Shown: piece after piece, positions 1 through 52,007 of the stretch
How the letters are laid out: each line of letters begins with the position of its first letter
How positions within the stretch are numbered: position 1 is the stretch's first letter
Source of the DNA: a virus
Strand: one strand, 5' to 3'
IMG/VR virus record: IMGVR_UViG_3300035698_012980
Span: 1 to 52,007 of that record
Length of the DNA stretch: 52,007 nucleotides
Position numbers and translations under genes: made by a program
The notes under the pieces: model-generated
Seen by the model: the letters and a program-made list of their open reading frames with translations, nothing else
Databases searched by the model: none
Told to the model about the DNA's origin: nothing

Positions 1-1
1 A

Positions 2-262
2 GGAACACAAGGTATTCAAGGTATTCAAGGAATAATCGGTTCTCAAGGAACTCAGGGTACAACTGGAAGCCAAGGAACACAAGGAACACAGGGTACAACT
101 GGAAGCCAAGGAACACAAGGAACACAAGGTATCCAAGGTATACAAGGAATTATTGGAAGTCAAGGAACACAGGGTACAACTAGATGGCAAGGTACACAGG
201 GTACAACTGGAAGTCAAGGTACTCAGGGTATGCAGGGTATCCAAGGAATACAAGGAATATCT
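2..262 (+). repeat. Collagen-like Gly-X-Y tandem repeat region
   Basis: The frame opening at base 2 encodes uninterrupted Gly-X-Y triplets such as GTQGIQGIQG and GTQGTTGSQ. At DNA level part of it repeats with a 36-bp period (around 70-105 and 106-141). One triplet is broken near 181-186, where an expected Gly-Ser codon pair reads Arg-Trp. Collagen-like triple helices of this kind are common in tail-fibre shafts. The repeat extends beyond the left edge, so its length is unknown. Confidence 0.9.
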
Positions 263-1300
263 CTTGCTTCAGCATTAACAAGAATAGTGTTTGTTGATTT
301 TGCTATTGGGATTGATGGTACTGCTGTGATTGGGCGTTTGGATAAGCCGTGGTTAACTATAGGTGCAGCATTTACTGATGCTATTTCGGCGGGTGAAGGA
401 TATACTATTTATGTATTTCCAGGTGATTATGTGTTAGATTCTACTATTACAATTGATGGTGCTAGTGGAACTGGTCCTACTAACATTGGTTTAGAATTAT
501 GTAATAATGTTAAAATTACATGTACTGCAAACCCAGGCTTTGATATTATTAATAGTGGTCGTTTGACAGTAAGTGGCATTGATAGAATTAATGATCCTGC
601 TGTTACGAGTATTACATCTCCATTAACAAAACCAGGATGTTTAATTCTTGGTGGAGATGATATAAGTTTATTTCATTTAGATGGACAAGCGGGTCCTGAT
701 GAAAATACATTAAGTTTATCAAATCTTACATTAAGTACTAGTACTAATAATTCAAGTGGTGCTCCTACTGTAGGTGCTGTTGTAATGAGTAGTGGTGCTG
801 ATGATATAAATTATCTATACATAGATAACTGCGAAATGATTGCAGAAGATACAACTGCTGCTCAGTTTACGGCTAATATATTAGCCGGTGATACAGGTGA
901 AGTTGGCATAATTAACATTAGAAATAGTTCACTTATATCGCACTATACATATAACATATATGCAGGTGGTGCTGATGGTGCTACTTGGAAAATCAGTATA
1001 TTTAATAGTAAATTATATGCAGATACATCGAAAAGTGATAGTGGACATATTGAATTAAATTCAGATGGTGCCACTCATTACTGTCAATGGGGTCAATTAA
1101 TATTTTACACTAGAAGTGGTGGTGGTGCACAAACTTATATGTTACATGATAGTGGCACTGGAAATGATACTCAAATTGATGTAGTTTCATCTTGCGTCTC
1201 AAATGGCGGGTCATTCGATGGAGCTCAAGTTATAACACTTGGACCTGGTACAATTGACGAGAATATTGCTATATCAAATCCAATAATTTTCGGTAGATAA
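2..1300 (+). CDS. Collagen-like tail fibre protein (5' end outside window)
   Basis: The reading frame is open from base 2 to the stop at 1298-1300, so this is the C-terminal 432 residues of a longer protein; the Met codon at 230 lies inside the repeats and is not a likely start. The first ~87 residues are Gly-X-Y collagen-like repeats, followed by ~345 residues rich in Ser, Thr, Asn and short hydrophobic strands, with Asn/Asp-rich turns that suggest a beta-helix (pectate-lyase-like) stalk. Collagen shaft plus beta-structured tip is a usual build for phage fibres, which would act at the virion surface in receptor or glycan binding. It is followed after 25 bp by another fibre gene. Receptor specificity cannot be read from sequence. 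Confidence 0.75.
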   Translation, partial: GTQGIQGIQGIIGSQGTQGTTGSQGTQGTQGTTGSQGTQGTQGIQGIQGIIGSQGTQGTTRWQGTQGTTGSQGTQGMQGIQGIQGISLASALTRIVFVDFAIGIDGTAVIGRLDKPWLTIGAAFTDAISAGEGYTIYVFPGDYVLDSTITIDGASGTGPTNIGLELCNNVKITCTANPGFDIINSGRLTVSGIDRINDPAVTSITSPLTKPGCLILGGDDISLFHLDGQAGPDENTLSLSNLTLSTSTNNSSGAPTVGAVVMSSGADDINYLYIDNCEMIAEDTTAAQFTANILAGDTGEVGIINIRNSSLISHYTYNIYAGGADGATWKISIFNSKLYADTSKSDSGHIELNSDGATHYCQWGQLIFYTRSGGGAQTYMLHDSGTGNDTQIDVVSSCVSNGGSFDGAQVITLGPGTIDENIAISNPIIFGR

Positions 1301-1325
1301 AATATATATAAAAAATAATAAATAA

Positions 1326-4277
1326 ATGAGTATATTTAAGAATACTCTAGCATGGAATGCTATCGAAGATGCAAATATTTTATATTATCATAAAAGAGTT
1401 ATCATATCTGCTGATGTAGCGACTAATACATTATATTTACCTAGAGTACAATCAGGGACAGCAACTGAGAATTTTCCAGTTGGTGGTACTATAGAAATTT
1501 GGGATGACAGTCAATACTTATCTGGCTCTATAACAATATCTAAACATGCTTCTGATACTTCTACTGTTACTATTAATGGCACATCCAATACTATAACTTT
1601 TACTACCTCTACTAAGAGGGCTGTTATAATGTATTTAGGAAGTAGCATATTTACTGTTGTACAATTAGGAGTGGGTATTGGCGGTGGAGATGTTGTAGGT
1701 CCGGCAACTGCTAAAGATAATGCGATTGCTAGATATGATACAACTACGGGTAAACTTATTCAAGATTCTGTAGCTATTCTAACTGATACTGGTGAATTAT
1801 CAGGGCTGACTGATGTAGAGTTAGAAACATTAAACTTTGATTTAAGTGGAGCAGGAACAGCTCAGATATATTGGGATGAAGAAGATTTCTGTGCTTATGT
1901 TGATAATGGATTAGGACATCCTATTCATGTAGGTAGAGACGGCCAAATAGAATATTATAATAATACAGGATCAATAATACCTATTGGTACAGTACTTAGT
2001 GTAAACGGAGCTGCTTATAATTCTGTGACAGGTAAAACATTACTAACTCCTTTCTTACCAAAGGCTGATAAAGCTAATACTATTGGTAGAAATATCATGA
2101 TTTCAACTCATGAAGTAGCTATTGGTGGAGAAGGTGTTGCTACCCATATAGGTAAATTGTATAGCTTTGATACTTCAGCTTGGAATATAGGAGATGCATT
2201 ATATTTATCTCCAACTGTAGCTGGTGAGTTAACGACAACTTTACCCGTATTTCCAAATTTTGTTATATTTGTTGGAACAGTTATGGAAGTTCATGCTACA
2301 TTAGGTAAGATTAATATTGATCCTCATGGTCAAGTATCAGATACCGCAATTAACTTCTTTAATGGGATAGTTAGAGAAAGTTTTGATTTTCTTATTACAA
2401 GTGATGGTTCTACAATTACAGGAACATTAACAAGTGCAGAAAGTGTTGATTATGTTACTTTAAGATTTAGCACAGGAGTTGCTATATTAGATACTACTTC
2501 ATCAACAGTAACAATAACAGCTGGGACGGCTACTAATCCATATGAAAGTTTTATATACATTCCAATAAGTACTAAGGTATTAACAGCAGGATCAAGTTTC
2601 CCAGCAGAAGAACATGTTAGAATTGCTAATGTACTTGTACAGACAGCGGCATTAGTTAACACGATTGGAGCATTGGTTAATCGTAATACTAATGACCACT
2701 TAGCTGGAACTGATGGACAAGGACATTTAAGTCATATTACATCTAGAATTAGAAGATTAGAAGCTAGTTGGGATTCTGGTGTAGAAGGTTCTGCTACAGC
2801 TACTGCGAGTTCAACTGCAATTTATATTAGTACAACAGCAGGTGTTGTTTATCAAATGCATGAACATGCATTCCCTGCTTTATCAATGCCTACTGTTGAT
2901 ATTATTGTTGTCAATAGTCCTACTGCCTATAGGTCGATAACGACTTTAACTGATTTAACATTAGACGCTAGTGGTGATGCCTTATCAAATAGTAGTTTCA
3001 GTGTAGTAGTTTGGGGAGTCGCTAACAAGACAGGTGAGGTAGATCATTTAATGCTTAACTTACCTACCTCAACTTATGGCAGGTTAGCTCCTGGAGATGC
3101 TGAAGCAGATGCATTTAATTATTCAAATTATACTTTACCTACTTCGTTTAATGGAACAGGATTTCTTATAGCTAGATTTATATTTACAGTAACATCTGGT
3201 GGGGAATGGGAGATACATTCTACTGAAGATTTAAGAGGTGCTATACCTAATACATCTGCAGGTGGTGGAGCAGGTGGTACAGGAGTAACTTCATTTTTAG
3301 GATTATCTGATACTCCTTCCGCGTACACTGGTTTAGGTTTATCTGTGCCTTCAATCAATGCAGGAACTACAGCTTTAGAGTTTGTGACAAGATCAATAGT
3401 TGTATCTACTGCTATAAATACAGCTGCAGATAAAGCTACTCCTGTTGATGCAGATGAACTAGGCTTAGTTGACTCAGCTGACAGTGATGTCCTTAAAAAG
3501 CTTACTTGGGCTAATTTAAAAGCTATTAATAAGGCTTATTATGATGCTGTATCATCTACATTAACTAACAAGACTTTAACATCATCAAATAATGTATTAG
3601 GTGCCATTACATTAACATTAGGTTCTGATGCAGATGGGGATACTTATTATAGATCATCAAATCTTTTAACGCGAGTACCAAAAGGTACCGCAGGGCAAAT
3701 TTGGGTGATGAATTCTGGTGCCACTGCACCTGAATGGGCTGATTCTACTAGTGCTACTATTGCATTAGATAATTTAGCTTCTGTTGCTATAAATACTTCA
3801 TTAATAAGTGATGCTAATATAACTGATGATTTAGGTTCAGATACATATAAATGGGATGATGTATTCGCTAGATCAAGAGTATTAGATGCTACAGTAGATA
3901 CTGATACAAGTTGGTCTGGTGATATTGTAGTTCTTACTGCAAAATCTACATTTGCATTTGGAGATATAGGATTTATAGATAATTCAAGTACAGTCACCTT
4001 AGTAGATACTGATGCTGTTGCTACAACAAAAGGTATGCTTGTAATGGCTTTAAAGACAATTAGTGCTGCAGCATCTGGAAATTTTTTAATAAGAGGATTT
4101 GTAAGAGATGATAGTTGGGAATGGAATGAAGGTGTTGAATTATTCTGTAGTACAACCCCAGGTGGACCTACTGAAACTGCACCTAGTGGATCGGGAGATA
4201 TCGTTAGATTAATCGGACATGCATTTAGTGCAAATGTTTTATTCTTTAATCCATCACAAAGATATTTAGAATTATAA
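1326..4277 (+). CDS. Large tail fibre / virion structural protein
   Basis: A 983-residue protein rich in Thr, Ser, Ala, Gly and Asp with almost no Cys, typical of extended beta-rich virion proteins. It contains modules often seen in tail-fibre proteins: a VVGPATAKDNAIARYDTTTG stretch near residue 125, a SFLGLSDTPSAYTGL stretch near 655, and an LTNKTLTSSN stretch near 745. A Gly-rich hinge (AGGGAGGTG) sits near 645. There is no signal peptide or membrane segment. It lies 25 bp after the collagen-like fibre and 1 bp before the next structural candidate, which suggests co-transcription. I infer a distal fibre or adhesin-carrier role; the exact T4 counterpart is not identifiable. Confidence 0.65.
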   Translation: MSIFKNTLAWNAIEDANILYYHKRVIISADVATNTLYLPRVQSGTATENFPVGGTIEIWDDSQYLSGSITISKHASDTSTVTINGTSNTITFTTSTKRAVIMYLGSSIFTVVQLGVGIGGGDVVGPATAKDNAIARYDTTTGKLIQDSVAILTDTGELSGLTDVELETLNFDLSGAGTAQIYWDEEDFCAYVDNGLGHPIHVGRDGQIEYYNNTGSIIPIGTVLSVNGAAYNSVTGKTLLTPFLPKADKANTIGRNIMISTHEVAIGGEGVATHIGKLYSFDTSAWNIGDALYLSPTVAGELTTTLPVFPNFVIFVGTVMEVHATLGKINIDPHGQVSDTAINFFNGIVRESFDFLITSDGSTITGTLTSAESVDYVTLRFSTGVAILDTTSSTVTITAGTATNPYESFIYIPISTKVLTAGSSFPAEEHVRIANVLVQTAALVNTIGALVNRNTNDHLAGTDGQGHLSHITSRIRRLEASWDSGVEGSATATASSTAIYISTTAGVVYQMHEHAFPALSMPTVDIIVVNSPTAYRSITTLTDLTLDASGDALSNSSFSVVVWGVANKTGEVDHLMLNLPTSTYGRLAPGDAEADAFNYSNYTLPTSFNGTGFLIARFIFTVTSGGEWEIHSTEDLRGAIPNTSAGGGAGGTGVTSFLGLSDTPSAYTGLGLSVPSINAGTTALEFVTRSIVVSTAINTAADKATPVDADELGLVDSADSDVLKKLTWANLKAINKAYYDAVSSTLTNKTLTSSNNVLGAITLTLGSDADGDTYYRSSNLLTRVPKGTAGQIWVMNSGATAPEWADSTSATIALDNLASVAINTSLISDANITDDLGSDTYKWDDVFARSRVLDATVDTDTSWSGDIVVLTAKSTFAFGDIGFIDNSSTVTLVDTDAVATTKGMLVMALKTISAAASGNFLIRGFVRDDSWEWNEGVELFCSTTPGGPTETAPSGSGDIVRLIGHAFSANVLFFNPSQRYLEL

Positions 4278-4278
4278 T

Positions 4279-5154
4279 ATGGGATTTGAAACTAAAGTAA
4301 ATAATATAACGAAAGCTAGCATAGTTAAACTTAACAATGTTACGTATGGAAACATAAGCAGGATTAATGGCCAAGGGTATGACTCTGATGCACAGGCATT
4401 GTTTACAAGAATGACAACTGCAGGTAGTGAACCTAATACGGTAAGAAAGGGCCTTATTGAAGCATTGATTGTTTCATTGAAAAGTGCATCAGTTTGGTCA
4501 AAACTAGATTTTTTCTATGTTCTTGCTGCGCATGCTGAAAGTTGTGCTAAATTAAATTGGTTAAGTTCTAGTTATAATTTAACTGCTTATAATAGTCCAA
4601 CTTATACTACAGATAGAGGTTATAAAGGTAATTCAAGTAATATGTATTTAAAAACAGGTTTTAATCCATACACTAATGCAAATAATATGGCTTATAATGA
4701 TAATAGTAGTGGAATTTATATGAGAAGCGTAGGAATAGCAGAAAACTATAGGTCACCTATGGCTGCATATAACAATACGCCTGTGGCTTCTCACTTTACT
4801 ATGTATCTTAATAGAAATGGTAGCGCTACCGAGTGGAGAAATCTGGCTGTGAGTACCGCTTCGTTTAGCACAACACCCCCAGGATTATTCGCCACGAATA
4901 GAAGTGGTACAACTACTAGAACATTTCTTAGTGGTGTTTTCGAGAATCAAGTAATCGTTACACCATCAACTTCTTTACCTAATACAGTGGTTCCTCTACT
5001 GAGAGCTACATTTTTCACAGATTCAGGATATTATTATCTAACATCAGCACAAGAACTATCTTTGGCGTGGATTGGTAGTAATTTAACTGATACTCAACAT
5101 GCTGATGCGAGTGATGCAATTGATACATATATGACAGCAGTAGGTGCTGCTTAA
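4279..5154 (+). CDS. Putative phage tail/structural protein
   Basis: A 291-residue protein starting one base after the previous stop. It carries the stretch DAQALFTRMTTAGSEP followed by RKGLIEALIVSLKSASVWSK (residues ~35-75), a pattern I associate with virion proteins of Bacteroidota and T4-like phages that sit next to fibre genes. The rest is Tyr-, Ser- and Asn-rich with predicted beta strands, and it ends in a helix (residues ~255-290). No enzymatic motif is visible. Position at the end of the fibre cluster supports a tail-tip, lectin-like or fibre-associated role, but this is inferred from context. Confidence 0.5.
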   Translation: MGFETKVNNITKASIVKLNNVTYGNISRINGQGYDSDAQALFTRMTTAGSEPNTVRKGLIEALIVSLKSASVWSKLDFFYVLAAHAESCAKLNWLSSSYNLTAYNSPTYTTDRGYKGNSSNMYLKTGFNPYTNANNMAYNDNSSGIYMRSVGIAENYRSPMAAYNNTPVASHFTMYLNRNGSATEWRNLAVSTASFSTTPPGLFATNRSGTTTRTFLSGVFENQVIVTPSTSLPNTVVPLLRATFFTDSGYYYLTSAQELSLAWIGSNLTDTQHADASDAIDTYMTAVGAA

Positions 5155-5170
5155 AATGAAATAAAATGAA

Positions 5171-5452
5171 ATGGGAACTAAAGTAAGTATGATAGAAATT
5201 AAACTATCTGAGAAACCTTTATATGATGGTTTATACGACAATGGAAAGTCAGGTATAGATATCTGTTGTTTTTATAATAATAGATTTTATCTTAATATAG
5301 AAGTAATGGATGATCCTGCTTTTATATCAATAAGAGAAGACCTTAAAAAATTAAAATTAAAAAATATAGATATTGATAATTTAGAACACTCAGTAATGGA
5401 AGATACTAACGGCGATATCATATCTAATCCTAATTGGCCAACGTCTGATTAA
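5171..5452 (+). CDS. Hypothetical protein, 93 aa
   Basis: A small acidic protein (93 residues) that I do not recognise. ATG at 5171 gives MGTKVSMIEIKL; an in-frame ATG at 5189 would trim six residues and is also plausible. It has two adjacent Cys (residues ~34-35) and an acidic C-terminal half. It lies 16 bp after the structural gene and 5 bp before the Cys-rich gene, so it is probably part of the same late operon. No domain or function can be assigned. Confidence 0.55.
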   Translation: MGTKVSMIEIKLSEKPLYDGLYDNGKSGIDICCFYNNRFYLNIEVMDDPAFISIREDLKKLKLKNIDIDNLEHSVMEDTNGDIISNPNWPTSD

Positions 5453-5457
5453 AAATT

Positions 5458-5661
5458 ATGAGATACTTAAAATTCATACAAGCATTAATTAAGTACATTA
5501 TTTATGGTGATCCTATAGATAATGATAGTTACAATAAACGATTAGATATATGTTCTTTATGTGAAGATAAATGTGGTTCTAAGTGTTGTATATGTGGTTG
5601 TTATATTAAAAAGAAAGCAAAATGGTCAACTGAAGATTGCCCTAAAAATAAATGGGATTAA
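5458..5661 (+). CDS. Small cysteine-rich (zinc-ribbon-like) protein
   Basis: A 67-residue basic protein with an amphipathic N-terminal helix and seven or more Cys arranged as CSLCEDKCGSKCCICGCYIK, then a conserved-looking KKAKW...ECPKNKWD tail. The spacing suggests a small metal-binding ribbon. Proteins of this pattern recur in Bacteroidota and T4-like phage genomes next to tail or holin-type genes, but their role is unknown to me. Its stop (TAA 5659-5661) overlaps the ATG of the next tiny gene by one base (TAATG), a junction used elsewhere in this window. Confidence 0.6.
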   Translation: MRYLKFIQALIKYIIYGDPIDNDSYNKRLDICSLCEDKCGSKCCICGCYIKKKAKWSTEDCPKNKWD

Positions 5662-5768
5662 TGTGTGGATGTAATGGGAAACTTGCTAAAAAATCAACAT
5701 CTAATAATAAAAAGATGCAAACATTTAAAAAACTATGGGAAATAAGTAAGATTACTAAAAAAAAGTAA
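5661..5768 (+). CDS. Tiny Lys-rich protein, 35 aa
   Basis: ATG at 5661 shares a base with the preceding stop codon (TAATG) and opens a 35-codon frame beginning MCGCNGKLAKK and ending in a basic TFKKLWEISKITKKK tail. The stop-start overlap is the same arrangement seen at 25196 and 27183, which argues for translational coupling and a real product. The N-terminal CGC could extend the metal-binding theme of the gene before it. No function is known; a chance frame in AT-rich DNA is possible. Confidence 0.4.
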   Translation: MCGCNGKLAKKSTSNNKKMQTFKKLWEISKITKKK

Positions 5769-5854
5769 AAATAACTAAAATAAATAAATAGAAAATAATA
5801 ATCAGAGTTATAGAAGCATTTCAATTTTAACATTTTTAAAAAATAATACAACAA

Positions 5855-6457
5855 ATGAATCCAGAAGCAATAGACTTTACTCAGTTTAACAATGTTTATT
5901 CTTTATTAGCTCTCGCTATAGTTGGAATAGTAGTAATCATTAAATGGCGATATGATTATAGCCGAGAAAAGACCAAAGAACATAGAGAACATGAAAGGGA
6001 TAATGATATGAAGATTCATATTAGAAAACTTTCATCTATTATGGATGTGGTTCTTAAACAATACTCATCCAATATAAACGCTGAACAAATGGAAAAAATA
6101 TATGATTGGGTATTCTTTTTAGCTTATATCAAAGTATTAACACTGATTGAAGGTTTATATAAGCAATTTGATAATGGATTAAATCTTTCTAATGATGATA
6201 TATCTTTGAAATTAACACAAGAAGTTAATAATTTATATCAAGTAGATATTGATGATTTAGGCAGGTTTAAATATAAAAATACAGGATTAGATAAATTTGT
6301 ATTAGAAACCGGTAAAACTGATGTTGTTACGCGTGTTATAAAAGGTGTACAGAAGAAAACAGAATTAGAAGTATTAAAAAATAATCTAGACAGTATGTTT
6401 ACTGCGCATAAATTAAGAACCGTTAAATGGGCAAAAGAAATGACTATTGTTAATTAA
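5855..6457 (+). CDS. Membrane-anchored hypothetical protein, 200 aa
   Basis: A 200-residue protein with one N-terminal membrane segment (residues ~15-35, VYSLLALAIVGIVVIIKW) followed by a highly charged, helical cytoplasmic-type domain (KTKEHREHERDND). One TM at the N terminus plus a long soluble tail is seen in some holins, spanin-like and membrane-associated phage proteins, but none of their signature motifs is present, and no lysozyme gene is adjacent. It closes the structural cluster and is followed by a terminator. The 86-bp leader upstream is A/T-rich. Confidence 0.5.
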   Translation: MNPEAIDFTQFNNVYSLLALAIVGIVVIIKWRYDYSREKTKEHREHERDNDMKIHIRKLSSIMDVVLKQYSSNINAEQMEKIYDWVFFLAYIKVLTLIEGLYKQFDNGLNLSNDDISLKLTQEVNNLYQVDIDDLGRFKYKNTGLDKFVLETGKTDVVTRVIKGVQKKTELEVLKNNLDSMFTAHKLRTVKWAKEMTIVN

Positions 6458-6481
6458 CATTTAATAAATAATGTTTCATTT

Positions 6482-6517
6482 AAAAGATCTGATATTCATC
6501 AGGTCTTTTTTATTTTT
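6482..6517 (+). terminator. Intrinsic terminator after tail gene cluster
   Basis: Twelve-base-pair stem AAAAGATCTGAT / ATCAGGTCTTTT with one G-U pair and a 4-nt loop, running directly into a T-rich tract. It lies 25 bp downstream of the membrane-protein stop and ends the late structural operon. Confidence 0.8.
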
Positions 6518-6552
6518 AATGGCTGAATAAATAATTAAATAAAAAGGAATAA

Positions 6553-6834
6553 ATGCTTAAATTTGAATCAACAAATCTAGAAGATTTTGAAAAGGAAGCT
6601 AAACTCAAAGCAACAGAATTATCAACAGAATTAATCGAAGGTATCTGTAATGCTTTAGATGCTAATGCAGATGCAGTAACATTCGATTTTCTTCCGTATA
6701 CTGACGTGAAACTTTCAATTAATAAACCAAATTATATAGAAATTTTAACAATTAATTTTCCAAGAATAGAAGACGCAGAAAAATATGAACTGTGTAAAAG
6801 AGCAAGTGACTGGATGAATAAATTAAAAAAATAA
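6553..6834 (+). CDS. Hypothetical acidic protein, 93 aa
   Basis: A 93-residue acidic protein, mostly alpha/beta, with no recognised domain. It starts after an A-rich leader (AATAAAAAGGAATAA) that contains AAAAAGG, one of the few purine runs near a start in this window. It stands between the terminator at 6482-6517 and the secreted T9SS cargo gene. Function unknown. Confidence 0.5.
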   Translation: MLKFESTNLEDFEKEAKLKATELSTELIEGICNALDANADAVTFDFLPYTDVKLSINKPNYIEILTINFPRIEDAEKYELCKRASDWMNKLKK

Positions 6835-6871
6835 TATATATTTTATAAAGTTACATAAAAATAAAAAAATA

Positions 6872-9800
6872 ATGAAAAAATTATTAGCAACATTAATTAT
6901 CTTAATGTTTTCATTTATGGCATTTAGTCAAGTACAAGTTAACGTAAATTATGGCGGATGGGGTGAAGAAAACCATTGGGAAATTACAGACATACACGAA
7001 AGTGTATTATTGACAGGTGGGGGTTATGCATCCTCATGCACAGACCCATATGAGTTTAATGCTACTTATGGCATGGTATCTGGAGAATATATTTTTACAG
7101 CATATGATTCATATGGAGATGGGTGGATTGGACAAAATTGTGTAGGATCATTTGAAATTATACCAACATTAGGTATAGGCACTGGAGAAGTATACTTTAA
7201 TCATGGTATGTCTTTATCAATACCATTTACTATATTTACATCTGATGATATAGATGCTGGTATATGCGAATTAGTATCCCCACAAACATCATCATTATTA
7301 GGTATAGAATATCCAATTTTAAAAATACGAAATTATGGTGCAGATACTTTAAATAATATGTTATTAGCTTATACTTATAACACAATTACAGTATCTGAAT
7401 TATATACAGGGCCACTATTGCCAGGAGAAATATTTGAATATACATTTAATCAACCTATTAATATGACAGCATCTGGTGATTATGAATTGCAATTTACTAT
7501 TGATACATATAATGATACTTTACATTTACATAATAATTATTTAAACAAAACAATTACAAGTATTAATGTTATTGATTTATTTCCATGGGTAGAAACATTT
7601 TCAGAATTTCCTGTTGATGGATGGTATGCTAACTCAGTATCACTTTGGGATACTATTACAAATACACAACAGCCACCATGTACATGGTTATCTTATGCTA
7701 ATACTGCTGTATTTGCTAATATGTATTATTGGCCATTTGGATATGCTGATTTTAGATCTCCTCCAATATTATTAACAGATCATTCAACATTATCGTTTGA
7801 TTGGTCAAGTTCATTTAATGCATTAGGATTAGAAGATGCAATGGATGTACAAGTATCAACAGATTTTGGCGATACATGGACAAGTATTTGGTATAGAAAA
7901 GGTATTGATCTTTTATCATATGATGGTGCAACGTCAACTTCACCAGGTACTTATATTACTGAGAGTTTTGATTTAACTCAATATACAGGAGAAGTTGTTT
8001 ATGTTAATTTTAAAGCAATAACTGGACATGGTGCAAATATTTATATTGATAATGTTACAGTTACTCATAAAGATCAATATGATATTGATTTAGTTGATAT
8101 ATCACTTAATGGTGAGTGTAATTTAAGTAATGAAGAACATATTAACTTCATTGTTAATAATAATGGATTAGATACATTAACACAATTTATGATATCTTAT
8201 TATGTTAATGGATTTTCATATTTAGAAATTGTTAATGCTACTTTAGCTCCAACGGATCCACCGTATGTACATGTATCAGATAATACATTTGATATGTCTA
8301 TCGCAGGTGAATATGAAGTAGACGCTAATGCTATTATATTAACAAGCACAGATCTTAATAATATATGTAAAACATTTAAAGTATTGGATGTTATAGATAC
8401 ATTCCCATTTATTGAAGATTTTGAAACTGGAACAACCAATTATTTTAAATTCATTGAAAATGAAAATTCAGAGGTTGAAATATTTCAAGTTGATACTGCA
8501 AATTATGTAAATTCAACTTGGGCAGAACTTGTATCAAATACTTATTATAATGGCAATCTTGGTCATTTTGTATTAATGTCTGCCGTGGGGTCTAGCAATG
8601 TTGGTTGGGCTGGCAATACTTATGAATTAGCTTGGGGTTCACCTACTCGAATTTCTGAAATTCAAAGCTGCCCTATAGATGCAACCTCATTAGGTACATT
8701 AGAACTAAAAATTGATTTAAAACAATTCTTTAAGTATCATGAATACTATACATGGTTTAGAATATTAGTTAATGATAGTATAATCGGTGATCTTGGTGGC
8801 AATACAACATATCAACCAGGTACTGAATATAGTGATGATTTAATTCAAATAACATATAATTTAAACGAATTTGCAGGAACATTATTTGATCTTACATTTC
8901 AGGCAGTGAATAAATATGATAATGACATTTATCCAATGGGTAATATGACAATGTTAGATAATATAACATTACAAGAAGTACCATTAATTACGCAAGAAAT
9001 AAATTTAAAATCAGGTTGGGGATTTATGTCAACATATGTTGAAGCACCTGATGCTAGTTTTAATGTTTTATTTGCAAATATGGCAACAGAGATTATATTA
9101 ATTAAAGATGATCATGGATTTGTTTACTGGCCTTTATATGAATTAAATATGATAGGCGATATGAGCATTTATGAAGGTTATCAAATCAAAACTTATAATC
9201 AAACTAATGTTAGTATTGAAGGTTATGCTGCTATCCCAGAAGAAAATACATTTACTATTGATGCTGGTTGGAGTTTAATTCCATATATGAGAGATAATCC
9301 AGGTGCTGTCGATCTAGTTATGGCATCTGTTGCCAGTGATATTATATTACTTGGAGATGAAAATGGACAAGTTTATTGGCCTTATTATGGTGTTAATCAA
9401 CTAGGTGATATGGTAGATGGTGAAGGCTATAAAATGTCTGCGTTAAATTCTATAACATTTACTTATCCATCAAATACTGACCCAATTATTTTAGCGGGTT
9501 CTGGCAATAAAATGACAGTTAAAGATTTAGAATTTTATAACAAAGTTGACCCAAGTGGCACTAATATGTATTTGGCTATAGAATCTGATATGATGTATTA
9601 CGGTGACGAAGTTGGAATATTCTCTAGCGGTAAATTAATTGGAAGTACAGTAGTTCAAAAGAATGGTGTTGGTATTATAACAATTTGGGGTAATGATATT
9701 GATTTAAATGACCATAGATTAATCAATCAAGACGAAATTTATACAATTGAATTATTTAAACTAAATACTAAATCAGTACATAGACTATCAAATTTAACTT

Positions 9801-10126
9801 TTAAAATGGGTTCTGATGTGTTTAAACATAACTCTATTGCAATATTAACTGACTTTTCGATAGAAGGAGCCCCTAGATTATTTCAAAGCTATCCAAATCC
9901 AACAATTGGTTTAACAACAATTGAATTTGAAATTATTTATAATGATAATGTGAATATAAAATTATATGATGAAGCAGGTAGAATTATTAAAAATATTACG
10001 AATAAAAAATATGATACTGGCATTCATTCTATTGATATTGATATATCATATTTAAGACAAGGTATTTACTATTATGTAATGGAATCTAACAATACTAAAT
10101 TAACAAAAACTTTAACTTTATTATAA
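6872..10126 (+). CDS. Secreted multidomain protein with T9SS C-terminal sorting domain
   Basis: A 1084-residue protein with a clear signal peptide (MKKLLATLIILMFSFMAFSQ; cleavage likely after residue ~20), meaning Sec export in a Gram-negative host. Next come a YDSYGDGWIGQNC module (residues ~80-92), CARDB-like and jelly-roll (choice-of-anchor/MAM-like) beta domains, and two related modules beginning LKSGWGFMSTY and IDAGWSLIPY (near 715 and 800), each with a VYWP motif. The last ~80 residues read FQSYPNPTIG ... IKLYDEAGRII ... GIYYYVM, the type A sorting domain used by the Bacteroidota type IX (Por) system to cross the outer membrane and anchor on the surface. Such proteins are normal in hosts and rare in phages. 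It could be a host-derived adhesin or surface modifier; no catalytic motif is seen. Confidence 0.85.
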   Translation: MKKLLATLIILMFSFMAFSQVQVNVNYGGWGEENHWEITDIHESVLLTGGGYASSCTDPYEFNATYGMVSGEYIFTAYDSYGDGWIGQNCVGSFEIIPTLGIGTGEVYFNHGMSLSIPFTIFTSDDIDAGICELVSPQTSSLLGIEYPILKIRNYGADTLNNMLLAYTYNTITVSELYTGPLLPGEIFEYTFNQPINMTASGDYELQFTIDTYNDTLHLHNNYLNKTITSINVIDLFPWVETFSEFPVDGWYANSVSLWDTITNTQQPPCTWLSYANTAVFANMYYWPFGYADFRSPPILLTDHSTLSFDWSSSFNALGLEDAMDVQVSTDFGDTWTSIWYRKGIDLLSYDGATSTSPGTYITESFDLTQYTGEVVYVNFKAITGHGANIYIDNVTVTHKDQYDIDLVDISLNGECNLSNEEHINFIVNNNGLDTLTQFMISYYVNGFSYLEIVNATLAPTDPPYVHVSDNTFDMSIAGEYEVDANAIILTSTDLNNICKTFKVLDVIDTFPFIEDFETGTTNYFKFIENENSEVEIFQVDTANYVNSTWAELVSNTYYNGNLGHFVLMSAVGSSNVGWAGNTYELAWGSPTRISEIQSCPIDATSLGTLELKIDLKQFFKYHEYYTWFRILVNDSIIGDLGGNTTYQPGTEYSDDLIQITYNLNEFAGTLFDLTFQAVNKYDNDIYPMGNMTMLDNITLQEVPLITQEINLKSGWGFMSTYVEAPDASFNVLFANMATEIILIKDDHGFVYWPLYELNMIGDMSIYEGYQIKTYNQTNVSIEGYAAIPEENTFTIDAGWSLIPYMRDNPGAVDLVMASVASDIILLGDENGQVYWPYYGVNQLGDMVDGEGYKMSALNSITFTYPSNTDPIILAGSGNKMTVKDLEFYNKVDPSGTNMYLAIESDMMYYGDEVGIFSSGKLIGSTVVQKNGVGIITIWGNDIDLNDHRLINQDEIYTIELFKLNTKSVHRLSNLTFKMGSDVFKHNSIAILTDFSIEGAPRLFQSYPNPTIGLTTIEFEIIYNDNVNIKLYDEAGRIIKNITNKKYDTGIHSIDIDISYLRQGIYYYVMESNNTKLTKTLTLL

Positions 10127-10164
10127 TTATCTGTAAACAAATTTAAAATATGCTATATAATTTT

Positions 10165-10172
10165 TATAAATA
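10165..10172 (+). promoter_or_regulatory. T4-late-like promoter motif TATAAATA
   Basis: Exact match to the T4 late promoter consensus TATAAATA, 26-33 nt before the ATG of the Ro60-like gene. The window encodes a gp55-like late sigma factor that in T4 reads this motif. The AT-rich background makes chance matches common. Confidence 0.4.
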
Positions 10173-10197
10173 AAAATAACACTTAAACTTAGTAATT

Positions 10198-11097
10198 ATG
10201 AAACTTACAGATGCATTAAAAGTAGAATCGACAGTAACAGAAAATGGAATGACAACTAACACATCTTCTCTAAACTGTAATGTCGATTTATTTTTTAGAG
10301 GTGGTGCCATGCGTGGTGCAACTGAAGAAGATATTATTCGTGTATTTTCAAAGGCTTTAACTGAAGATAGTAATATTGCAATGAAAATTTTATTTTGGAT
10401 TCGTGATGTACGTTCTGGTGCAGGCGAACGCAGATTTTTCAAAATAGCAATGGCATATCTAGCAAAAACAGATCCATTAAGTCTTATACATCTTTTAAAT
10501 CTTATTCCTGAGTATGGTCGTTGGGATGATATGTTAGTATTTGAAGGTACTAAAGCAGAGAAATATGCATTTAGTATAATTGACGATGCATTAAAAGCTA
10601 AGAATGCACTCTGTTCAAAATGGTTACCACGTAAAGGTGTATTCGCAGCAAAACTTCGTAAGTATTTAGGATTATCTCCAAAAGAATATCGTAAGTTATT
10701 AGTTGAATTAACTAATGTTGTTGAAACTCCAATGTGCGCAAAGCAATGGGATTCAATTGAATTTGGAAAAATTCCTTCATTAGCAAGTGCTCGTTACCAA
10801 AAAGCATTTTATAGAAATGCTGAAGGGTCATATAAAACATATATCGACAATCTTAAAGTAGGTAAAGCTAAAATTAATGCTGGTGCAGTATACCCATATG
10901 ATATAACTAAATCATTAGCACATGGAAATATTGATGTAGCAGTAGAACAATGGAAAGCTCTTCCTAATTATCTAGAAGATAGTAATGAAAGAATATTACC
11001 TTTAATAGATGTTTCAGGTTCAATGGATCAATCTGCAGGCGATATAAAATGTAACTTGTATGGATGTTGCTATTTCATTAGGATTATATATAAGTGA
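10198..11097 (+). CDS. Ro60/TROVE-like vWA protein, N-terminal part (DUF2828-like)
   Basis: 299 codons covering a helical-repeat N-terminal domain and the start of a vWA domain. Landmarks are GGAMRGATEEDI, FWIRDVRSGAGERRFF (~65-80), LIPEYGRWDDML (~100-112), KWLPRKG and a basic RKYLGLSPKEYRKLLVEL helix. The frame then enters a MIDAS motif, IDVSGSM (~265). This layout matches the TROVE/Ro60 and DUF2828 families; Ro60 binds Y RNAs and misfolded RNAs. The frame goes wrong within GATATAAAATG (11041-11051): dropping one A of the AAAA run joins ...GDI directly to NVTCMDVAISLG in the next frame. Either the gene is broken by a one-base insertion or the base is an error. RNA binding is a family inference. 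Confidence 0.6.
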   Translation: MKLTDALKVESTVTENGMTTNTSSLNCNVDLFFRGGAMRGATEEDIIRVFSKALTEDSNIAMKILFWIRDVRSGAGERRFFKIAMAYLAKTDPLSLIHLLNLIPEYGRWDDMLVFEGTKAEKYAFSIIDDALKAKNALCSKWLPRKGVFAAKLRKYLGLSPKEYRKLLVELTNVVETPMCAKQWDSIEFGKIPSLASARYQKAFYRNAEGSYKTYIDNLKVGKAKINAGAVYPYDITKSLAHGNIDVAVEQWKALPNYLEDSNERILPLIDVSGSMDQSAGDIKCNLYGCCYFIRIIYK

Positions 11098-11623
11098 AAG
11101 AAATGTAGGACCATTTCAAGATCATTTTATAACATTCTCAAGTAATCCACAATTACAACATGTTAGTGGTAATTTATATGAAAGATATAACCAAATGTAT
11201 AATAGTTCATGGGGTATGAATACTAATATTCAAGCTGTTTATAAATTAATTTTAAATCAAGCAACTAAGCATAATATTTCACAAGAAGAAATGCCAACTC
11301 AGATTTTAATTTTATCAGATATGGAATTTGATCAAGCTACTAGAAGAAGTACTGGTTGTAATGTAAGTGCTCAACAAATGGCTCGTAATATGTTTGAAGC
11401 AGCAGGCTATGAAATGCCTAATATTGTTTATTGGAATATTCAATCTCGTCATGATAATGTTCCTGTTACATATAATGAAACTGGTACCGCTTTAATTAGT
11501 GGATTTTCACCAGCAATAATGAAATCATTAATGAGTGGTTCTGATATGACACCTATTGGTATAATGATGCAAACTATAGGAACTGAAAGATATGAACCTA
11601 TTGTTTATAAAACAAATTCATAA
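11060..11623 (+). CDS. Ro60/TROVE-like vWA protein, C-terminal part
   Basis: The continuation in the +1 frame of the preceding fragment. Met at 11060 is an internal residue of the vWA domain (CMDVAISLGLYISERN), not a natural start. It carries the rest of the vWA fold: a core FQDHFITFSS strand, the MIDAS-type Thr in WGMNTNIQAV, and the Asp-bearing strand QILILSDMEFDQA. With the first part the restored protein would be ~474 residues, close to Ro60-family length. After the stop there are 434 bp without a gene before the sigma factor, containing a hairpin-rich stretch and a terminator. Confidence 0.6.
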   Translation: MDVAISLGLYISERNVGPFQDHFITFSSNPQLQHVSGNLYERYNQMYNSSWGMNTNIQAVYKLILNQATKHNISQEEMPTQILILSDMEFDQATRRSTGCNVSAQQMARNMFEAAGYEMPNIVYWNIQSRHDNVPVTYNETGTALISGFSPAIMKSLMSGSDMTPIGIMMQTIGTERYEPIVYKTNS

Positions 11624-11640
11624 ACTCAATATATAATTTT

Positions 11641-11938
11641 TAAAAGGATACGTTCAGCAAATTAAAACTAAACTAGACAATTACGAAGTTACGCAGTTAT
11701 CCTGGAAATACAACAAAGGATTGATTCAGCAAACAAAAAGCTAAATTAAAATCAGAAAGGCCTAAGGCCGCCCCGATAAAGTTACAAATCGGTTTATAAA
11801 ATATTGTACCATCAAGTTCTCTAAAGATGAAGAAATTAAAATGTCGAATAATAGTAGGTATTTCAATAGAAATTTAGGATGTAAACCGAGATATAGTTGC
11901 CGAACTGAATAATACGAACACAATCCTGTAATGATTAT
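11641..11938 (+). ncRNA. Candidate structured non-coding RNA downstream of Ro60-like gene
   Basis: This stretch has stop codons in all frames and holds an unusually GC-rich island (GGCCTAAGGCCGCCCCG, 11759-11775) for this AT-rich genome. Visible pairings are AGGATA (11645-11650) with TATCCT (11698-11703), a GGCC-TAA-GGCC hairpin, CCGAT (11773-11777) with ATCGG (11788-11792), and AGGAT (11876-11880) with ATCCT (11923-11927). A TATATAATTTTT box lies at ~11630 just before, and a strong terminator follows, which would define a ~300-nt RNA. It may instead be a long 3' UTR. Proposing a Y-RNA-like partner for the Ro60-like protein is my inference; no canonical Y RNA or tRNA-like fold is recognisable. 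Confidence 0.3.
11645..11749 (+). repeat. Imperfect direct repeat within the non-coding region
   Basis: Two ~32-nt imperfect copies about 72 nt apart start at 11645 and 11717. Both read AGGAT-(4 nt)-TTCAGCAAA followed by an A-rich stretch and CTAAA. The exact shared cores are TTCAGCAAA at 11653-11661 and 11725-11733. Confidence 0.6.
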
Positions 11939-11973
11939 AAGGCAATATTATTAATTTAATGTTGCCTTTTTTT
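11939..11973 (+). terminator. Intrinsic terminator before sigma factor gene
   Basis: Ten-base-pair stem GGCAATATTA / TAATGTTGCC (one G-U pair) with a 6-nt loop, followed by seven T. It lies 316 nt after the Ro60-like stop, so a transcript ending here carries a long non-coding 3' segment. Confidence 0.8.
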
Positions 11974-12035
11974 AGTTTAAAAGAAAAAAGTCTCCTAAAT
12001 ATTTTTTATTCCCAATAAAATTGATTATATTTAAT

Positions 12036-12043
12036 TATAAATT
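12036..12043 (+). promoter_or_regulatory. TATAAATT promoter-like box before sigma factor
   Basis: Seven-of-eight match to the T4 late consensus, 15-22 nt before the ATG at 12058. Transcription must restart here because the upstream unit ends in a terminator. AT-rich background weakens the call. Confidence 0.3.
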
Positions 12044-12057
12044 AAAAATGGTAAAAT

Positions 12058-12627
12058 ATGTATAATGAAATTCTTTACAAAGAAATTGGTAATTTAAAAA
12101 ATTCTGATGATTTAGTATTAGGTAATCTTCGTCTGGTTGTATATTTTGCAAAAAAATATCAAGGGATGGGACTTTCACTTGAAGATTTAATTCATGAAGG
12201 TACTATTGGTTTATGTATAGCTAGGGATAAATTTAATCCGGAGTTAGGCAAATTTTCTACGTATGCTTCACAGTGGATAAAAGCTACAATACGACAAGCA
12301 TTAAATAATAAAAGTAGAATAATTAGAATTCCTGCTCATAGGACACATCTTACTGATGAAGCTCCTAAAGTTTGTACATTAGATAATTCATATCAAGGTT
12401 TTTATTTACCTAAAGTTGAGGAACAACATAATGAAGATCATTTATTTAATGAAGTTACAAAGTTACTTTCTAAGCTTAAGCCTAAGCAAAAAAATATAGT
12501 CGAAATGAAATTCGGTATAGGTCATGAAACTGAAATGAAAAGTTCAGACATAGCTAAGGAATTAAATCTTACAGTACAAGCAGTAAATAGTAATATTCGT
12601 AATGCCTTAGAATTAATGAAAAAATAG
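12058..12627 (+). CDS. Sigma-70 family RNA polymerase sigma factor
   Basis: A 189-residue sigma factor with conserved region 2 (LRLVVYFAKKYQGMGLSLED, then LIHEGTIGL, ~23-52) covering core binding, the -10 helix FSTYASQWIKATIRQAL (~72-88), and a region 4 helix-turn-helix (KSSDIAKELNLTVQAVNSNI, ~160-180) for -35 contact. Region 1.1 is absent and region 3 is short, as in compact RpoD/RpoH-like phage factors. It resembles bacterial primary sigmas more than T4 gp55, which is encoded separately at 44676. Its role is probably to redirect host RNA polymerase to an early or middle promoter class. It has its own promoter region after a terminator. A host-derived origin is likely. Confidence 0.85.
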   Translation: MYNEILYKEIGNLKNSDDLVLGNLRLVVYFAKKYQGMGLSLEDLIHEGTIGLCIARDKFNPELGKFSTYASQWIKATIRQALNNKSRIIRIPAHRTHLTDEAPKVCTLDNSYQGFYLPKVEEQHNEDHLFNEVTKLLSKLKPKQKNIVEMKFGIGHETEMKSSDIAKELNLTVQAVNSNIRNALELMKK

Positions 12628-12672
12628 ATTAAACTAAATAGGGATTTAGCTATATAAAAATAAACATTTTAT

Positions 12673-12906
12673 ATGGTTAGATCTAAATTAAGATTATCAA
12701 AAATAAGGGATGTAAAAAGCCCGGTTAGAGCAAATGAAACTGATGCAGGTATAGATTTTTTTATACCTGAAGATTTTAGCACGATAGAATTATCACCACA
12801 ATCATCAGTATTGATTCCTGCTGGAATTAAAGTTGATGTACCTAAAGGATTTGTACTTGTTGCATTTAATAAATCAGGTGTCGCAGTAAAGAAAAGTTTA
12901 CAGTAG
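12673..12906 (+). CDS. dut: dUTPase, N-terminal part (frameshifted)
   Basis: Encodes the first ~74 residues of a trimeric dUTP diphosphatase (dUTP to dUMP plus PPi), which keeps uracil out of DNA and feeds dTMP synthesis. Motif 1 (ETDAGIDFFIPED, ~24-36) and motif 2 (FNKSGVAVKK, ~66-75) are present. The frame then reaches a TAG at 12904-12906. Adding one A to the AAAA run at 12892-12895, or a -1 slip there, rejoins the reading frame as KKKFTVGACVVDAG. This is a one-base deletion, a sequence error, or less likely a programmed shift, since no canonical slippery heptamer is present. Confidence 0.8.
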   Translation: MVRSKLRLSKIRDVKSPVRANETDAGIDFFIPEDFSTIELSPQSSVLIPAGIKVDVPKGFVLVAFNKSGVAVKKSLQ

Positions 12907-13124
12907 GTGCATGTGTTGTTGATGCAGGATATCAGGGTGAAGTTCATATTAATTTGACAAATGTAGGTAGACGAGTTGCTACAATAGCACCAGGAGATAA
13001 AATAGTACAATTCGTATTAATTCCATTAGGCCCAAGTGAATTGGAAATGGTAGATCTTTGTGTTTTATATGACTCAGATACTAATAGAGGCGAGGGTGGA
13101 TTTGGATCAAGCGGAATTAAATAA
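12894..13124 (+). CDS. dut: dUTPase, C-terminal part (frameshifted)
   Basis: The continuation in the -1 frame, with no start codon of its own. It carries motif 3 (VVDAGYQGEVHINLTN), which holds the catalytic Asp and the uracil-binding hairpin, motif 4 (GDKIVQFVLIP) and the C-terminal P-loop-like motif 5 (RGEGGFGSSG), followed directly by a TAA stop. All five dUTPase motifs are therefore intact across the two frames and the restored length of ~150 residues is normal, which argues that the break is recent or artefactual. Confidence 0.75.
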   Translation, partial: KFTVGACVVDAGYQGEVHINLTNVGRRVATIAPGDKIVQFVLIPLGPSELEMVDLCVLYDSDTNRGEGGFGSSGIK

Positions 13125-13141
13125 AAATAAAAATTAAATAT

Positions 13142-14554
13142 ATGTTATTAGATATCTCACAAGAAGATAGATCGTTATGGGTTTCTTATTATAACCTAAA
13201 CGGCAAGACAAGATTTAAATCATATGATCTTAAACCAGATGATATGTTTAATTGGGAAATTTGTAAATCTGGTGATAAAGGAGCTGATAAAAAAATTACA
13301 AATTGGGATGGAAAACCTGTAAGAAAGAGAAAGGCTAAGTTTCTTAATAAGTATAGAGTAATTGAATATATAGAAAGTTTACCATGGACTGATAAAAATA
13401 CAATATTTGAACATAATTTTCCTAGAACATATTTTGTTGATATTGAAGTAGAAGTCACTGATAAATTTCCAGAACCAGGAAAGGCTGAAAATCCAGTAAC
13501 TGCTATATGTGTAGTAACACCTGAACGACAAGCCGTTGTTTTAGCAACTAAAGATTTAACGAGAGATCAACAATTAAAAATTCAAAATCAAGTTAATAAA
13601 CACTTTGAAGATATTAATTTTGATTTTGAATTTATTTTTAAATGTTTCACCTCCGAGTATGATATGTTATATACATTTATGGATTCTTTTGTTAAAAAGT
13701 TTCCGATGATGACCGGTTGGAATTTTATAAAGTTTGACTGGGCATATATTATTAATAGATGTAAAAAATTAGGTGTTAATATTACATTATCTTCTCCAAT
13801 CGGAAAGGTTTTCGGTAAGAACGAATTTCCCTCTCATGTTGGCGTAATGGATTATTTAGATATTTATGCTAAATGGGATAGAACTATTGATATTAAAGAA
13901 GATCTTAAGCTCGATACAGTGGGCGAAGCAGTTATAGGTATTAGGAAAGTTAAATATGAAGGCACTCTTCAAGATTTATTTGAAAAAGATTATACAAAAT
14001 ATATTTTTTATAATATTATAGATACTGCTTTAGTTTATTTGATTCATGAAAAAATCAAAACGATGGACATTGCATTAACTATTGCATCTTTAAGTCAGAT
14101 AAGTGTATTCAAAGCAGCTTCTCCAGTTTCAATTACTGAATCTCTTTTATGTAGAGAATTTTTAACGAAGGATAAAGTAATGGGAATTGATCCAAATTTA
14201 AGAAATAAGGAACATCAACCATATGAAGGTGCCTTTGTTAAAGCTCCTATTACTGGAATGCACGATGCAGTTGCATGTTTTGATTTTGCATCTCTATACC
14301 CTTCTATTATGAGGGAAGTTAATATTTCTCCTGAAAGTTTTATTAAAATGACTGATCAAAAAAATATAAAAGAGGAAAGGAAAAATAAGGATCAAATTGT
14401 ATCGATAACAGGTGCAACATATTCTACTGAAGATTCTATTCTTAAAGGTATTTTAACTAAATTATATTCTCAACGTAAAGAATATAAAGGTAAATCATTT
14501 GAATATCAGCAAAAGATATATGATTTAAAACAAGAATTAAAGAAAGATAACTAA
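13142..14554 (+). CDS. gp43: Family B DNA polymerase, N-terminal fragment (exonuclease + motif A)
   Basis: A 470-residue fragment of a T4 gp43-like replicative polymerase. The 3'-5' exonuclease is complete: Exo I YFVDIEVEV (~98-106), Exo II GWNFIKFDWAYI (~193-204) and Exo III YNIIDTALVYL (~294-304). It then has polymerase motif A, CFDFASLYPSIMREV (~380-394), which carries the first catalytic Asp. The chain stops in the fingers after a charged helix (YDLKQELKKDN). Motif B and motif C are 13.7 kb away at 28234 and 30128. There is no intein sequence at this break, so the fragments must assemble non-covalently. A similar fingers-region split occurs in some T4-related phages. The 18-bp leader has no Shine-Dalgarno site. 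Confidence 0.9.
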   Translation: MLLDISQEDRSLWVSYYNLNGKTRFKSYDLKPDDMFNWEICKSGDKGADKKITNWDGKPVRKRKAKFLNKYRVIEYIESLPWTDKNTIFEHNFPRTYFVDIEVEVTDKFPEPGKAENPVTAICVVTPERQAVVLATKDLTRDQQLKIQNQVNKHFEDINFDFEFIFKCFTSEYDMLYTFMDSFVKKFPMMTGWNFIKFDWAYIINRCKKLGVNITLSSPIGKVFGKNEFPSHVGVMDYLDIYAKWDRTIDIKEDLKLDTVGEAVIGIRKVKYEGTLQDLFEKDYTKYIFYNIIDTALVYLIHEKIKTMDIALTIASLSQISVFKAASPVSITESLLCREFLTKDKVMGIDPNLRNKEHQPYEGAFVKAPITGMHDAVACFDFASLYPSIMREVNISPESFIKMTDQKNIKEERKNKDQIVSITGATYSTEDSILKGILTKLYSQRKEYKGKSFEYQQKIYDLKQELKKDN

Positions 14555-14563
14555 AAATAAATT

Positions 14564-15133
14564 ATGATTAATATTTACGGAAAAAGTGTACATGCTAATA
14601 TGATTAAATCATTGTATAATAGACAATGTAAATTATATGATGACTCAGATTATATGAATGCGCCCAACCAATATGGTAATTACTGGATGATTGGTGTAGG
14701 TAATTGTAAAGATAGAGAATATATTACAAAACGATTAGAAGATCATTTTTGTAATATAATTTATGATAACATTGATAAATCAGTTTATAATTTTGCTGAG
14801 TTTATTGGTGATGGGGTTTTAATAGCACCAGGTGCAGTTATACAAAACGACGTAAAAATTGGAGATCATGCTATTATTAATACATCTGCATCAATTGATC
14901 ATAATTGTGAAATTGGAAAATTTTCTCATATTGCACCAAATTCTACTTTATGTGGAAATGTAAAGGTTGGTAAAAGAACATTCATTGGTGCAGGTAGTGT
15001 AATATTACCTGGGATATCAATTGGCGATGATTGTGTAATTGGCGCAGGTAGCGTAGTAACAAAGGATATATCAAATAATATAATAGCATACGGTAATCCT
15101 TGTAGATGTAAAGGTACTAATGTTAATGGATAA
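14564..15133 (+). CDS. NeuD/PglD-type sugar acyltransferase
   Basis: A 189-residue protein with an N-terminal Rossmann-like part and a left-handed beta-helix of hexapeptide repeats from ~residue 80 (LIAPGAVIQND, VKIGDHAII, IGKFSHIAP, CGNVKVG, FIGAGSVIL, VIGAGSVVTKD). SIDHNCEIGKFSH contains the His expected as general base in PglD/NeuD enzymes. The family transfers acetyl from acetyl-CoA to an amino or hydroxyl group of nucleotide or sialic sugars. With the aminotransferase at 18156, N-acetylation of an NDP-amino sugar is a reasonable inference. It starts 9 bp after the polymerase fragment and is the first gene of the block that separates the polymerase pieces. Confidence 0.8.
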   Translation: MINIYGKSVHANMIKSLYNRQCKLYDDSDYMNAPNQYGNYWMIGVGNCKDREYITKRLEDHFCNIIYDNIDKSVYNFAEFIGDGVLIAPGAVIQNDVKIGDHAIINTSASIDHNCEIGKFSHIAPNSTLCGNVKVGKRTFIGAGSVILPGISIGDDCVIGAGSVVTKDISNNIIAYGNPCRCKGTNVNG

Positions 15134-15135
15134 TA

Positions 15136-15143
15136 TATAAATT
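15136..15143 (+). promoter_or_regulatory. TATAAATT promoter-like box
   Basis: Near match to the T4 late motif, 25-32 nt before the ATG at 15168, in the 34-bp gap after the acyltransferase. Chance occurrence is possible. Confidence 0.25.
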
Positions 15144-15167
15144 AACTATAGTAAAATTAATTTTAAC

Positions 15168-15884
15168 ATGGAGTATATACAATTATTTGAAAACTTTATT
15201 AACGAACGATCATACAATATTGATACGAAATTTGTTAATAAAGTTTTTAATGATATTAAAGATGAATTAATTGACAAAGATTTAGGAAATATTGAAATTG
15301 CAGATATTCTCAATTCTAATTTTAAAACATATAGAGTAAGTTTTGAAGCTGGTTTTGGTACTAGTCAATTTAGTAACATGACTGAAGTTGGTATAATAGA
15401 AGCATCAACTGATGCTTCAGGAAATGTTATTATTTATTATGCTGATTATTTTTATGAAATATTCGAAGATGATTATTTCTTTAAGAATTTAATAAGTATA
15501 GTTTCCAGATGTATAGCTCATGAATTAGTCCATAGAGAACAAATATCAAAAATAAAACGAAAAAATGGTATTTATGATGCTGAAGGTATTATTGCAGCAT
15601 TAGGAACTGATCCTAGACACCAATATAAATACTTATCAAGTAAACAAGAAATGATGGCTTTTGCTATCGAAGCAGTTGAAGAATATCGATCACTGGGTTA
15701 TAATGATAATCAGATTCTCCAGAAAATGAAAAAACCTTTTGGTGAAGTTGAAGGTGATATCTTTCATATGTATGTTTCATTTTTTGATTATAGAGATAAT
15801 ATGTATTCACCAAAAGAACGAAAAACAGTAAAATCTATCTTAGATAGATTTTTAAAATATATGTATGAATACATAAAAAATTAA
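15168..15884 (+). CDS. Putative zinc metallopeptidase with capsid-targeting-like N terminus
   Basis: A 238-residue protein with a zinc-protease signature CIAHELVHREQ (~122-132), the HExxH motif, and a possible third ligand Glu in SSKQEMMAFAIEAVEE (~160-175). The N terminus, MEYIQLFENFINERSY, resembles the T4 capsid-targeting sequence (F..FI.E), with an I-x-E site (INE|R) matching the specificity of the prohead protease gp21, which is encoded in this window. T4 internal proteins with such tags are packaged in the head and ejected with DNA. I infer a head-packaged protease that acts on the host after injection. Target and activity are unknown, and other HExxH proteins could look similar. Confidence 0.55.
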   Translation: MEYIQLFENFINERSYNIDTKFVNKVFNDIKDELIDKDLGNIEIADILNSNFKTYRVSFEAGFGTSQFSNMTEVGIIEASTDASGNVIIYYADYFYEIFEDDYFFKNLISIVSRCIAHELVHREQISKIKRKNGIYDAEGIIAALGTDPRHQYKYLSSKQEMMAFAIEAVEEYRSLGYNDNQILQKMKKPFGEVEGDIFHMYVSFFDYRDNMYSPKERKTVKSILDRFLKYMYEYIKN

Positions 15885-15893
15885 AATCTCAAA

Positions 15894-17243
15894 ATGAGAC
15901 AAGGATTAAATTTTATTAAATCATTATATGCAAGATCTTATAGTGATATTGAAATTCTTTCATGGATTAATGAAAGACGAGGAAGTATTGAAACTAAAAT
16001 AGATGAGGTAGATTTAAAAGATTTAAAATCTTGGGATTTTAATGAATATGGGTTATCTCATAAATCTGGTAAATTTTATCAGATACAATTAAGAAGAAAC
16101 TCTTTAAATGATCATTCTTGGGATCAACCTATAATTAATCAGCCTGAAATAGGAATACTTGGTTTCATAACAACTGAAATAAATGGAATTCTCCACTTCT
16201 TAGTTCAAGCAAAAGTTGAGCCTGGTAACATTAATATCGTACAATTATCTCCAACTGTACAATCAACAAAAAGTAATTTTAATAGAGTTCATGGTGGATC
16301 AAGTACACCATTTATAGAATACTTTTTAAAAAGTAAATCAAAAATTTTAGTTGATCAATTACAGTCAGAGCAAGGTAGTAGATTTTATAAAAAAAGAAAT
16401 CGAAATATAATTGTAAATATTAATGAACAATTAGAACATCCTAATTTTATTTGGTTGACATTAGGCGATATCATATCAATGATACAATATGATAATACTG
16501 TTAACATGGACACAAGAACAGTTATAAGTTGTATACATTTTGGTTCTTATTTAACTGATGTATTTGAAATTAATAGGGTTTTATTGTCTGATAAAAATGA
16601 TTGGCTTGATTCATTATTAATTAGAGATGTTTATAAACATTCATATCCAGAAATATTATCAAAAATAACAGAGTTTAAATTTAAGAGAGAAAAAGAATCT
16701 AAGATTATAAAATTAAGCGAAACTGATGATTGGTTTTACGAGGATGGGAAAATAATAAATGTTTATGATAATTATTTTGATATTGTAGGATATAACATTT
16801 TTATTGATAACCGTGAAAATATTGCATGGGATCAACCAATGATTAAACCTAAAAATACTGGTGTATGTTGTTTCTTTGTTAAAAAAATTAATAATGTTTA
16901 TCATTTACTTGTACAGCTTAAAGATGAGATTGGTTCATTTGATGGTGTTGAGATGGCTCCAACTATTCAATTGTCTAATGAAAATTTAAATGAATCTCCA
17001 TACTATGATATCTTTAAAAATAATTTAGATACTGATGCAATATTATTCGATGTAATGCAATCAGAAGAAGGTGGCAGATTTTTCCAAGAGCAAAATAGAA
17101 ATATGATAATTGAAATAACTGATGATATCGATGTATATGATATTTTTTTATGGTTAACTGCACAACAATTAAAAACATTTTTGCAATATAATAATTATGT
17201 AAATATTCAAGCACGTTCAATTTTATCCTTATTACCAATATGA
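15894..17243 (+). CDS. NDP-hexose 2,3-dehydratase family protein
   Basis: A 449-residue protein made of two tandem halves, each with the family signature: SWDQPIINQPEIGILGF (~75) with QLSPTVQSTKSNF (~120), and AWDQPMIKPKNTG (~305) with EMAPTIQLSN (~350). Each half also has an EQGSRFYKKRNRN or EEGGRFFQEQNRN block. This two-repeat layout and length match EvaA/TylX3-type dehydratases, which remove the C2 hydroxyl of an NDP-4-keto-6-deoxyhexose and start 2-deoxysugar synthesis. The substrate would come from RmlA/RmlB-type enzymes, not seen here and presumably host-made. It overlaps the next gene by 4 bp (ATGA), indicating coupled translation. Confidence 0.85.
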   Translation: MRQGLNFIKSLYARSYSDIEILSWINERRGSIETKIDEVDLKDLKSWDFNEYGLSHKSGKFYQIQLRRNSLNDHSWDQPIINQPEIGILGFITTEINGILHFLVQAKVEPGNINIVQLSPTVQSTKSNFNRVHGGSSTPFIEYFLKSKSKILVDQLQSEQGSRFYKKRNRNIIVNINEQLEHPNFIWLTLGDIISMIQYDNTVNMDTRTVISCIHFGSYLTDVFEINRVLLSDKNDWLDSLLIRDVYKHSYPEILSKITEFKFKREKESKIIKLSETDDWFYEDGKIINVYDNYFDIVGYNIFIDNRENIAWDQPMIKPKNTGVCCFFVKKINNVYHLLVQLKDEIGSFDGVEMAPTIQLSNENLNESPYYDIFKNNLDTDAILFDVMQSEEGGRFFQEQNRNMIIEITDDIDVYDIFLWLTAQQLKTFLQYNNYVNIQARSILSLLPI

Positions 17244-18193
17244 AAATAGCAATAGTAAATACATCTGATATAGCAAAACGTAAAATTATTCCGGCATTAA
17301 AAGCAATACCAGGAATTGATATTGTTTTGGTGTGTAGTCGTGATATTAATAAAGCAAAACTATTTGCAAAAGAATTTGATATTCTGAATTATACTAATGA
17401 TTTATATTCTATTGAAAATGTAGATGCAGTATATATTTCTACGCCAACAGGATTACATACACATTACATAAATATTTTTATTGATAAAGGAATCAATGTT
17501 TTTTGTGAAAAATCATTAACTACTGATCTTAATGAAACGATATATCTTATTAATAAAGCTGAGCGTAATGGTGTTATAATACAAGAAAATTATGCATTTG
17601 AATTTCATTCCCAATGGGAGTTTATAAAAAAACATATACCTACAATAGGAAATCTTCAATATATTAAATCATCATTTGAATTTCCACCAAGAAATACTTT
17701 AACTGATTTTAGATATCAAAAAACTTTAGGCGGTGGATGTTTATATGATGCTGGTGGATATCCTATTAAATTAGCTTCTCTTATATTAGATGACGTATAT
17801 TCATATACTGCAACAAACCGAATATCAAATAAACATAATGTAGATATTGGTGGTAATTGTTACATAACTGACATACAAGGAACTTCTGCATTTTTAACAT
17901 GGAGTTTTCAATCAACATATAAGTGTAATGTTGAAATAGTAGGTGATAATGGTACAATTAAATCTAATAGAATTTTTACACCAACTAACGAAACACCTGT
18001 CGAAGTGACAGTAGAATATCTTAATAATGAAACAAAAACACGTACCTTTATTGATGATCATTTTATTAATATCTTAGTAGATTTTAAACGAAGAATAGAA
18101 AATAATGATAACTCACATCATAAAGAAATAATTAAACAATCAAATTGGCAATCAGATGTATCGACTTGTAGTATCTCAACCGACATTAAGTAA
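17240..18193 (+). CDS. Gfo/Idh/MocA-family NDP-sugar oxidoreductase
   Basis: A 317-residue NAD(P)-dependent oxidoreductase. The Rossmann N terminus MKIAIVNTSDIAKRKIIPAL binds the cofactor (the usual Gly-rich GxGxxA is degenerate), and the family core VDAVYISTPTGLHTHY (~67-82) and FCEKSLTTDLNE (~93-105), with the EKP-type Lys, are clear. A YDAGGYPIKLASLIL stretch (~170) matches the D-x-G-x-H-like region with Tyr-Pro in place of the usual Cys/His. Next to a 2,3-dehydratase this class usually acts as the 3-ketoreductase of deoxysugar pathways. The start overlaps the dehydratase stop, and the 3' end overlaps the aminotransferase by 38 bp. Confidence 0.8.
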   Translation: MKIAIVNTSDIAKRKIIPALKAIPGIDIVLVCSRDINKAKLFAKEFDILNYTNDLYSIENVDAVYISTPTGLHTHYINIFIDKGINVFCEKSLTTDLNETIYLINKAERNGVIIQENYAFEFHSQWEFIKKHIPTIGNLQYIKSSFEFPPRNTLTDFRYQKTLGGGCLYDAGGYPIKLASLILDDVYSYTATNRISNKHNVDIGGNCYITDIQGTSAFLTWSFQSTYKCNVEIVGDNGTIKSNRIFTPTNETPVEVTVEYLNNETKTRTFIDDHFINILVDFKRRIENNDNSHHKEIIKQSNWQSDVSTCSISTDIK

Positions 18194-19250
18194 TTTTAAT
18201 GATTTTGCTATCCTGGCTAAAGAAGTATGGGATAGTGGCATTTTAACTCATAATGGACCTAAAGTTCAAGAATTAGAAATTCAATTAAAAAAGAAATGGG
18301 ATATCCCAAATCTTTCTCTTGTGACAAATGGTACTGTTGCATTAGAAATAGCATTACGAGCATTAGAATTACCAAAAGGCTCAGATATTATTACTACATC
18401 TTTTACGTGGATTGCTACACCTGCATCTATTGTTTGGGCAGGTTATAATCCTATCTTTGTTGATATTAATCCTAATACTCTTAATATAGATCCTGAAAAA
18501 ATCGAGGAATTAATTACTGAAAATACTTCAGCAATTATGGCTGTGCATGTTTTTTCTAATCCATGTGATATTGAAGCAATTGAAAAAATTGCAGATAAGC
18601 ATAATTTAAAAGTTATATATGATGCAGCACACGCAGTAGGTGTAAATTATAAAGGAATTGATATTTCGCAATATGGTGATATATCTACACATTCATATCA
18701 CGCGACAAAAATTTATAATACAGGTGAAGGTGGATCTATAATAACTACAGATAATGATAGTGCTAAATTAATAGAACGATTACGATTTTTTGGCCATGAT
18801 GATTCCAAAGATATTGCTCATGATGGTACCAATGGAAAAATGCATGAAATTTCTGCATGTATTGGTTTATCTAATTTAGAGTTATTGGATATGACAATAT
18901 CTCATAGAAAACATTTAACTGAAAGATATCATAAGTTATTAAAACATTCTAATATTAAATTTCAGAGTTTTGATAAAAAATCTTATAATTATTCATATAT
19001 GCCAATTATTTTCAATAGTGAAGTAGCTTGTTTAAAAGTCTATAAAGATCTTGAACATATTGGAATTTTAGCCAGACGTTATTTTTACCCATCTTTAGAT
19101 TCATTAGAAATATTTGATAATGTTAACGTATGTCCAGTAAGTAGAGATATCTCATCTAGAATTTTATGTTTGCCATGTCATGATGGTGTTACATTTAAAG
19201 ATGTCGATGAAATATCAAATCAAATATTGAATTCAATCCAGAATATATAA
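18156..19250 (+). CDS. DegT/DnrJ/EryC1-family PLP aminotransferase
   Basis: A 364-residue sugar aminotransferase. The N terminus VVSQPTL...WDSGILTHNGPKVQELE is typical, followed by LVTNGTVALEIALRAL (substrate and PLP phosphate), FTWIATPASIVWAG, the PLP-ring Asp in VIYDAAHAVG (~150-160) and the Schiff-base Lys in SYHATKIYNTGEGG (~185). The family transfers an amino group from Glu to a keto group of an NDP-sugar. With the 2,3-dehydratase and reductase, a 3- or 4-amino-2,6-dideoxy sugar is plausible. The ATG at 18156 is favoured because the family motif starts within four residues; it overlaps the upstream gene by 38 bp. Confidence 0.85.
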   Translation: MYRLVVSQPTLSNFNDFAILAKEVWDSGILTHNGPKVQELEIQLKKKWDIPNLSLVTNGTVALEIALRALELPKGSDIITTSFTWIATPASIVWAGYNPIFVDINPNTLNIDPEKIEELITENTSAIMAVHVFSNPCDIEAIEKIADKHNLKVIYDAAHAVGVNYKGIDISQYGDISTHSYHATKIYNTGEGGSIITTDNDSAKLIERLRFFGHDDSKDIAHDGTNGKMHEISACIGLSNLELLDMTISHRKHLTERYHKLLKHSNIKFQSFDKKSYNYSYMPIIFNSEVACLKVYKDLEHIGILARRYFYPSLDSLEIFDNVNVCPVSRDISSRILCLPCHDGVTFKDVDEISNQILNSIQNI

Positions 19251-19265
19251 TAAAAAATAAAGCGA

Positions 19266-20153
19266 ATGCTATTATCTTATAATGAATACTTGCTTCTAGA
19301 AAATTATATACAAGATTCTAATTTTAATTTACTTACTGAAAAGAATTTAACCAACGAAATTGATAGTAATATTAAGTTTGGTATTGTTTTACCAACATAC
19401 CGTATTAAAAAAGATGGTAATGTACATGCTTCACGAGCAGCTCATATGACTACTATTGATCTTCTTAAAGATGCAATAACATCAATAAAAGAACAGAAAT
19501 ATAAAAATTGGAAATTGTTTATAGTTGGTGATGCATATGAAGATGATCAAGAAGTAAAAGATTTATTAAAATCAACATTAAGTTCAGATCAATATGTATA
19601 TCATAATTTATCATCACCGGGTGAACGAGATTCTAATATAACATCTGAACAAAAATGGATGACATGTGGTACTGCTGCAATGAATAAAGGAATTGACATG
19701 TGTAAATCAAATAATATTGAATACATTGTTCGACTTGATCATGATGATAAATGGACATCTAATCATTTAGAATTATTAGCAAAAACATATACGCAGTTTC
19801 CAGATATAGGTTTTGTATTTACACAATCAAAGAAAAAAATTGATGCACCTAATTCATCTAAATCATATATGATGATGCCTGATGAAAAAGCTACATTAGA
19901 TGTAAATAATAAAGGATACGTATCAGGAAATACTGGTCATTCATCAGTATCTTGGCGTCCTAAATTAATAGGAACTTTTAAATACAGAAATGTAAATGAT
20001 CAAAAAAATACTGAACCTAGAAACAAATCTGTTATAGCAGGCGATATTGATATGTTCAAACGTATAATGGACAAGGTTAAAAAAGATGGTCATAATTATA
20101 TTTACATACCACAAACAACAAATTTTGTAAGAAATCGCAAAGGAAAATTTTAA
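19266..20153 (+). CDS. Family 2 glycosyltransferase
   Basis: A 295-residue GT-A protein. FGIVLPTYRIKKDG (~38-51) is the nucleotide-sugar strand, AITSIKEQKYKNWKLFIVGD (~73-92) is typical of GT2 enzymes, and YIVRLDHDDKWT (~155-166) holds the metal-binding DxD. Unusually, ~35 residues precede the GT core, beginning MLLSYNEYLLLENY. This resembles a T4-type capsid-targeting tag with an L-x-E cleavage site (LLE|N). If processed by gp21, the enzyme could be packaged in the head. The acceptor (DNA, virion protein or host glycan) is not deducible. No membrane segment is present. Confidence 0.75.
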   Translation: MLLSYNEYLLLENYIQDSNFNLLTEKNLTNEIDSNIKFGIVLPTYRIKKDGNVHASRAAHMTTIDLLKDAITSIKEQKYKNWKLFIVGDAYEDDQEVKDLLKSTLSSDQYVYHNLSSPGERDSNITSEQKWMTCGTAAMNKGIDMCKSNNIEYIVRLDHDDKWTSNHLELLAKTYTQFPDIGFVFTQSKKKIDAPNSSKSYMMMPDEKATLDVNNKGYVSGNTGHSSVSWRPKLIGTFKYRNVNDQKNTEPRNKSVIAGDIDMFKRIMDKVKKDGHNYIYIPQTTNFVRNRKGKF

Positions 20154-20199
20154 TAGTACAACTTTAAATATATAATTAAACAAATAAAAAATAAACATT

Positions 20200-20376
20200 A
20201 TGGATACATTTGAAAAAATAAAAGATTTAATTGCAACAACTGAAGCTGATGTAGAAAAATTTTATGAGAAAGGCAATAAAGCAGCTGCAGTTAGAATAAG
20301 AAAGTCAATGCAAGATCTTAAAACATTAGCACAAGAACTTAGACTTAACGTACAAGAAACTAAAAACAACTTATAA
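20200..20376 (+). CDS. Hc1-type histone H1-like DNA-binding protein, 58 aa
   Basis: ATG at 20200 opens a 58-codon frame: MDTFEKIKDLIATTEADVEK, then FYEKGNKAAAVRIRKSMQDL, ending KTLAQELRLNVQETKNNL. The FxEKGNKAA-x-RxRKxxQxLK core is the hallmark of the small Hc1/histone-H1-like proteins found across Bacteroidota. The protein is helical and moderately basic in the middle and is thought to bind DNA and affect nucleoid packing. It lies alone between the GT2 gene and a 13-bp hairpin, after a 46-bp A/T leader. A phage copy could condense phage DNA, alter host chromatin or help packaging; function is inferred from family only. Confidence 0.75.
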   Translation: MDTFEKIKDLIATTEADVEKFYEKGNKAAAVRIRKSMQDLKTLAQELRLNVQETKNNL

Positions 20377-20404
20377 ATAATATTTCCCTTTTTCTTCCTT
20401 ACTT

Positions 20405-20435
20405 AATGGACTATCTAACAACTAGATAGTCCATT
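20405..20435 (+). terminator. Perfect 13-bp hairpin, probable terminator
   Basis: AATGGACTATCTA (20405-20417) pairs perfectly with TAGATAGTCCATT (20423-20435) around a 5-nt loop, 28 bp after the histone-like gene. The T-tract after it is short (TTTC), so termination may be partial, or it may be an RNA-stability or processing element. Confidence 0.65.
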
Positions 20436-20493
20436 TCTAGTTAAAAAACCCACAATTTTCTTGAAACCTTTTGATTTTAGTGTATATAATTAT

Positions 20494-20501
20494 TATAAAT
20501 T
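20494..20501 (+). promoter_or_regulatory. TATAAATT promoter-like box
   Basis: Near match to the T4 late motif, 17-24 nt before the ATG at 20518, after the 13-bp hairpin. A TTTTG at 20469-20473 upstream could also fit a host-like promoter. Weak call. Confidence 0.25.
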
Positions 20502-20517
20502 TAATTAAATACAACTC

Positions 20518-21870
20518 ATGAAAAAATCAACAGTAGCATTTTTCGTAGTAGGTTCTGCCATAAAATTTAGCAAAAAGAAACTATTACGTTCAGATGGTAG
20601 TACTGAGTACTATGCCACTATGAAACTTCTTTTACGAAATGAAAATATCGAAAGAATTTTATTACTTTCTCATAGTGATTGGGGTCGTCTATCTGCAGAA
20701 GAAAGAATAAAATTTGATCCTCAGAAAAAAATATATGATCCTTTTTCTGAAATACCTGCCCTCTCTTCTAGGAAAAAACCTGATTCATTAGAAGAACGTC
20801 GTAATTATTATATGAATTTTTACAAGACATTAAATGATTTAGGAATTAAAGCAGACTTTGGACTTGGCTTTACTTCACAAGGATGGAGTACAACTGCATT
20901 ACCAGGATATCTTAATACTCTTAAGCCACCTTATAAACCAGTAAAATGTTTAGATATGACTTTATTTTACGCAAGTGAAATAATCTATTATTTGAATATG
21001 ACTGGATTAAAGTGGTGGTTATTAGCAACAGATCCACGATACGTTAAACCTTCAATGAGATATAGAGATATTGTTAACCTACCACAAAAGGTACTAGGCC
21101 AACAGGATTTTGATATTGAATGGTTTGGAGTTAAGGAATTAAAACGCGATGCATCAGTTGAAAATGGCGATTACACAACTCGAAATATTGTGTCTAGATA
21201 TAGCGGTATTGAAAAAATGAATTTAATGGATAGTGGAGTTATAGATCCTACTGATATTGAAAAACCTCATAAATTTACAATCGTATCTATGCAACTTTCT
21301 TCTCCTACTTCAAAGAAGGATTTAAGATATGATATCATCAAAGAATATGTTTTAGATAAAGACCCTGATGCTAACGCTAGAGTATTTGGCAAATGGTCTG
21401 ATTATTTTAAAGGAGATTATTCTCAATTTAAAGGATATATTGCAACAGAAGATTTAGATAGAACTTTTTTAGAAACACGATACACAATTGTATTACCAAC
21501 AGCAGCAGGCTGGGTAACTTCAAAATATGCTGAAATGTTACAATTAGGAGTACTTCCGTTTTTCCATCCTGATTATGATACACAATTTCATATAGTTCCG
21601 GAAAATCATCCATTAAGATTACAAAGCGCAGATGATTTTTATAAAAAGATGGAATATTTTGATAAGAATCCTGATAAAAGAATTAAATTCATTAAGCATT
21701 TACAAAATATATTGATATCTAATGCATACACCGGTAAATTTATGATTGATTTAATAAATGAAAATTTAGAAGAATCTAACTTAGATGTAAGACTTTCTGA
21801 TACTAGCACTTCTTTATTTAGCGCAACAACCAAAGTAATTAAAGAAACTAAAAATAATAAACTTTTTTAA
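20518..21870 (+). CDS. Putative GT-B-fold glycosyltransferase
   Basis: A 450-residue protein with no close family I can name. The N-terminal half has alternating beta strands and helices (STVAFFVVGSAIKF, RILLLSHSDW). The C-terminal part has FTIVSMQLSSPTSKKDLRY, a RVFGKWSDYFKG stretch, and TRYTIVLPTAAGWVTSKYAE followed by LQLGVLPFFHPDYD and PENHPLRLQSADDF. That last arrangement (a protected strand, an S-x-Y-x-E helix, then GVLPFF) resembles the sugar-nucleotide-binding domain of GT-B glycosyltransferases, including DNA glucosyltransferase-like phage enzymes. Its neighbours are further transferases and a C5-methyltransferase homologue. DNA as acceptor is only a hypothesis. Two bases separate it from the next start. 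Confidence 0.5.
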   Translation: MKKSTVAFFVVGSAIKFSKKKLLRSDGSTEYYATMKLLLRNENIERILLLSHSDWGRLSAEERIKFDPQKKIYDPFSEIPALSSRKKPDSLEERRNYYMNFYKTLNDLGIKADFGLGFTSQGWSTTALPGYLNTLKPPYKPVKCLDMTLFYASEIIYYLNMTGLKWWLLATDPRYVKPSMRYRDIVNLPQKVLGQQDFDIEWFGVKELKRDASVENGDYTTRNIVSRYSGIEKMNLMDSGVIDPTDIEKPHKFTIVSMQLSSPTSKKDLRYDIIKEYVLDKDPDANARVFGKWSDYFKGDYSQFKGYIATEDLDRTFLETRYTIVLPTAAGWVTSKYAEMLQLGVLPFFHPDYDTQFHIVPENHPLRLQSADDFYKKMEYFDKNPDKRIKFIKHLQNILISNAYTGKFMIDLINENLEESNLDVRLSDTSTSLFSATTKVIKETKNNKLF

Positions 21871-21871
21871 T

Positions 21872-22816
21872 ATGAAAAAAATAACGATAGTTACAACTAC
21901 GATTAATTCTCCAACTGAGGCAACATTAAAGTTTTGCGAAATTACTAAGAAAAAGAAAAACTTTACATTTGTTATTGTCGGTGATTTAAAAACTCCTCAT
22001 CATGAGTATAGAAAATTAGAAGAAACTTATGAACGTGTTGTTTATTTAGACCCTGATATGCAGGAAGAAGTATATCCTGAATTAAGCGATGCAATTGAAT
22101 GGAAAAAAATTCAACGAAGAAATATTGGTTTTGTATATGCATATAATACAGGTTGTGATGTATTAGCAACTGTAGATGATGATAATATTCCATACCCAAA
22201 TTGGGGTGATAATATTTTAGTTGGTGAAGATGTTGTATACGATGAGTATGAAAATATGTCTGCACCTTATTTTGATCCATTATCTCCAACAAAAGATAAT
22301 CATTTATGGCACAGAGGATATCCTCTTAAATACTTAACAGTAAAAAATGATATACAATATAGAGGCCTTAATACTAAACAATGTTTAGTTCAAGCTAATT
22401 TATGGGACGGTGATCCGGATATTGATGCTATGGCAAGATTAACTCATTTACCTTGTGTTAAGTATTCTGATATAACTGCTCCTTATGGAAGTCAACAAAT
22501 TGCTCCATTTAATTCACAAAATACATTTATTGCTCGTGAACTTATACCTTATTATGCCGTATTGCCTTTTACTGGTAGAATGGATGATATTTGGGGTTCA
22601 TATATAGTACAAAAGTATTTTCCAAATTCTGTTGTATATGATGTTGCTACTGTATTCCAAGACAGAAACGAACAAGATTTAGTAACAAATTTAGAAGCTG
22701 AGATTATAGGATATCGTAATACACTTGATATAATTGAATCAGATTATTTTGAAGACTTATTACCAGAAAAAGCTCTACATTTTTGGAAGTGTTATAGAAA
22801 TGAATTTAAAAAATAA
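21872..22816 (+). CDS. GT-A-type glycosyltransferase, STELLO/DUF288-like
   Basis: A 314-residue protein. ITIVTTTINSPTE (~4-16) is an N-terminal nucleotide-binding strand, NFTFVIVGDLKTP follows, and CDVLATVDDDNIPYPNWGDN (~95-114) carries a DDD metal-binding motif. PLSPTKDNHLWHRGYPL and a MDDIWGSYIVQKYFP segment (~235-250) are in the positions where GT-A enzymes bind acceptor and a catalytic Asp. The layout resembles the STELLO/DUF288 group and, more distantly, reversibly glycosylated polypeptides. Sugar and acceptor unknown. It lies between the GT-B candidate (2-bp gap) and the epimerase (9-bp gap), clearly in one operon. Confidence 0.6.
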   Translation: MKKITIVTTTINSPTEATLKFCEITKKKKNFTFVIVGDLKTPHHEYRKLEETYERVVYLDPDMQEEVYPELSDAIEWKKIQRRNIGFVYAYNTGCDVLATVDDDNIPYPNWGDNILVGEDVVYDEYENMSAPYFDPLSPTKDNHLWHRGYPLKYLTVKNDIQYRGLNTKQCLVQANLWDGDPDIDAMARLTHLPCVKYSDITAPYGSQQIAPFNSQNTFIARELIPYYAVLPFTGRMDDIWGSYIVQKYFPNSVVYDVATVFQDRNEQDLVTNLEAEIIGYRNTLDIIESDYFEDLLPEKALHFWKCYRNEFKK

Positions 22817-22825
22817 AATAAAGAT

Positions 22826-23938
22826 ATGAGACAAAAAACTGCATTAATATTAGGGGGTGGTGGATTCATCGGTGGCCATTTAGCTAAAAAATTAAAAAGA
22901 CAAGGCTACTGGGTTAGAGTAGTAGATTTAAAACGCCATGAATATTTTGATAAGGATGAAGATTTCTGTAATGATTTTGTTCTAGGTGATTTAAGAGATC
23001 CTAAAATAGTCGAAGCATGTTTTAGATTAGAATATTCTAATCATCACCCAATTAATTATAATCTTTATAAAGCACCTTATAGTTCAATTGAATCTTTCGA
23101 TGAAGTATACCAATTAGCTGCTGATATGGGTGGCGCTGGATTTGTTTTCACTGGAGAAAACGATGCAGATATCATGCATAATTCAGCTTTAGTTAATCTT
23201 AATGTATCTAAATTTGCAACAGATACAAAAGTTGGTAAAATCTTTTATAGTTCATCTGCATGTATGTATCCTGAACATAATCAAGTGGATCCTAACAATC
23301 CTAATTGTAAAGAAGATTCTGCATATCCTGCAAATCCTGACTCAGATTATGGCTGGGAAAAATTATTTAGTGAAAGATTATATTTAGCATTTCATAGAAA
23401 TTATGGATTAAATGTTAAGATAGCAAGGTTTCATAATATATTTGGACCGTACGGTACATGGGAAGGTGGAAGAGAAAAAGCTCCAGCTGCTATGTGTAGA
23501 AAAGCTATTTTAGCGAAACCTGAAGATCATATATATGATATTAAAGCTGATGAAATAGAAGTTTGGGGCAATGGTGCTCAAACTAGAACATTTCTTTATA
23601 TTGATGAATGTCTTGAAGCAATCGAAAGATTTATGAATCATGATGAATTTTTAGGTCCAGTTAATATAGGATCTGAAGAAATGATTACTATCAATGGGTT
23701 AGCTGAAATGGCAGTTAACTTTTCCGGAAAGAATATTAAAATTCATAATATTGAAGGTAAAGAATTTGAAGATAAGTATGGCCACGCATGTCCAATTGGA
23801 GTAAACGGAAGAAATTCAGATAATGAACTTTATAAAAAATGGATGGGCTGGGAAGTTTCACAACCTTTAATTGAAGGTATGGAAATTACTTATGATTGGA
23901 TTGAAGGAGAAATTAATAAACAAAAAGAAAATGAGTAA
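22826..23938 (+). CDS. NAD-dependent sugar epimerase, GDP-mannose 3,5-epimerase-like
   Basis: A 370-residue extended short-chain dehydrogenase. The N-terminal LILGGGGFIGGHLAKKLKRQ is the GxxGxxG dinucleotide site. YQLAADMGGAGFV (~93-105) and YSSSACMYPEHNQ (~140-152) are typical of GDP-mannose 3,5-epimerase, and YGWEKLFSERL gives the YxxxK catalytic pair (~173-177). RFHNIFGPYGTWEGGREKAP is another family hallmark. The usual reaction converts GDP-D-mannose to GDP-L-galactose or GDP-L-gulose. The last 8 bases (ATGAGTAA) overlap the next gene's start. It would supply the nearby glycosyltransferases with a sugar different from the deoxy-amino sugar branch. Confidence 0.85.
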   Translation: MRQKTALILGGGGFIGGHLAKKLKRQGYWVRVVDLKRHEYFDKDEDFCNDFVLGDLRDPKIVEACFRLEYSNHHPINYNLYKAPYSSIESFDEVYQLAADMGGAGFVFTGENDADIMHNSALVNLNVSKFATDTKVGKIFYSSSACMYPEHNQVDPNNPNCKEDSAYPANPDSDYGWEKLFSERLYLAFHRNYGLNVKIARFHNIFGPYGTWEGGREKAPAAMCRKAILAKPEDHIYDIKADEIEVWGNGAQTRTFLYIDECLEAIERFMNHDEFLGPVNIGSEEMITINGLAEMAVNFSGKNIKIHNIEGKEFEDKYGHACPIGVNGRNSDNELYKKWMGWEVSQPLIEGMEITYDWIEGEINKQKENE

Positions 23939-25196
23939 AATTACATATGCTAATGTGATCCCGCTTATCGGCGGAATGGTAGTAGGCAATAAAAATGCTG
24001 TTGGCCACAAGCCTGAATTTATTGTTAGTTATGAAGCATTTGCAAAAAATGATTCTCATATTGTTAAATATTTAGATGACGTTCCATATCATGTATTATC
24101 TGAAATAGAAAATGATCCTTATAATATTACTGATGAAGTTTCTAAAGAACTCAAAGAACAATATCATGGTAAAATTGATTTTGTAAGTACTGTATGTCCA
24201 TGCGCAGGGTTATCTCAATTAAATAACGCCTCATCCGGTAAATTTGCTAGAGGTAGTGATGCTACACAAAATGATTGGATTTATAAAACTGCAAATTGGG
24301 TATTAGAAAATATCGAGCCTACTGTTTTTTGGGGCGAGAATGCTCCTGGTTTATTTACTTCGGTTGGAGATGGTGTTGTTATTAAGCTAAAAAACATTGC
24401 TAAAAAATACGGTTACACAGTAAGCATTATAAAAACTGATACATTTTTGCATGGTATACCTCAACATAGAAAAAGAACTTTCTATTTTTTCTGGAAGAGT
24501 AAATTTGTACCTGTTTTAAACTGGACTAATAAATCTAATAATGATAAAGAGTTAGCTGAATATTTATTGCAAATTCCGGAATCTGCAAGTTATCAAGATA
24601 AATTTTTTACTAGAGATACTCCAGTTTCTGATTGGAAATTATTAGAATTTATTTTAGAAAAAACAAATCAAACCTTTGCTGAATTTAGAACAAGTTATTT
24701 AGGTGCTTTATATCATTATATTAGTAACAATGATTTAGTTGAAGAAGCTATTGAATGGCTTGAGAAAAACTATCCGGATTTAGAAGGAGATGAACGACCT
24801 AAATTAGCTCATATTAAACGAAAACTAGATATGGGTAAAGGTTATTGGGATTCAAGCCCGTTCTTTGTTCATAAACATGTTAATGCAATAATTGGTAAAA
24901 ATATGCATGTATTAGTTCATCCAACCGAAGATCGTTTTCTGAATATTAGAGAATGCATGTGGTTAATGGGATTACCTCATGATTTCAATTTAACAGAAGA
25001 AAATCAAGTTTGGAATCATATTGCACAAAATGTACCAGTTAAAACTGCTCAAGATTATACTCATCAAGTAATTAATTTCATTAATGGATCTTTAAAACCT
25101 GATGATAAATATATCTTTTTAAAACAAGATGATCTAAAACGTACATTTGTTAAATCTGAAACTATTAACAATTATAAAATTAAAAGTGTAATATAA
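23931..25196 (+). CDS. C5-cytosine DNA methyltransferase homologue
   Basis: A 421-residue protein from the ATG at 23931, which overlaps the epimerase stop (ATGAGTAA) and puts motif I close to the N terminus; a Met 60 bp upstream is less likely. Motif I is ANVIPLIGGMVVG (SAM binding), motif IV is VSTVCPCAGLSQLN with the catalytic Pro-Cys, motif VI FWGENAPGL carries the Glu-Asn pair, and motif VIII GIPQHRKRTFYFF has Gln-x-Arg-x-Arg. A late block GLPHDFNL ... QNVPVKTAQ looks like motifs IX-X. It probably methylates cytosine C5 in phage DNA against host restriction. Variation in motif IV (CPC instead of PPC) and the glycosyltransferase context leave room for a modified role. Confidence 0.85.
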   Translation: MSKITYANVIPLIGGMVVGNKNAVGHKPEFIVSYEAFAKNDSHIVKYLDDVPYHVLSEIENDPYNITDEVSKELKEQYHGKIDFVSTVCPCAGLSQLNNASSGKFARGSDATQNDWIYKTANWVLENIEPTVFWGENAPGLFTSVGDGVVIKLKNIAKKYGYTVSIIKTDTFLHGIPQHRKRTFYFFWKSKFVPVLNWTNKSNNDKELAEYLLQIPESASYQDKFFTRDTPVSDWKLLEFILEKTNQTFAEFRTSYLGALYHYISNNDLVEEAIEWLEKNYPDLEGDERPKLAHIKRKLDMGKGYWDSSPFFVHKHVNAIIGKNMHVLVHPTEDRFLNIRECMWLMGLPHDFNLTEENQVWNHIAQNVPVKTAQDYTHQVINFINGSLKPDDKYIFLKQDDLKRTFVKSETINNYKIKSVI

Positions 25197-26203
25197 TGAA
25201 AGAAAATGCTATAGCGATAGGTGTATCAAGTTTAGAGTTCATGAATATTCTATTGACATATTATCCTAAAGATACTAATGAAAATTTTGACATGTATTTA
25301 TTTGTTGATACCACAAAGGTTTCAATAGATGATGTTAAAGGAGTAATAAGTAATCATGAGCACCAAGTATTTATTGATGCAAAATATGTTGTGATTAGTG
25401 AATTATATGAATATTACATCAAAAAACATAACTATGAAGGTAAAGCTAAAGAATATTTATTGACTCACGGTTGTATATTTAAAATGCTAATGCCAATATA
25501 CTTACAAGAAAAATATAATGTAAAACGAACATATGTATCTGATGATGATGTATTCATTTTTAACGATTTAAGTTATATGTTTAATGAGTATAAAGAGTTT
25601 GGATATAAGAAAGAAAATTTATTTTATTTAAGAAATAAAGATAAATACGAAACTCTTGCAGGATTTAATGAAATGTTTGAGAGTGATTTTAGTCTTGAAG
25701 AAGTTAATAAGCTTTCTATTAATGCCGGTAATATTATTTACGGACATGATGAAAAGATGGAATACTATGTCGAAAGATTCATTAAGAGTCCTATGACCCA
25801 TCATTTATTTTTTGATTTTGAAGGATATACAAGTTGGACTGTTGAACAGAGATTTCAACATTTTAATGTTCATCGTTTACTCAAAGAAGGTAGAACTGTC
25901 GATCTTATACAATCTAAAGACTTGCGATTAATCTTAAATATAGATAAAAAGGCATACTTGGAAAAAACACAGCCTACTTATTTAAAGAAAGTAACACCTT
26001 CTTTACTACATTATGCTATCGGTACTAAAAAACCAATATTCTTACGACAATTTCTACAAGGTATTGAATGGAAATTTGGATTTAGGTATCAACCAAAATA
26101 TGAACTTAAAGATATTTTATATGATGAGGATTGGGCACCACCTGCATTTAAAGATGTTCAGCCACATCAAGTAGCATTAAAAAAACAAAAATCAGTATTT
26201 TGA
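25196..26203 (+). CDS. GT-A-fold glycosyltransferase candidate
   Basis: A 335-residue protein starting on the last base of the methyltransferase stop (TAATG). It has an N-terminal Rossmann-like half, a metal-binding acidic motif YVSDDDVFIFND (~119-130), and SINAGNIIYGHDEKM (~175-189) followed by HHLFFDFEGYTSWTVEQRF, a pattern common to GT8/GT-A enzymes where donor loop and acceptor helix lie. A HYAIGTKKPIF motif (~270-280) near the C terminus is also typical (His-x-x-Gly-x-x-Lys-Pro in GT8). Donor and acceptor are unknown. Its stop overlaps the TTG start of the next gene. Confidence 0.6.
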   Translation: MKENAIAIGVSSLEFMNILLTYYPKDTNENFDMYLFVDTTKVSIDDVKGVISNHEHQVFIDAKYVVISELYEYYIKKHNYEGKAKEYLLTHGCIFKMLMPIYLQEKYNVKRTYVSDDDVFIFNDLSYMFNEYKEFGYKKENLFYLRNKDKYETLAGFNEMFESDFSLEEVNKLSINAGNIIYGHDEKMEYYVERFIKSPMTHHLFFDFEGYTSWTVEQRFQHFNVHRLLKEGRTVDLIQSKDLRLILNIDKKAYLEKTQPTYLKKVTPSLLHYAIGTKKPIFLRQFLQGIEWKFGFRYQPKYELKDILYDEDWAPPAFKDVQPHQVALKKQKSVF

Positions 26204-27078
26204 GAAATTTAAAATTTAAAGATAACTTTTATTGTGAGACAGTAAAAGATAAAACATCAACAGTAAGTTATTTAGCAATGGTAGAATTAGAAGATGACAA
26301 AACAACTTTTTCAACATTTGAGTTTGGTCCGGATTTTAATCATTTACCAGAACCTGCTGTCACAATAGGATTACAGATTAAAACAGAAACTATTGAGTTA
26401 GAAACATTTAAAGTAAGTACAACTCTTAATAAAGAATTAGTAGATAATTTAAATGACATGTCCAAGCAATATATTGACACTAATGCTGAAATTGAATCAG
26501 CGCTTAGTTCTGAGATGGTTGCACAGGAACATAAAGATATTATAAATTTAGTTTCTGATAATGCAGAAGAATTAATTTATTATACAGAAGAAAATAAAAA
26601 TAAAATTAAAGCTTTTGTTAATAAGGTGTTTGGATATCAGCCTAGATATTATTATAGTAATGAGTTTAACAAATATAATGAGGGAAATATTAAGTCACGT
26701 AGGCTTTTTTCTAAAATACTTATTGCAGCTAATAGAATAGCACGTGAAGGGAGAAGAGGTCCTGGTAATTTTATATTAGCATCAAATTCTACTTGTGCAA
26801 TAATAGGAGATATTCCTGGTTTTGAATTTGTAACAGTTGATGGAAATATGAATATATATGTTGATCTTAAAGGGCATATAGGTGGATTACGTGTTTATGC
26901 CACACATATGATTCCTAATAATGAAATTATTGTAGGTAGAGGTAATCGTGATATTAATGAACCTAAGATATATCAATTAAGTACTGAAAGTACTATTAGT
27001 GAAAGTGTATCTCAATCATCAGAAAAAATCTTAAGTTTATGTAAGCGTATGAAAACCGGAATATTACCGGCTGGATAA
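26200..27078 (+). CDS. gp23-like capsid protein paralogue (short)
   Basis: A 292-residue protein starting at TTG (26200), overlapping the previous stop as TTGA; no ATG is better placed. Residues ~66-105 (ETFKVSTTLNKELVDNL ... NAEIESALSSEMVAQEH) align by eye with the major capsid protein at 50980 (KTYQVAAAVTREQVQDLKQF ... AQVEAVLVN). Later it has EGRRGPGNFILASNSTC (~174-190), like the strand before the gp23/gp24 P-domain, and GGLRVYATHMIPNNEIIVGRG. It lacks the N-terminal ~200 residues of gp23. It may be a vertex or accessory capsid protein, or a degraded copy. Its place inside the sugar-gene block is unusual. Confidence 0.6.
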   Translation: MRNLKFKDNFYCETVKDKTSTVSYLAMVELEDDKTTFSTFEFGPDFNHLPEPAVTIGLQIKTETIELETFKVSTTLNKELVDNLNDMSKQYIDTNAEIESALSSEMVAQEHKDIINLVSDNAEELIYYTEENKNKIKAFVNKVFGYQPRYYYSNEFNKYNEGNIKSRRLFSKILIAANRIAREGRRGPGNFILASNSTCAIIGDIPGFEFVTVDGNMNIYVDLKGHIGGLRVYATHMIPNNEIIVGRGNRDINEPKIYQLSTESTISESVSQSSEKILSLCKRMKTGILPAG

Positions 27079-27183
27079 CTTAATTATAGAAAGTTTAAAT
27101 TTAATACTTATAAACTTGGATTTTGGAAGGATCTATTTTGTAGAATGAGATTGTCTAAATATCCTAAAGATTACATACGATAA
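27079..27183 (+). other. Open frame continuing past the capsid-paralogue stop
   Basis: In the same frame as the gp23-like gene, after its TAA (27076-27078), 34 more codons stay open (including YKLGFWKDLFCRMRLSKYPK) up to a TAA at 27181-27183 that overlaps the next ATG as TAATG. The residue mix looks protein-like. It could be a readthrough extension, a gene with an unusual start (first ATG at 27145), or a remnant. Confidence 0.3.
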
Positions 27184-27356
27184 TGAAAGAATTAAAACGG
27201 AAACGTAAAGATCCTTTGATACTCAGAATAAAAAGAAAAGTCCCTTATGTAATTTGGGATTTTTTGTTTTATGATAGATATTCTGGTGGTAGTAAATGGA
27301 ACGCAATGGCAGACCCTCCAACCTATGTTGGATCAAGTGTTAAATGGAAAACTTAG
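27183..27356 (+). CDS. Small basic protein, 57 aa
   Basis: ATG at 27183 overlaps the upstream stop (TAATG) and opens 57 codons: a basic start MKELKRKRKDPLILRIKRKV, then PYVIWDFLFYDRYSGGSKWN and a Pro-rich tail to WKT. The composition (Trp, Tyr, Pro) is unlike random AT-rich frames, which supports coding. No family is recognised. The 115 bp from here to the clamp gene hold no convincing gene or hairpin. Confidence 0.4.
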   Translation: MKELKRKRKDPLILRIKRKVPYVIWDFLFYDRYSGGSKWNAMADPPTYVGSSVKWKT

Positions 27357-27471
27357 GTTTAATATTTCTTATAATATGGGTATTAATAATTACATACATG
27401 GTATTTACTTAAATATTTCTCAAAACAAAATGATATTTTTAACTATAATAATAAATAAAAACTAAAATTAA

Positions 27472-28221
27472 ATGGAAATTAAAATTGACAAAGTTGACGG
27501 CTATGAATTAAGTAGCTTCATAAAAAAATTATTACCAATCGATAAATTTATCTTTATCAAAATTGGCAAAAACCGTACTGTTTCATCTGTGTATTTTCCT
27601 GAGAGAGACGCGGTTAAGTTAGTAACGGTTAACTCTAAAGATGTATTTGATGCACAAGTAGATTCTCCAATTAAAGTTATCTTTTATAATGGACATAAAG
27701 TTATTGATGCTTTATCTCATTTTAACGGAGACATTGAAGGAAGTATTAAGTATAATGAATATGAAGGCGAGCTTATGGCTAGCGATCTTATATTAAAAAA
27801 TGAGGATTTAGAAATTACGATATCATGTGCTGATCCATCATTATCATTTATGGAAATGAGTAAAGATGAAATGAGTAGAGCATTTGCCCCTGATGGTAAA
27901 TTATTTGAATTCGATCTTTTAACAACACATGTTGATAGAATGAAATCATTATTTAATCTTGATAAAGATGAAGAAGTATTTACTTTATCAACAAGTGATA
28001 AAGGTGTAAATGTTAATGGGTTATCATTTAATACAACAATAACTCATACATTTGAATCAGACATACCAAAGTCAGAAGTTGTAATTTATAAGAAGTATCT
28101 AAATCTTTTAGATAAAGAAAATTATAAAGTTATCGTTTGTGAAAATAAAGTAGTATTCAAATCATTAGATACTGACACTCATCTAACAATTGCAGTAGCA
28201 ATAACAGACGAAGAACAATAA
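27472..28221 (+). CDS. gp45: Sliding clamp (DNA polymerase processivity factor)
   Basis: A 249-residue protein, near the 228 of T4 gp45, with the two-domain clamp pattern of repeated beta-strands separated by helices. ISCADPSLSFMEMSKDEM (~116-133) resembles the interdomain part of T4-type clamps, and FEFDLLTTHVDRMKSLFNL plus FTLSTSDKGVNVNGLSFN form the second domain. Acidic Asp/Glu residues dominate, as in clamps with a negative outer surface. It would encircle DNA as a homotrimer and tether the polymerase and late-transcription apparatus. It sits 12 bp before the catalytic fragment of the polymerase, a conserved functional neighbourhood in T4-like phages. Confidence 0.75.
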   Translation: MEIKIDKVDGYELSSFIKKLLPIDKFIFIKIGKNRTVSSVYFPERDAVKLVTVNSKDVFDAQVDSPIKVIFYNGHKVIDALSHFNGDIEGSIKYNEYEGELMASDLILKNEDLEITISCADPSLSFMEMSKDEMSRAFAPDGKLFEFDLLTTHVDRMKSLFNLDKDEEVFTLSTSDKGVNVNGLSFNTTITHTFESDIPKSEVVIYKKYLNLLDKENYKVIVCENKVVFKSLDTDTHLTIAVAITDEEQ

Positions 28222-28233
28222 AAAAAAGAATGA

Positions 28234-28941
28234 ATGACTGCAGTAGAAAGACAGAAAATAGAAGATGAAATTACAAAATTACAATTATTAGCTGATAAGT
28301 ATTATACATTTGAACAAGGAATAAAAACACTATTGAACAGTATTTACGGCGCTTTTGGTAATCAGTGGTTTTATTTCTTTAATGTAGATATAGCTGAGAC
28401 TATTACGTTACAAGGTAAAGATGCGATTCTATATACTGAAGAATTACTCAATAAGTACTTTAGAGAATTTTGGCATAAAGACGTAGAAGCTCATAAAGAA
28501 TTAGGAATAACCGTAACTGATAAAGTTACGCAACCTGTTGGTATATATATAGATACAGATTCGGTAAGTTGTGATACTGTTATTAATACTGATTTTGGTG
28601 ATATGACAATAGAAGAAATGTATCAGCATTCTTTAGATAATAATTTAGGAAATGCTGGTGATACTTTATCAGGTCATAAAAGTGTTAATACTGATTTTAA
28701 AACTCTTAATTGGTCAAATAACAAAGGTTTATATTATGTTCCTATTAATAGAATAATAAGACATAAAGTTTCTAAGAAAAAATGGAAACTTAAACTTAAA
28801 TCCGGAAAAGAAGTAATTGTTACTAATGACCATTCGTTAATTGTTTTTAGAGACGGTATTAAAACTGAAGTTAAACCTTCGGAAATATTAATGACTGATA
28901 AAGTTTTGTCTGTATATAGACAGAAACTTGTGTCTATATAA
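28234..28941 (+). CDS. gp43: Family B DNA polymerase middle fragment with N-half of split intein
   Basis: 235 residues in two parts. Residues 1-109 continue the polymerase: a fingers helix and motif B KTLLNSIYGAFGNQWFYFFN (~31-50), then the thumb-side of the palm up to GIYIDTD, the first part of catalytic motif C. From residue 110 the sequence is the N-terminal half of an intein (SVSCDTVINTDFG...). The polymerase part continues at 30263 after removal of the intein. The insertion site in DTD|S is the classical pol-c site of archaeal and viral family B polymerases. The fragment begins 12 bp after the clamp. Confidence 0.9.
   Translation: MTAVERQKIEDEITKLQLLADKYYTFEQGIKTLLNSIYGAFGNQWFYFFNVDIAETITLQGKDAILYTEELLNKYFREFWHKDVEAHKELGITVTDKVTQPVGIYIDTDSVSCDTVINTDFGDMTIEEMYQHSLDNNLGNAGDTLSGHKSVNTDFKTLNWSNNKGLYYVPINRIIRHKVSKKKWKLKLKSGKEVIVTNDHSLIVFRDGIKTEVKPSEILMTDKVLSVYRQKLVSI
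28561..28938 (+). other. N-terminal half of split intein (DNA polymerase, DTD|S site)
   Basis: 126 residues starting with Ser as the first splicing nucleophile (SVSCDTVINTDFG, block A) and with block B VIVTNDHSLIVF, including the TxxH-type His. It ends at a natural stop (28939-28941), at the position where endonuclease domains are found in full inteins. Its partner is 30128-30262. Confidence 0.85.
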
Positions 28942-28944
28942 ATA
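28937..28944 (+). promoter_or_regulatory. T4-late-like motif TATAAATA before homing endonuclease
   Basis: Exact consensus overlapping the stop of the polymerase N-intein fragment, 22 nt before the endonuclease ATG at 28966. T4 homing endonucleases are often driven from late promoters, so the location fits. Unproven. Confidence 0.4.
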
Positions 28945-28965
28945 TATAAATTAAAACAGTTATAT

Positions 28966-30138
28966 ATGACACAAAATGAACTTACTTCATGGCAAAAGAA
29001 AAATGATGATAGTGCAATATATTGCACAAGTTGTGGTAATTCTATTTTTTATGAAAATACTACAGCTGGTATTAGAACAAAAGGCAAAAATAAAGGTAAT
29101 ATTTTTTATTCAGGCACATCATATAAAACATTTAAAATAATTGATAATAAAAAATATCATATTACAAAATGCTCAGTATGTTTAACTAACGAAAAGCCTT
29201 CGTATGAATTTAAAAATAAAAGTAGAATATTTAACACTTTAAATGAATATGTATCATTTGCATTTGATATTCCAATGAATATTATTAATTATCACAATAA
29301 GAAGAGAGTACCTACATTAAGTAATTTAATAGAGAAGCATGGTATAGAAAAAGGTAATAATATGTGGAATGATTACAAACTAAAACAATCTATAAGTAAT
29401 AGTTTTGAATATAAGAAAGAAAAATTTGGATGGACTAAAACTGAATTTGATAGATTTAATAAATCGCGAGCAGTAACATTAAATAATTTAATATCAAAAC
29501 ATGGTAGTATAGATGGTGTTGATAAATGGAACTTATACTTAAGAGCGCAGAAAAAAACAAAGTCAAAAAATTATGTCATTCAAAAATATGGTATTGATTA
29601 TTGGACTGAATTGTGTAAATCAAAAGCAAATACTATAGATAATTTTATTAAAAGATATGGTAAAGATGAGGGCATAATAAAATTTGAACATTATATCAAG
29701 AAAATAAATTCTTCCTTATTATATACTTCAAATATATCAATGAAATGTTTTAATGAATTAATAAATTATGACGATATTTTTAAAGAATTTGTGATATATT
29801 ATGCCGGTAATAAATACGGTGAATTTGGTAAATATTGTCAATCTAGTGGAAAGTATTATTTTTTGGATTTTTTTATTAAAGATCTTAATCTTTGTATAGA
29901 ATTTAATGGTGATTATTTTCATGCAAATCCTAGTTTATATGAAGATACATTTTCTGATTTTTGGTATACTGATATGTCTGCTAAAGAAATAAGAAGTAAA
30001 GAAGCTGTTAGAATTAATGCTTTATTACAAGATCATAATATATCTACCCTTACTATATGGGAAAGTGATTATAATCTAATTAAAGAAAAAACTTTTGATA
30101 GAATTATCAATATAATAAAAAAACAATATGGTGAGTAA
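28966..30138 (+). CDS. Vsr-like homing endonuclease inside split polymerase gene
   Basis: A 390-residue free-standing endonuclease between the intein halves. N-terminal CTSCGN ... CSVCL forms a likely zinc ribbon (~23-70). Then come Gly-anchored repeats (KHGIEKGNNMWNDY, KHGSIDGVDKWNLY, RYGKDEGIIKFEHY), probable DNA-binding modules. The C-terminal nuclease core, YFLDFFIKDLNLCIEFNGDY with FHANP (~302-326), then KEAVRINALLQDHNISTLTI and WESDYN, fits the Vsr-like EDxHD homing endonucleases known from fractured genes. It would cleave intein-less polymerase alleles to spread the insertion. Its last 11 bases overlap the next start, and it may be coupled to the C-intein gene. Confidence 0.8.
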   Translation: MTQNELTSWQKKNDDSAIYCTSCGNSIFYENTTAGIRTKGKNKGNIFYSGTSYKTFKIIDNKKYHITKCSVCLTNEKPSYEFKNKSRIFNTLNEYVSFAFDIPMNIINYHNKKRVPTLSNLIEKHGIEKGNNMWNDYKLKQSISNSFEYKKEKFGWTKTEFDRFNKSRAVTLNNLISKHGSIDGVDKWNLYLRAQKKTKSKNYVIQKYGIDYWTELCKSKANTIDNFIKRYGKDEGIIKFEHYIKKINSSLLYTSNISMKCFNELINYDDIFKEFVIYYAGNKYGEFGKYCQSSGKYYFLDFFIKDLNLCIEFNGDYFHANPSLYEDTFSDFWYTDMSAKEIRSKEAVRINALLQDHNISTLTIWESDYNLIKEKTFDRIINIIKKQYGE

Positions 30139-30262
30139 ATATAAATTTGAAGAGATAGATTCAATCGAATGTGTAGGTGAATTTGATGATGAATATGTAT
30201 ATGATTTAGAAGTTGATGATGAAACTCACACGTTTATAGCAAATAATATTTTAGTTCATAAT
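30128..30262 (+). other. C-terminal half of split intein (DNA polymerase)
   Basis: 45 residues starting at the ATG that overlaps the endonuclease stop: block F EYVYDLEVDDETHTFIANN and block G ILVHN, ending with the penultimate His and terminal Asn needed for cyclisation. The following Ser (30263) is the +1 extein nucleophile. Confidence 0.85.
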
Positions 30263-31075
30263 TCAATTTATGTAAAATTCGAGGAAGTACTTGAGAAATG
30301 TGATTGGCAAGGATCTTCCAAGGATTTTATTTTAAAGTTATATAAGATTAGGTTAAATACATTTCTTGATCAAATTATGGAAAAATATGCAGTTGATCTT
30401 AATGGTGAAAACTTTTTAAGTTTCGAATTAGAAAGTGTTGCTAAAAATGCAATCTGGCTTGCTAAGAAAAAGTATATGCAGAATATAACTTGGAAAGATC
30501 CTGATATTCATTATGATGATTTAACTAAAATAAGTTCAAAAGGATTTGAAATTATACAATCATCTACTCCCGTATTTGCTAGAGAAAAATTAAAAGAATT
30601 AATTACTTATATTTTTTCAGTTAAAAAATTAAATCTTAAGGATTTTGCTAATAAGCTGAAAGAAATTAAACGACAATTCAAACTAGCAAACATCGATAAC
30701 ATTTCCTTTTCAAAGAAAGTTAATAACTACCAAAAGTATATTGTAAATGATTATGAAGAATTTGAATTTGGATTAAAATGTCCAATCGGTGTAAGATCTG
30801 CAGGATATCATAATTACTTGCTAAATAATTCTAATACTAAAGGTAAGTACCAACAATTAGGTAACGGTGAAAAACTAAAAATGTATTATTCAGTAGATAA
30901 TTCTTGTGATGTATTTGCATATACACCTGGTGATTATCCTTATGAATTTGCACCACAGGTTGATTACGATAAACAATTTGAAAAAACTATACTTGATCCA
31001 ATAAATCGTGTAATTACAGTAATGGGTTTTAAATCATTCAATAGAAATTTATTGTATACTACAAACTTATTCTAA
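30128..31075 (+). CDS. gp43: Family B DNA polymerase C-terminal fragment with C-half of split intein
   Basis: 315 residues. The first 45 are the C-terminal half of the intein, ending ILVHN; the rest is the C-terminal polymerase, beginning SIYVKFEEVLEKC so that splicing rebuilds IDTDSIYVKF, the complete motif C with both metal-binding Asp. It then has AKKKYMQNITW (KKRY-like motif, ~115-125) and a thumb domain ending in FNRNLLYTTNLF. A FNRN..LY..N.F C-terminal peptide resembles the clamp-binding tail of phage polymerases. Summed exteins from three genes give ~849 residues, close to T4 gp43 (898). Confidence 0.9.
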   Translation: MVSKYKFEEIDSIECVGEFDDEYVYDLEVDDETHTFIANNILVHNSIYVKFEEVLEKCDWQGSSKDFILKLYKIRLNTFLDQIMEKYAVDLNGENFLSFELESVAKNAIWLAKKKYMQNITWKDPDIHYDDLTKISSKGFEIIQSSTPVFAREKLKELITYIFSVKKLNLKDFANKLKEIKRQFKLANIDNISFSKKVNNYQKYIVNDYEEFEFGLKCPIGVRSAGYHNYLLNNSNTKGKYQQLGNGEKLKMYYSVDNSCDVFAYTPGDYPYEFAPQVDYDKQFEKTILDPINRVITVMGFKSFNRNLLYTTNLF

Positions 31076-31087
31076 ATAAAATATAAA

Positions 31088-33385
31088 ATGTTAATAGAAA
31101 ATTTATCAAAACTTTCGTTAGCAAACGGCGGAAGTATTACTCCATTAATTATAGATTCAAAGGATTCAGAAGGATTAGGCTTAACTAATCCTTCTATCTG
31201 GATTGATAAAAATGGCAAACATCGTTTGATATTACGAAACGTATCTTATTTGTTTTATCATTCAGAAGGTAGACAAGTACATCAATCTAAATGGGGTCCA
31301 CTTACATATATGCATCCTGAAGATGATCAAGCTTTACGTACTACTAATTTTATCTGTGAACTTGATTCTAATACATTAGAAATAACCGATTGGAAAAAAG
31401 TTGATACATCTAAATTAGATATTAAACCTGTGTGGGAATTTATTGGACATGAAGATGCGCGATTAGTTGAATGGGATGGTGATACTATTCTGACTGGTGT
31501 TCGTAGAGATGTTAAGCCGAATGGTGAAGGCAGAATGGAAATCTCTAAAATTGATAGTAATGGGCATGAATTTTATAGATCAAGAATACAACCGCCTAAT
31601 AATCCTACTTCATACTGTGAAAAAAATTGGATGCCAATTGAAGGTATGCCATGGCATTATGTTAAATGGACAAATCCCACAGAAATTGTTAAAGTTAATC
31701 CGGATACACAGTCATCTGATGTTATATTAACAAAACCTAGATCTGAGAACTTTCATTTTCCTAGAGATCTTAGAGGTAGTAGCCATGTTATAAAATATAA
31801 AGACTATTATGTTGCACTAACTCATGAAGTTGATCTTTGGTTTAATGAAAAGAAAAATAAAGATTCACAATATTATCATAGATTTATTGTATGGGATAAA
31901 GATTGGAATATAGTACATACTTCTGATGAAATTAAATTTATGACAGGTAGTGTAGAATTTACATGTGGAATGGCATTTGATGGTAAAGATTTTATATTAC
32001 CATTCGGCTTCCAAGATTCTACTGCATTTATTTTAAGAATGCCAACTAATGTATTTGAATATGTTGTTGGAATGTCAAAAGATAAAGATGAAGTTAAAGA
32101 TTCTTCTACTTATACTCCAAGTAATTCTCTTATTGAAAGATTTATTGATAGCCCATTTAATGAAGATCTTTCTTTTGCTCTAGCTGAAAAATATTTCAGT
32201 GAGGGTCACTTTGCATCTGCATTATCATTTTATTTAAGAACCGCTGAGTTTGGAATTGATAAACATTTAATATATGATAGTTTATATATGATTGCATGTT
32301 GTATTGGAATTCCAGGAAATAGACATCTTGCTGAATTAAATGCATGGAATGAAGCAGTTGCATATGATCCTAATAGACCCGAAGCTTATCTTAAATTAAG
32401 TGCATATCACGAAGCACGTAAAAGATGGGATGAAGCGTATGTTGCAGCAATGATTGGAAAATCTAATTATCAAAACGATTCTTATATTGTATCTAATCAT
32501 ATAAAATATTATGGCTTAGACGAGTTTAAATTCCAAGAAGCAGTTACATCATGGTGGTTAGGTAAATTTACAAAATCTCGTGAATTATTTTTAGAATTGT
32601 ATAGAAAAGAAATTCAGGTATTACCAGATAATCATCAAACTATAATTAAAAATAATTTAACATTTTTAGGATATAAGATTCCTAAAACTGAATATTATAG
32701 AAAAGGATTACATAAATATCTTAAAGTACCATTTAAAGGATCTGAACAAATAGAAAGAAACTATTCACAGGCATATCAAGATATGTTTGTTTTGACTGTA
32801 TTGAATGGTAAACGTAATGGGAGATATTTTGAAATAGGTTCAGCCGACCCTATCAAAGGAAATAATACATTTTTACTTGAAAAGGACTTTAATTGGACAG
32901 GTGAATCATTAGAAATTTTAATAGATGAAGTTGAAAAATTCAGTGTTGTTAGGAAAAATAAAGTAATTCATACTAACGCATTAGTATACGATTATAAAAG
33001 ACATATGACAGGACATTATGATTATCTCCAGCTTGACATAGATCCTGCTAAAAACACATATGAGTGTTTATTAAAAATCCCATTTGATAAATGTACTTTT
33101 TCTGTAATTACATTTGAACATGATGATTATTTAAAACGAGAATATTTTAGTAATGATAATACATTAGATAATGAATCATATAAAGAAAAAGCTGCGACTT
33201 ATTTAGAGAAAAATGGATATGTTCGCGTTGTTAATAATATCGCAGTAAACAAACAATATAATTTCGAAGATTGGTATGTACATCCTGACCATGTAGATAT
33301 GGATATACTCAAAATACTCTCACAAAAAACAACAGATCCTATATACTCTGTTGTTTTTATGCTAGATAAAGATAAAAATAATTAA
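31088..33385 (+). CDS. Three-domain protein: five-bladed propeller, TPR-like, FkbM methyltransferase-like
   Basis: A 765-residue fusion. Residues ~1-340 look like a five-bladed beta-propeller of the GH43/GH130 type (repeated NPSIWIDKNGKHRLILRN, GHEDARLVEWDGDTILTGVR and GSSHVIKYKDYYVALTHEVD strands), which may bind or cleave glycans. Residues ~355-510 are helical repeats with a TPR-like pattern (ALAEKYFSEGHFASALSFYL, then NEAVAYDPNRPEAYLKLSAY). Residues ~555-765 form an FkbM-like SAM methyltransferase: SQAYQDMFVLTVL, GRYFEIGSADPIKGNNTFLL (SAM motif I) and a YLQLDIDP strand. It could methylate sugars made by the neighbouring cluster. Located between polymerase and UvsX, outside the core replication set. 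Confidence 0.65.
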   Translation: MLIENLSKLSLANGGSITPLIIDSKDSEGLGLTNPSIWIDKNGKHRLILRNVSYLFYHSEGRQVHQSKWGPLTYMHPEDDQALRTTNFICELDSNTLEITDWKKVDTSKLDIKPVWEFIGHEDARLVEWDGDTILTGVRRDVKPNGEGRMEISKIDSNGHEFYRSRIQPPNNPTSYCEKNWMPIEGMPWHYVKWTNPTEIVKVNPDTQSSDVILTKPRSENFHFPRDLRGSSHVIKYKDYYVALTHEVDLWFNEKKNKDSQYYHRFIVWDKDWNIVHTSDEIKFMTGSVEFTCGMAFDGKDFILPFGFQDSTAFILRMPTNVFEYVVGMSKDKDEVKDSSTYTPSNSLIERFIDSPFNEDLSFALAEKYFSEGHFASALSFYLRTAEFGIDKHLIYDSLYMIACCIGIPGNRHLAELNAWNEAVAYDPNRPEAYLKLSAYHEARKRWDEAYVAAMIGKSNYQNDSYIVSNHIKYYGLDEFKFQEAVTSWWLGKFTKSRELFLELYRKEIQVLPDNHQTIIKNNLTFLGYKIPKTEYYRKGLHKYLKVPFKGSEQIERNYSQAYQDMFVLTVLNGKRNGRYFEIGSADPIKGNNTFLLEKDFNWTGESLEILIDEVEKFSVVRKNKVIHTNALVYDYKRHMTGHYDYLQLDIDPAKNTYECLLKIPFDKCTFSVITFEHDDYLKREYFSNDNTLDNESYKEKAATYLEKNGYVRVVNNIAVNKQYNFEDWYVHPDHVDMDILKILSQKTTDPIYSVVFMLDKDKNN

Positions 33386-33388
33386 ATT

Positions 33389-33676
33389 ATGGCAAAAGAA
33401 TTTTCATTTAAAGATTTAAACAAAGAAATGGATAAAATATCAAAGTATGGTGATACTATGGATAAATCAACTGTTTCTGAAATTGATCATTACATATCTA
33501 CCGGTAACTATCATCTTAATGCATGTTTAACTGGTTCAATATATGGCGGTTATCCAAATAATAGAGCAGTTGCATTAGCAGGTCCTTCCGGATGTTTACA
33601 AAAAAATGAAGTTGTAAGAATATATAAAATGAAAAGTTCTAATGGTAAACGATCAAGAAAAATTAATACAGAATAA
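33389..33676 (+). CDS. uvsX: UvsX/RecA-like recombinase, N-terminal fragment with short N-intein
   Basis: 95 residues. Residues 1-68 are the N-terminal UvsX region (SEIDHYISTGNYHLNACLTG and GGYPNNRAVALAGPSG), ending in the first half of Walker A (GPSG). Residue 69 is Cys, the first splicing nucleophile, and residues 69-95 form an unusually short N-intein piece. The rest of Walker A, TGKT, is encoded at 35416 after the C-intein. UvsX coats ssDNA for strand exchange in recombination-dependent replication. Without splicing this product has no ATPase site. Confidence 0.9.
   Translation: MAKEFSFKDLNKEMDKISKYGDTMDKSTVSEIDHYISTGNYHLNACLTGSIYGGYPNNRAVALAGPSGCLQKNEVVRIYKMKSSNGKRSRKINTE
33593..33673 (+). 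other. 27-residue N-half of atypically split intein (UvsX, GPSG|TGKT site)
   Basis: Starts with Cys (CLQKNEVVRIYKMKSSNG) and ends at a stop 27 residues later, well short of the normal ~100-residue N-intein. It contains only block A. Block B lies in the partner (34933-35415). This is the atypical split described for a few metagenomic and phage inteins of ~25-residue N-part. Confidence 0.75.
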
Positions 33677-34940
33677 TAAATCATTAATATGTTTATTTTT
33701 TTATAAGCCTGGATATTTTTATGTGAAATTAGAAAACCCGCGGTCTTATGAAGAGTTTCATTTAATAATGAATTCTGTATATAATATACCTTTATTTGAA
33801 CCTGACTTAAATAGAATTCATTTAAATGAAAGATATCAAGAATATACTCGATTTTTTAATAGTTTTTCATTTGATAAAAAATTTATTTTAGGAAAGACTG
33901 TTTTTGAAAAATTTTGTAATTTTAATACATCTATTGATTTTTATATTGATCGTTCGTATTCTTTAAAATGTGCAAAAGATAAATTAAAACAACGTCAATC
34001 TACATTTACATTAGAAAAATTTAAAAAAAAATATGGTGAAATTATAGGTACAGAAAAATTTAATAATGCTATAACAAAGGGACAAGATACCTTAACAAAA
34101 AGAGATGATTATAGAACTATTTGTAAAAAAAAAGGTAATTCAAGAAGATTTGAATATTACATAGATAAGATTAATAAGAAAACTGGTAAAAAATATACAC
34201 AAGAAGAAGCTAAATATAAAGTTTTTAAATTACAATCTAACGCTTCTAATAAAAGATGGGAGTATTATAAAAATGGATTAAGTAATTATTTACCTAATAC
34301 CTGTTTAGAATATTATCTAAATAAAGGTATGACATTAAATGATGCTGAATATGCATTATATAAAAGACAAGATACAAGTTCATTAAAATCATTTATAGAA
34401 CGATATGGGGAAGTTAAAGGAATTAAAAGATATAACAAGAGAATATTTTTATATAAAGAATCTTGGAAAAATAAAACCGAGGAGGAATTAAAACTAATAA
34501 GAATTAAACAAAGAAGGAACTTATCATATTCTTCTACTGCTGCAAATAATTTTTTTGATAATTTAATGAATGAATTAAAATCTAATAATATTATATTTGA
34601 TAAAGTTTATTACAAAGAGAGAGAATATTTTATATATGATAATAATAAAAAACGTATATTTTTCTATGATTTTGTAATACCAAGTATTAAATATGCATGT
34701 GAATTTAATGGACATAAATTTCATCCTGATCCACGTGTTCATATAAGCAATAGATCCAATTGGAGAGCAGTTTATTCAAATAAGACTTATGATGAATGTG
34801 TAGAATTTGATGAATATAAAAATGCTGTTATAATGAATGATGGATTTACTTTAGATCTCGTATGGGATTTTGAAGACATTAATGATAAAACAAAAAGAAT
34901 ATTAATTAATATAAAAAATAAATTAAAAAACAATGGATAA
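33642..34940 (+). CDS. Vsr-like homing endonuclease inside split uvsX
   Basis: A 432-residue free-standing protein between the first intein's halves; the only early ATG (33642) lies inside the N-intein reading frame, overlapping it by 35 bp. It has repeats like those of the polymerase endonuclease (KYGEIIGTEKFNN, RYGEVKGIKRYNKR), a helical Lys-rich centre, and a C-terminal core FYDFVIPSIKYACEFNG, HKFHPDP and YKNAVIMNDGF ... LVWDFED. The CEFNGHKFHPDP block matches IEFNGDYFHANP in the other endonuclease, so the two belong to one Vsr-like family, though no N-terminal zinc ribbon is visible here. Its stop overlaps the C-intein start by 8 bp. Expected role: homing of the uvsX intein. Confidence 0.8.
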   Translation: MVNDQEKLIQNNKSLICLFFYKPGYFYVKLENPRSYEEFHLIMNSVYNIPLFEPDLNRIHLNERYQEYTRFFNSFSFDKKFILGKTVFEKFCNFNTSIDFYIDRSYSLKCAKDKLKQRQSTFTLEKFKKKYGEIIGTEKFNNAITKGQDTLTKRDDYRTICKKKGNSRRFEYYIDKINKKTGKKYTQEEAKYKVFKLQSNASNKRWEYYKNGLSNYLPNTCLEYYLNKGMTLNDAEYALYKRQDTSSLKSFIERYGEVKGIKRYNKRIFLYKESWKNKTEEELKLIRIKQRRNLSYSSTAANNFFDNLMNELKSNNIIFDKVYYKEREYFIYDNNKKRIFFYDFVIPSIKYACEFNGHKFHPDPRVHISNRSNWRAVYSNKTYDECVEFDEYKNAVIMNDGFTLDLVWDFEDINDKTKRILINIKNKLKNNG

Positions 34941-35415
34941 AAAGAAATTTATAATCAATGAATTAGTATTATTTAATGAATATGATATTAATGAATTAAA
35001 TGGCATGAATATTAATGAATTAACTTTATTATTCAATACACATTGTGATAAATATGCTGAAGAAGTAACAGCATCAGATTTAGTTGATAATTATCAAAAT
35101 ATCGATTTTCTTATAGATTCACCTGATGGCTTTCTGGAAGTTGGCGATTTTTGGAAAAAATCAAATAAAACTATAATAACGATTAAAACCGTAGATAATT
35201 TTTCTGCTAAAGTATCTAGCGATCATTTATTTGAAACTAGTAAAGGCTGGGTGAAGTCAGCATTATTAAACAAAGATGATTTAGTATTAACAAAAAATGG
35301 CTTTCGTAAAATTAATTATAAAAAAACTTGGACAAATCCTGAAGATGTTTATGATTGGGAAATACTCCATAAAAATCATAGATATTGGGCTGGCAATGGA
35401 ATAAGTTCTCATAAT
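34933..35415 (+). other. C-half of atypically split intein (UvsX site 1)
   Basis: 161 residues. After a helical start there is a beta-rich region FLIDSPDGFLEVGDFW, block B AKVSSDHLFETSKGW, block F EDVYDWEILHKNHRYWAGNG and block G ISSHN (penultimate His, terminal Asn). Thr at 35416 is the +1 residue. Almost the whole splicing domain lies in this half, which is the reverse of the usual arrangement. Confidence 0.8.
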
Positions 35416-36117
35416 ACTGGTAAAACTTATCTCCTTCTTAATGGAATTAAGCATGCTCAAATGTTAGGTTATAGCATAGTGTTTTATGATTCTGAAAATG
35501 CAGTAGATCGAGATTTAGTAGAAAAATTTGGAATTGATTCTTCTAAGTTTAGATATGAACCTTGTAATACCGTACAAGAATTTAGAACTTCTGTAGCTGA
35601 TTTAACTGATGTATTACTTGAGCAAAAAGATAAAGGTGTAAAATTACCTAAGATTTTAATAGCATTAGACTCTGCTGGTAATCTTGCAACACAAAAAGAA
35701 GTAGAAGATGCGAAGAGTGGTTCTGATAAAACTGATATGACGAGAGCAAAGTTACTTAAGTCAACATTCCGTATTCTTATGACAAAATTAGGTCTATGTA
35801 AAATTCCATTTATTTTTACAAACCATACGTATCAATGTATGACAGGTGATGTTAAAGTTTTGATGAGTGATGGTACAATTAAAGAAATTAAAAGTATCAA
35901 TGAAGGAGAATTTGTTAAAACATTAGAAGGAGATAAAGAAGTAATATCAACGACTAAATTTAATAAGTCTTTAATAATTAAATTAGAATTAGATAATGGC
36001 GAAATTCTAAAATGTACACCAGAACATAAATTTTTAATTAATAATGATTGGAGAAAAGAAGATTCTTGGAAATCTGCTGATGAATTAACAGTAAATGATA
36101 ATATATTTATACAATAG
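34933..36117 (+). CDS. uvsX: UvsX/RecA-like middle fragment flanked by two intein halves
   Basis: 394 residues in three parts: 1-161 is the C-half of the first split intein, 162-301 is the 140-residue UvsX middle, and 302-394 is the N-half of the second split intein. The UvsX part begins TGKTYLLLNGIKHAQMLGYS, completing Walker A, and includes FYDSENAVDRDLVEKFGID, Walker B-like ILIALDSAGNLA and FIFTNHTYQ. After both splicing events it is joined to 33389 at G|T and to 36174 at Q|T. A single translation product therefore has to take part in two trans-splicing reactions. Confidence 0.9.
   Translation: MDKKKFIINELVLFNEYDINELNGMNINELTLLFNTHCDKYAEEVTASDLVDNYQNIDFLIDSPDGFLEVGDFWKKSNKTIITIKTVDNFSAKVSSDHLFETSKGWVKSALLNKDDLVLTKNGFRKINYKKTWTNPEDVYDWEILHKNHRYWAGNGISSHNTGKTYLLLNGIKHAQMLGYSIVFYDSENAVDRDLVEKFGIDSSKFRYEPCNTVQEFRTSVADLTDVLLEQKDKGVKLPKILIALDSAGNLATQKEVEDAKSGSDKTDMTRAKLLKSTFRILMTKLGLCKIPFIFTNHTYQCMTGDVKVLMSDGTIKEIKSINEGEFVKTLEGDKEVISTTKFNKSLIIKLELDNGEILKCTPEHKFLINNDWRKEDSWKSADELTVNDNIFIQ
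35836..36114 (+). other. N-half of second split intein (UvsX, Q|T site)
   Basis: 93 residues: block A CMTGDVKVLMSDGTIKEI with Cys1, and block B ILKCTPEHKFLI with the conserved His. It ends at a stop (36115-36117) at the canonical split point. Partner at 36174-36290. Confidence 0.9.
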
Positions 36118-36173
36118 TGAATTTAGATGATATGTCTGATAAAAGAATATATTTATAAAAAATAAATTAATTT

Positions 36174-36290
36174 ATGAAAAAATTAAAAATAATAAAAAAA
36201 GAATATTTAACTGAGCTAGAGCCTACATATGACATTACCGTTAAAAATTCGCATCATTATATATTACATAATGGAGTTATTTCACATAAT
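36174..36290 (+). other. C-half of second split intein (UvsX)
   Basis: 39 residues, canonical size: block F EPTYDITVKNSHHYILHNG and block G VISHN with His-Asn at the junction, followed by Thr (36291) as +1 nucleophile. The length and motifs are like the DnaE-type split inteins. Confidence 0.9.
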
Positions 36291-36878
36291 ACAATGGATA
36301 TGTTTTCAAAACAGATCGGAGGAGGAGGAGGAGGACCTGAATATGCTGCTTCAATTATCTTATTCTTGGGTAAATCTAAACTTAAAGATGGCGATGATGT
36401 TAAGATACAAACTGGAATTATAGTTAATGCTAAACCTAATAAGAATAGATTTGTTCAACCAATTCCTATTAAATTTCATATTTCATTTAGTAAAGGAATG
36501 AATCCGTATATAGGATTAGAAGAGTATATTGACTGGGATACTTGCGGAATAGGCAGAGGGAAATTCATTACTGAAACGGCGTTTAAGAAATTAAAAGAAG
36601 ATGAACAAGCTGAATGTAGAAAACATAAGTACATTAAAAATGAAAAAGAAGTTACTGTTTATTTTCAACCAGCCCCTAAAGGTAGAAAATTATGTGTGGC
36701 TCATTTAAATGATACTACTGATCTTAATGAATTATTTACTCCTAGAATTATAACTACTGAAATACTTGATATTCTTGAACCTATTATTAGTGCAAAATTT
36801 CAGTATGATTCTAAGGAAAGTGAATTAGACTTAACTAAGATATCTGAAATAATAAAAAGCGAAAAAGATGCTAAATAA
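36174..36878 (+). CDS. uvsX: UvsX/RecA-like C-terminal fragment with C-half of second split intein
   Basis: 234 residues. The first 39 form the C-intein; the remaining 195 are the UvsX C-terminus: TMDMFSKQIGGGGGGPEYAA (DNA-binding loop L2 and following strand, as in T4 UvsX), SIILFLGKSKLKDG, IPIKFHISFSKGMNPYIGLE and a helical C-terminal region. Summed exteins (68 + 140 + 195) give 403 residues, close to T4 UvsX (391). Only 56 bp separate it from the previous stop and no endonuclease is present. The last 11 bp overlap the next gene. Confidence 0.9.
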   Translation: MKKLKIIKKEYLTELEPTYDITVKNSHHYILHNGVISHNTMDMFSKQIGGGGGGPEYAASIILFLGKSKLKDGDDVKIQTGIIVNAKPNKNRFVQPIPIKFHISFSKGMNPYIGLEEYIDWDTCGIGRGKFITETAFKKLKEDEQAECRKHKYIKNEKEVTVYFQPAPKGRKLCVAHLNDTTDLNELFTPRIITTEILDILEPIISAKFQYDSKESELDLTKISEIIKSEKDAK

Positions 36879-37167
36879 AATCATTAATACAGGTAAACTT
36901 AAAGTTAAATATGTATTGGGAAATCATACTACATTAGTAGGGTATCCTGATACAGAAGATGTTATATTCGAACTTATTAGAGATTATTGTGGTAAGGTAG
37001 CAAAAGAGATAAGATTTACCGATGTGTCTTTACAGAAAAAATATAACATGACTAAACAAAAAACTAAAGATATCATTGAAAAATTAATTAATGAAAAAAT
37101 TTTAGTTGTATTTAATTCTACTTCAGCATACATTACGTATGAAGTAATTAAAAATCCTTATGAATAA
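36868..37167 (+). CDS. Small putative winged-helix protein, 99 aa
   Basis: A 99-residue basic protein starting inside the UvsX coding end (11-bp overlap). The segment RFTDVSLQKKYNMTKQKTKD, then IIEKLINEKILVVFNSTSAY, looks like a helix-turn-helix followed by a beta wing, suggesting DNA binding, but I do not recognise the family. Located between uvsX and the gp41-like helicase, it could be a helicase loader or regulator; T4 gp59 is larger and does not match visibly. Confidence 0.5.
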   Translation: MLNKIINTGKLKVKYVLGNHTTLVGYPDTEDVIFELIRDYCGKVAKEIRFTDVSLQKKYNMTKQKTKDIIEKLINEKILVVFNSTSAYITYEVIKNPYE

Positions 37168-37208
37168 TACAAAACAATTTAAAAAATAATGTATAAAAAA
37201 TATAAATT

Positions 37209-38504
37209 ATGCATACAAACATAGATCATGAAAAAATATTCTTTAATTATTTTTTGGCTAAACCAAATTATTTAAAAAGTGTTAGACCAGGTTTCTTTGC
37301 AAATAGAGATATCGATTATATTGCTAAATTAGCAAAAGAATTTTACCTTAAATTTAGTGAATCACCTTCAAAGGAACAAACGAAGGCTTTACTTAAAGAT
37401 GATTCTAATTCAAATAATGAAATTTCAAATGAAATAGTAAATTCAATATATGATATTAATATCAATGAATATGAACAAGACTGGATAAAACGAACAGCAG
37501 AATCTTGGGTAAAATGGAAACATTTTGATAAACAGTTAGTTAAAACTATTGAATATGTAAAAACACAAGATGTATCACCTGAAAATGTAGAGGATGTAGT
37601 TACAAGAGCAATTAGTATGATATCAACTGAAGGTTCTATTCATTTTGATAGTGATATTGGTTTAGATTTTTTTAATCCTGCACATCATCTTCAACGTAAA
37701 TCTAAAAAACTTGAAACTGGATGGTCTTTTATAGACAATGTATCAGGCGGTGGATATGATCCCAAATCACTTATCATCTACGCGGGCGAAGCCAATGTGG
37801 GTAAGAGCATTTGGTTAGCAAATGATGCGGCGAATTTTATTAGAATGGGGCATAATGTTTCATTTATTACTGCTGAGATGGCAGCCCAAAAAGTTATTAA
37901 AAGAATAGGTGCAAATTTATTAGATATTGGAATGGATGAATATGATGATAAATCAGCTAATCAAGATTTTATTAAAGGGAAGCTAGATAAAGTATCACGA
38001 GGTTTATTGCCACCAGGTAAATTATTTGTTAAAGAATTTCCAACATCACAAGCAAGTGTACTTGATATTGATGCATATTTAAAAGAACTAGAAGAATCAC
38101 AAGATTATAAAGTGGAAGTACTTATTGTAGATTACCTTAATATTTTAGCAAACTATCGTAATCCAAATACTGAAAATACTTATATGAAAATAAAGCAAAT
38201 AGCTGAAGACCTTAGGGCTATTGCACAACGAAGAAATATATTAATAATTTCAGCAACTCAGCTAAACCGAAGTTCATGGGATTCTACTGAAATTCATATG
38301 AATGGTATAGCAGAATCTGCAGGTCTTGCCCATACAGCAGATACTATGTATGCTATTATTCAAGATACCTTAATGCATTCAAATAACGAATATTGGTTGA
38401 AAATATTAAAAATTAGAGATGGTGAAGGTAAAGGATCTCGATGTAGATTTGATATTGACTATAACCGTATGAGAATAATAGAAACTGGTGATATAACAAA
38501 TTAA
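37209..38504 (+). CDS. gp41: Replicative DNA helicase, T4 gp41-like (DnaB family)
   Basis: A 431-residue protein with an N-terminal helical domain and a RecA-fold motor. Walker A is AGEANVGKSIWLANDAANFI (~191-210), Walker B is VEVLIVDYLNIL (~300-311), then a LRAIAQRRNILIISATQLNR stretch (sensor and DNA-loop region, ~335-355) and HTADTMYAII. Length is near T4 gp41 (475). It forms hexamers that unwind DNA 5'-3' ahead of the fork with the primase. The ATG at 37209 follows a TATAAATT that is too close to be its promoter. A 4-bp gap leads to the next gene. Confidence 0.85.
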   Translation: MHTNIDHEKIFFNYFLAKPNYLKSVRPGFFANRDIDYIAKLAKEFYLKFSESPSKEQTKALLKDDSNSNNEISNEIVNSIYDININEYEQDWIKRTAESWVKWKHFDKQLVKTIEYVKTQDVSPENVEDVVTRAISMISTEGSIHFDSDIGLDFFNPAHHLQRKSKKLETGWSFIDNVSGGGYDPKSLIIYAGEANVGKSIWLANDAANFIRMGHNVSFITAEMAAQKVIKRIGANLLDIGMDEYDDKSANQDFIKGKLDKVSRGLLPPGKLFVKEFPTSQASVLDIDAYLKELEESQDYKVEVLIVDYLNILANYRNPNTENTYMKIKQIAEDLRAIAQRRNILIISATQLNRSSWDSTEIHMNGIAESAGLAHTADTMYAIIQDTLMHSNNEYWLKILKIRDGEGKGSRCRFDIDYNRMRIIETGDITN

Positions 38505-38508
38505 AATT

Positions 38509-38943
38509 ATGAATAACGATAAAATTTTTAACAACACATTTGGAGATCAAGATTTAGGCAGTGAAAAAATAAATTTTACAGTTGCTCCTGTATATAGAGA
38601 TGATATGGACATCGATGATAAGATGCATTATGATCTTTTATTCAAAAAAATTGATGAATTAATAAAAGGTAGTGAATTTGAACATTTAAATAAAGTTACC
38701 GAAAATGGCATTATAAAGAAACTTAATAAGGTACAAATTAATAAAGTATTCTTTCATGTAATTAGCAATATTGGTTCAGCATATAGTAGGATTGATTTAT
38801 TTTCAGTCATATCTGATTATTTCGATGTATTTCCAAACAAGTTTTATAATTCACTATCAAACAAATATAAAGATGAATTAATTAAAGAGCTTGATGATAA
38901 ATATAATATCCTACAAAAAAGAAACATAAGAAAATTATTTTAG
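38509..38943 (+). CDS. Hypothetical protein, 144 aa
   Basis: A 144-residue protein starting 4 bp after the helicase and ending directly against the gp47 start (TAG then ATG). The N-terminal ~45 residues are acidic and disordered-looking, the rest is helical with a Lys-rich tail (QKRNIRKLF). No motif recognised. The tight placement between helicase and gp47 suggests an accessory replication or recombination factor, but this is contextual. Confidence 0.5.
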   Translation: MNNDKIFNNTFGDQDLGSEKINFTVAPVYRDDMDIDDKMHYDLLFKKIDELIKGSEFEHLNKVTENGIIKKLNKVQINKVFFHVISNIGSAYSRIDLFSVISDYFDVFPNKFYNSLSNKYKDELIKELDDKYNILQKRNIRKLF

Positions 38944-40032
38944 ATGGCAAGAGCATGGCTTTTATCAGATACCCATATTGGGTGTCGTTCTAATTCTGTG
39001 CTATGGTTAAACATTATTGAAGATCACTTTTTTAAATTCTTTATTCCACTAATTAAAAAGGAATTTAAAGAAGGTGATATTTTAATACATTTAGGCGATT
39101 TGTTTGACAATAGACAAAGTATTAATTTAGCTGCACAGGATTTAGCAATTAGAATATTTGAAGAATTCTCAAAAATATTTACCGAGATTCATATACTAGT
39201 CGGTAATCACGACATAATGAGAAAAAATTCAAATGAAATATCATCGGTCGATTGTATTAAGTACATTCCACATGTTACAGTGCATAAAGAACCCACGGTA
39301 TTAACTTATGGAGATGTTAAGTGTTTACTTATGCCATGGCGTAAAGATGCCGAACATGAAAAAGATACTTTAAGTAAAGTAAAAGATAAAATCAATTATT
39401 TGTTTTGTCATACAGAAACACAAGGTATACAATTAAGTCCAAGTAAAAATTATTTAAACGAAGGTGGAAATAATTTAAGTACATTTAAACGGTTTGATCA
39501 AGTATATTCTGGTCATATTCATTATAGACAAGAAAAAGGAAACTTTATTTTCGTTGGTAATCCTTATCCAATGACTCGTTCAGATAGAGATAACAAAAAA
39601 GGTATATATTTAGTTGATTTTGAAAAGGGGCATCATAGATTTATCGAGAATGAGATATCTCCAACCTTTATTCGGTATTATATTAAGGAGATACTAGAGT
39701 TAAGAATGGAGGATCTATTAAAGGAAATAAAGGGTAATTTCGTAGATGTTTTTATACCATCTAACATTTTAGGTAAATATCATATTAATAAATTTATGGA
39801 TTTTCTTGAAGGACATGCAAAATTATTAGAACCTAGAATTTATGATGAAGAAAACCCCTTAGAATTTGGTGATACAGACATGTCTGATGTACAAGGGGAA
39901 TTTAATTTAATGAATATTTCTAAAGAATATATTAATGCTCTTAATTACGACGACGATCTAAAACAAAAACTTATCAAATCAGTATCAGAATTATATCAAC
40001 AAATATTAACTCTAACATATGAAAATAATTAG
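38944..40032 (+). CDS. gp47: Recombination endonuclease subunit gp47 (Mre11/SbcD-like)
   Basis: A 362-residue metallophosphoesterase with the expected motifs in order: LLSDTHIGCRS (~6-16), LIHLGDLFDNRQS (~47-59), HILVGNHDIMRK (~80-91), YLFCHTETQG (~152-161) and YSGHIHYRQEKG (~184-195). With gp46 it forms the Mre11-Rad50-like complex that resects ends for UvsX loading and degrades host DNA. The C-terminal region is unannotated. It overlaps gp46 by 14 bp, and starts exactly one base after the preceding stop. Confidence 0.9.
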   Translation: MARAWLLSDTHIGCRSNSVLWLNIIEDHFFKFFIPLIKKEFKEGDILIHLGDLFDNRQSINLAAQDLAIRIFEEFSKIFTEIHILVGNHDIMRKNSNEISSVDCIKYIPHVTVHKEPTVLTYGDVKCLLMPWRKDAEHEKDTLSKVKDKINYLFCHTETQGIQLSPSKNYLNEGGNNLSTFKRFDQVYSGHIHYRQEKGNFIFVGNPYPMTRSDRDNKKGIYLVDFEKGHHRFIENEISPTFIRYYIKEILELRMEDLLKEIKGNFVDVFIPSNILGKYHINKFMDFLEGHAKLLEPRIYDEENPLEFGDTDMSDVQGEFNLMNISKEYINALNYDDDLKQKLIKSVSELYQQILTLTYENN

Positions 40033-41686
40033 GTGCCAATTCAGAAACTTTGCAAGTTATGGAAATAAAATACAAGTTCTTGAATTTGATAAAGATATCG
40101 CTAGTTTATATTTAGTGCTTGCGCCAAACGGTGGGGGCAAAAGCACATTAGCAAAAGTTATAACATATTTATTATATGGTAGAGTAGACGGTTCTAATGT
40201 GCGAGATTTACCAAATAGAGTTAACAATAACTTGTGGGGAAAGATTAATCTCGAAAGTAAAGGTAATGAAATTGAAATAGAACGTGGTATTTCTCCAGGT
40301 ATGTTTACTGTTAAAATTAATGGTACAATGTATGATGTAGCTGGAAAATCAAATTTACAAGAATTCCTTGAAACTGAAATTTATGAACTTCCATATCATG
40401 TATTTAAAAATGCTATTATTTTATCAGTTAATGATTTTAAATCTTTTATAATAATGTCACCGTATGACAAGAAACAAATTATTGATAGAATTTTCGGGTT
40501 TTCTGTAATCAATCAAATGAGAGAATTGATAAAAGGTAAACGAAAATTAGTATTGGATGATATCCGAACTCTTGATGATGAAATTAGAACTCTTGACGAT
40601 TCTATAAAATCTGTTCTTGTTAAAATAGATCAATATGAAAAAGATTCTAAAGAAAAGGATACTGAAAAAATACGTGGTCTTAAAGAAAACTTAATCAAAC
40701 TTAATGATGTTCGTAAAAAATTAAAAATTGCGAATGATAAAACTAAAGATAAGATTAGTTTAAATGATGAGGAATACCAAAAAATGTCTCGAGAGAAAAA
40801 TGAAGTATATTCTGATATTAGTCATATTAAAAAAGGTTTAAGATTATATGAAAAGAATACATGCCCCACTTGTAATTCACAGTTAACTTCTAAATTTCAT
40901 AAAGATATTAAAAAAGAAAAGGAAGATTCATTAAAAACATTAAATGAAAAGTATACAAGCATTACTGAAACTGTTTCAATTATAAGTAATAATTTAAGTA
41001 CAATAAGAGATCAGGGTAGACAGATACATACCAAGTTTGGTGAACTTGAAGTTAAAATGGAATCATTAAAAAATGAGTTGATTAAATTAGCTAAAACAGA
41101 TAAAACTTCTTCTAATCATTTAACAGAACTTATTAAAGAATTTAAAGAAAAAGAAAATATTAAAGTTGATTCTAAATTAAAAAGGTCAGGTGAAGACTAT
41201 TATTTAACTATTCTTGAAAATATTATGGGGGATGATGGAATAAAGAATTTAGCAGTAAGATCGATTTTACCATCATTTAATAATTATATTTTATTAATGG
41301 GTAAAGAAATGAATATTCCATTTGGTATAAAATTTGATGATAAGTTTAATTGTACCATTTATCATTTGGGACAAGAAATTAATGCTAAGACTTTAAGCAC
41401 TGGTGAAAGAAAGAAAATTGATTTTGTAATTATTATGGCATTAATAAAAATGATTAAGATTCGATTTTCAAGTCTTAACATATTATTTTTAGATGAAATC
41501 TTTAGTTCAGTTGATGCTGCTGGTGTATATCATATTATACAAATTCTACATAAGACTATAATCGACATTGGGTTAAATACATTTGTCATAAATCATTCCG
41601 TGCTTCCTAGTGAATATTTTGATAAACAAATAGAAATTTCAAAAGATTCAGGATTTTCTGAATTTGTAATTGAAACTATTAAATAA
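40019..41686 (+). CDS. gp46: Recombination endonuclease subunit gp46 (Rad50/SbcC-like ATPase)
   Basis: A 555-residue ABC-type ATPase. N-terminal Walker A is LAPNGGGKSTLAKVITYLLY (~34-53). Two coiled-coil arms (~170-280 and ~295-380) flank a zinc hook TCPTCNSQLTS (~281-291). The ABC signature LSTGERKKIDFVI (~460-472) and Walker B NILFLDEIFSSVDAAG (~485-500) follow, with the D-loop, then a switch His in VINHSVLPSE. It dimerises through the hook and bridges DNA ends with gp47. Start overlaps gp47 by 14 bp, which sets a fixed stoichiometry by coupled translation. Confidence 0.9.
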   Translation: MKIIRCQFRNFASYGNKIQVLEFDKDIASLYLVLAPNGGGKSTLAKVITYLLYGRVDGSNVRDLPNRVNNNLWGKINLESKGNEIEIERGISPGMFTVKINGTMYDVAGKSNLQEFLETEIYELPYHVFKNAIILSVNDFKSFIIMSPYDKKQIIDRIFGFSVINQMRELIKGKRKLVLDDIRTLDDEIRTLDDSIKSVLVKIDQYEKDSKEKDTEKIRGLKENLIKLNDVRKKLKIANDKTKDKISLNDEEYQKMSREKNEVYSDISHIKKGLRLYEKNTCPTCNSQLTSKFHKDIKKEKEDSLKTLNEKYTSITETVSIISNNLSTIRDQGRQIHTKFGELEVKMESLKNELIKLAKTDKTSSNHLTELIKEFKEKENIKVDSKLKRSGEDYYLTILENIMGDDGIKNLAVRSILPSFNNYILLMGKEMNIPFGIKFDDKFNCTIYHLGQEINAKTLSTGERKKIDFVIIMALIKMIKIRFSSLNILFLDEIFSSVDAAGVYHIIQILHKTIIDIGLNTFVINHSVLPSEYFDKQIEISKDSGFSEFVIETIK

Positions 41687-41707
41687 ATATAATAAATGAT
41701 AGTATAA

Positions 41708-42661
41708 ATGTCAAGTTATAATCAAGAATATAATCGTGATAATACGATATTAAGATATGTCACTGTGGCTTTATTAGCAGAACTTTATAATAAAGTATAT
41801 TATTATAATCAAATCGATGAGGATACATCTAAAAAAATTAATATTCCTTTCTTATATTCAATTACAGGTAATGAACGTTTTTTACAAGATAATTTTTTGT
41901 ATGATACCGAAGAAGCAGGTAAGGCAATAGGAAATTATGAAAAAGTACCTCGAGGAATAGTTCAACTTACTTCAATAGGTATAGATTCTAGCAGTCAAAC
42001 GAATAAATTTATTAGAGCTGAGTTTGTTAGAGAATGGAATGGCGTTTTAAAACCATTTTCATTAGAAACTAATTTCTTGCCATTAACATTAGGATTTGAT
42101 ATTACTTTAGTATGTTCAAATAATATTGAAATGTTAAAAGCAACAGAATCCGTAATTAGCAAATTATATAAATCAACAATATTTAGTGTCGATCTTGGTA
42201 TGATGCGAGTACAAGCAAGTATGGCAATACCTGAAGATTTTTCTCATGAAAAACTTTTTGAATTTGCGTTAAGTGATAAAAAAGAATTTAATGTTACATT
42301 TAATATTGAAGTTAATTCATTCATGCCAGTATTTGAAAATGGAATACTTTTATCAGAAATAAATGAATTAACTAAAGCTTCCATAGAACATAATCCTGAT
42401 TCAATAGGAGTTGGATTATTTAGAAGTAATTCAAATGGTGATATTGGAATATATTTTGGTGGTGTATTACAGGAAATTGATTATTCTGTTAAAAATATTC
42501 TTCGTATGCCAATTAAAAATATGTTATCAAATCAAACATATGTATCTCCTGATACTTTAAAAGCTGATAGTGTCTATTTAGATAGCGATATCACATCAGA
42601 AGTAAAGGATGAAGAAGATGAAAATAGTAAAACTTTCAGGAATGATGACAACAATGAATAA
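41708..42661 (+). CDS. Putative T4 gp15-like tail completion/sheath stabiliser protein
   Basis: A 317-residue protein. By eye its order of segments (ILRYVTVALLAELYNKVYYY near the N terminus, a KINIPFLYS strand, VPRGIVQLTSIGID at ~78, LPLTLGFDITLVCSNNIEML at ~127, and FNVTFNIEVNSFMPV at ~190) parallels T4 gp15, in which a similar strand-helix pattern forms the ring that caps the tail sheath. The C-terminal ~40 residues are acidic and disordered. It is separated from gp46 by 21 bp and lies before the head-gene block. Homology is weak; another neck or baseplate protein is possible. Confidence 0.45.
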   Translation: MSSYNQEYNRDNTILRYVTVALLAELYNKVYYYNQIDEDTSKKINIPFLYSITGNERFLQDNFLYDTEEAGKAIGNYEKVPRGIVQLTSIGIDSSSQTNKFIRAEFVREWNGVLKPFSLETNFLPLTLGFDITLVCSNNIEMLKATESVISKLYKSTIFSVDLGMMRVQASMAIPEDFSHEKLFEFALSDKKEFNVTFNIEVNSFMPVFENGILLSEINELTKASIEHNPDSIGVGLFRSNSNGDIGIYFGGVLQEIDYSVKNILRMPIKNMLSNQTYVSPDTLKADSVYLDSDITSEVKDEEDENSKTFRNDDNNE

Positions 42662-42705
42662 ACTTTAACTTTTAGAATATATAAAACAAATAAATTTACT
42701 TAACT

Positions 42706-44598
42706 ATGAATAAGAGAGTTAATGAAGAACAAACTCAAGTTAATGTGGACGGATCTATTAACAAACAATTTGGTGTTAATACGAATGCTCCATATCTTAA
42801 TTCACCACCACAACAACTAATTGATTTAGTTAATACATTCAAAAAGTCAGGCGATAAGACTGTAATGAATAGTAAAGCTGAAATTATAAAAGGCGGCGGA
42901 TTATCAGATGCTCAAATACTTGCAATTTTAGTAGGTATGGGAACTCCACAACAATTAGCATTATCTGCGATTAATTTTGTTAATATATTAGATAAAGCAA
43001 CTAACGAAAATATTGAAAAAAAATATAATAAAATGAAGTTTACAATTACGGAACTATATCAAAATGTTATGACCGGCATAGATAACTTAAAAGAAATGAG
43101 CTCTGATAGCTCTAGGCTTTCATATTCTGCTAAAACTGCAACAAAAGTTTTAGAAGAAGCTTTAAAATTATTTCCACAAGAATTTTATCAAGCATTTATT
43201 GCATTAGATGAAGACGCAAAAGGCGATGTTGCTAATAACGAGCGTTTAGCTAAAATAAATCCAAATTTAAAATTCAAAATTGCAAGAAGTATTTTTGAAG
43301 GTTTATCACAACACAATTGGATTGATCCTGTTATAGTGTTAAGAAATTACATTACTGAAATGTATAAATCTTCGACATTAGAATTTAGCATCAGTGAAGC
43401 TATCCAAAGAAATTCTACACAAAACAACCCAATGTTTAAATCTCTTGTTACTGATCTTACTGGAGTTTTAAATGAAAGTGATGTTAAAGTAGCATTTAAA
43501 GATATTTCTACAAAACACCAGTGGTCAAAAGATGTTAAATATATCTTAAATGAAATGGCAATTGCAGATAATAAAGCAGTTAAAAACGAATTTACTAAAG
43601 TTATACCTACATTATCTCCGGTTATTGTAGCTGAAAGTGGTGTATGTTTCCATCTTAATGGAAAAAATTATTTAATGACTGATAATAAAATTACCGAAAG
43701 TAAAGTAGAAGATCAAAGATTTTATAATGTACTCGAAGGTCTTAAATTATTTAAGCGTATAAATGAAACATTAGTAATTTATGGAAAAGATTCAAAACTT
43801 TTAGAATATAATTTTAATAGTGGCAAATTAACATTAGGTAAAATTGATTTAACTGAAACTAAACCTGAAAAACTTAAAGAATCATTATTATCATCTAATT
43901 TCTTTGGATTTAGAGATGTATATAAAGCTGATACTGTTGTACAATTCTTTGAAAGTGCAGATTTACTTTATGAAATGGATAACTTTACAAATATTCAATC
44001 AACAGAATTTTTAAATCTTTTATTAACTGTTATTTCTGTAGACGAAGGTGTATGGGTTAATTCAATCAACGGTGGAATGAAACTTAATGAAATGAAGTTT
44101 TATGAATCAGCAACTGAAGCACAGAAATTTATACAAGAATTTATTAAGTATGATGCTAGTAAAATTTTAGCTGAACAATTAGCAGTTGAAGGTAATGATA
44201 AAGCATTAATAGAAAAACAAAGAGAAGCTCTTAATGATAAGATATCATTCTTAGAAGAAAAGAAAACTGAAATAACTACTGCGATTAAAAAAATTGGTGA
44301 ATCTGAAGAATTAACAGAAGCATTAAATTTGATTAATACTGAAATTAGCAAATTTGAAAAGGAAATACAAGAAACGTTTTCAATCACGGAAAAAAAAAGT
44401 AAAAAAAATTACTTAGATGACGGATATGTTGAAGGAACTGTTAATGTAAACGGAAATGGTCTTAAAAAAGGCGATGAAGTTTTAGTTAATGCTGAAGAAT
44501 ATACTTCTTTTGGTGAAGATGATCTTTTAAACGTGATTAATCCTAAAACAGATAAGGCTACTGTAATACCAAAGGGCGATGTTAAAGTATCAATGTAA
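42706..44598 (+). CDS. Large hypothetical protein, 630 aa, possibly virion-associated
   Basis: A 630-residue mostly helical protein I do not recognise. N-terminal ~60 residues are polar, followed by helices (LSDAQILAILVGMGTPQQLA, ~65), a long charged helix and coiled coil (~495-570: EKQREALNDKISFLEEKKTE), and a C-terminal small beta domain with KKGDEVLVNAEEY and VIPKGDV, resembling an SH3/KOW barrel. No signal peptide or membrane segment. Position between a gp15-like gene and a terminator and before gp55/gp4 suggests a structural or morphogenesis role, possibly internal to the head or tail. Confidence 0.5.
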   Translation: MNKRVNEEQTQVNVDGSINKQFGVNTNAPYLNSPPQQLIDLVNTFKKSGDKTVMNSKAEIIKGGGLSDAQILAILVGMGTPQQLALSAINFVNILDKATNENIEKKYNKMKFTITELYQNVMTGIDNLKEMSSDSSRLSYSAKTATKVLEEALKLFPQEFYQAFIALDEDAKGDVANNERLAKINPNLKFKIARSIFEGLSQHNWIDPVIVLRNYITEMYKSSTLEFSISEAIQRNSTQNNPMFKSLVTDLTGVLNESDVKVAFKDISTKHQWSKDVKYILNEMAIADNKAVKNEFTKVIPTLSPVIVAESGVCFHLNGKNYLMTDNKITESKVEDQRFYNVLEGLKLFKRINETLVIYGKDSKLLEYNFNSGKLTLGKIDLTETKPEKLKESLLSSNFFGFRDVYKADTVVQFFESADLLYEMDNFTNIQSTEFLNLLLTVISVDEGVWVNSINGGMKLNEMKFYESATEAQKFIQEFIKYDASKILAEQLAVEGNDKALIEKQREALNDKISFLEEKKTEITTAIKKIGESEELTEALNLINTEISKFEKEIQETFSITEKKSKKNYLDDGYVEGTVNVNGNGLKKGDEVLVNAEEYTSFGEDDLLNVINPKTDKATVIPKGDVKVSM

Positions 44599-44616
44599 TT
44601 ATTTTTAAGAATATTT

Positions 44617-44648
44617 AAGGCTGGATTTAAAACATCCGGCTTTTTTTT
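44617..44648 (+). terminator. Intrinsic terminator after 630-aa gene
   Basis: Stem AAGGCTGGAT / ATCCGGCTTT (ten pairs with two G-U wobbles) with a 7-nt loop, followed by T8. Ends the gp46/47 transcription unit before gp55. Confidence 0.85.
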
Positions 44649-44675
44649 GTATATAAAAATAAATGGTTACACAAA

Positions 44676-45041
44676 ATGGCACGAAAAAGAAATTACTTAA
44701 ATAATCGAGATCTCTTAGAACAAATTAGAATCTCAAAGGAAAATGATGAATTAACACCGAAGGCATTAGAATTCTTAATGTTATTAGCTGATAAATGTTC
44801 AAGAAAATTAAGTTACAATAATCCTAAAGATAGAGAAGATTGTATAGCATTTGCATACATGGATCTTTATAGATATTGGAGAAACTTTAATCTTGCGAAA
44901 AGCTCAAATGCATTTGCATACTTTACTGAAATAGCAAAAAGAGGTTTTGCTAAAGGGTGGAATAAATTACATCCTAAGAAATATCATGGCACAGTTTCTA
45001 TTAATGGTAGCGCTGATAGTGACGGTATCTATACAATATAA
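44676..45041 (+). CDS. gp55: Late-transcription sigma factor, T4 gp55-like
   Basis: A 121-residue protein resembling T4 gp55 in its conserved middle: NYLNNRDLLEQIR (gp55 has YVNNKELLQAI), LADKCSRKLSYNN and DCIAFAYMDLYRYWRNFNL, which correspond to the -10-recognising region-2 helices, then AFAYFTEIAKRGFAKGWNKL. In T4 gp55 directs RNA polymerase to TATAAATA late promoters and is activated by the sliding clamp through gp33. This version is shorter than T4's 185 residues because the C-terminal clamp-binding tail is not visible. It has a short leader after the terminator. Many late genes here have TATAAAT-like boxes. Confidence 0.75.
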   Translation: MARKRNYLNNRDLLEQIRISKENDELTPKALEFLMLLADKCSRKLSYNNPKDREDCIAFAYMDLYRYWRNFNLAKSSNAFAYFTEIAKRGFAKGWNKLHPKKYHGTVSINGSADSDGIYTI

Positions 45042-45047
45042 TGTTAA

Positions 45048-45524
45048 ATGGACATTAAGAAATTAAAACCAACTCATAAAACCGGGTATCGTCAAGGGTA
45101 CTATAAACCAATATTTCCTGATAAATATATGAATAATGCTCCTATTATCTATAGGAGCAGTTGGGAAAGAAAGTTTTGTCGTTGGTGCGATTTAAATGAA
45201 AATGTTATAGGTTGGTTATCTGAACCATTTCCTATAAAGTATTATAACCGTTTAGATAAAAAATATCATGATTATTTTCCTGATTTTTATTTTAAGATAG
45301 ATAAGGATGGTATAATTGAACATTATCTAGTTGAAGTAAAACCGAAAGCACAACTACAAAAACCTAAAGTACCTAAACGAAAAACACCAAAGTCTTTAAA
45401 GAATTATAAACTCGGTTGTGAAACTTATGTAAGAAATTTATGTAAGACTGAAGCATTAAATAATGTAGCTAAAAAAAGAAATTATAAAGTTATGTTAGTT
45501 ACAGAAGATTCAAAATTATTTTAA
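45048..45524 (+). CDS. gp4: Head completion protein, T4 gp4-like (PD-(D/E)XK fold)
   Basis: A 158-residue protein closely matching T4 gp4. YRSSWERKFCRWCDLNENVI (~36-55), GWLSEPFPIKYYN, YFPDFYFKIDKDG (~80-92) and HYLVEVKPKAQ (~97-107) follow the T4 order. The E, PD and ExK residues form an endonuclease-like active site. gp4 (50/65) finishes DNA-filled heads before tail joining. The gene lies 6 bp after gp55 and 3 bp before the next gene. Confidence 0.85.
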   Translation: MDIKKLKPTHKTGYRQGYYKPIFPDKYMNNAPIIYRSSWERKFCRWCDLNENVIGWLSEPFPIKYYNRLDKKYHDYFPDFYFKIDKDGIIEHYLVEVKPKAQLQKPKVPKRKTPKSLKNYKLGCETYVRNLCKTEALNNVAKKRNYKVMLVTEDSKLF

Positions 45525-45527
45525 ATA

Positions 45528-46100
45528 ATGATAACTGGAAATTTTAATACTGACTTAAACATATTCTTACAAGGAAATCGCGGTAGAACGGGTGCTTCTA
45601 AAAAATCTGATATTTTACTAAAGACTATAGGTGAAGTTAGTAGGGGACCTTTAGATTTTGGTAAAATGTATTCGTTTAGATATTTTACGCCCGATGAAAA
45701 ATTTTATGATACTTACCCAATAGTTATTGGATTAGGTAGACTTCCAAACGGAAATCAAATAGGTATTAATCTTCATTATATTCCATATGAAGCTAGAATT
45801 AATTTTATATCTGATATTGTTAAATCATTTGATTCTTTTTTCAAACTTCAAATAAAATTCAATTATGGAAAACCAAATATTCAAAGTTTTAATAAAAATT
45901 TTAATTATGAAGCTGTAACTCATTCATTAGGGTTGCGATATAATTTAAAATATGCTTTACATCAATATAAAATGAATCGAATTAGATATCCTAGATCATT
46001 AGGATATGAGAATTGGTTTATTGCTGCCGTTAATAATGAAAACTATTACTTTGGTGGTAATATTAATCAGGCACAAGAATTATATTATAAGAATATATAA
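45528..46100 (+). CDS. Conserved T4-like virion/morphogenesis protein (unassigned)
   Basis: A 190-residue protein with a recurrent T4-phage motif: FYDTYPIVIGLGRLPNGNQI, then GINLHYIPYEARI (~65-97), and NLKYALHQYKMNRIRYPRSL (~138-157). Similar D-x-x-P...N-x-H-Y-x-P strings occur in T4-like phage proteins encoded next to head and baseplate genes, but I cannot assign a T4 gene number; gp53 and gp2 were considered and do not fit clearly. Its final codons and stop lie inside a 14-bp repeat that also occurs at the far end of the TnpB element. Confidence 0.6.
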   Translation: MITGNFNTDLNIFLQGNRGRTGASKKSDILLKTIGEVSRGPLDFGKMYSFRYFTPDEKFYDTYPIVIGLGRLPNGNQIGINLHYIPYEARINFISDIVKSFDSFFKLQIKFNYGKPNIQSFNKNFNYEAVTHSLGLRYNLKYALHQYKMNRIRYPRSLGYENWFIAAVNNENYYFGGNINQAQELYYKNI

Positions 46101-46107
46101 ATAACAA
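46094..46107 (+). repeat. Left 14-bp direct repeat flanking TnpB
   Basis: TATATAAATAACAA, identical to 47343-47356. It contains the TATAAATA late-promoter motif and the stop of the previous gene, and marks the left edge of the TnpB insertion. Confidence 0.85.
46096..46103 (+). promoter_or_regulatory. TATAAATA motif before tnpB
   Basis: Exact T4-late consensus inside the 14-bp repeat, just upstream of the tnpB frame at 46107; the same motif stands before the portal gene at 47345. Confidence 0.35.
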
Positions 46108-46451
46108 TGGTGTTTTTGATACAAAATGAATATATAATATATAAAATATTAATGATAAGAACATCTAAACATACATTATGTTATGCAAACCGTAACAAGA
46201 TTGATGTTTTAGATTCTTTATATTCTGACTACAAAGAGTTACTTCAACATTATATTCAAATGATTTTAAAGGAACACTTACCAATGAGATTGTTTCTTTC
46301 TAGTAAAGATCTTCCAGATGTAAACGCTATTACACATTCTCAATGGAAACAAATCGCATATAAACAGGCAAGTGAAAATGTTAAATCTTTAATTAAAAAA
46401 TCAAAAATAAAACATATAAAAGATACAAGTATTTATATTCAACTTGTATGA
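46107..46451 (+). pseudogene. tnpB: TnpB N-terminal part (frameshifted)
   Basis: 114 codons containing the N-terminal OrfB-type helices: MIRTSKHTLCYANRNKIDVL (a better start is ATG 46152, which makes MIRTSKH the N terminus), KELLQHYIQMILKEH and QWKQIAYKQASENVKSLIKK. This region recognises RNA and DNA in TnpB. After IKHIKD the frame is wrong: adding one A to an AAAA run (near 46420-46426) rejoins the next frame as IKRYKYLYSTCMKNNIHKSF, which is normal TnpB sequence. So the break is a one-base deletion or error. Confidence 0.7.
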
Positions 46452-46885
46452 AAAATAATATACATAAATCATTTACAAATAGACGATTTAAAGATCTTAA
46501 TGTAAACTATATTAAACGAATTCCAAATATTAACATACAAAATTTGTCTATACCTATAGATAATCGTTTATTTGACATTAAGAAAGAAGGTTCTTTTGAT
46601 GAATTTATAAGAATTAAATCTCCTTATTTTAAGAGAAAGGGAAGAGCTATAACTATTAATGTACCTTTAAAATATCATAGACAAAGCAATAAGTTTTTAA
46701 ATAACAATTGGATAAGAAAGAACACAATACAATTAAAGAAAATTAAAAATAATTTTTATTTGAATATTTTTTGGGAACGTCCTAATGTTATAAAGAACGA
46801 AGTGACAACTGTAATAGGTATAGATGTTGGATATAAAAAACTTATTTCTAGTTCGAATGGTGTACATTATGGGCAAGAATTATAG
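46448..46885 (+). pseudogene. tnpB: TnpB central part (RuvC-I region, frameshifted)
   Basis: 145 codons in the next frame, overlapping the previous frame by 4 bp. It holds the wedge and RuvC-I parts: HKSFTNRRFKDLN, DEFIRIKSPYFKRKGRAITI and VIGIDVGYKKLISSSNGVHY with the catalytic Asp of RuvC-I (~124-143). The frame ends at TAG (46883-46885). Deleting one G of the GGG at 46870-46872 joins it to the third frame as YGKNYSVYNKISRKKQGSKK, the expected sequence. Confidence 0.7.
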
Positions 46886-47342
46886 TGTTTATAATAAGAT
46901 AAGCAGAAAGAAGCAAGGAAGTAAAAAGTTTAAACGTGCTTTAATAGAAAGAAATGAATTAATTAATTTTTATGTAAAACAATTTATAGAATTAGAACAA
47001 CCTGATGAGGTTATAATAGAAGCTTTAAAAAATGTTAAGTATAAATCATCAGGTAAAATATATAATAAAATAATGAACAAATTGCAACGTTGGTCATATG
47101 ATCGTACGTTTAATAAGTTAGAACAATTATCTGAAAGTAAAGGTTTTACAATTAAGAAAATTAATCCTGCTTATACAAGTCAAACTTGTTCAAAATGTGG
47201 TAACATTTGTAAAGAAAGCCGTAATGGCGAAATGTACGAATGTATAAAATGTGGTATAATTATTGATGCGGATTATAATGCAGCGATAAATATATTACAG
47301 AGAGGAGTATATGGTCCCTCTTCCACAAAAACAAAATGTAAT

Positions 47343-47356
47343 TATATAAATAACAA
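47343..47356 (+). repeat. Right 14-bp direct repeat flanking TnpB
   Basis: TATATAAATAACAA, identical to 46094-46107. It overlaps the end of tnpB and lies 14 bp before the portal ATG. Confidence 0.85.
47345..47352 (+). promoter_or_regulatory. T4-late-like motif TATAAATA before portal gene
   Basis: Exact late consensus 19-26 nt before the gp20 ATG at 47371, inside the right 14-bp repeat. Good position for a late promoter read by the gp55-like factor. Confidence 0.5.
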
Positions 47357-47370
47357 AATATAACTAAATT

Positions 47371-49017
47371 ATGGCAGGATTCACAGATAGAAGAGGTCCT
47401 CTTACTAATTCTAATCCAGTTCGAAAAATTATTAAAGAATTATCGAATTTAGGAATGATTTATGATGATATGGTCCTTCGTAATTCTAGAGCTATAGGAT
47501 TTACAGAGAACCAGTATGGATATATGATGAATCCTATGGGTTCTGACGCAGATGATATTTATGCTACATTTGCTGCATTATCATTAACAGATACTTCATT
47601 AAAAAAGAATATTCCATTCTTCGATAAAGAATATTTAAAGAAACGTGAACAATTAAGAACGTTTGCAGTACAGGATGAAATTGAAGACATTTTGGATATT
47701 TTATCAGATGAAGGTATTGTTAATGATCAATCTAATTATTTTGCTTATGCTACATTTAATGGACAAATAAGTACTAAAATAGAAGATGAGATCGGAGATG
47801 TATACAATAACATTTATAACTACTTCGGATTTAATGATGGATTACAAGGTTGGAATTATTTTAGAAAATGGTTAGTTGATGGATATCTTGCATTTGAAAT
47901 AGTTTATAATGATAAACAAACTGAGGTTATTGGATTTAAAGAATTGGATCCTACTTCATTAATGCCAGGCATAGACTCAGCAACAGGTAAAAAACAATGG
48001 GTACAATATACAGGCGGTGGACCTAAAGAAAGAAAGTTATGGGATTCACAAATAATTTACATTTCATATTCACAGATTAATTCACCACAAAGAGTTTCTT
48101 ATGTAGAAAGATTGATTCGTTCATTTAATTTAATGAGGATTATGGAAACTACAAGAATTATCTGGGCTGTTTCTAACGCGTCATTTAAAACTCAATTTAT
48201 CATACCAATGGGTGGTAAATCTAAAACTAGAGCAAAACAATCATTGGCACAATTAATGGCATCATATCGTGAAGTAGTTGATTTTAATTATGATAGCGGT
48301 GAAATTCAAACAAATGGTAAATCAATGATACCATTTAATAAAGAATATTGGTTGCCATCTAAAGATGGAGAATCTCCTGAAATTAGTACAATTGGCGGCG
48401 ATGGTCCAGATTTAGGAGATACTGAAGCATTAAATCATTTCGGTGATAAACTTAAAATTGCTTCTAAAATTCCATTTTCACGTTTTGATAAAGACGGTGG
48501 AGCTGATTACCAAATGGAAGGTAGCGGAATGTTAAGAGATGAAATTAAATTCTCAAAATTTATTGATCGTTTAAGATCATTATTCCAAGAAATTTTATTT
48601 AAGCCTGTTTATATTCAAATGTGTCTTAATCACCCAGAATTAAAAAATGATGTTGCATTTAATGCAGGGTTAGGTATTAAATTCAATAAAGATAACGTAT
48701 TCGAAGAATTGAAAGAAATGGAATTACAAGAAAAACGTATTGACTTTATTGGTAATCTTAAAACTCAATTAAGTACAATGGATGCTGAAATGAATGAAAT
48801 ACCATTCTTTGATTTAGGCTGGACAATTAAGAAGTATGGCGGATTTACAATGGATGATTTAAAATCTAATGAAAGGTGGAAAAAACGAACTCAATTAAAA
48901 GAAGAAGGTTATAAAGATGATGATATTGATAAAATTCTTTTAGGTGCTGATAAGAAAGATTTTAAACCTGAAACACCATCTCTTGGAATTGATGAAGATC
49001 CTTTAGATAATTTATAA
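47371..49017 (+). CDS. gp20: Portal protein, T4 gp20-like
   Basis: A 548-residue protein, near T4 gp20 (524). Conserved features are FNDGLQGWNYFRKWLVDGYL (~150-169), the KELDPTSLMP strand (~190), a YISYSQINSP segment, LMRIMETTRIIWAVSNA (~252-268), and a late stretch LKIASKIPFSRFDKDGG (~367-383). Twelve copies form the head vertex ring through which DNA enters and leaves and to which the neck attaches. The gene follows the TnpB element by 7 bp and is followed by gp21 after a 43-bp gap with another TATAAATC box. Confidence 0.85.
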   Translation: MAGFTDRRGPLTNSNPVRKIIKELSNLGMIYDDMVLRNSRAIGFTENQYGYMMNPMGSDADDIYATFAALSLTDTSLKKNIPFFDKEYLKKREQLRTFAVQDEIEDILDILSDEGIVNDQSNYFAYATFNGQISTKIEDEIGDVYNNIYNYFGFNDGLQGWNYFRKWLVDGYLAFEIVYNDKQTEVIGFKELDPTSLMPGIDSATGKKQWVQYTGGGPKERKLWDSQIIYISYSQINSPQRVSYVERLIRSFNLMRIMETTRIIWAVSNASFKTQFIIPMGGKSKTRAKQSLAQLMASYREVVDFNYDSGEIQTNGKSMIPFNKEYWLPSKDGESPEISTIGGDGPDLGDTEALNHFGDKLKIASKIPFSRFDKDGGADYQMEGSGMLRDEIKFSKFIDRLRSLFQEILFKPVYIQMCLNHPELKNDVAFNAGLGIKFNKDNVFEELKEMELQEKRIDFIGNLKTQLSTMDAEMNEIPFFDLGWTIKKYGGFTMDDLKSNERWKKRTQLKEEGYKDDDIDKILLGADKKDFKPETPSLGIDEDPLDNL

Positions 49018-49038
49018 AAATATAAAAAGATTATAATA

Positions 49039-49046
49039 TATAAATC
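49039..49046 (+). promoter_or_regulatory. TATAAATC promoter-like box
   Basis: Seven-of-eight match to the late motif, 15-22 nt before the gp21 ATG at 49061. Plausible late promoter. Confidence 0.35.
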
Positions 49047-49060
49047 AAATAATATTTAAT

Positions 49061-50812
49061 ATGTCAAACAAAAGACTTTTAATTCTTGAAAGATCTACTT
49101 CAGATTTAAAACAAAATACTTCTGATGATGGTTCTATTACACTAGAAGGAATATTTACTGAATTGGGTGTACGTAACAAGAATAATAGAATATATGAGGA
49201 AACTGAGGTATTACCTCATATCAAAGAACTCCAAAGCAAAGTAAAGACTAAAAAACTATTAGGTGAACTTGATCATCCAAAGGATTATGATGTTAGTTTA
49301 TCAAAAGTTTCTCATGTAATTGAAGATTTACATTATGACGCAGACACTAAAAAAGTCATGGGTAAAATTAGATTATTAAATACATCTAAAGGTAAAGAAG
49401 CTCAAGCTTTAATTAAGGATGGAATTCCATTACATATTTCAAGTAGAGCTGCTGGGACTGTTGATGAAAATGGTAAGGTAAAAATTAAGAAATTTTTTAC
49501 TTATGATTTAGTTGCAGACCCTGGTTTTGAAAATGCTGAATTAAGTAGAGTTAATGAATCTTATGGCTTTGGTGATAGCGATTCAGTGTTTATTTATGAA
49601 ATGAATGAAAAAGAAGAAGATAATATAATAAATAACAAAAAAGATAATATAATGGAAGATAACAAATTTGTAACAGCTGGAGATTTTCAAAAGTATACAG
49701 AGTATGTTAAAGGTGTATTAGACAGTGTTAAAGAATCTGCTACTTCTAATAGTGATGAGGTTATGAATAAACTTATTAAATATACCGAACATATTGCAGA
49801 ACGTGTTAATCATATTAGTGATTATGCTGAGTATTTAGGTGAAAATTTTGATAAGAGTATATCATTCTCAGATTATTTAGCGGAAAATATTGAAAACATT
49901 AAAAAATACACTTCATACATAGGAGAAGAATTAGATAATTCAATTCAATTCTCAACTCATATTGCTGAAAAATCTGATCAAGGAATTCAATATTCAGATC
50001 ACTTAGGTGAGAATATGAATAATATTTTAGAATATTTAAAATATACTGCGTCAAAACTCGATCAATCAATTAGTTATACTGAAAATGTTGCTGAAAGTGC
50101 TGATAAAGGAATTCAATATTCAAATCATTTAGCTGAGAATATGAATAATATAATCGGTTACACTGAGCATATAGTTGAACACTTAAACGAAACAGAAGGT
50201 GAAGAACTTAATGAATCTGCTGACGTAAAAGTTGAAAAGACTGAAAATGTTGAAAAGGTTGAAATAGTAAAAGAATCAGAAAATTATAAAGATTCAATTA
50301 CAGAAAAATTAAATATTTTAATTGAAAAGGCTGGAACTAAAAACGAAGATAATTCTAATTTACGTTTTATGACTTTCTTATCAGAAACTAAGAAAAATGA
50401 ATTCAAATCACTTTCTGAAGAAAAACAAAAAATGGTAATTGAATCAATGAATACTGAATCTGTAATGTCAACTATACAAGTTGAGAATATTTGGGAAGCA
50501 TGTTTTACTGAAAAGAAAAAGGAAATTAATTTCCTTACTGATATACCAGACAAATATAACGAGAAATGGTCTGCATTATCAAAAGTACGCCAAGATCAAA
50601 TTATAGCAGAAGCTACTCATTATCCATTAACTAATTCTTATGCTATTAATAATTTCTGGTCAACTAGAGATTTGAGAGCTACTAAAGTTAATATGGAAAC
50701 TTTAAATGAATCTAAAACTGCCGCTGAACAATCAGAAACTAATGTATCTCGTATTAATGAAGAATACAAACAAAATATTATCAATAAGGTTAAATTTAAT
50801 TTGAACCGTTAA
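49061..50812 (+). CDS. gp21: Prohead protease gp21 fused to a repeat-built scaffold
   Basis: A 583-residue fusion. Residues 1-~170 are the gp21-type prohead serine protease: TLEGIFTELGVRNKNNRIYE, LLGELDHPKDY with catalytic His72, GIPLHISSRAAGTV with the Ser nucleophile near 127-128, and FTYDLVADPGFE with the Asp. Residues ~170-200 are an AT-rich coded linker. Residues 241-375 consist of nine full 14-residue repeats plus a partial one, forming a coiled coil suitable as scaffold core (gp22-like). The C-terminal ~200 residues are helical. In T4, gp21 and gp22 are separate genes. The protease cleaves L/I-x-E sites to mature the head and destroys the scaffold, so this is a self-processing scaffold. 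An internal ATG (49652) may give a separate scaffold. Confidence 0.8.
   Translation: MSNKRLLILERSTSDLKQNTSDDGSITLEGIFTELGVRNKNNRIYEETEVLPHIKELQSKVKTKKLLGELDHPKDYDVSLSKVSHVIEDLHYDADTKKVMGKIRLLNTSKGKEAQALIKDGIPLHISSRAAGTVDENGKVKIKKFFTYDLVADPGFENAELSRVNESYGFGDSDSVFIYEMNEKEEDNIINNKKDNIMEDNKFVTAGDFQKYTEYVKGVLDSVKESATSNSDEVMNKLIKYTEHIAERVNHISDYAEYLGENFDKSISFSDYLAENIENIKKYTSYIGEELDNSIQFSTHIAEKSDQGIQYSDHLGENMNNILEYLKYTASKLDQSISYTENVAESADKGIQYSNHLAENMNNIIGYTEHIVEHLNETEGEELNESADVKVEKTENVEKVEIVKESENYKDSITEKLNILIEKAGTKNEDNSNLRFMTFLSETKKNEFKSLSEEKQKMVIESMNTESVMSTIQVENIWEACFTEKKKEINFLTDIPDKYNEKWSALSKVRQDQIIAEATHYPLTNSYAINNFWSTRDLRATKVNMETLNESKTAAEQSETNVSRINEEYKQNIINKVKFNLNR
49652..49654 (+). promoter_or_regulatory. 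Possible internal start codon for a separate scaffold protein
   Basis: In-frame ATG at residue 198 (MEDNKFVTAGDFQKY). The ~25 bases before it (AAATAACAAAAAAGATAATA) look like the A/T-rich leaders that precede real starts here, and would encode a low-complexity linker if only read through. A shorter scaffold from this start, as in lambda C/Nu3, is possible. Confidence 0.35.
49781..50185 (+). repeat. Nine 14-residue (42-bp) scaffold repeats plus a partial
   Basis: In-frame 42-bp repeats encoding Y/F-S/T-x-H/Y-I/L-A/G-E-x-x-D/N-x-x-I-x. Examples are YTEHIAERVNHISD, FSTHIAEKSDQGIQ and YSDHLGENMNNILE. The spacing of Tyr, Ile/Leu and Ile is that of two heptads, so each unit is a coiled-coil module. 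A longer 42-residue period (three units) is also visible because the SDQGIQYSDHLGENMNN block recurs as ADKGIQYSNHLAENMNN. Confidence 0.85.
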
Positions 50813-50829
50813 AATTATAAAACTGAATA

Positions 50830-50859
50830 AAAAGAGAGAATCACAAGGTTCTCTCTTTT
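50830..50859 (+). terminator. Intrinsic terminator after gp21
   Basis: AAAAGAGAGAA pairs with TTCTCTCTTTT (11 bp), extendable through AATC/GGTT-type pairs to a 4-nt ACAA loop. Lies 17 bp after the gp21 stop and isolates the capsid gene. Confidence 0.85.
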
Positions 50860-50910
50860 GTAGTTTAAATATAATACAAAAACTCAAGAAAGCTTGTATA
50901 TATAATATGT

Positions 50911-50945
50911 AATCTGATTAGCTAAGAAGCAAAGAGCTAATGATT
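50911..50945 (+). promoter_or_regulatory. Leader hairpin upstream of major capsid gene
   Basis: ATTAGCT (50917-50923) pairs with AGCTAAT (50935-50941) and AATC (50911-50914) with GATT (50942-50945), giving an 11-bp stem with a 2-nt bulge and an 11-nt loop, 35 nt before the ATG. A TATATAATATG promoter-like box lies just upstream (50896-50910). A 5' mRNA stem may stabilise the most abundant late message; this role is inferred. Confidence 0.5.
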
Positions 50946-50979
50946 GATTAAATTAAAAATAACAAAAATAAAAATTAAA

Positions 50980-52007
50980 ATGTACGCAAATCAATTAATT
51001 AATGAGGCTGAAGTGCAACAAACTTGGGGACCTATTATTGAAGAGGCTACTGGTATAACTGACAAATCGAAATTATCTTGGATGTCAAAATATTGCCATT
51101 ATCACGAACTTAATGAAAGTGTTTACAATACTGTTCATCTTAATCCTAATATGAATGTTCAAGCAATGGGTGCTGTTACATTACCTGGAGATCCTGGTTC
51201 TATGAACAGTTTCGGTGGTCAAACAACTGGCTCTGGTGATAAGCCATTCTCATTACTTCCATTAGCTATGCAAGTAGCTGCTCAAACTATCGGTCTAGAC
51301 TTAGTACCTGTTGTACCAATGCAAGGACCAATGGGAATCTTAACATATTTAGACTTCGTTTACGGTGGTGGTCAAGTTGGCGCTGCGGGTGGAAAAGCTA
51401 ACTTAAGCTCTGCTCTAATGATAAAAGTGGATGCAACTCTTTCAACTGGTGCTGCTGTTGCAGTTAACGATGTACTTTATGTAGGTACAGGATCATTCGG
51501 CGCATATGAATTAACTTATGTTGGAAAATCACGTATCGATGGATATTCAATATTCAGAGTTAGAGGAAAATCTACCGACGTTGCTGAATCATCAAATAAC
51601 TATGCACAAGGTGAAGAAGGATTCGAACCTATTTATACTTCTATTACTGCATCAACTGATGGTTATAGTGATGATACATTAGACACTATCAAAGTTAACT
51701 TTGATAGTGTCCCTGAATTAGTAAAAGCATTAGAAGACCATATTCCTGGTTTTTCTGGAAACCAATTTGAAGCTAATAACCCATTAACTGGCGCATTAAC
51801 AGCTACTGATATTGACGGTCCTACCCCTTACGAAAGAGGTGTTGGAGAAGCTACTCCTGATAACATCATGGGATTATCATTATTCAACAAATCTATCTCA
51901 GCGAAGACTTACCAAGTTGCAGCTGCTGTAACTCGTGAACAAGTTCAAGATCTTAAACAATTCGGTATTGATGCAGTTGCTCAAGTAGAAGCTGTTTTAG
52001 TTAATGA
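50980..52007 (+). CDS. gp23: Major capsid protein, T4 gp23-like (3' end outside window)
   Basis: 342 codons and two bases, open at the right edge. The protein starts MYANQLINEAEVQQTWGPII and has gp23 hallmarks: FSLLPLAMQVAAQTIGLDLV, VVPMQGPMGILTYLDFVYGG (~120-140) and KTYQVAAAVTREQVQDLKQF (~308-327), with the strand and helix of the HK97-like fold. Candidate gp21 cleavage sites are L-I-N-E|A near residue 9 and L-N-E|S near 46; T4 gp23 is cleaved after residue 65, so removal of an N-terminal delta domain is expected. The gene has its own leader with a hairpin and a promoter-like box after a strong terminator, as fits a highly expressed gene. Confidence 0.85.
   Translation, partial: MYANQLINEAEVQQTWGPIIEEATGITDKSKLSWMSKYCHYHELNESVYNTVHLNPNMNVQAMGAVTLPGDPGSMNSFGGQTTGSGDKPFSLLPLAMQVAAQTIGLDLVPVVPMQGPMGILTYLDFVYGGGQVGAAGGKANLSSALMIKVDATLSTGAAVAVNDVLYVGTGSFGAYELTYVGKSRIDGYSIFRVRGKSTDVAESSNNYAQGEEGFEPIYTSITASTDGYSDDTLDTIKVNFDSVPELVKALEDHIPGFSGNQFEANNPLTGALTATDIDGPTPYERGVGEATPDNIMGLSLFNKSISAKTYQVAAAVTREQVQDLKQFGIDAVAQVEAVLVN

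What the first reader, a model, noticed from the sequence alone, without database searches (positions are those of the whole stretch)
33389..36878. uvsX recombinase fractured into three genes joined by two different split inteins
The UvsX/RecA protein is spread over 33389, 34933 and 36174. Splice sites fall exactly in Walker A (GPSG|TGKT) and before loop L2 (TYQ|TMDMFSKQ). The first intein is split after 27 residues with a homing endonuclease in between; the second is split canonically (93 + 39 residues). The middle gene carries a C-intein and a different N-intein, so its product must splice at both ends. Summed exteins give 403 residues, close to T4 UvsX. Split inteins are known, but two orthogonal ones inside a single essential recombinase would be unusual.
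Basis: partly seen in the sequence, partly recalled or inferred. Interest (0 to 1): 0.92.

Follow-up and report, generated by a model that had tools for sequence, protein, structure and literature searches.

The report
UvsX gene split in three by inteins
In this virus of bacteria the gene for the DNA-repair protein UvsX is broken into three separate genes whose protein pieces are almost certainly stitched together after translation by two different self-splicing "split inteins", an arrangement that relatives show is real and has been assembled more than once.

Summary
uvsX lies in three genes (33389-33676, 34933-36117, 36174-36878) with exteins of 68+140+195 = 403 aa. Joined, these align without gap or extra residue at either junction to intact UvsX of a relative. 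Intein 1 (27 + 161 aa, Walker A site) is homologous to the solved, atypically split VidaL intein. Intein 2 (93 + 39 aa, start of loop L2) is a canonical split intein. A Vsr/EDxHD-like endonuclease gene (33642-34940) sits inside intein 1.

It is not an assembly error. Three other distinct phages carry the same three-gene uvsX at the same two sites, and a tree shows the four are not one clade. Single fractures at these sites are common. Endonuclease loss and intein transfer can be seen in relatives.

Fractured genes and VidaL-type inteins are known. Two natural split inteins in one protein, with a middle gene that must splice at both ends, I could not find described. The two inteins differ in split point and charge polarity, so mispairing looks disfavoured. 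A relative has a middle gene that supplies only 13 residues of UvsX.

Protein splicing itself is predicted, not shown.

The parts
33389..33592 (+). UvsX N-extein, 68 aa, ends GPSG (first half of Walker A)
   Evidence: phrog_97 UvsX 5e-10; alignment to intact UvsX
33593..33676 (+). IntN1, 27 aa plus stop, N fragment of the atypically split intein 1
   Evidence: starts Cys1 directly after GPSG; same place in 29 other relatives where this side is visible
33642..34940 (+). Free-standing homing endonuclease gene inside intein 1, 432 aa, Vsr/EDxHD-like; overlaps the N gene by 35 nt and the middle gene by 8 nt
   Evidence: phrog_22677 4.6e-11, shared with the polymerase endonuclease; invariant D, E, G, H in alignment A8; weak fold matches to Vsr 1cw0 (prob 0.98, E 0.085) and I-Bth0305I 3r3p (prob 0.84, E 0.5)
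34933..35415 (+). IntC1, 161 aa, C fragment of intein 1, with about 42 extra helical N-terminal residues
   Evidence: PDB 6vgv VidaL E 2e-10; fold match rank 1, TMt 0.73, rmsd 2.0; helices in the model
35416..35835 (+). UvsX middle extein, 140 aa, TGKT ... NHTYQ
   Evidence: phrog_97 1e-29; PDB 9gbg UvsX
35836..36117 (+). IntN2, 93 aa plus stop, N fragment of canonical split intein 2
   Evidence: TIGR01445 intein_Nterm 2e-12; PF14890 3.5e-12
36118..36173 (.). 56-nt spacer between IntN2 and IntC2, no endonuclease
   Evidence: L015 has an endonuclease ORF here and L016 a shortened one
36174..36290 (+). IntC2, 39 aa, C fragment of intein 2, ends HN
   Evidence: TIGR01443 intein_Cterm 1.1e-7
36291..36878 (+). 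UvsX C-extein, 195 aa plus stop, starts TMDMFSKQ
   Evidence: phrog_97 2.5e-5 and phrog_18112 recombinase 7e-11; alignment to intact UvsX

Best explanation
uvsX is a doubly fractured gene. Three polypeptides are translated separately. IntN1 (27 aa, on the N piece) docks with IntC1 (161 aa, on the middle piece), and IntN2 (93 aa, on the middle piece) docks with IntC2 (39 aa, on the C piece). Each pair folds into a Hint domain and does class-1 protein trans-splicing (Cys1, block-B His, His-Asn end, +1 Thr), giving one 403-residue UvsX and two excised intein complexes. The arrangement arose from mobile inteins at conserved active-site motifs. Endonuclease genes sat inside those inteins as separate genes, spread them by homing, and can be lost later while the break stays. 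Shown: anatomy, homology, exact junctions, recurrence. Seen in relatives: endonuclease decay and intein transfer. Inferred: splicing itself, its order, and the failure of wrong pairs to splice.
For: Exact junctions against intact UvsX. Intein profiles for intein 2; VidaL by sequence and fold for intein 1. Cys1 kept in 30 of 30 and HN|T/S in 36 of 36 site-1 loci; Cys1 and HN in all ten intein-2-type pairs examined. Same double fracture in L015/L014, L016, L018. Endonuclease in the fracture with conserved overlaps. Endonuclease decay: L116 full versus L114 with a clean 943-bp deletion; L015 full versus a 97-aa ORF in L016. Intein transfer: L021/L024 IntC1 99% identical, exteins 71%.
Against: No splicing was shown. 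The contig shows frameshift-like breaks elsewhere (dUTPase near 12895, DUF2828/7788 near 11070, TnpB 46107-47363), so single-base errors in this record are possible, though relatives exclude them as the cause here. PF14890 on IntC2 (17.7 bits) is below its cut-off.
Confidence: 0.9

Rival explanations
1. Assembly or sequencing error: uvsX is really one gene with two contiguous inteins (like Salicola phage SCTP-2, which has two contiguous inteins, the second at another site) and the breaks are false.
For: Frameshift-like breaks elsewhere in this contig; SCTP-2 has contiguous inteins at site 1 and site 2b.
Against: Three other distinct phages have the same three genes with the same split points within both inteins, one of them in two assemblies. 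The endonuclease ORF between the pieces is conserved.
Confidence: 0.02
2. The pieces assemble without splicing: broken UvsX works as a non-covalent complex and the intein parts are dead remnants.
For: The same phage's DNA polymerase also has a break without any intein (13142-14554 and 28234-28941).
Against: Catalytic junction residues are invariant across very diverged relatives, which is not expected of dead remnants; site 1 cuts Walker A itself, so the two halves of the ATP site would have to meet without a bond.
Confidence: 0.05
3. Joining at RNA level or during translation (group I or II intron, or ribosomal bypass) instead of protein splicing.
For: Phages do carry introns with endonucleases of this class (general knowledge; PMC3943268).
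Against: No Rfam match in 28000-37500 at E up to 1. The segments to be removed encode conserved intein residues.
Confidence: 0.01
4. The double break is kept as a control: UvsX becomes active only when all three chains have accumulated.
For: The break persists without an endonuclease at both sites in L018 and at site 2a in the window.
Against: Most relatives keep an intact uvsX, and scattered gain on the tree is what selfish mobility predicts; a break may simply be hard to reverse.
Confidence: 0.1

Closest known systems
Fractured genes with split inteins and free-standing endonucleases (Dassa et al. 2009, NAR 37:2560; paper not held, content from memory, reference seen)
   Same: Replication/repair gene of a phage broken by a split intein with a free-standing Vsr-related endonuclease gene in between.
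   Different: Here one gene is broken twice by two different split inteins; the arrangement I recall breaks each gene once.
VidaL intein (PDB 6vgv; 16-aa IntN, PMC13014065)
   Same: Intein 1 is homologous by sequence and fold; split close to the N end; the VidaL chain ends in a Walker A extein SGK.
   Different: IntN1 is 27 aa, and IntC1 has about 42 extra helical N-terminal residues.
Pseudomonas phage PA5oct uvsX (NC_071039)
   Same: Fractured at the same Walker A site: 17-aa IntN, endonuclease gene, IntC with the rest of UvsX.
   Different: Only one fracture; rest of UvsX in one piece.
T4-like phages TG1, SEA1, Thanatos-1, vB_VmeM-32
   Same: uvsX fractured by a split intein with a gene in between, annotated as an endonuclease in TG1 and Thanatos-1.
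   Different: One fracture, at another site (GGG|TG, end of L2).
Salicola phage SCTP-2 uvsX
   Same: Two inteins in one UvsX, one at the same Walker A site.
   Different: Both contiguous in one 661-aa ORF; second intein at site 2b.
Engineered tandem protein trans-splicing (PMC12707363)
   Same: Three segments joined by two orthogonal split inteins.
   Different: Man-made; here it occurs in a natural gene.

Membership tests
Fractured gene with split intein | Host protein encoded in separate genes carrying complementary intein fragments | tested here: met
Fractured gene with split intein | Free-standing endonuclease gene in the break | tested here: met
   site 1 yes (33642-34940); site 2a no in the window, yes in L015
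VidaL-type atypically split intein | Short IntN (about 15-37 aa) and long IntC with a VidaL-like Hint fold | tested here: met
   27 aa IntN; range from PMC13014065
Canonical class-1 split intein | Cys1, block B C/T-x-x-H, terminal HN, +1 T/S, IntN about 100 aa, IntC about 35-50 aa | tested here: met
   93 + 39 aa, CTPEH, HN, +1 T
Split intein | Splices in trans | not testable with these tools
   needs expression or proteomics
EDxHD homing endonuclease | Vsr-like catalytic fold with the conserved acidic/His residues | tested here: inconclusive
   conserved D, E, G, H; best fold matches are Vsr and I-Bth0305I but E only 0.085-0.5; no sequence match in the PDB
UvsX/RecA recombinase | Walker A GxxxxGKT and RecA-core homology in the spliced product | tested here: met
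   GPSG+TGKT; PDB 9gbg E 7.5e-59, T4 UvsX 3io5 E 3.3e-36

The most novel reading that the evidence does not exclude
Natural tandem trans-splicing: one protein built from three genes by two mutually exclusive split inteins, assembled more than once independently in phage uvsX. Mispairing is prevented by different split points (IntN1+IntC2 lacks block B; IntN2+IntC1 duplicates it) and opposite charge polarity (IntN1 +, IntC1 -; IntN2 -, IntC2 neutral to +). The middle gene has IntC-extein-IntN order, which would cyclise the middle piece if its own two halves paired, so this exclusivity would be under selection. In relative L040 the same logic has shrunk the middle gene to 13 UvsX residues.
Probability: 0.55. 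Interest if true: 0.75.

Novelty: new variant of a known kind. Interest (0 to 1): 0.62.

Why it matters
Split inteins and fractured genes are known. A single natural protein that must be assembled from three chains by two different split inteins was, as far as I could find, only an engineering design (PMC12707363). The relatives offer natural, presumably non-crossing intein pairs for protein engineering, and snapshots of how genes break: contiguous intein, split with endonuclease, endonuclease remnant, bare split. It also makes testable whether nature needs orthogonality, and how.

Tried and rejected
A single-protein scan of IMG/VR with the window's middle gene found nothing; a close relative's UvsX and alignments were needed. 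The genome-contig scan gave no relatives. Alternative genetic code or frameshift rejected: the pieces are in different frames with stops between. Introns: no Rfam hit. The first automatic state calls were wrong for the window, L002, L025, L040, L044, L072 and L120 and were set by hand from the junctions. The first UvsX tree had long branches that may attract; it was rebuilt without them. Literature: no held paper combines 'split intein' with UvsX, or 'two split inteins' with 'same gene' and 'naturally'; the 2009 fractured-gene paper is not in the library, so the novelty claim is provisional. One search call failed on wrong coordinates and was not repeated.

Full report
OBSERVATION. Joined exteins align to the intact UvsX of the uncultured phage LR756500 through GPSG|TGKT and NHTYQ|T without a gap or extra residue. 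All pieces match UvsX profiles, and the joined protein matches solved UvsX structures (9gbg E 7.5e-59; T4 UvsX 3io5 E 3.3e-36).

THE TWO INTEINS. Intein 2 is recognised by intein_Nterm (2e-12) and intein_Cterm (1e-7) profiles. The profile libraries do not recognise intein 1 with confidence, but IntC1 matches the VidaL intein (PDB 6vgv) at E 2e-10 over 121 residues, and the VidaL chain ends in SGK, as in a Walker A extein. A predicted model of the middle protein (mean pLDDT 78) has VidaL as its best solved match and UvsX second. IntC1 carries about 42 extra N-terminal residues predicted as helices, of similar length in L015, L016, L018, L019, L021, L023 and L024 and absent from L115 and L116 and from PA5oct. 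Their role is unknown; helping the short IntN1 dock is a guess.

THE ENDONUCLEASE. ORF 33642-34940 shares phrog_22677 with the gene inside the fractured polymerase. Its invariant residues and its weak but coherent fold matches to Vsr and I-Bth0305I fit the EDxHD class described in PMC3943268. It overlaps the N gene by 35 nt and the middle gene by 8 nt. Similar N-gene overlaps occur in L015, L019 and L023, which suggests translational coupling.

NOT AN ARTEFACT. Scans of IMG/VR gave relatives in every state. Double fracture at sites 1 and 2a: window, L015 (the same virus also as L014), L016, L018. Site 1 only: PA5oct and many others. Site 2a only: L070, L073. Site 2b only: Lak-B5, L044, L072 and cultured T4-like phages. 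Contiguous at site 1: SCTP-2, L119, L120, L128. All sites empty: the largest class (72 loci by the automatic count). Across 36 site-1 loci HN|T/S is kept in all, and Cys1 in all 30 where that side is visible; some of these loci are near-duplicates.

HISTORY. In the extein tree the four double-fractured proteins are scattered, and one clade is strongly rejected (p-AU 1e-54, log-likelihood difference 567). At least six changes are needed at site 1 and six at site 2a. Separate gains and transfer of the inteins into different lineages both fit. L021 and L024 have 99% identical IntC1 but 71% identical exteins, a recent transfer. Endonuclease loss is visible: L116 full gene against L114 with a clean 943-bp deletion; a 347-bp remnant in L021 against none in L024; an endonuclease-like ORF at site 2a in L015 against a 97-aa ORF in L016 whose first 82 residues are 67% identical. 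In the window, intein 1 still has its endonuclease and intein 2 has none.

HOW WRONG PAIRS MAY BE AVOIDED (inference). IntN1 ends before block B and IntC2 starts after it, so that pair lacks the block-B histidine; IntN2 and IntC1 both carry it. Net charges in the four double-fractured phages: IntN1 +6, +1, +4, +4; IntC1 -6, -13, -14, -19; IntN2 -5, -9, -13, -11; IntC2 +2, 0, +1, +2, so wrong pairs are like-charged or near neutral. This is not universal: IntN1 of the single-fractured L021, L024 and L107 is -3 to -2. The middle protein has the order IntC-extein-IntN, known from engineered peptide cyclisation (general knowledge), so mispairing would cyclise it.

A STRIKING RELATIVE. In L040 uvsX is broken at 2a and 2b. 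Its middle gene (L040:5341-5793) is IntC (40 aa) + TQDLFSKQVGGGG + IntN (97 aa): a gene that supplies 13 residues, in the loop L2 region. The joined L040 protein matches intact L049 exactly at both junctions. An engineered 13-residue middle segment was reported in PMC12707363.

SAME FAMILY, OTHER GENES. VidaL-like split inteins sit at the Walker A motif of a PhoH-like gene (L026) and of a clamp-loader-like ATPase gene (L038) (gene names from reading the sequence), so this intein lineage is not confined to uvsX.

VERDICT. The arrangement is real, recurrent and very probably works by double trans-splicing (0.9). It is a new variant of a known kind. Splicing, its order and exclusivity remain to be shown.

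Noticed in passing
L040:4206-6657 (IMGVR_UViG_3300036670_000250): uvsX broken at two sites 13 residues apart; the middle gene L040:5341-5793 is IntC + TQDLFSKQVGGGG + IntN, so a whole gene supplies only 13 residues of UvsX.
   Followed up: yes
window 13142-14554, 28234-28941, 28966-30138, 30128-31075: The phage's family-B DNA polymerase is also in three genes: one break without intein (parts 13.7 kb apart) and one split intein at YIDTD|S (126 + 45 aa) with an endonuclease gene in between. LR756500 has the same polymerase split intein with a different type of gene between.
   Followed up: partly
L026:3713-6975 and L038:1358-4137: VidaL-like split inteins at the Walker A motif of a PhoH-like gene and of a clamp-loader-like ATPase gene.
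   Followed up: partly
L021 and L024: Site-1 split intein 97-99% identical between phages whose UvsX exteins are 71% identical; a 347-bp endonuclease remnant in L021 is gone in L024.
   Followed up: yes
L015:6766-7803 and L016:7220-7513: Endonuclease-like ORF in the second fracture of L015 and a shortened 97-aa ORF in L016 (first 82 residues 67% identical), a snapshot of decay.
   Followed up: yes
window 34933-35090: IntC1 has about 42 extra N-terminal residues, predicted helical with good confidence, not in VidaL; function unknown.
   Followed up: partly
window about 11070, about 12895, 46107-47363: Frameshift-like breaks in a DUF2828/DUF7788 gene, a dUTPase and a TnpB-like gene; real decay, programmed shifts or sequencing errors not decided.
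   Followed up: partly
window 6872-10126: 1084-aa protein with a T9SS type A sorting domain (TIGR04183, 9e-9), hinting at a Bacteroidota host.
   Followed up: no
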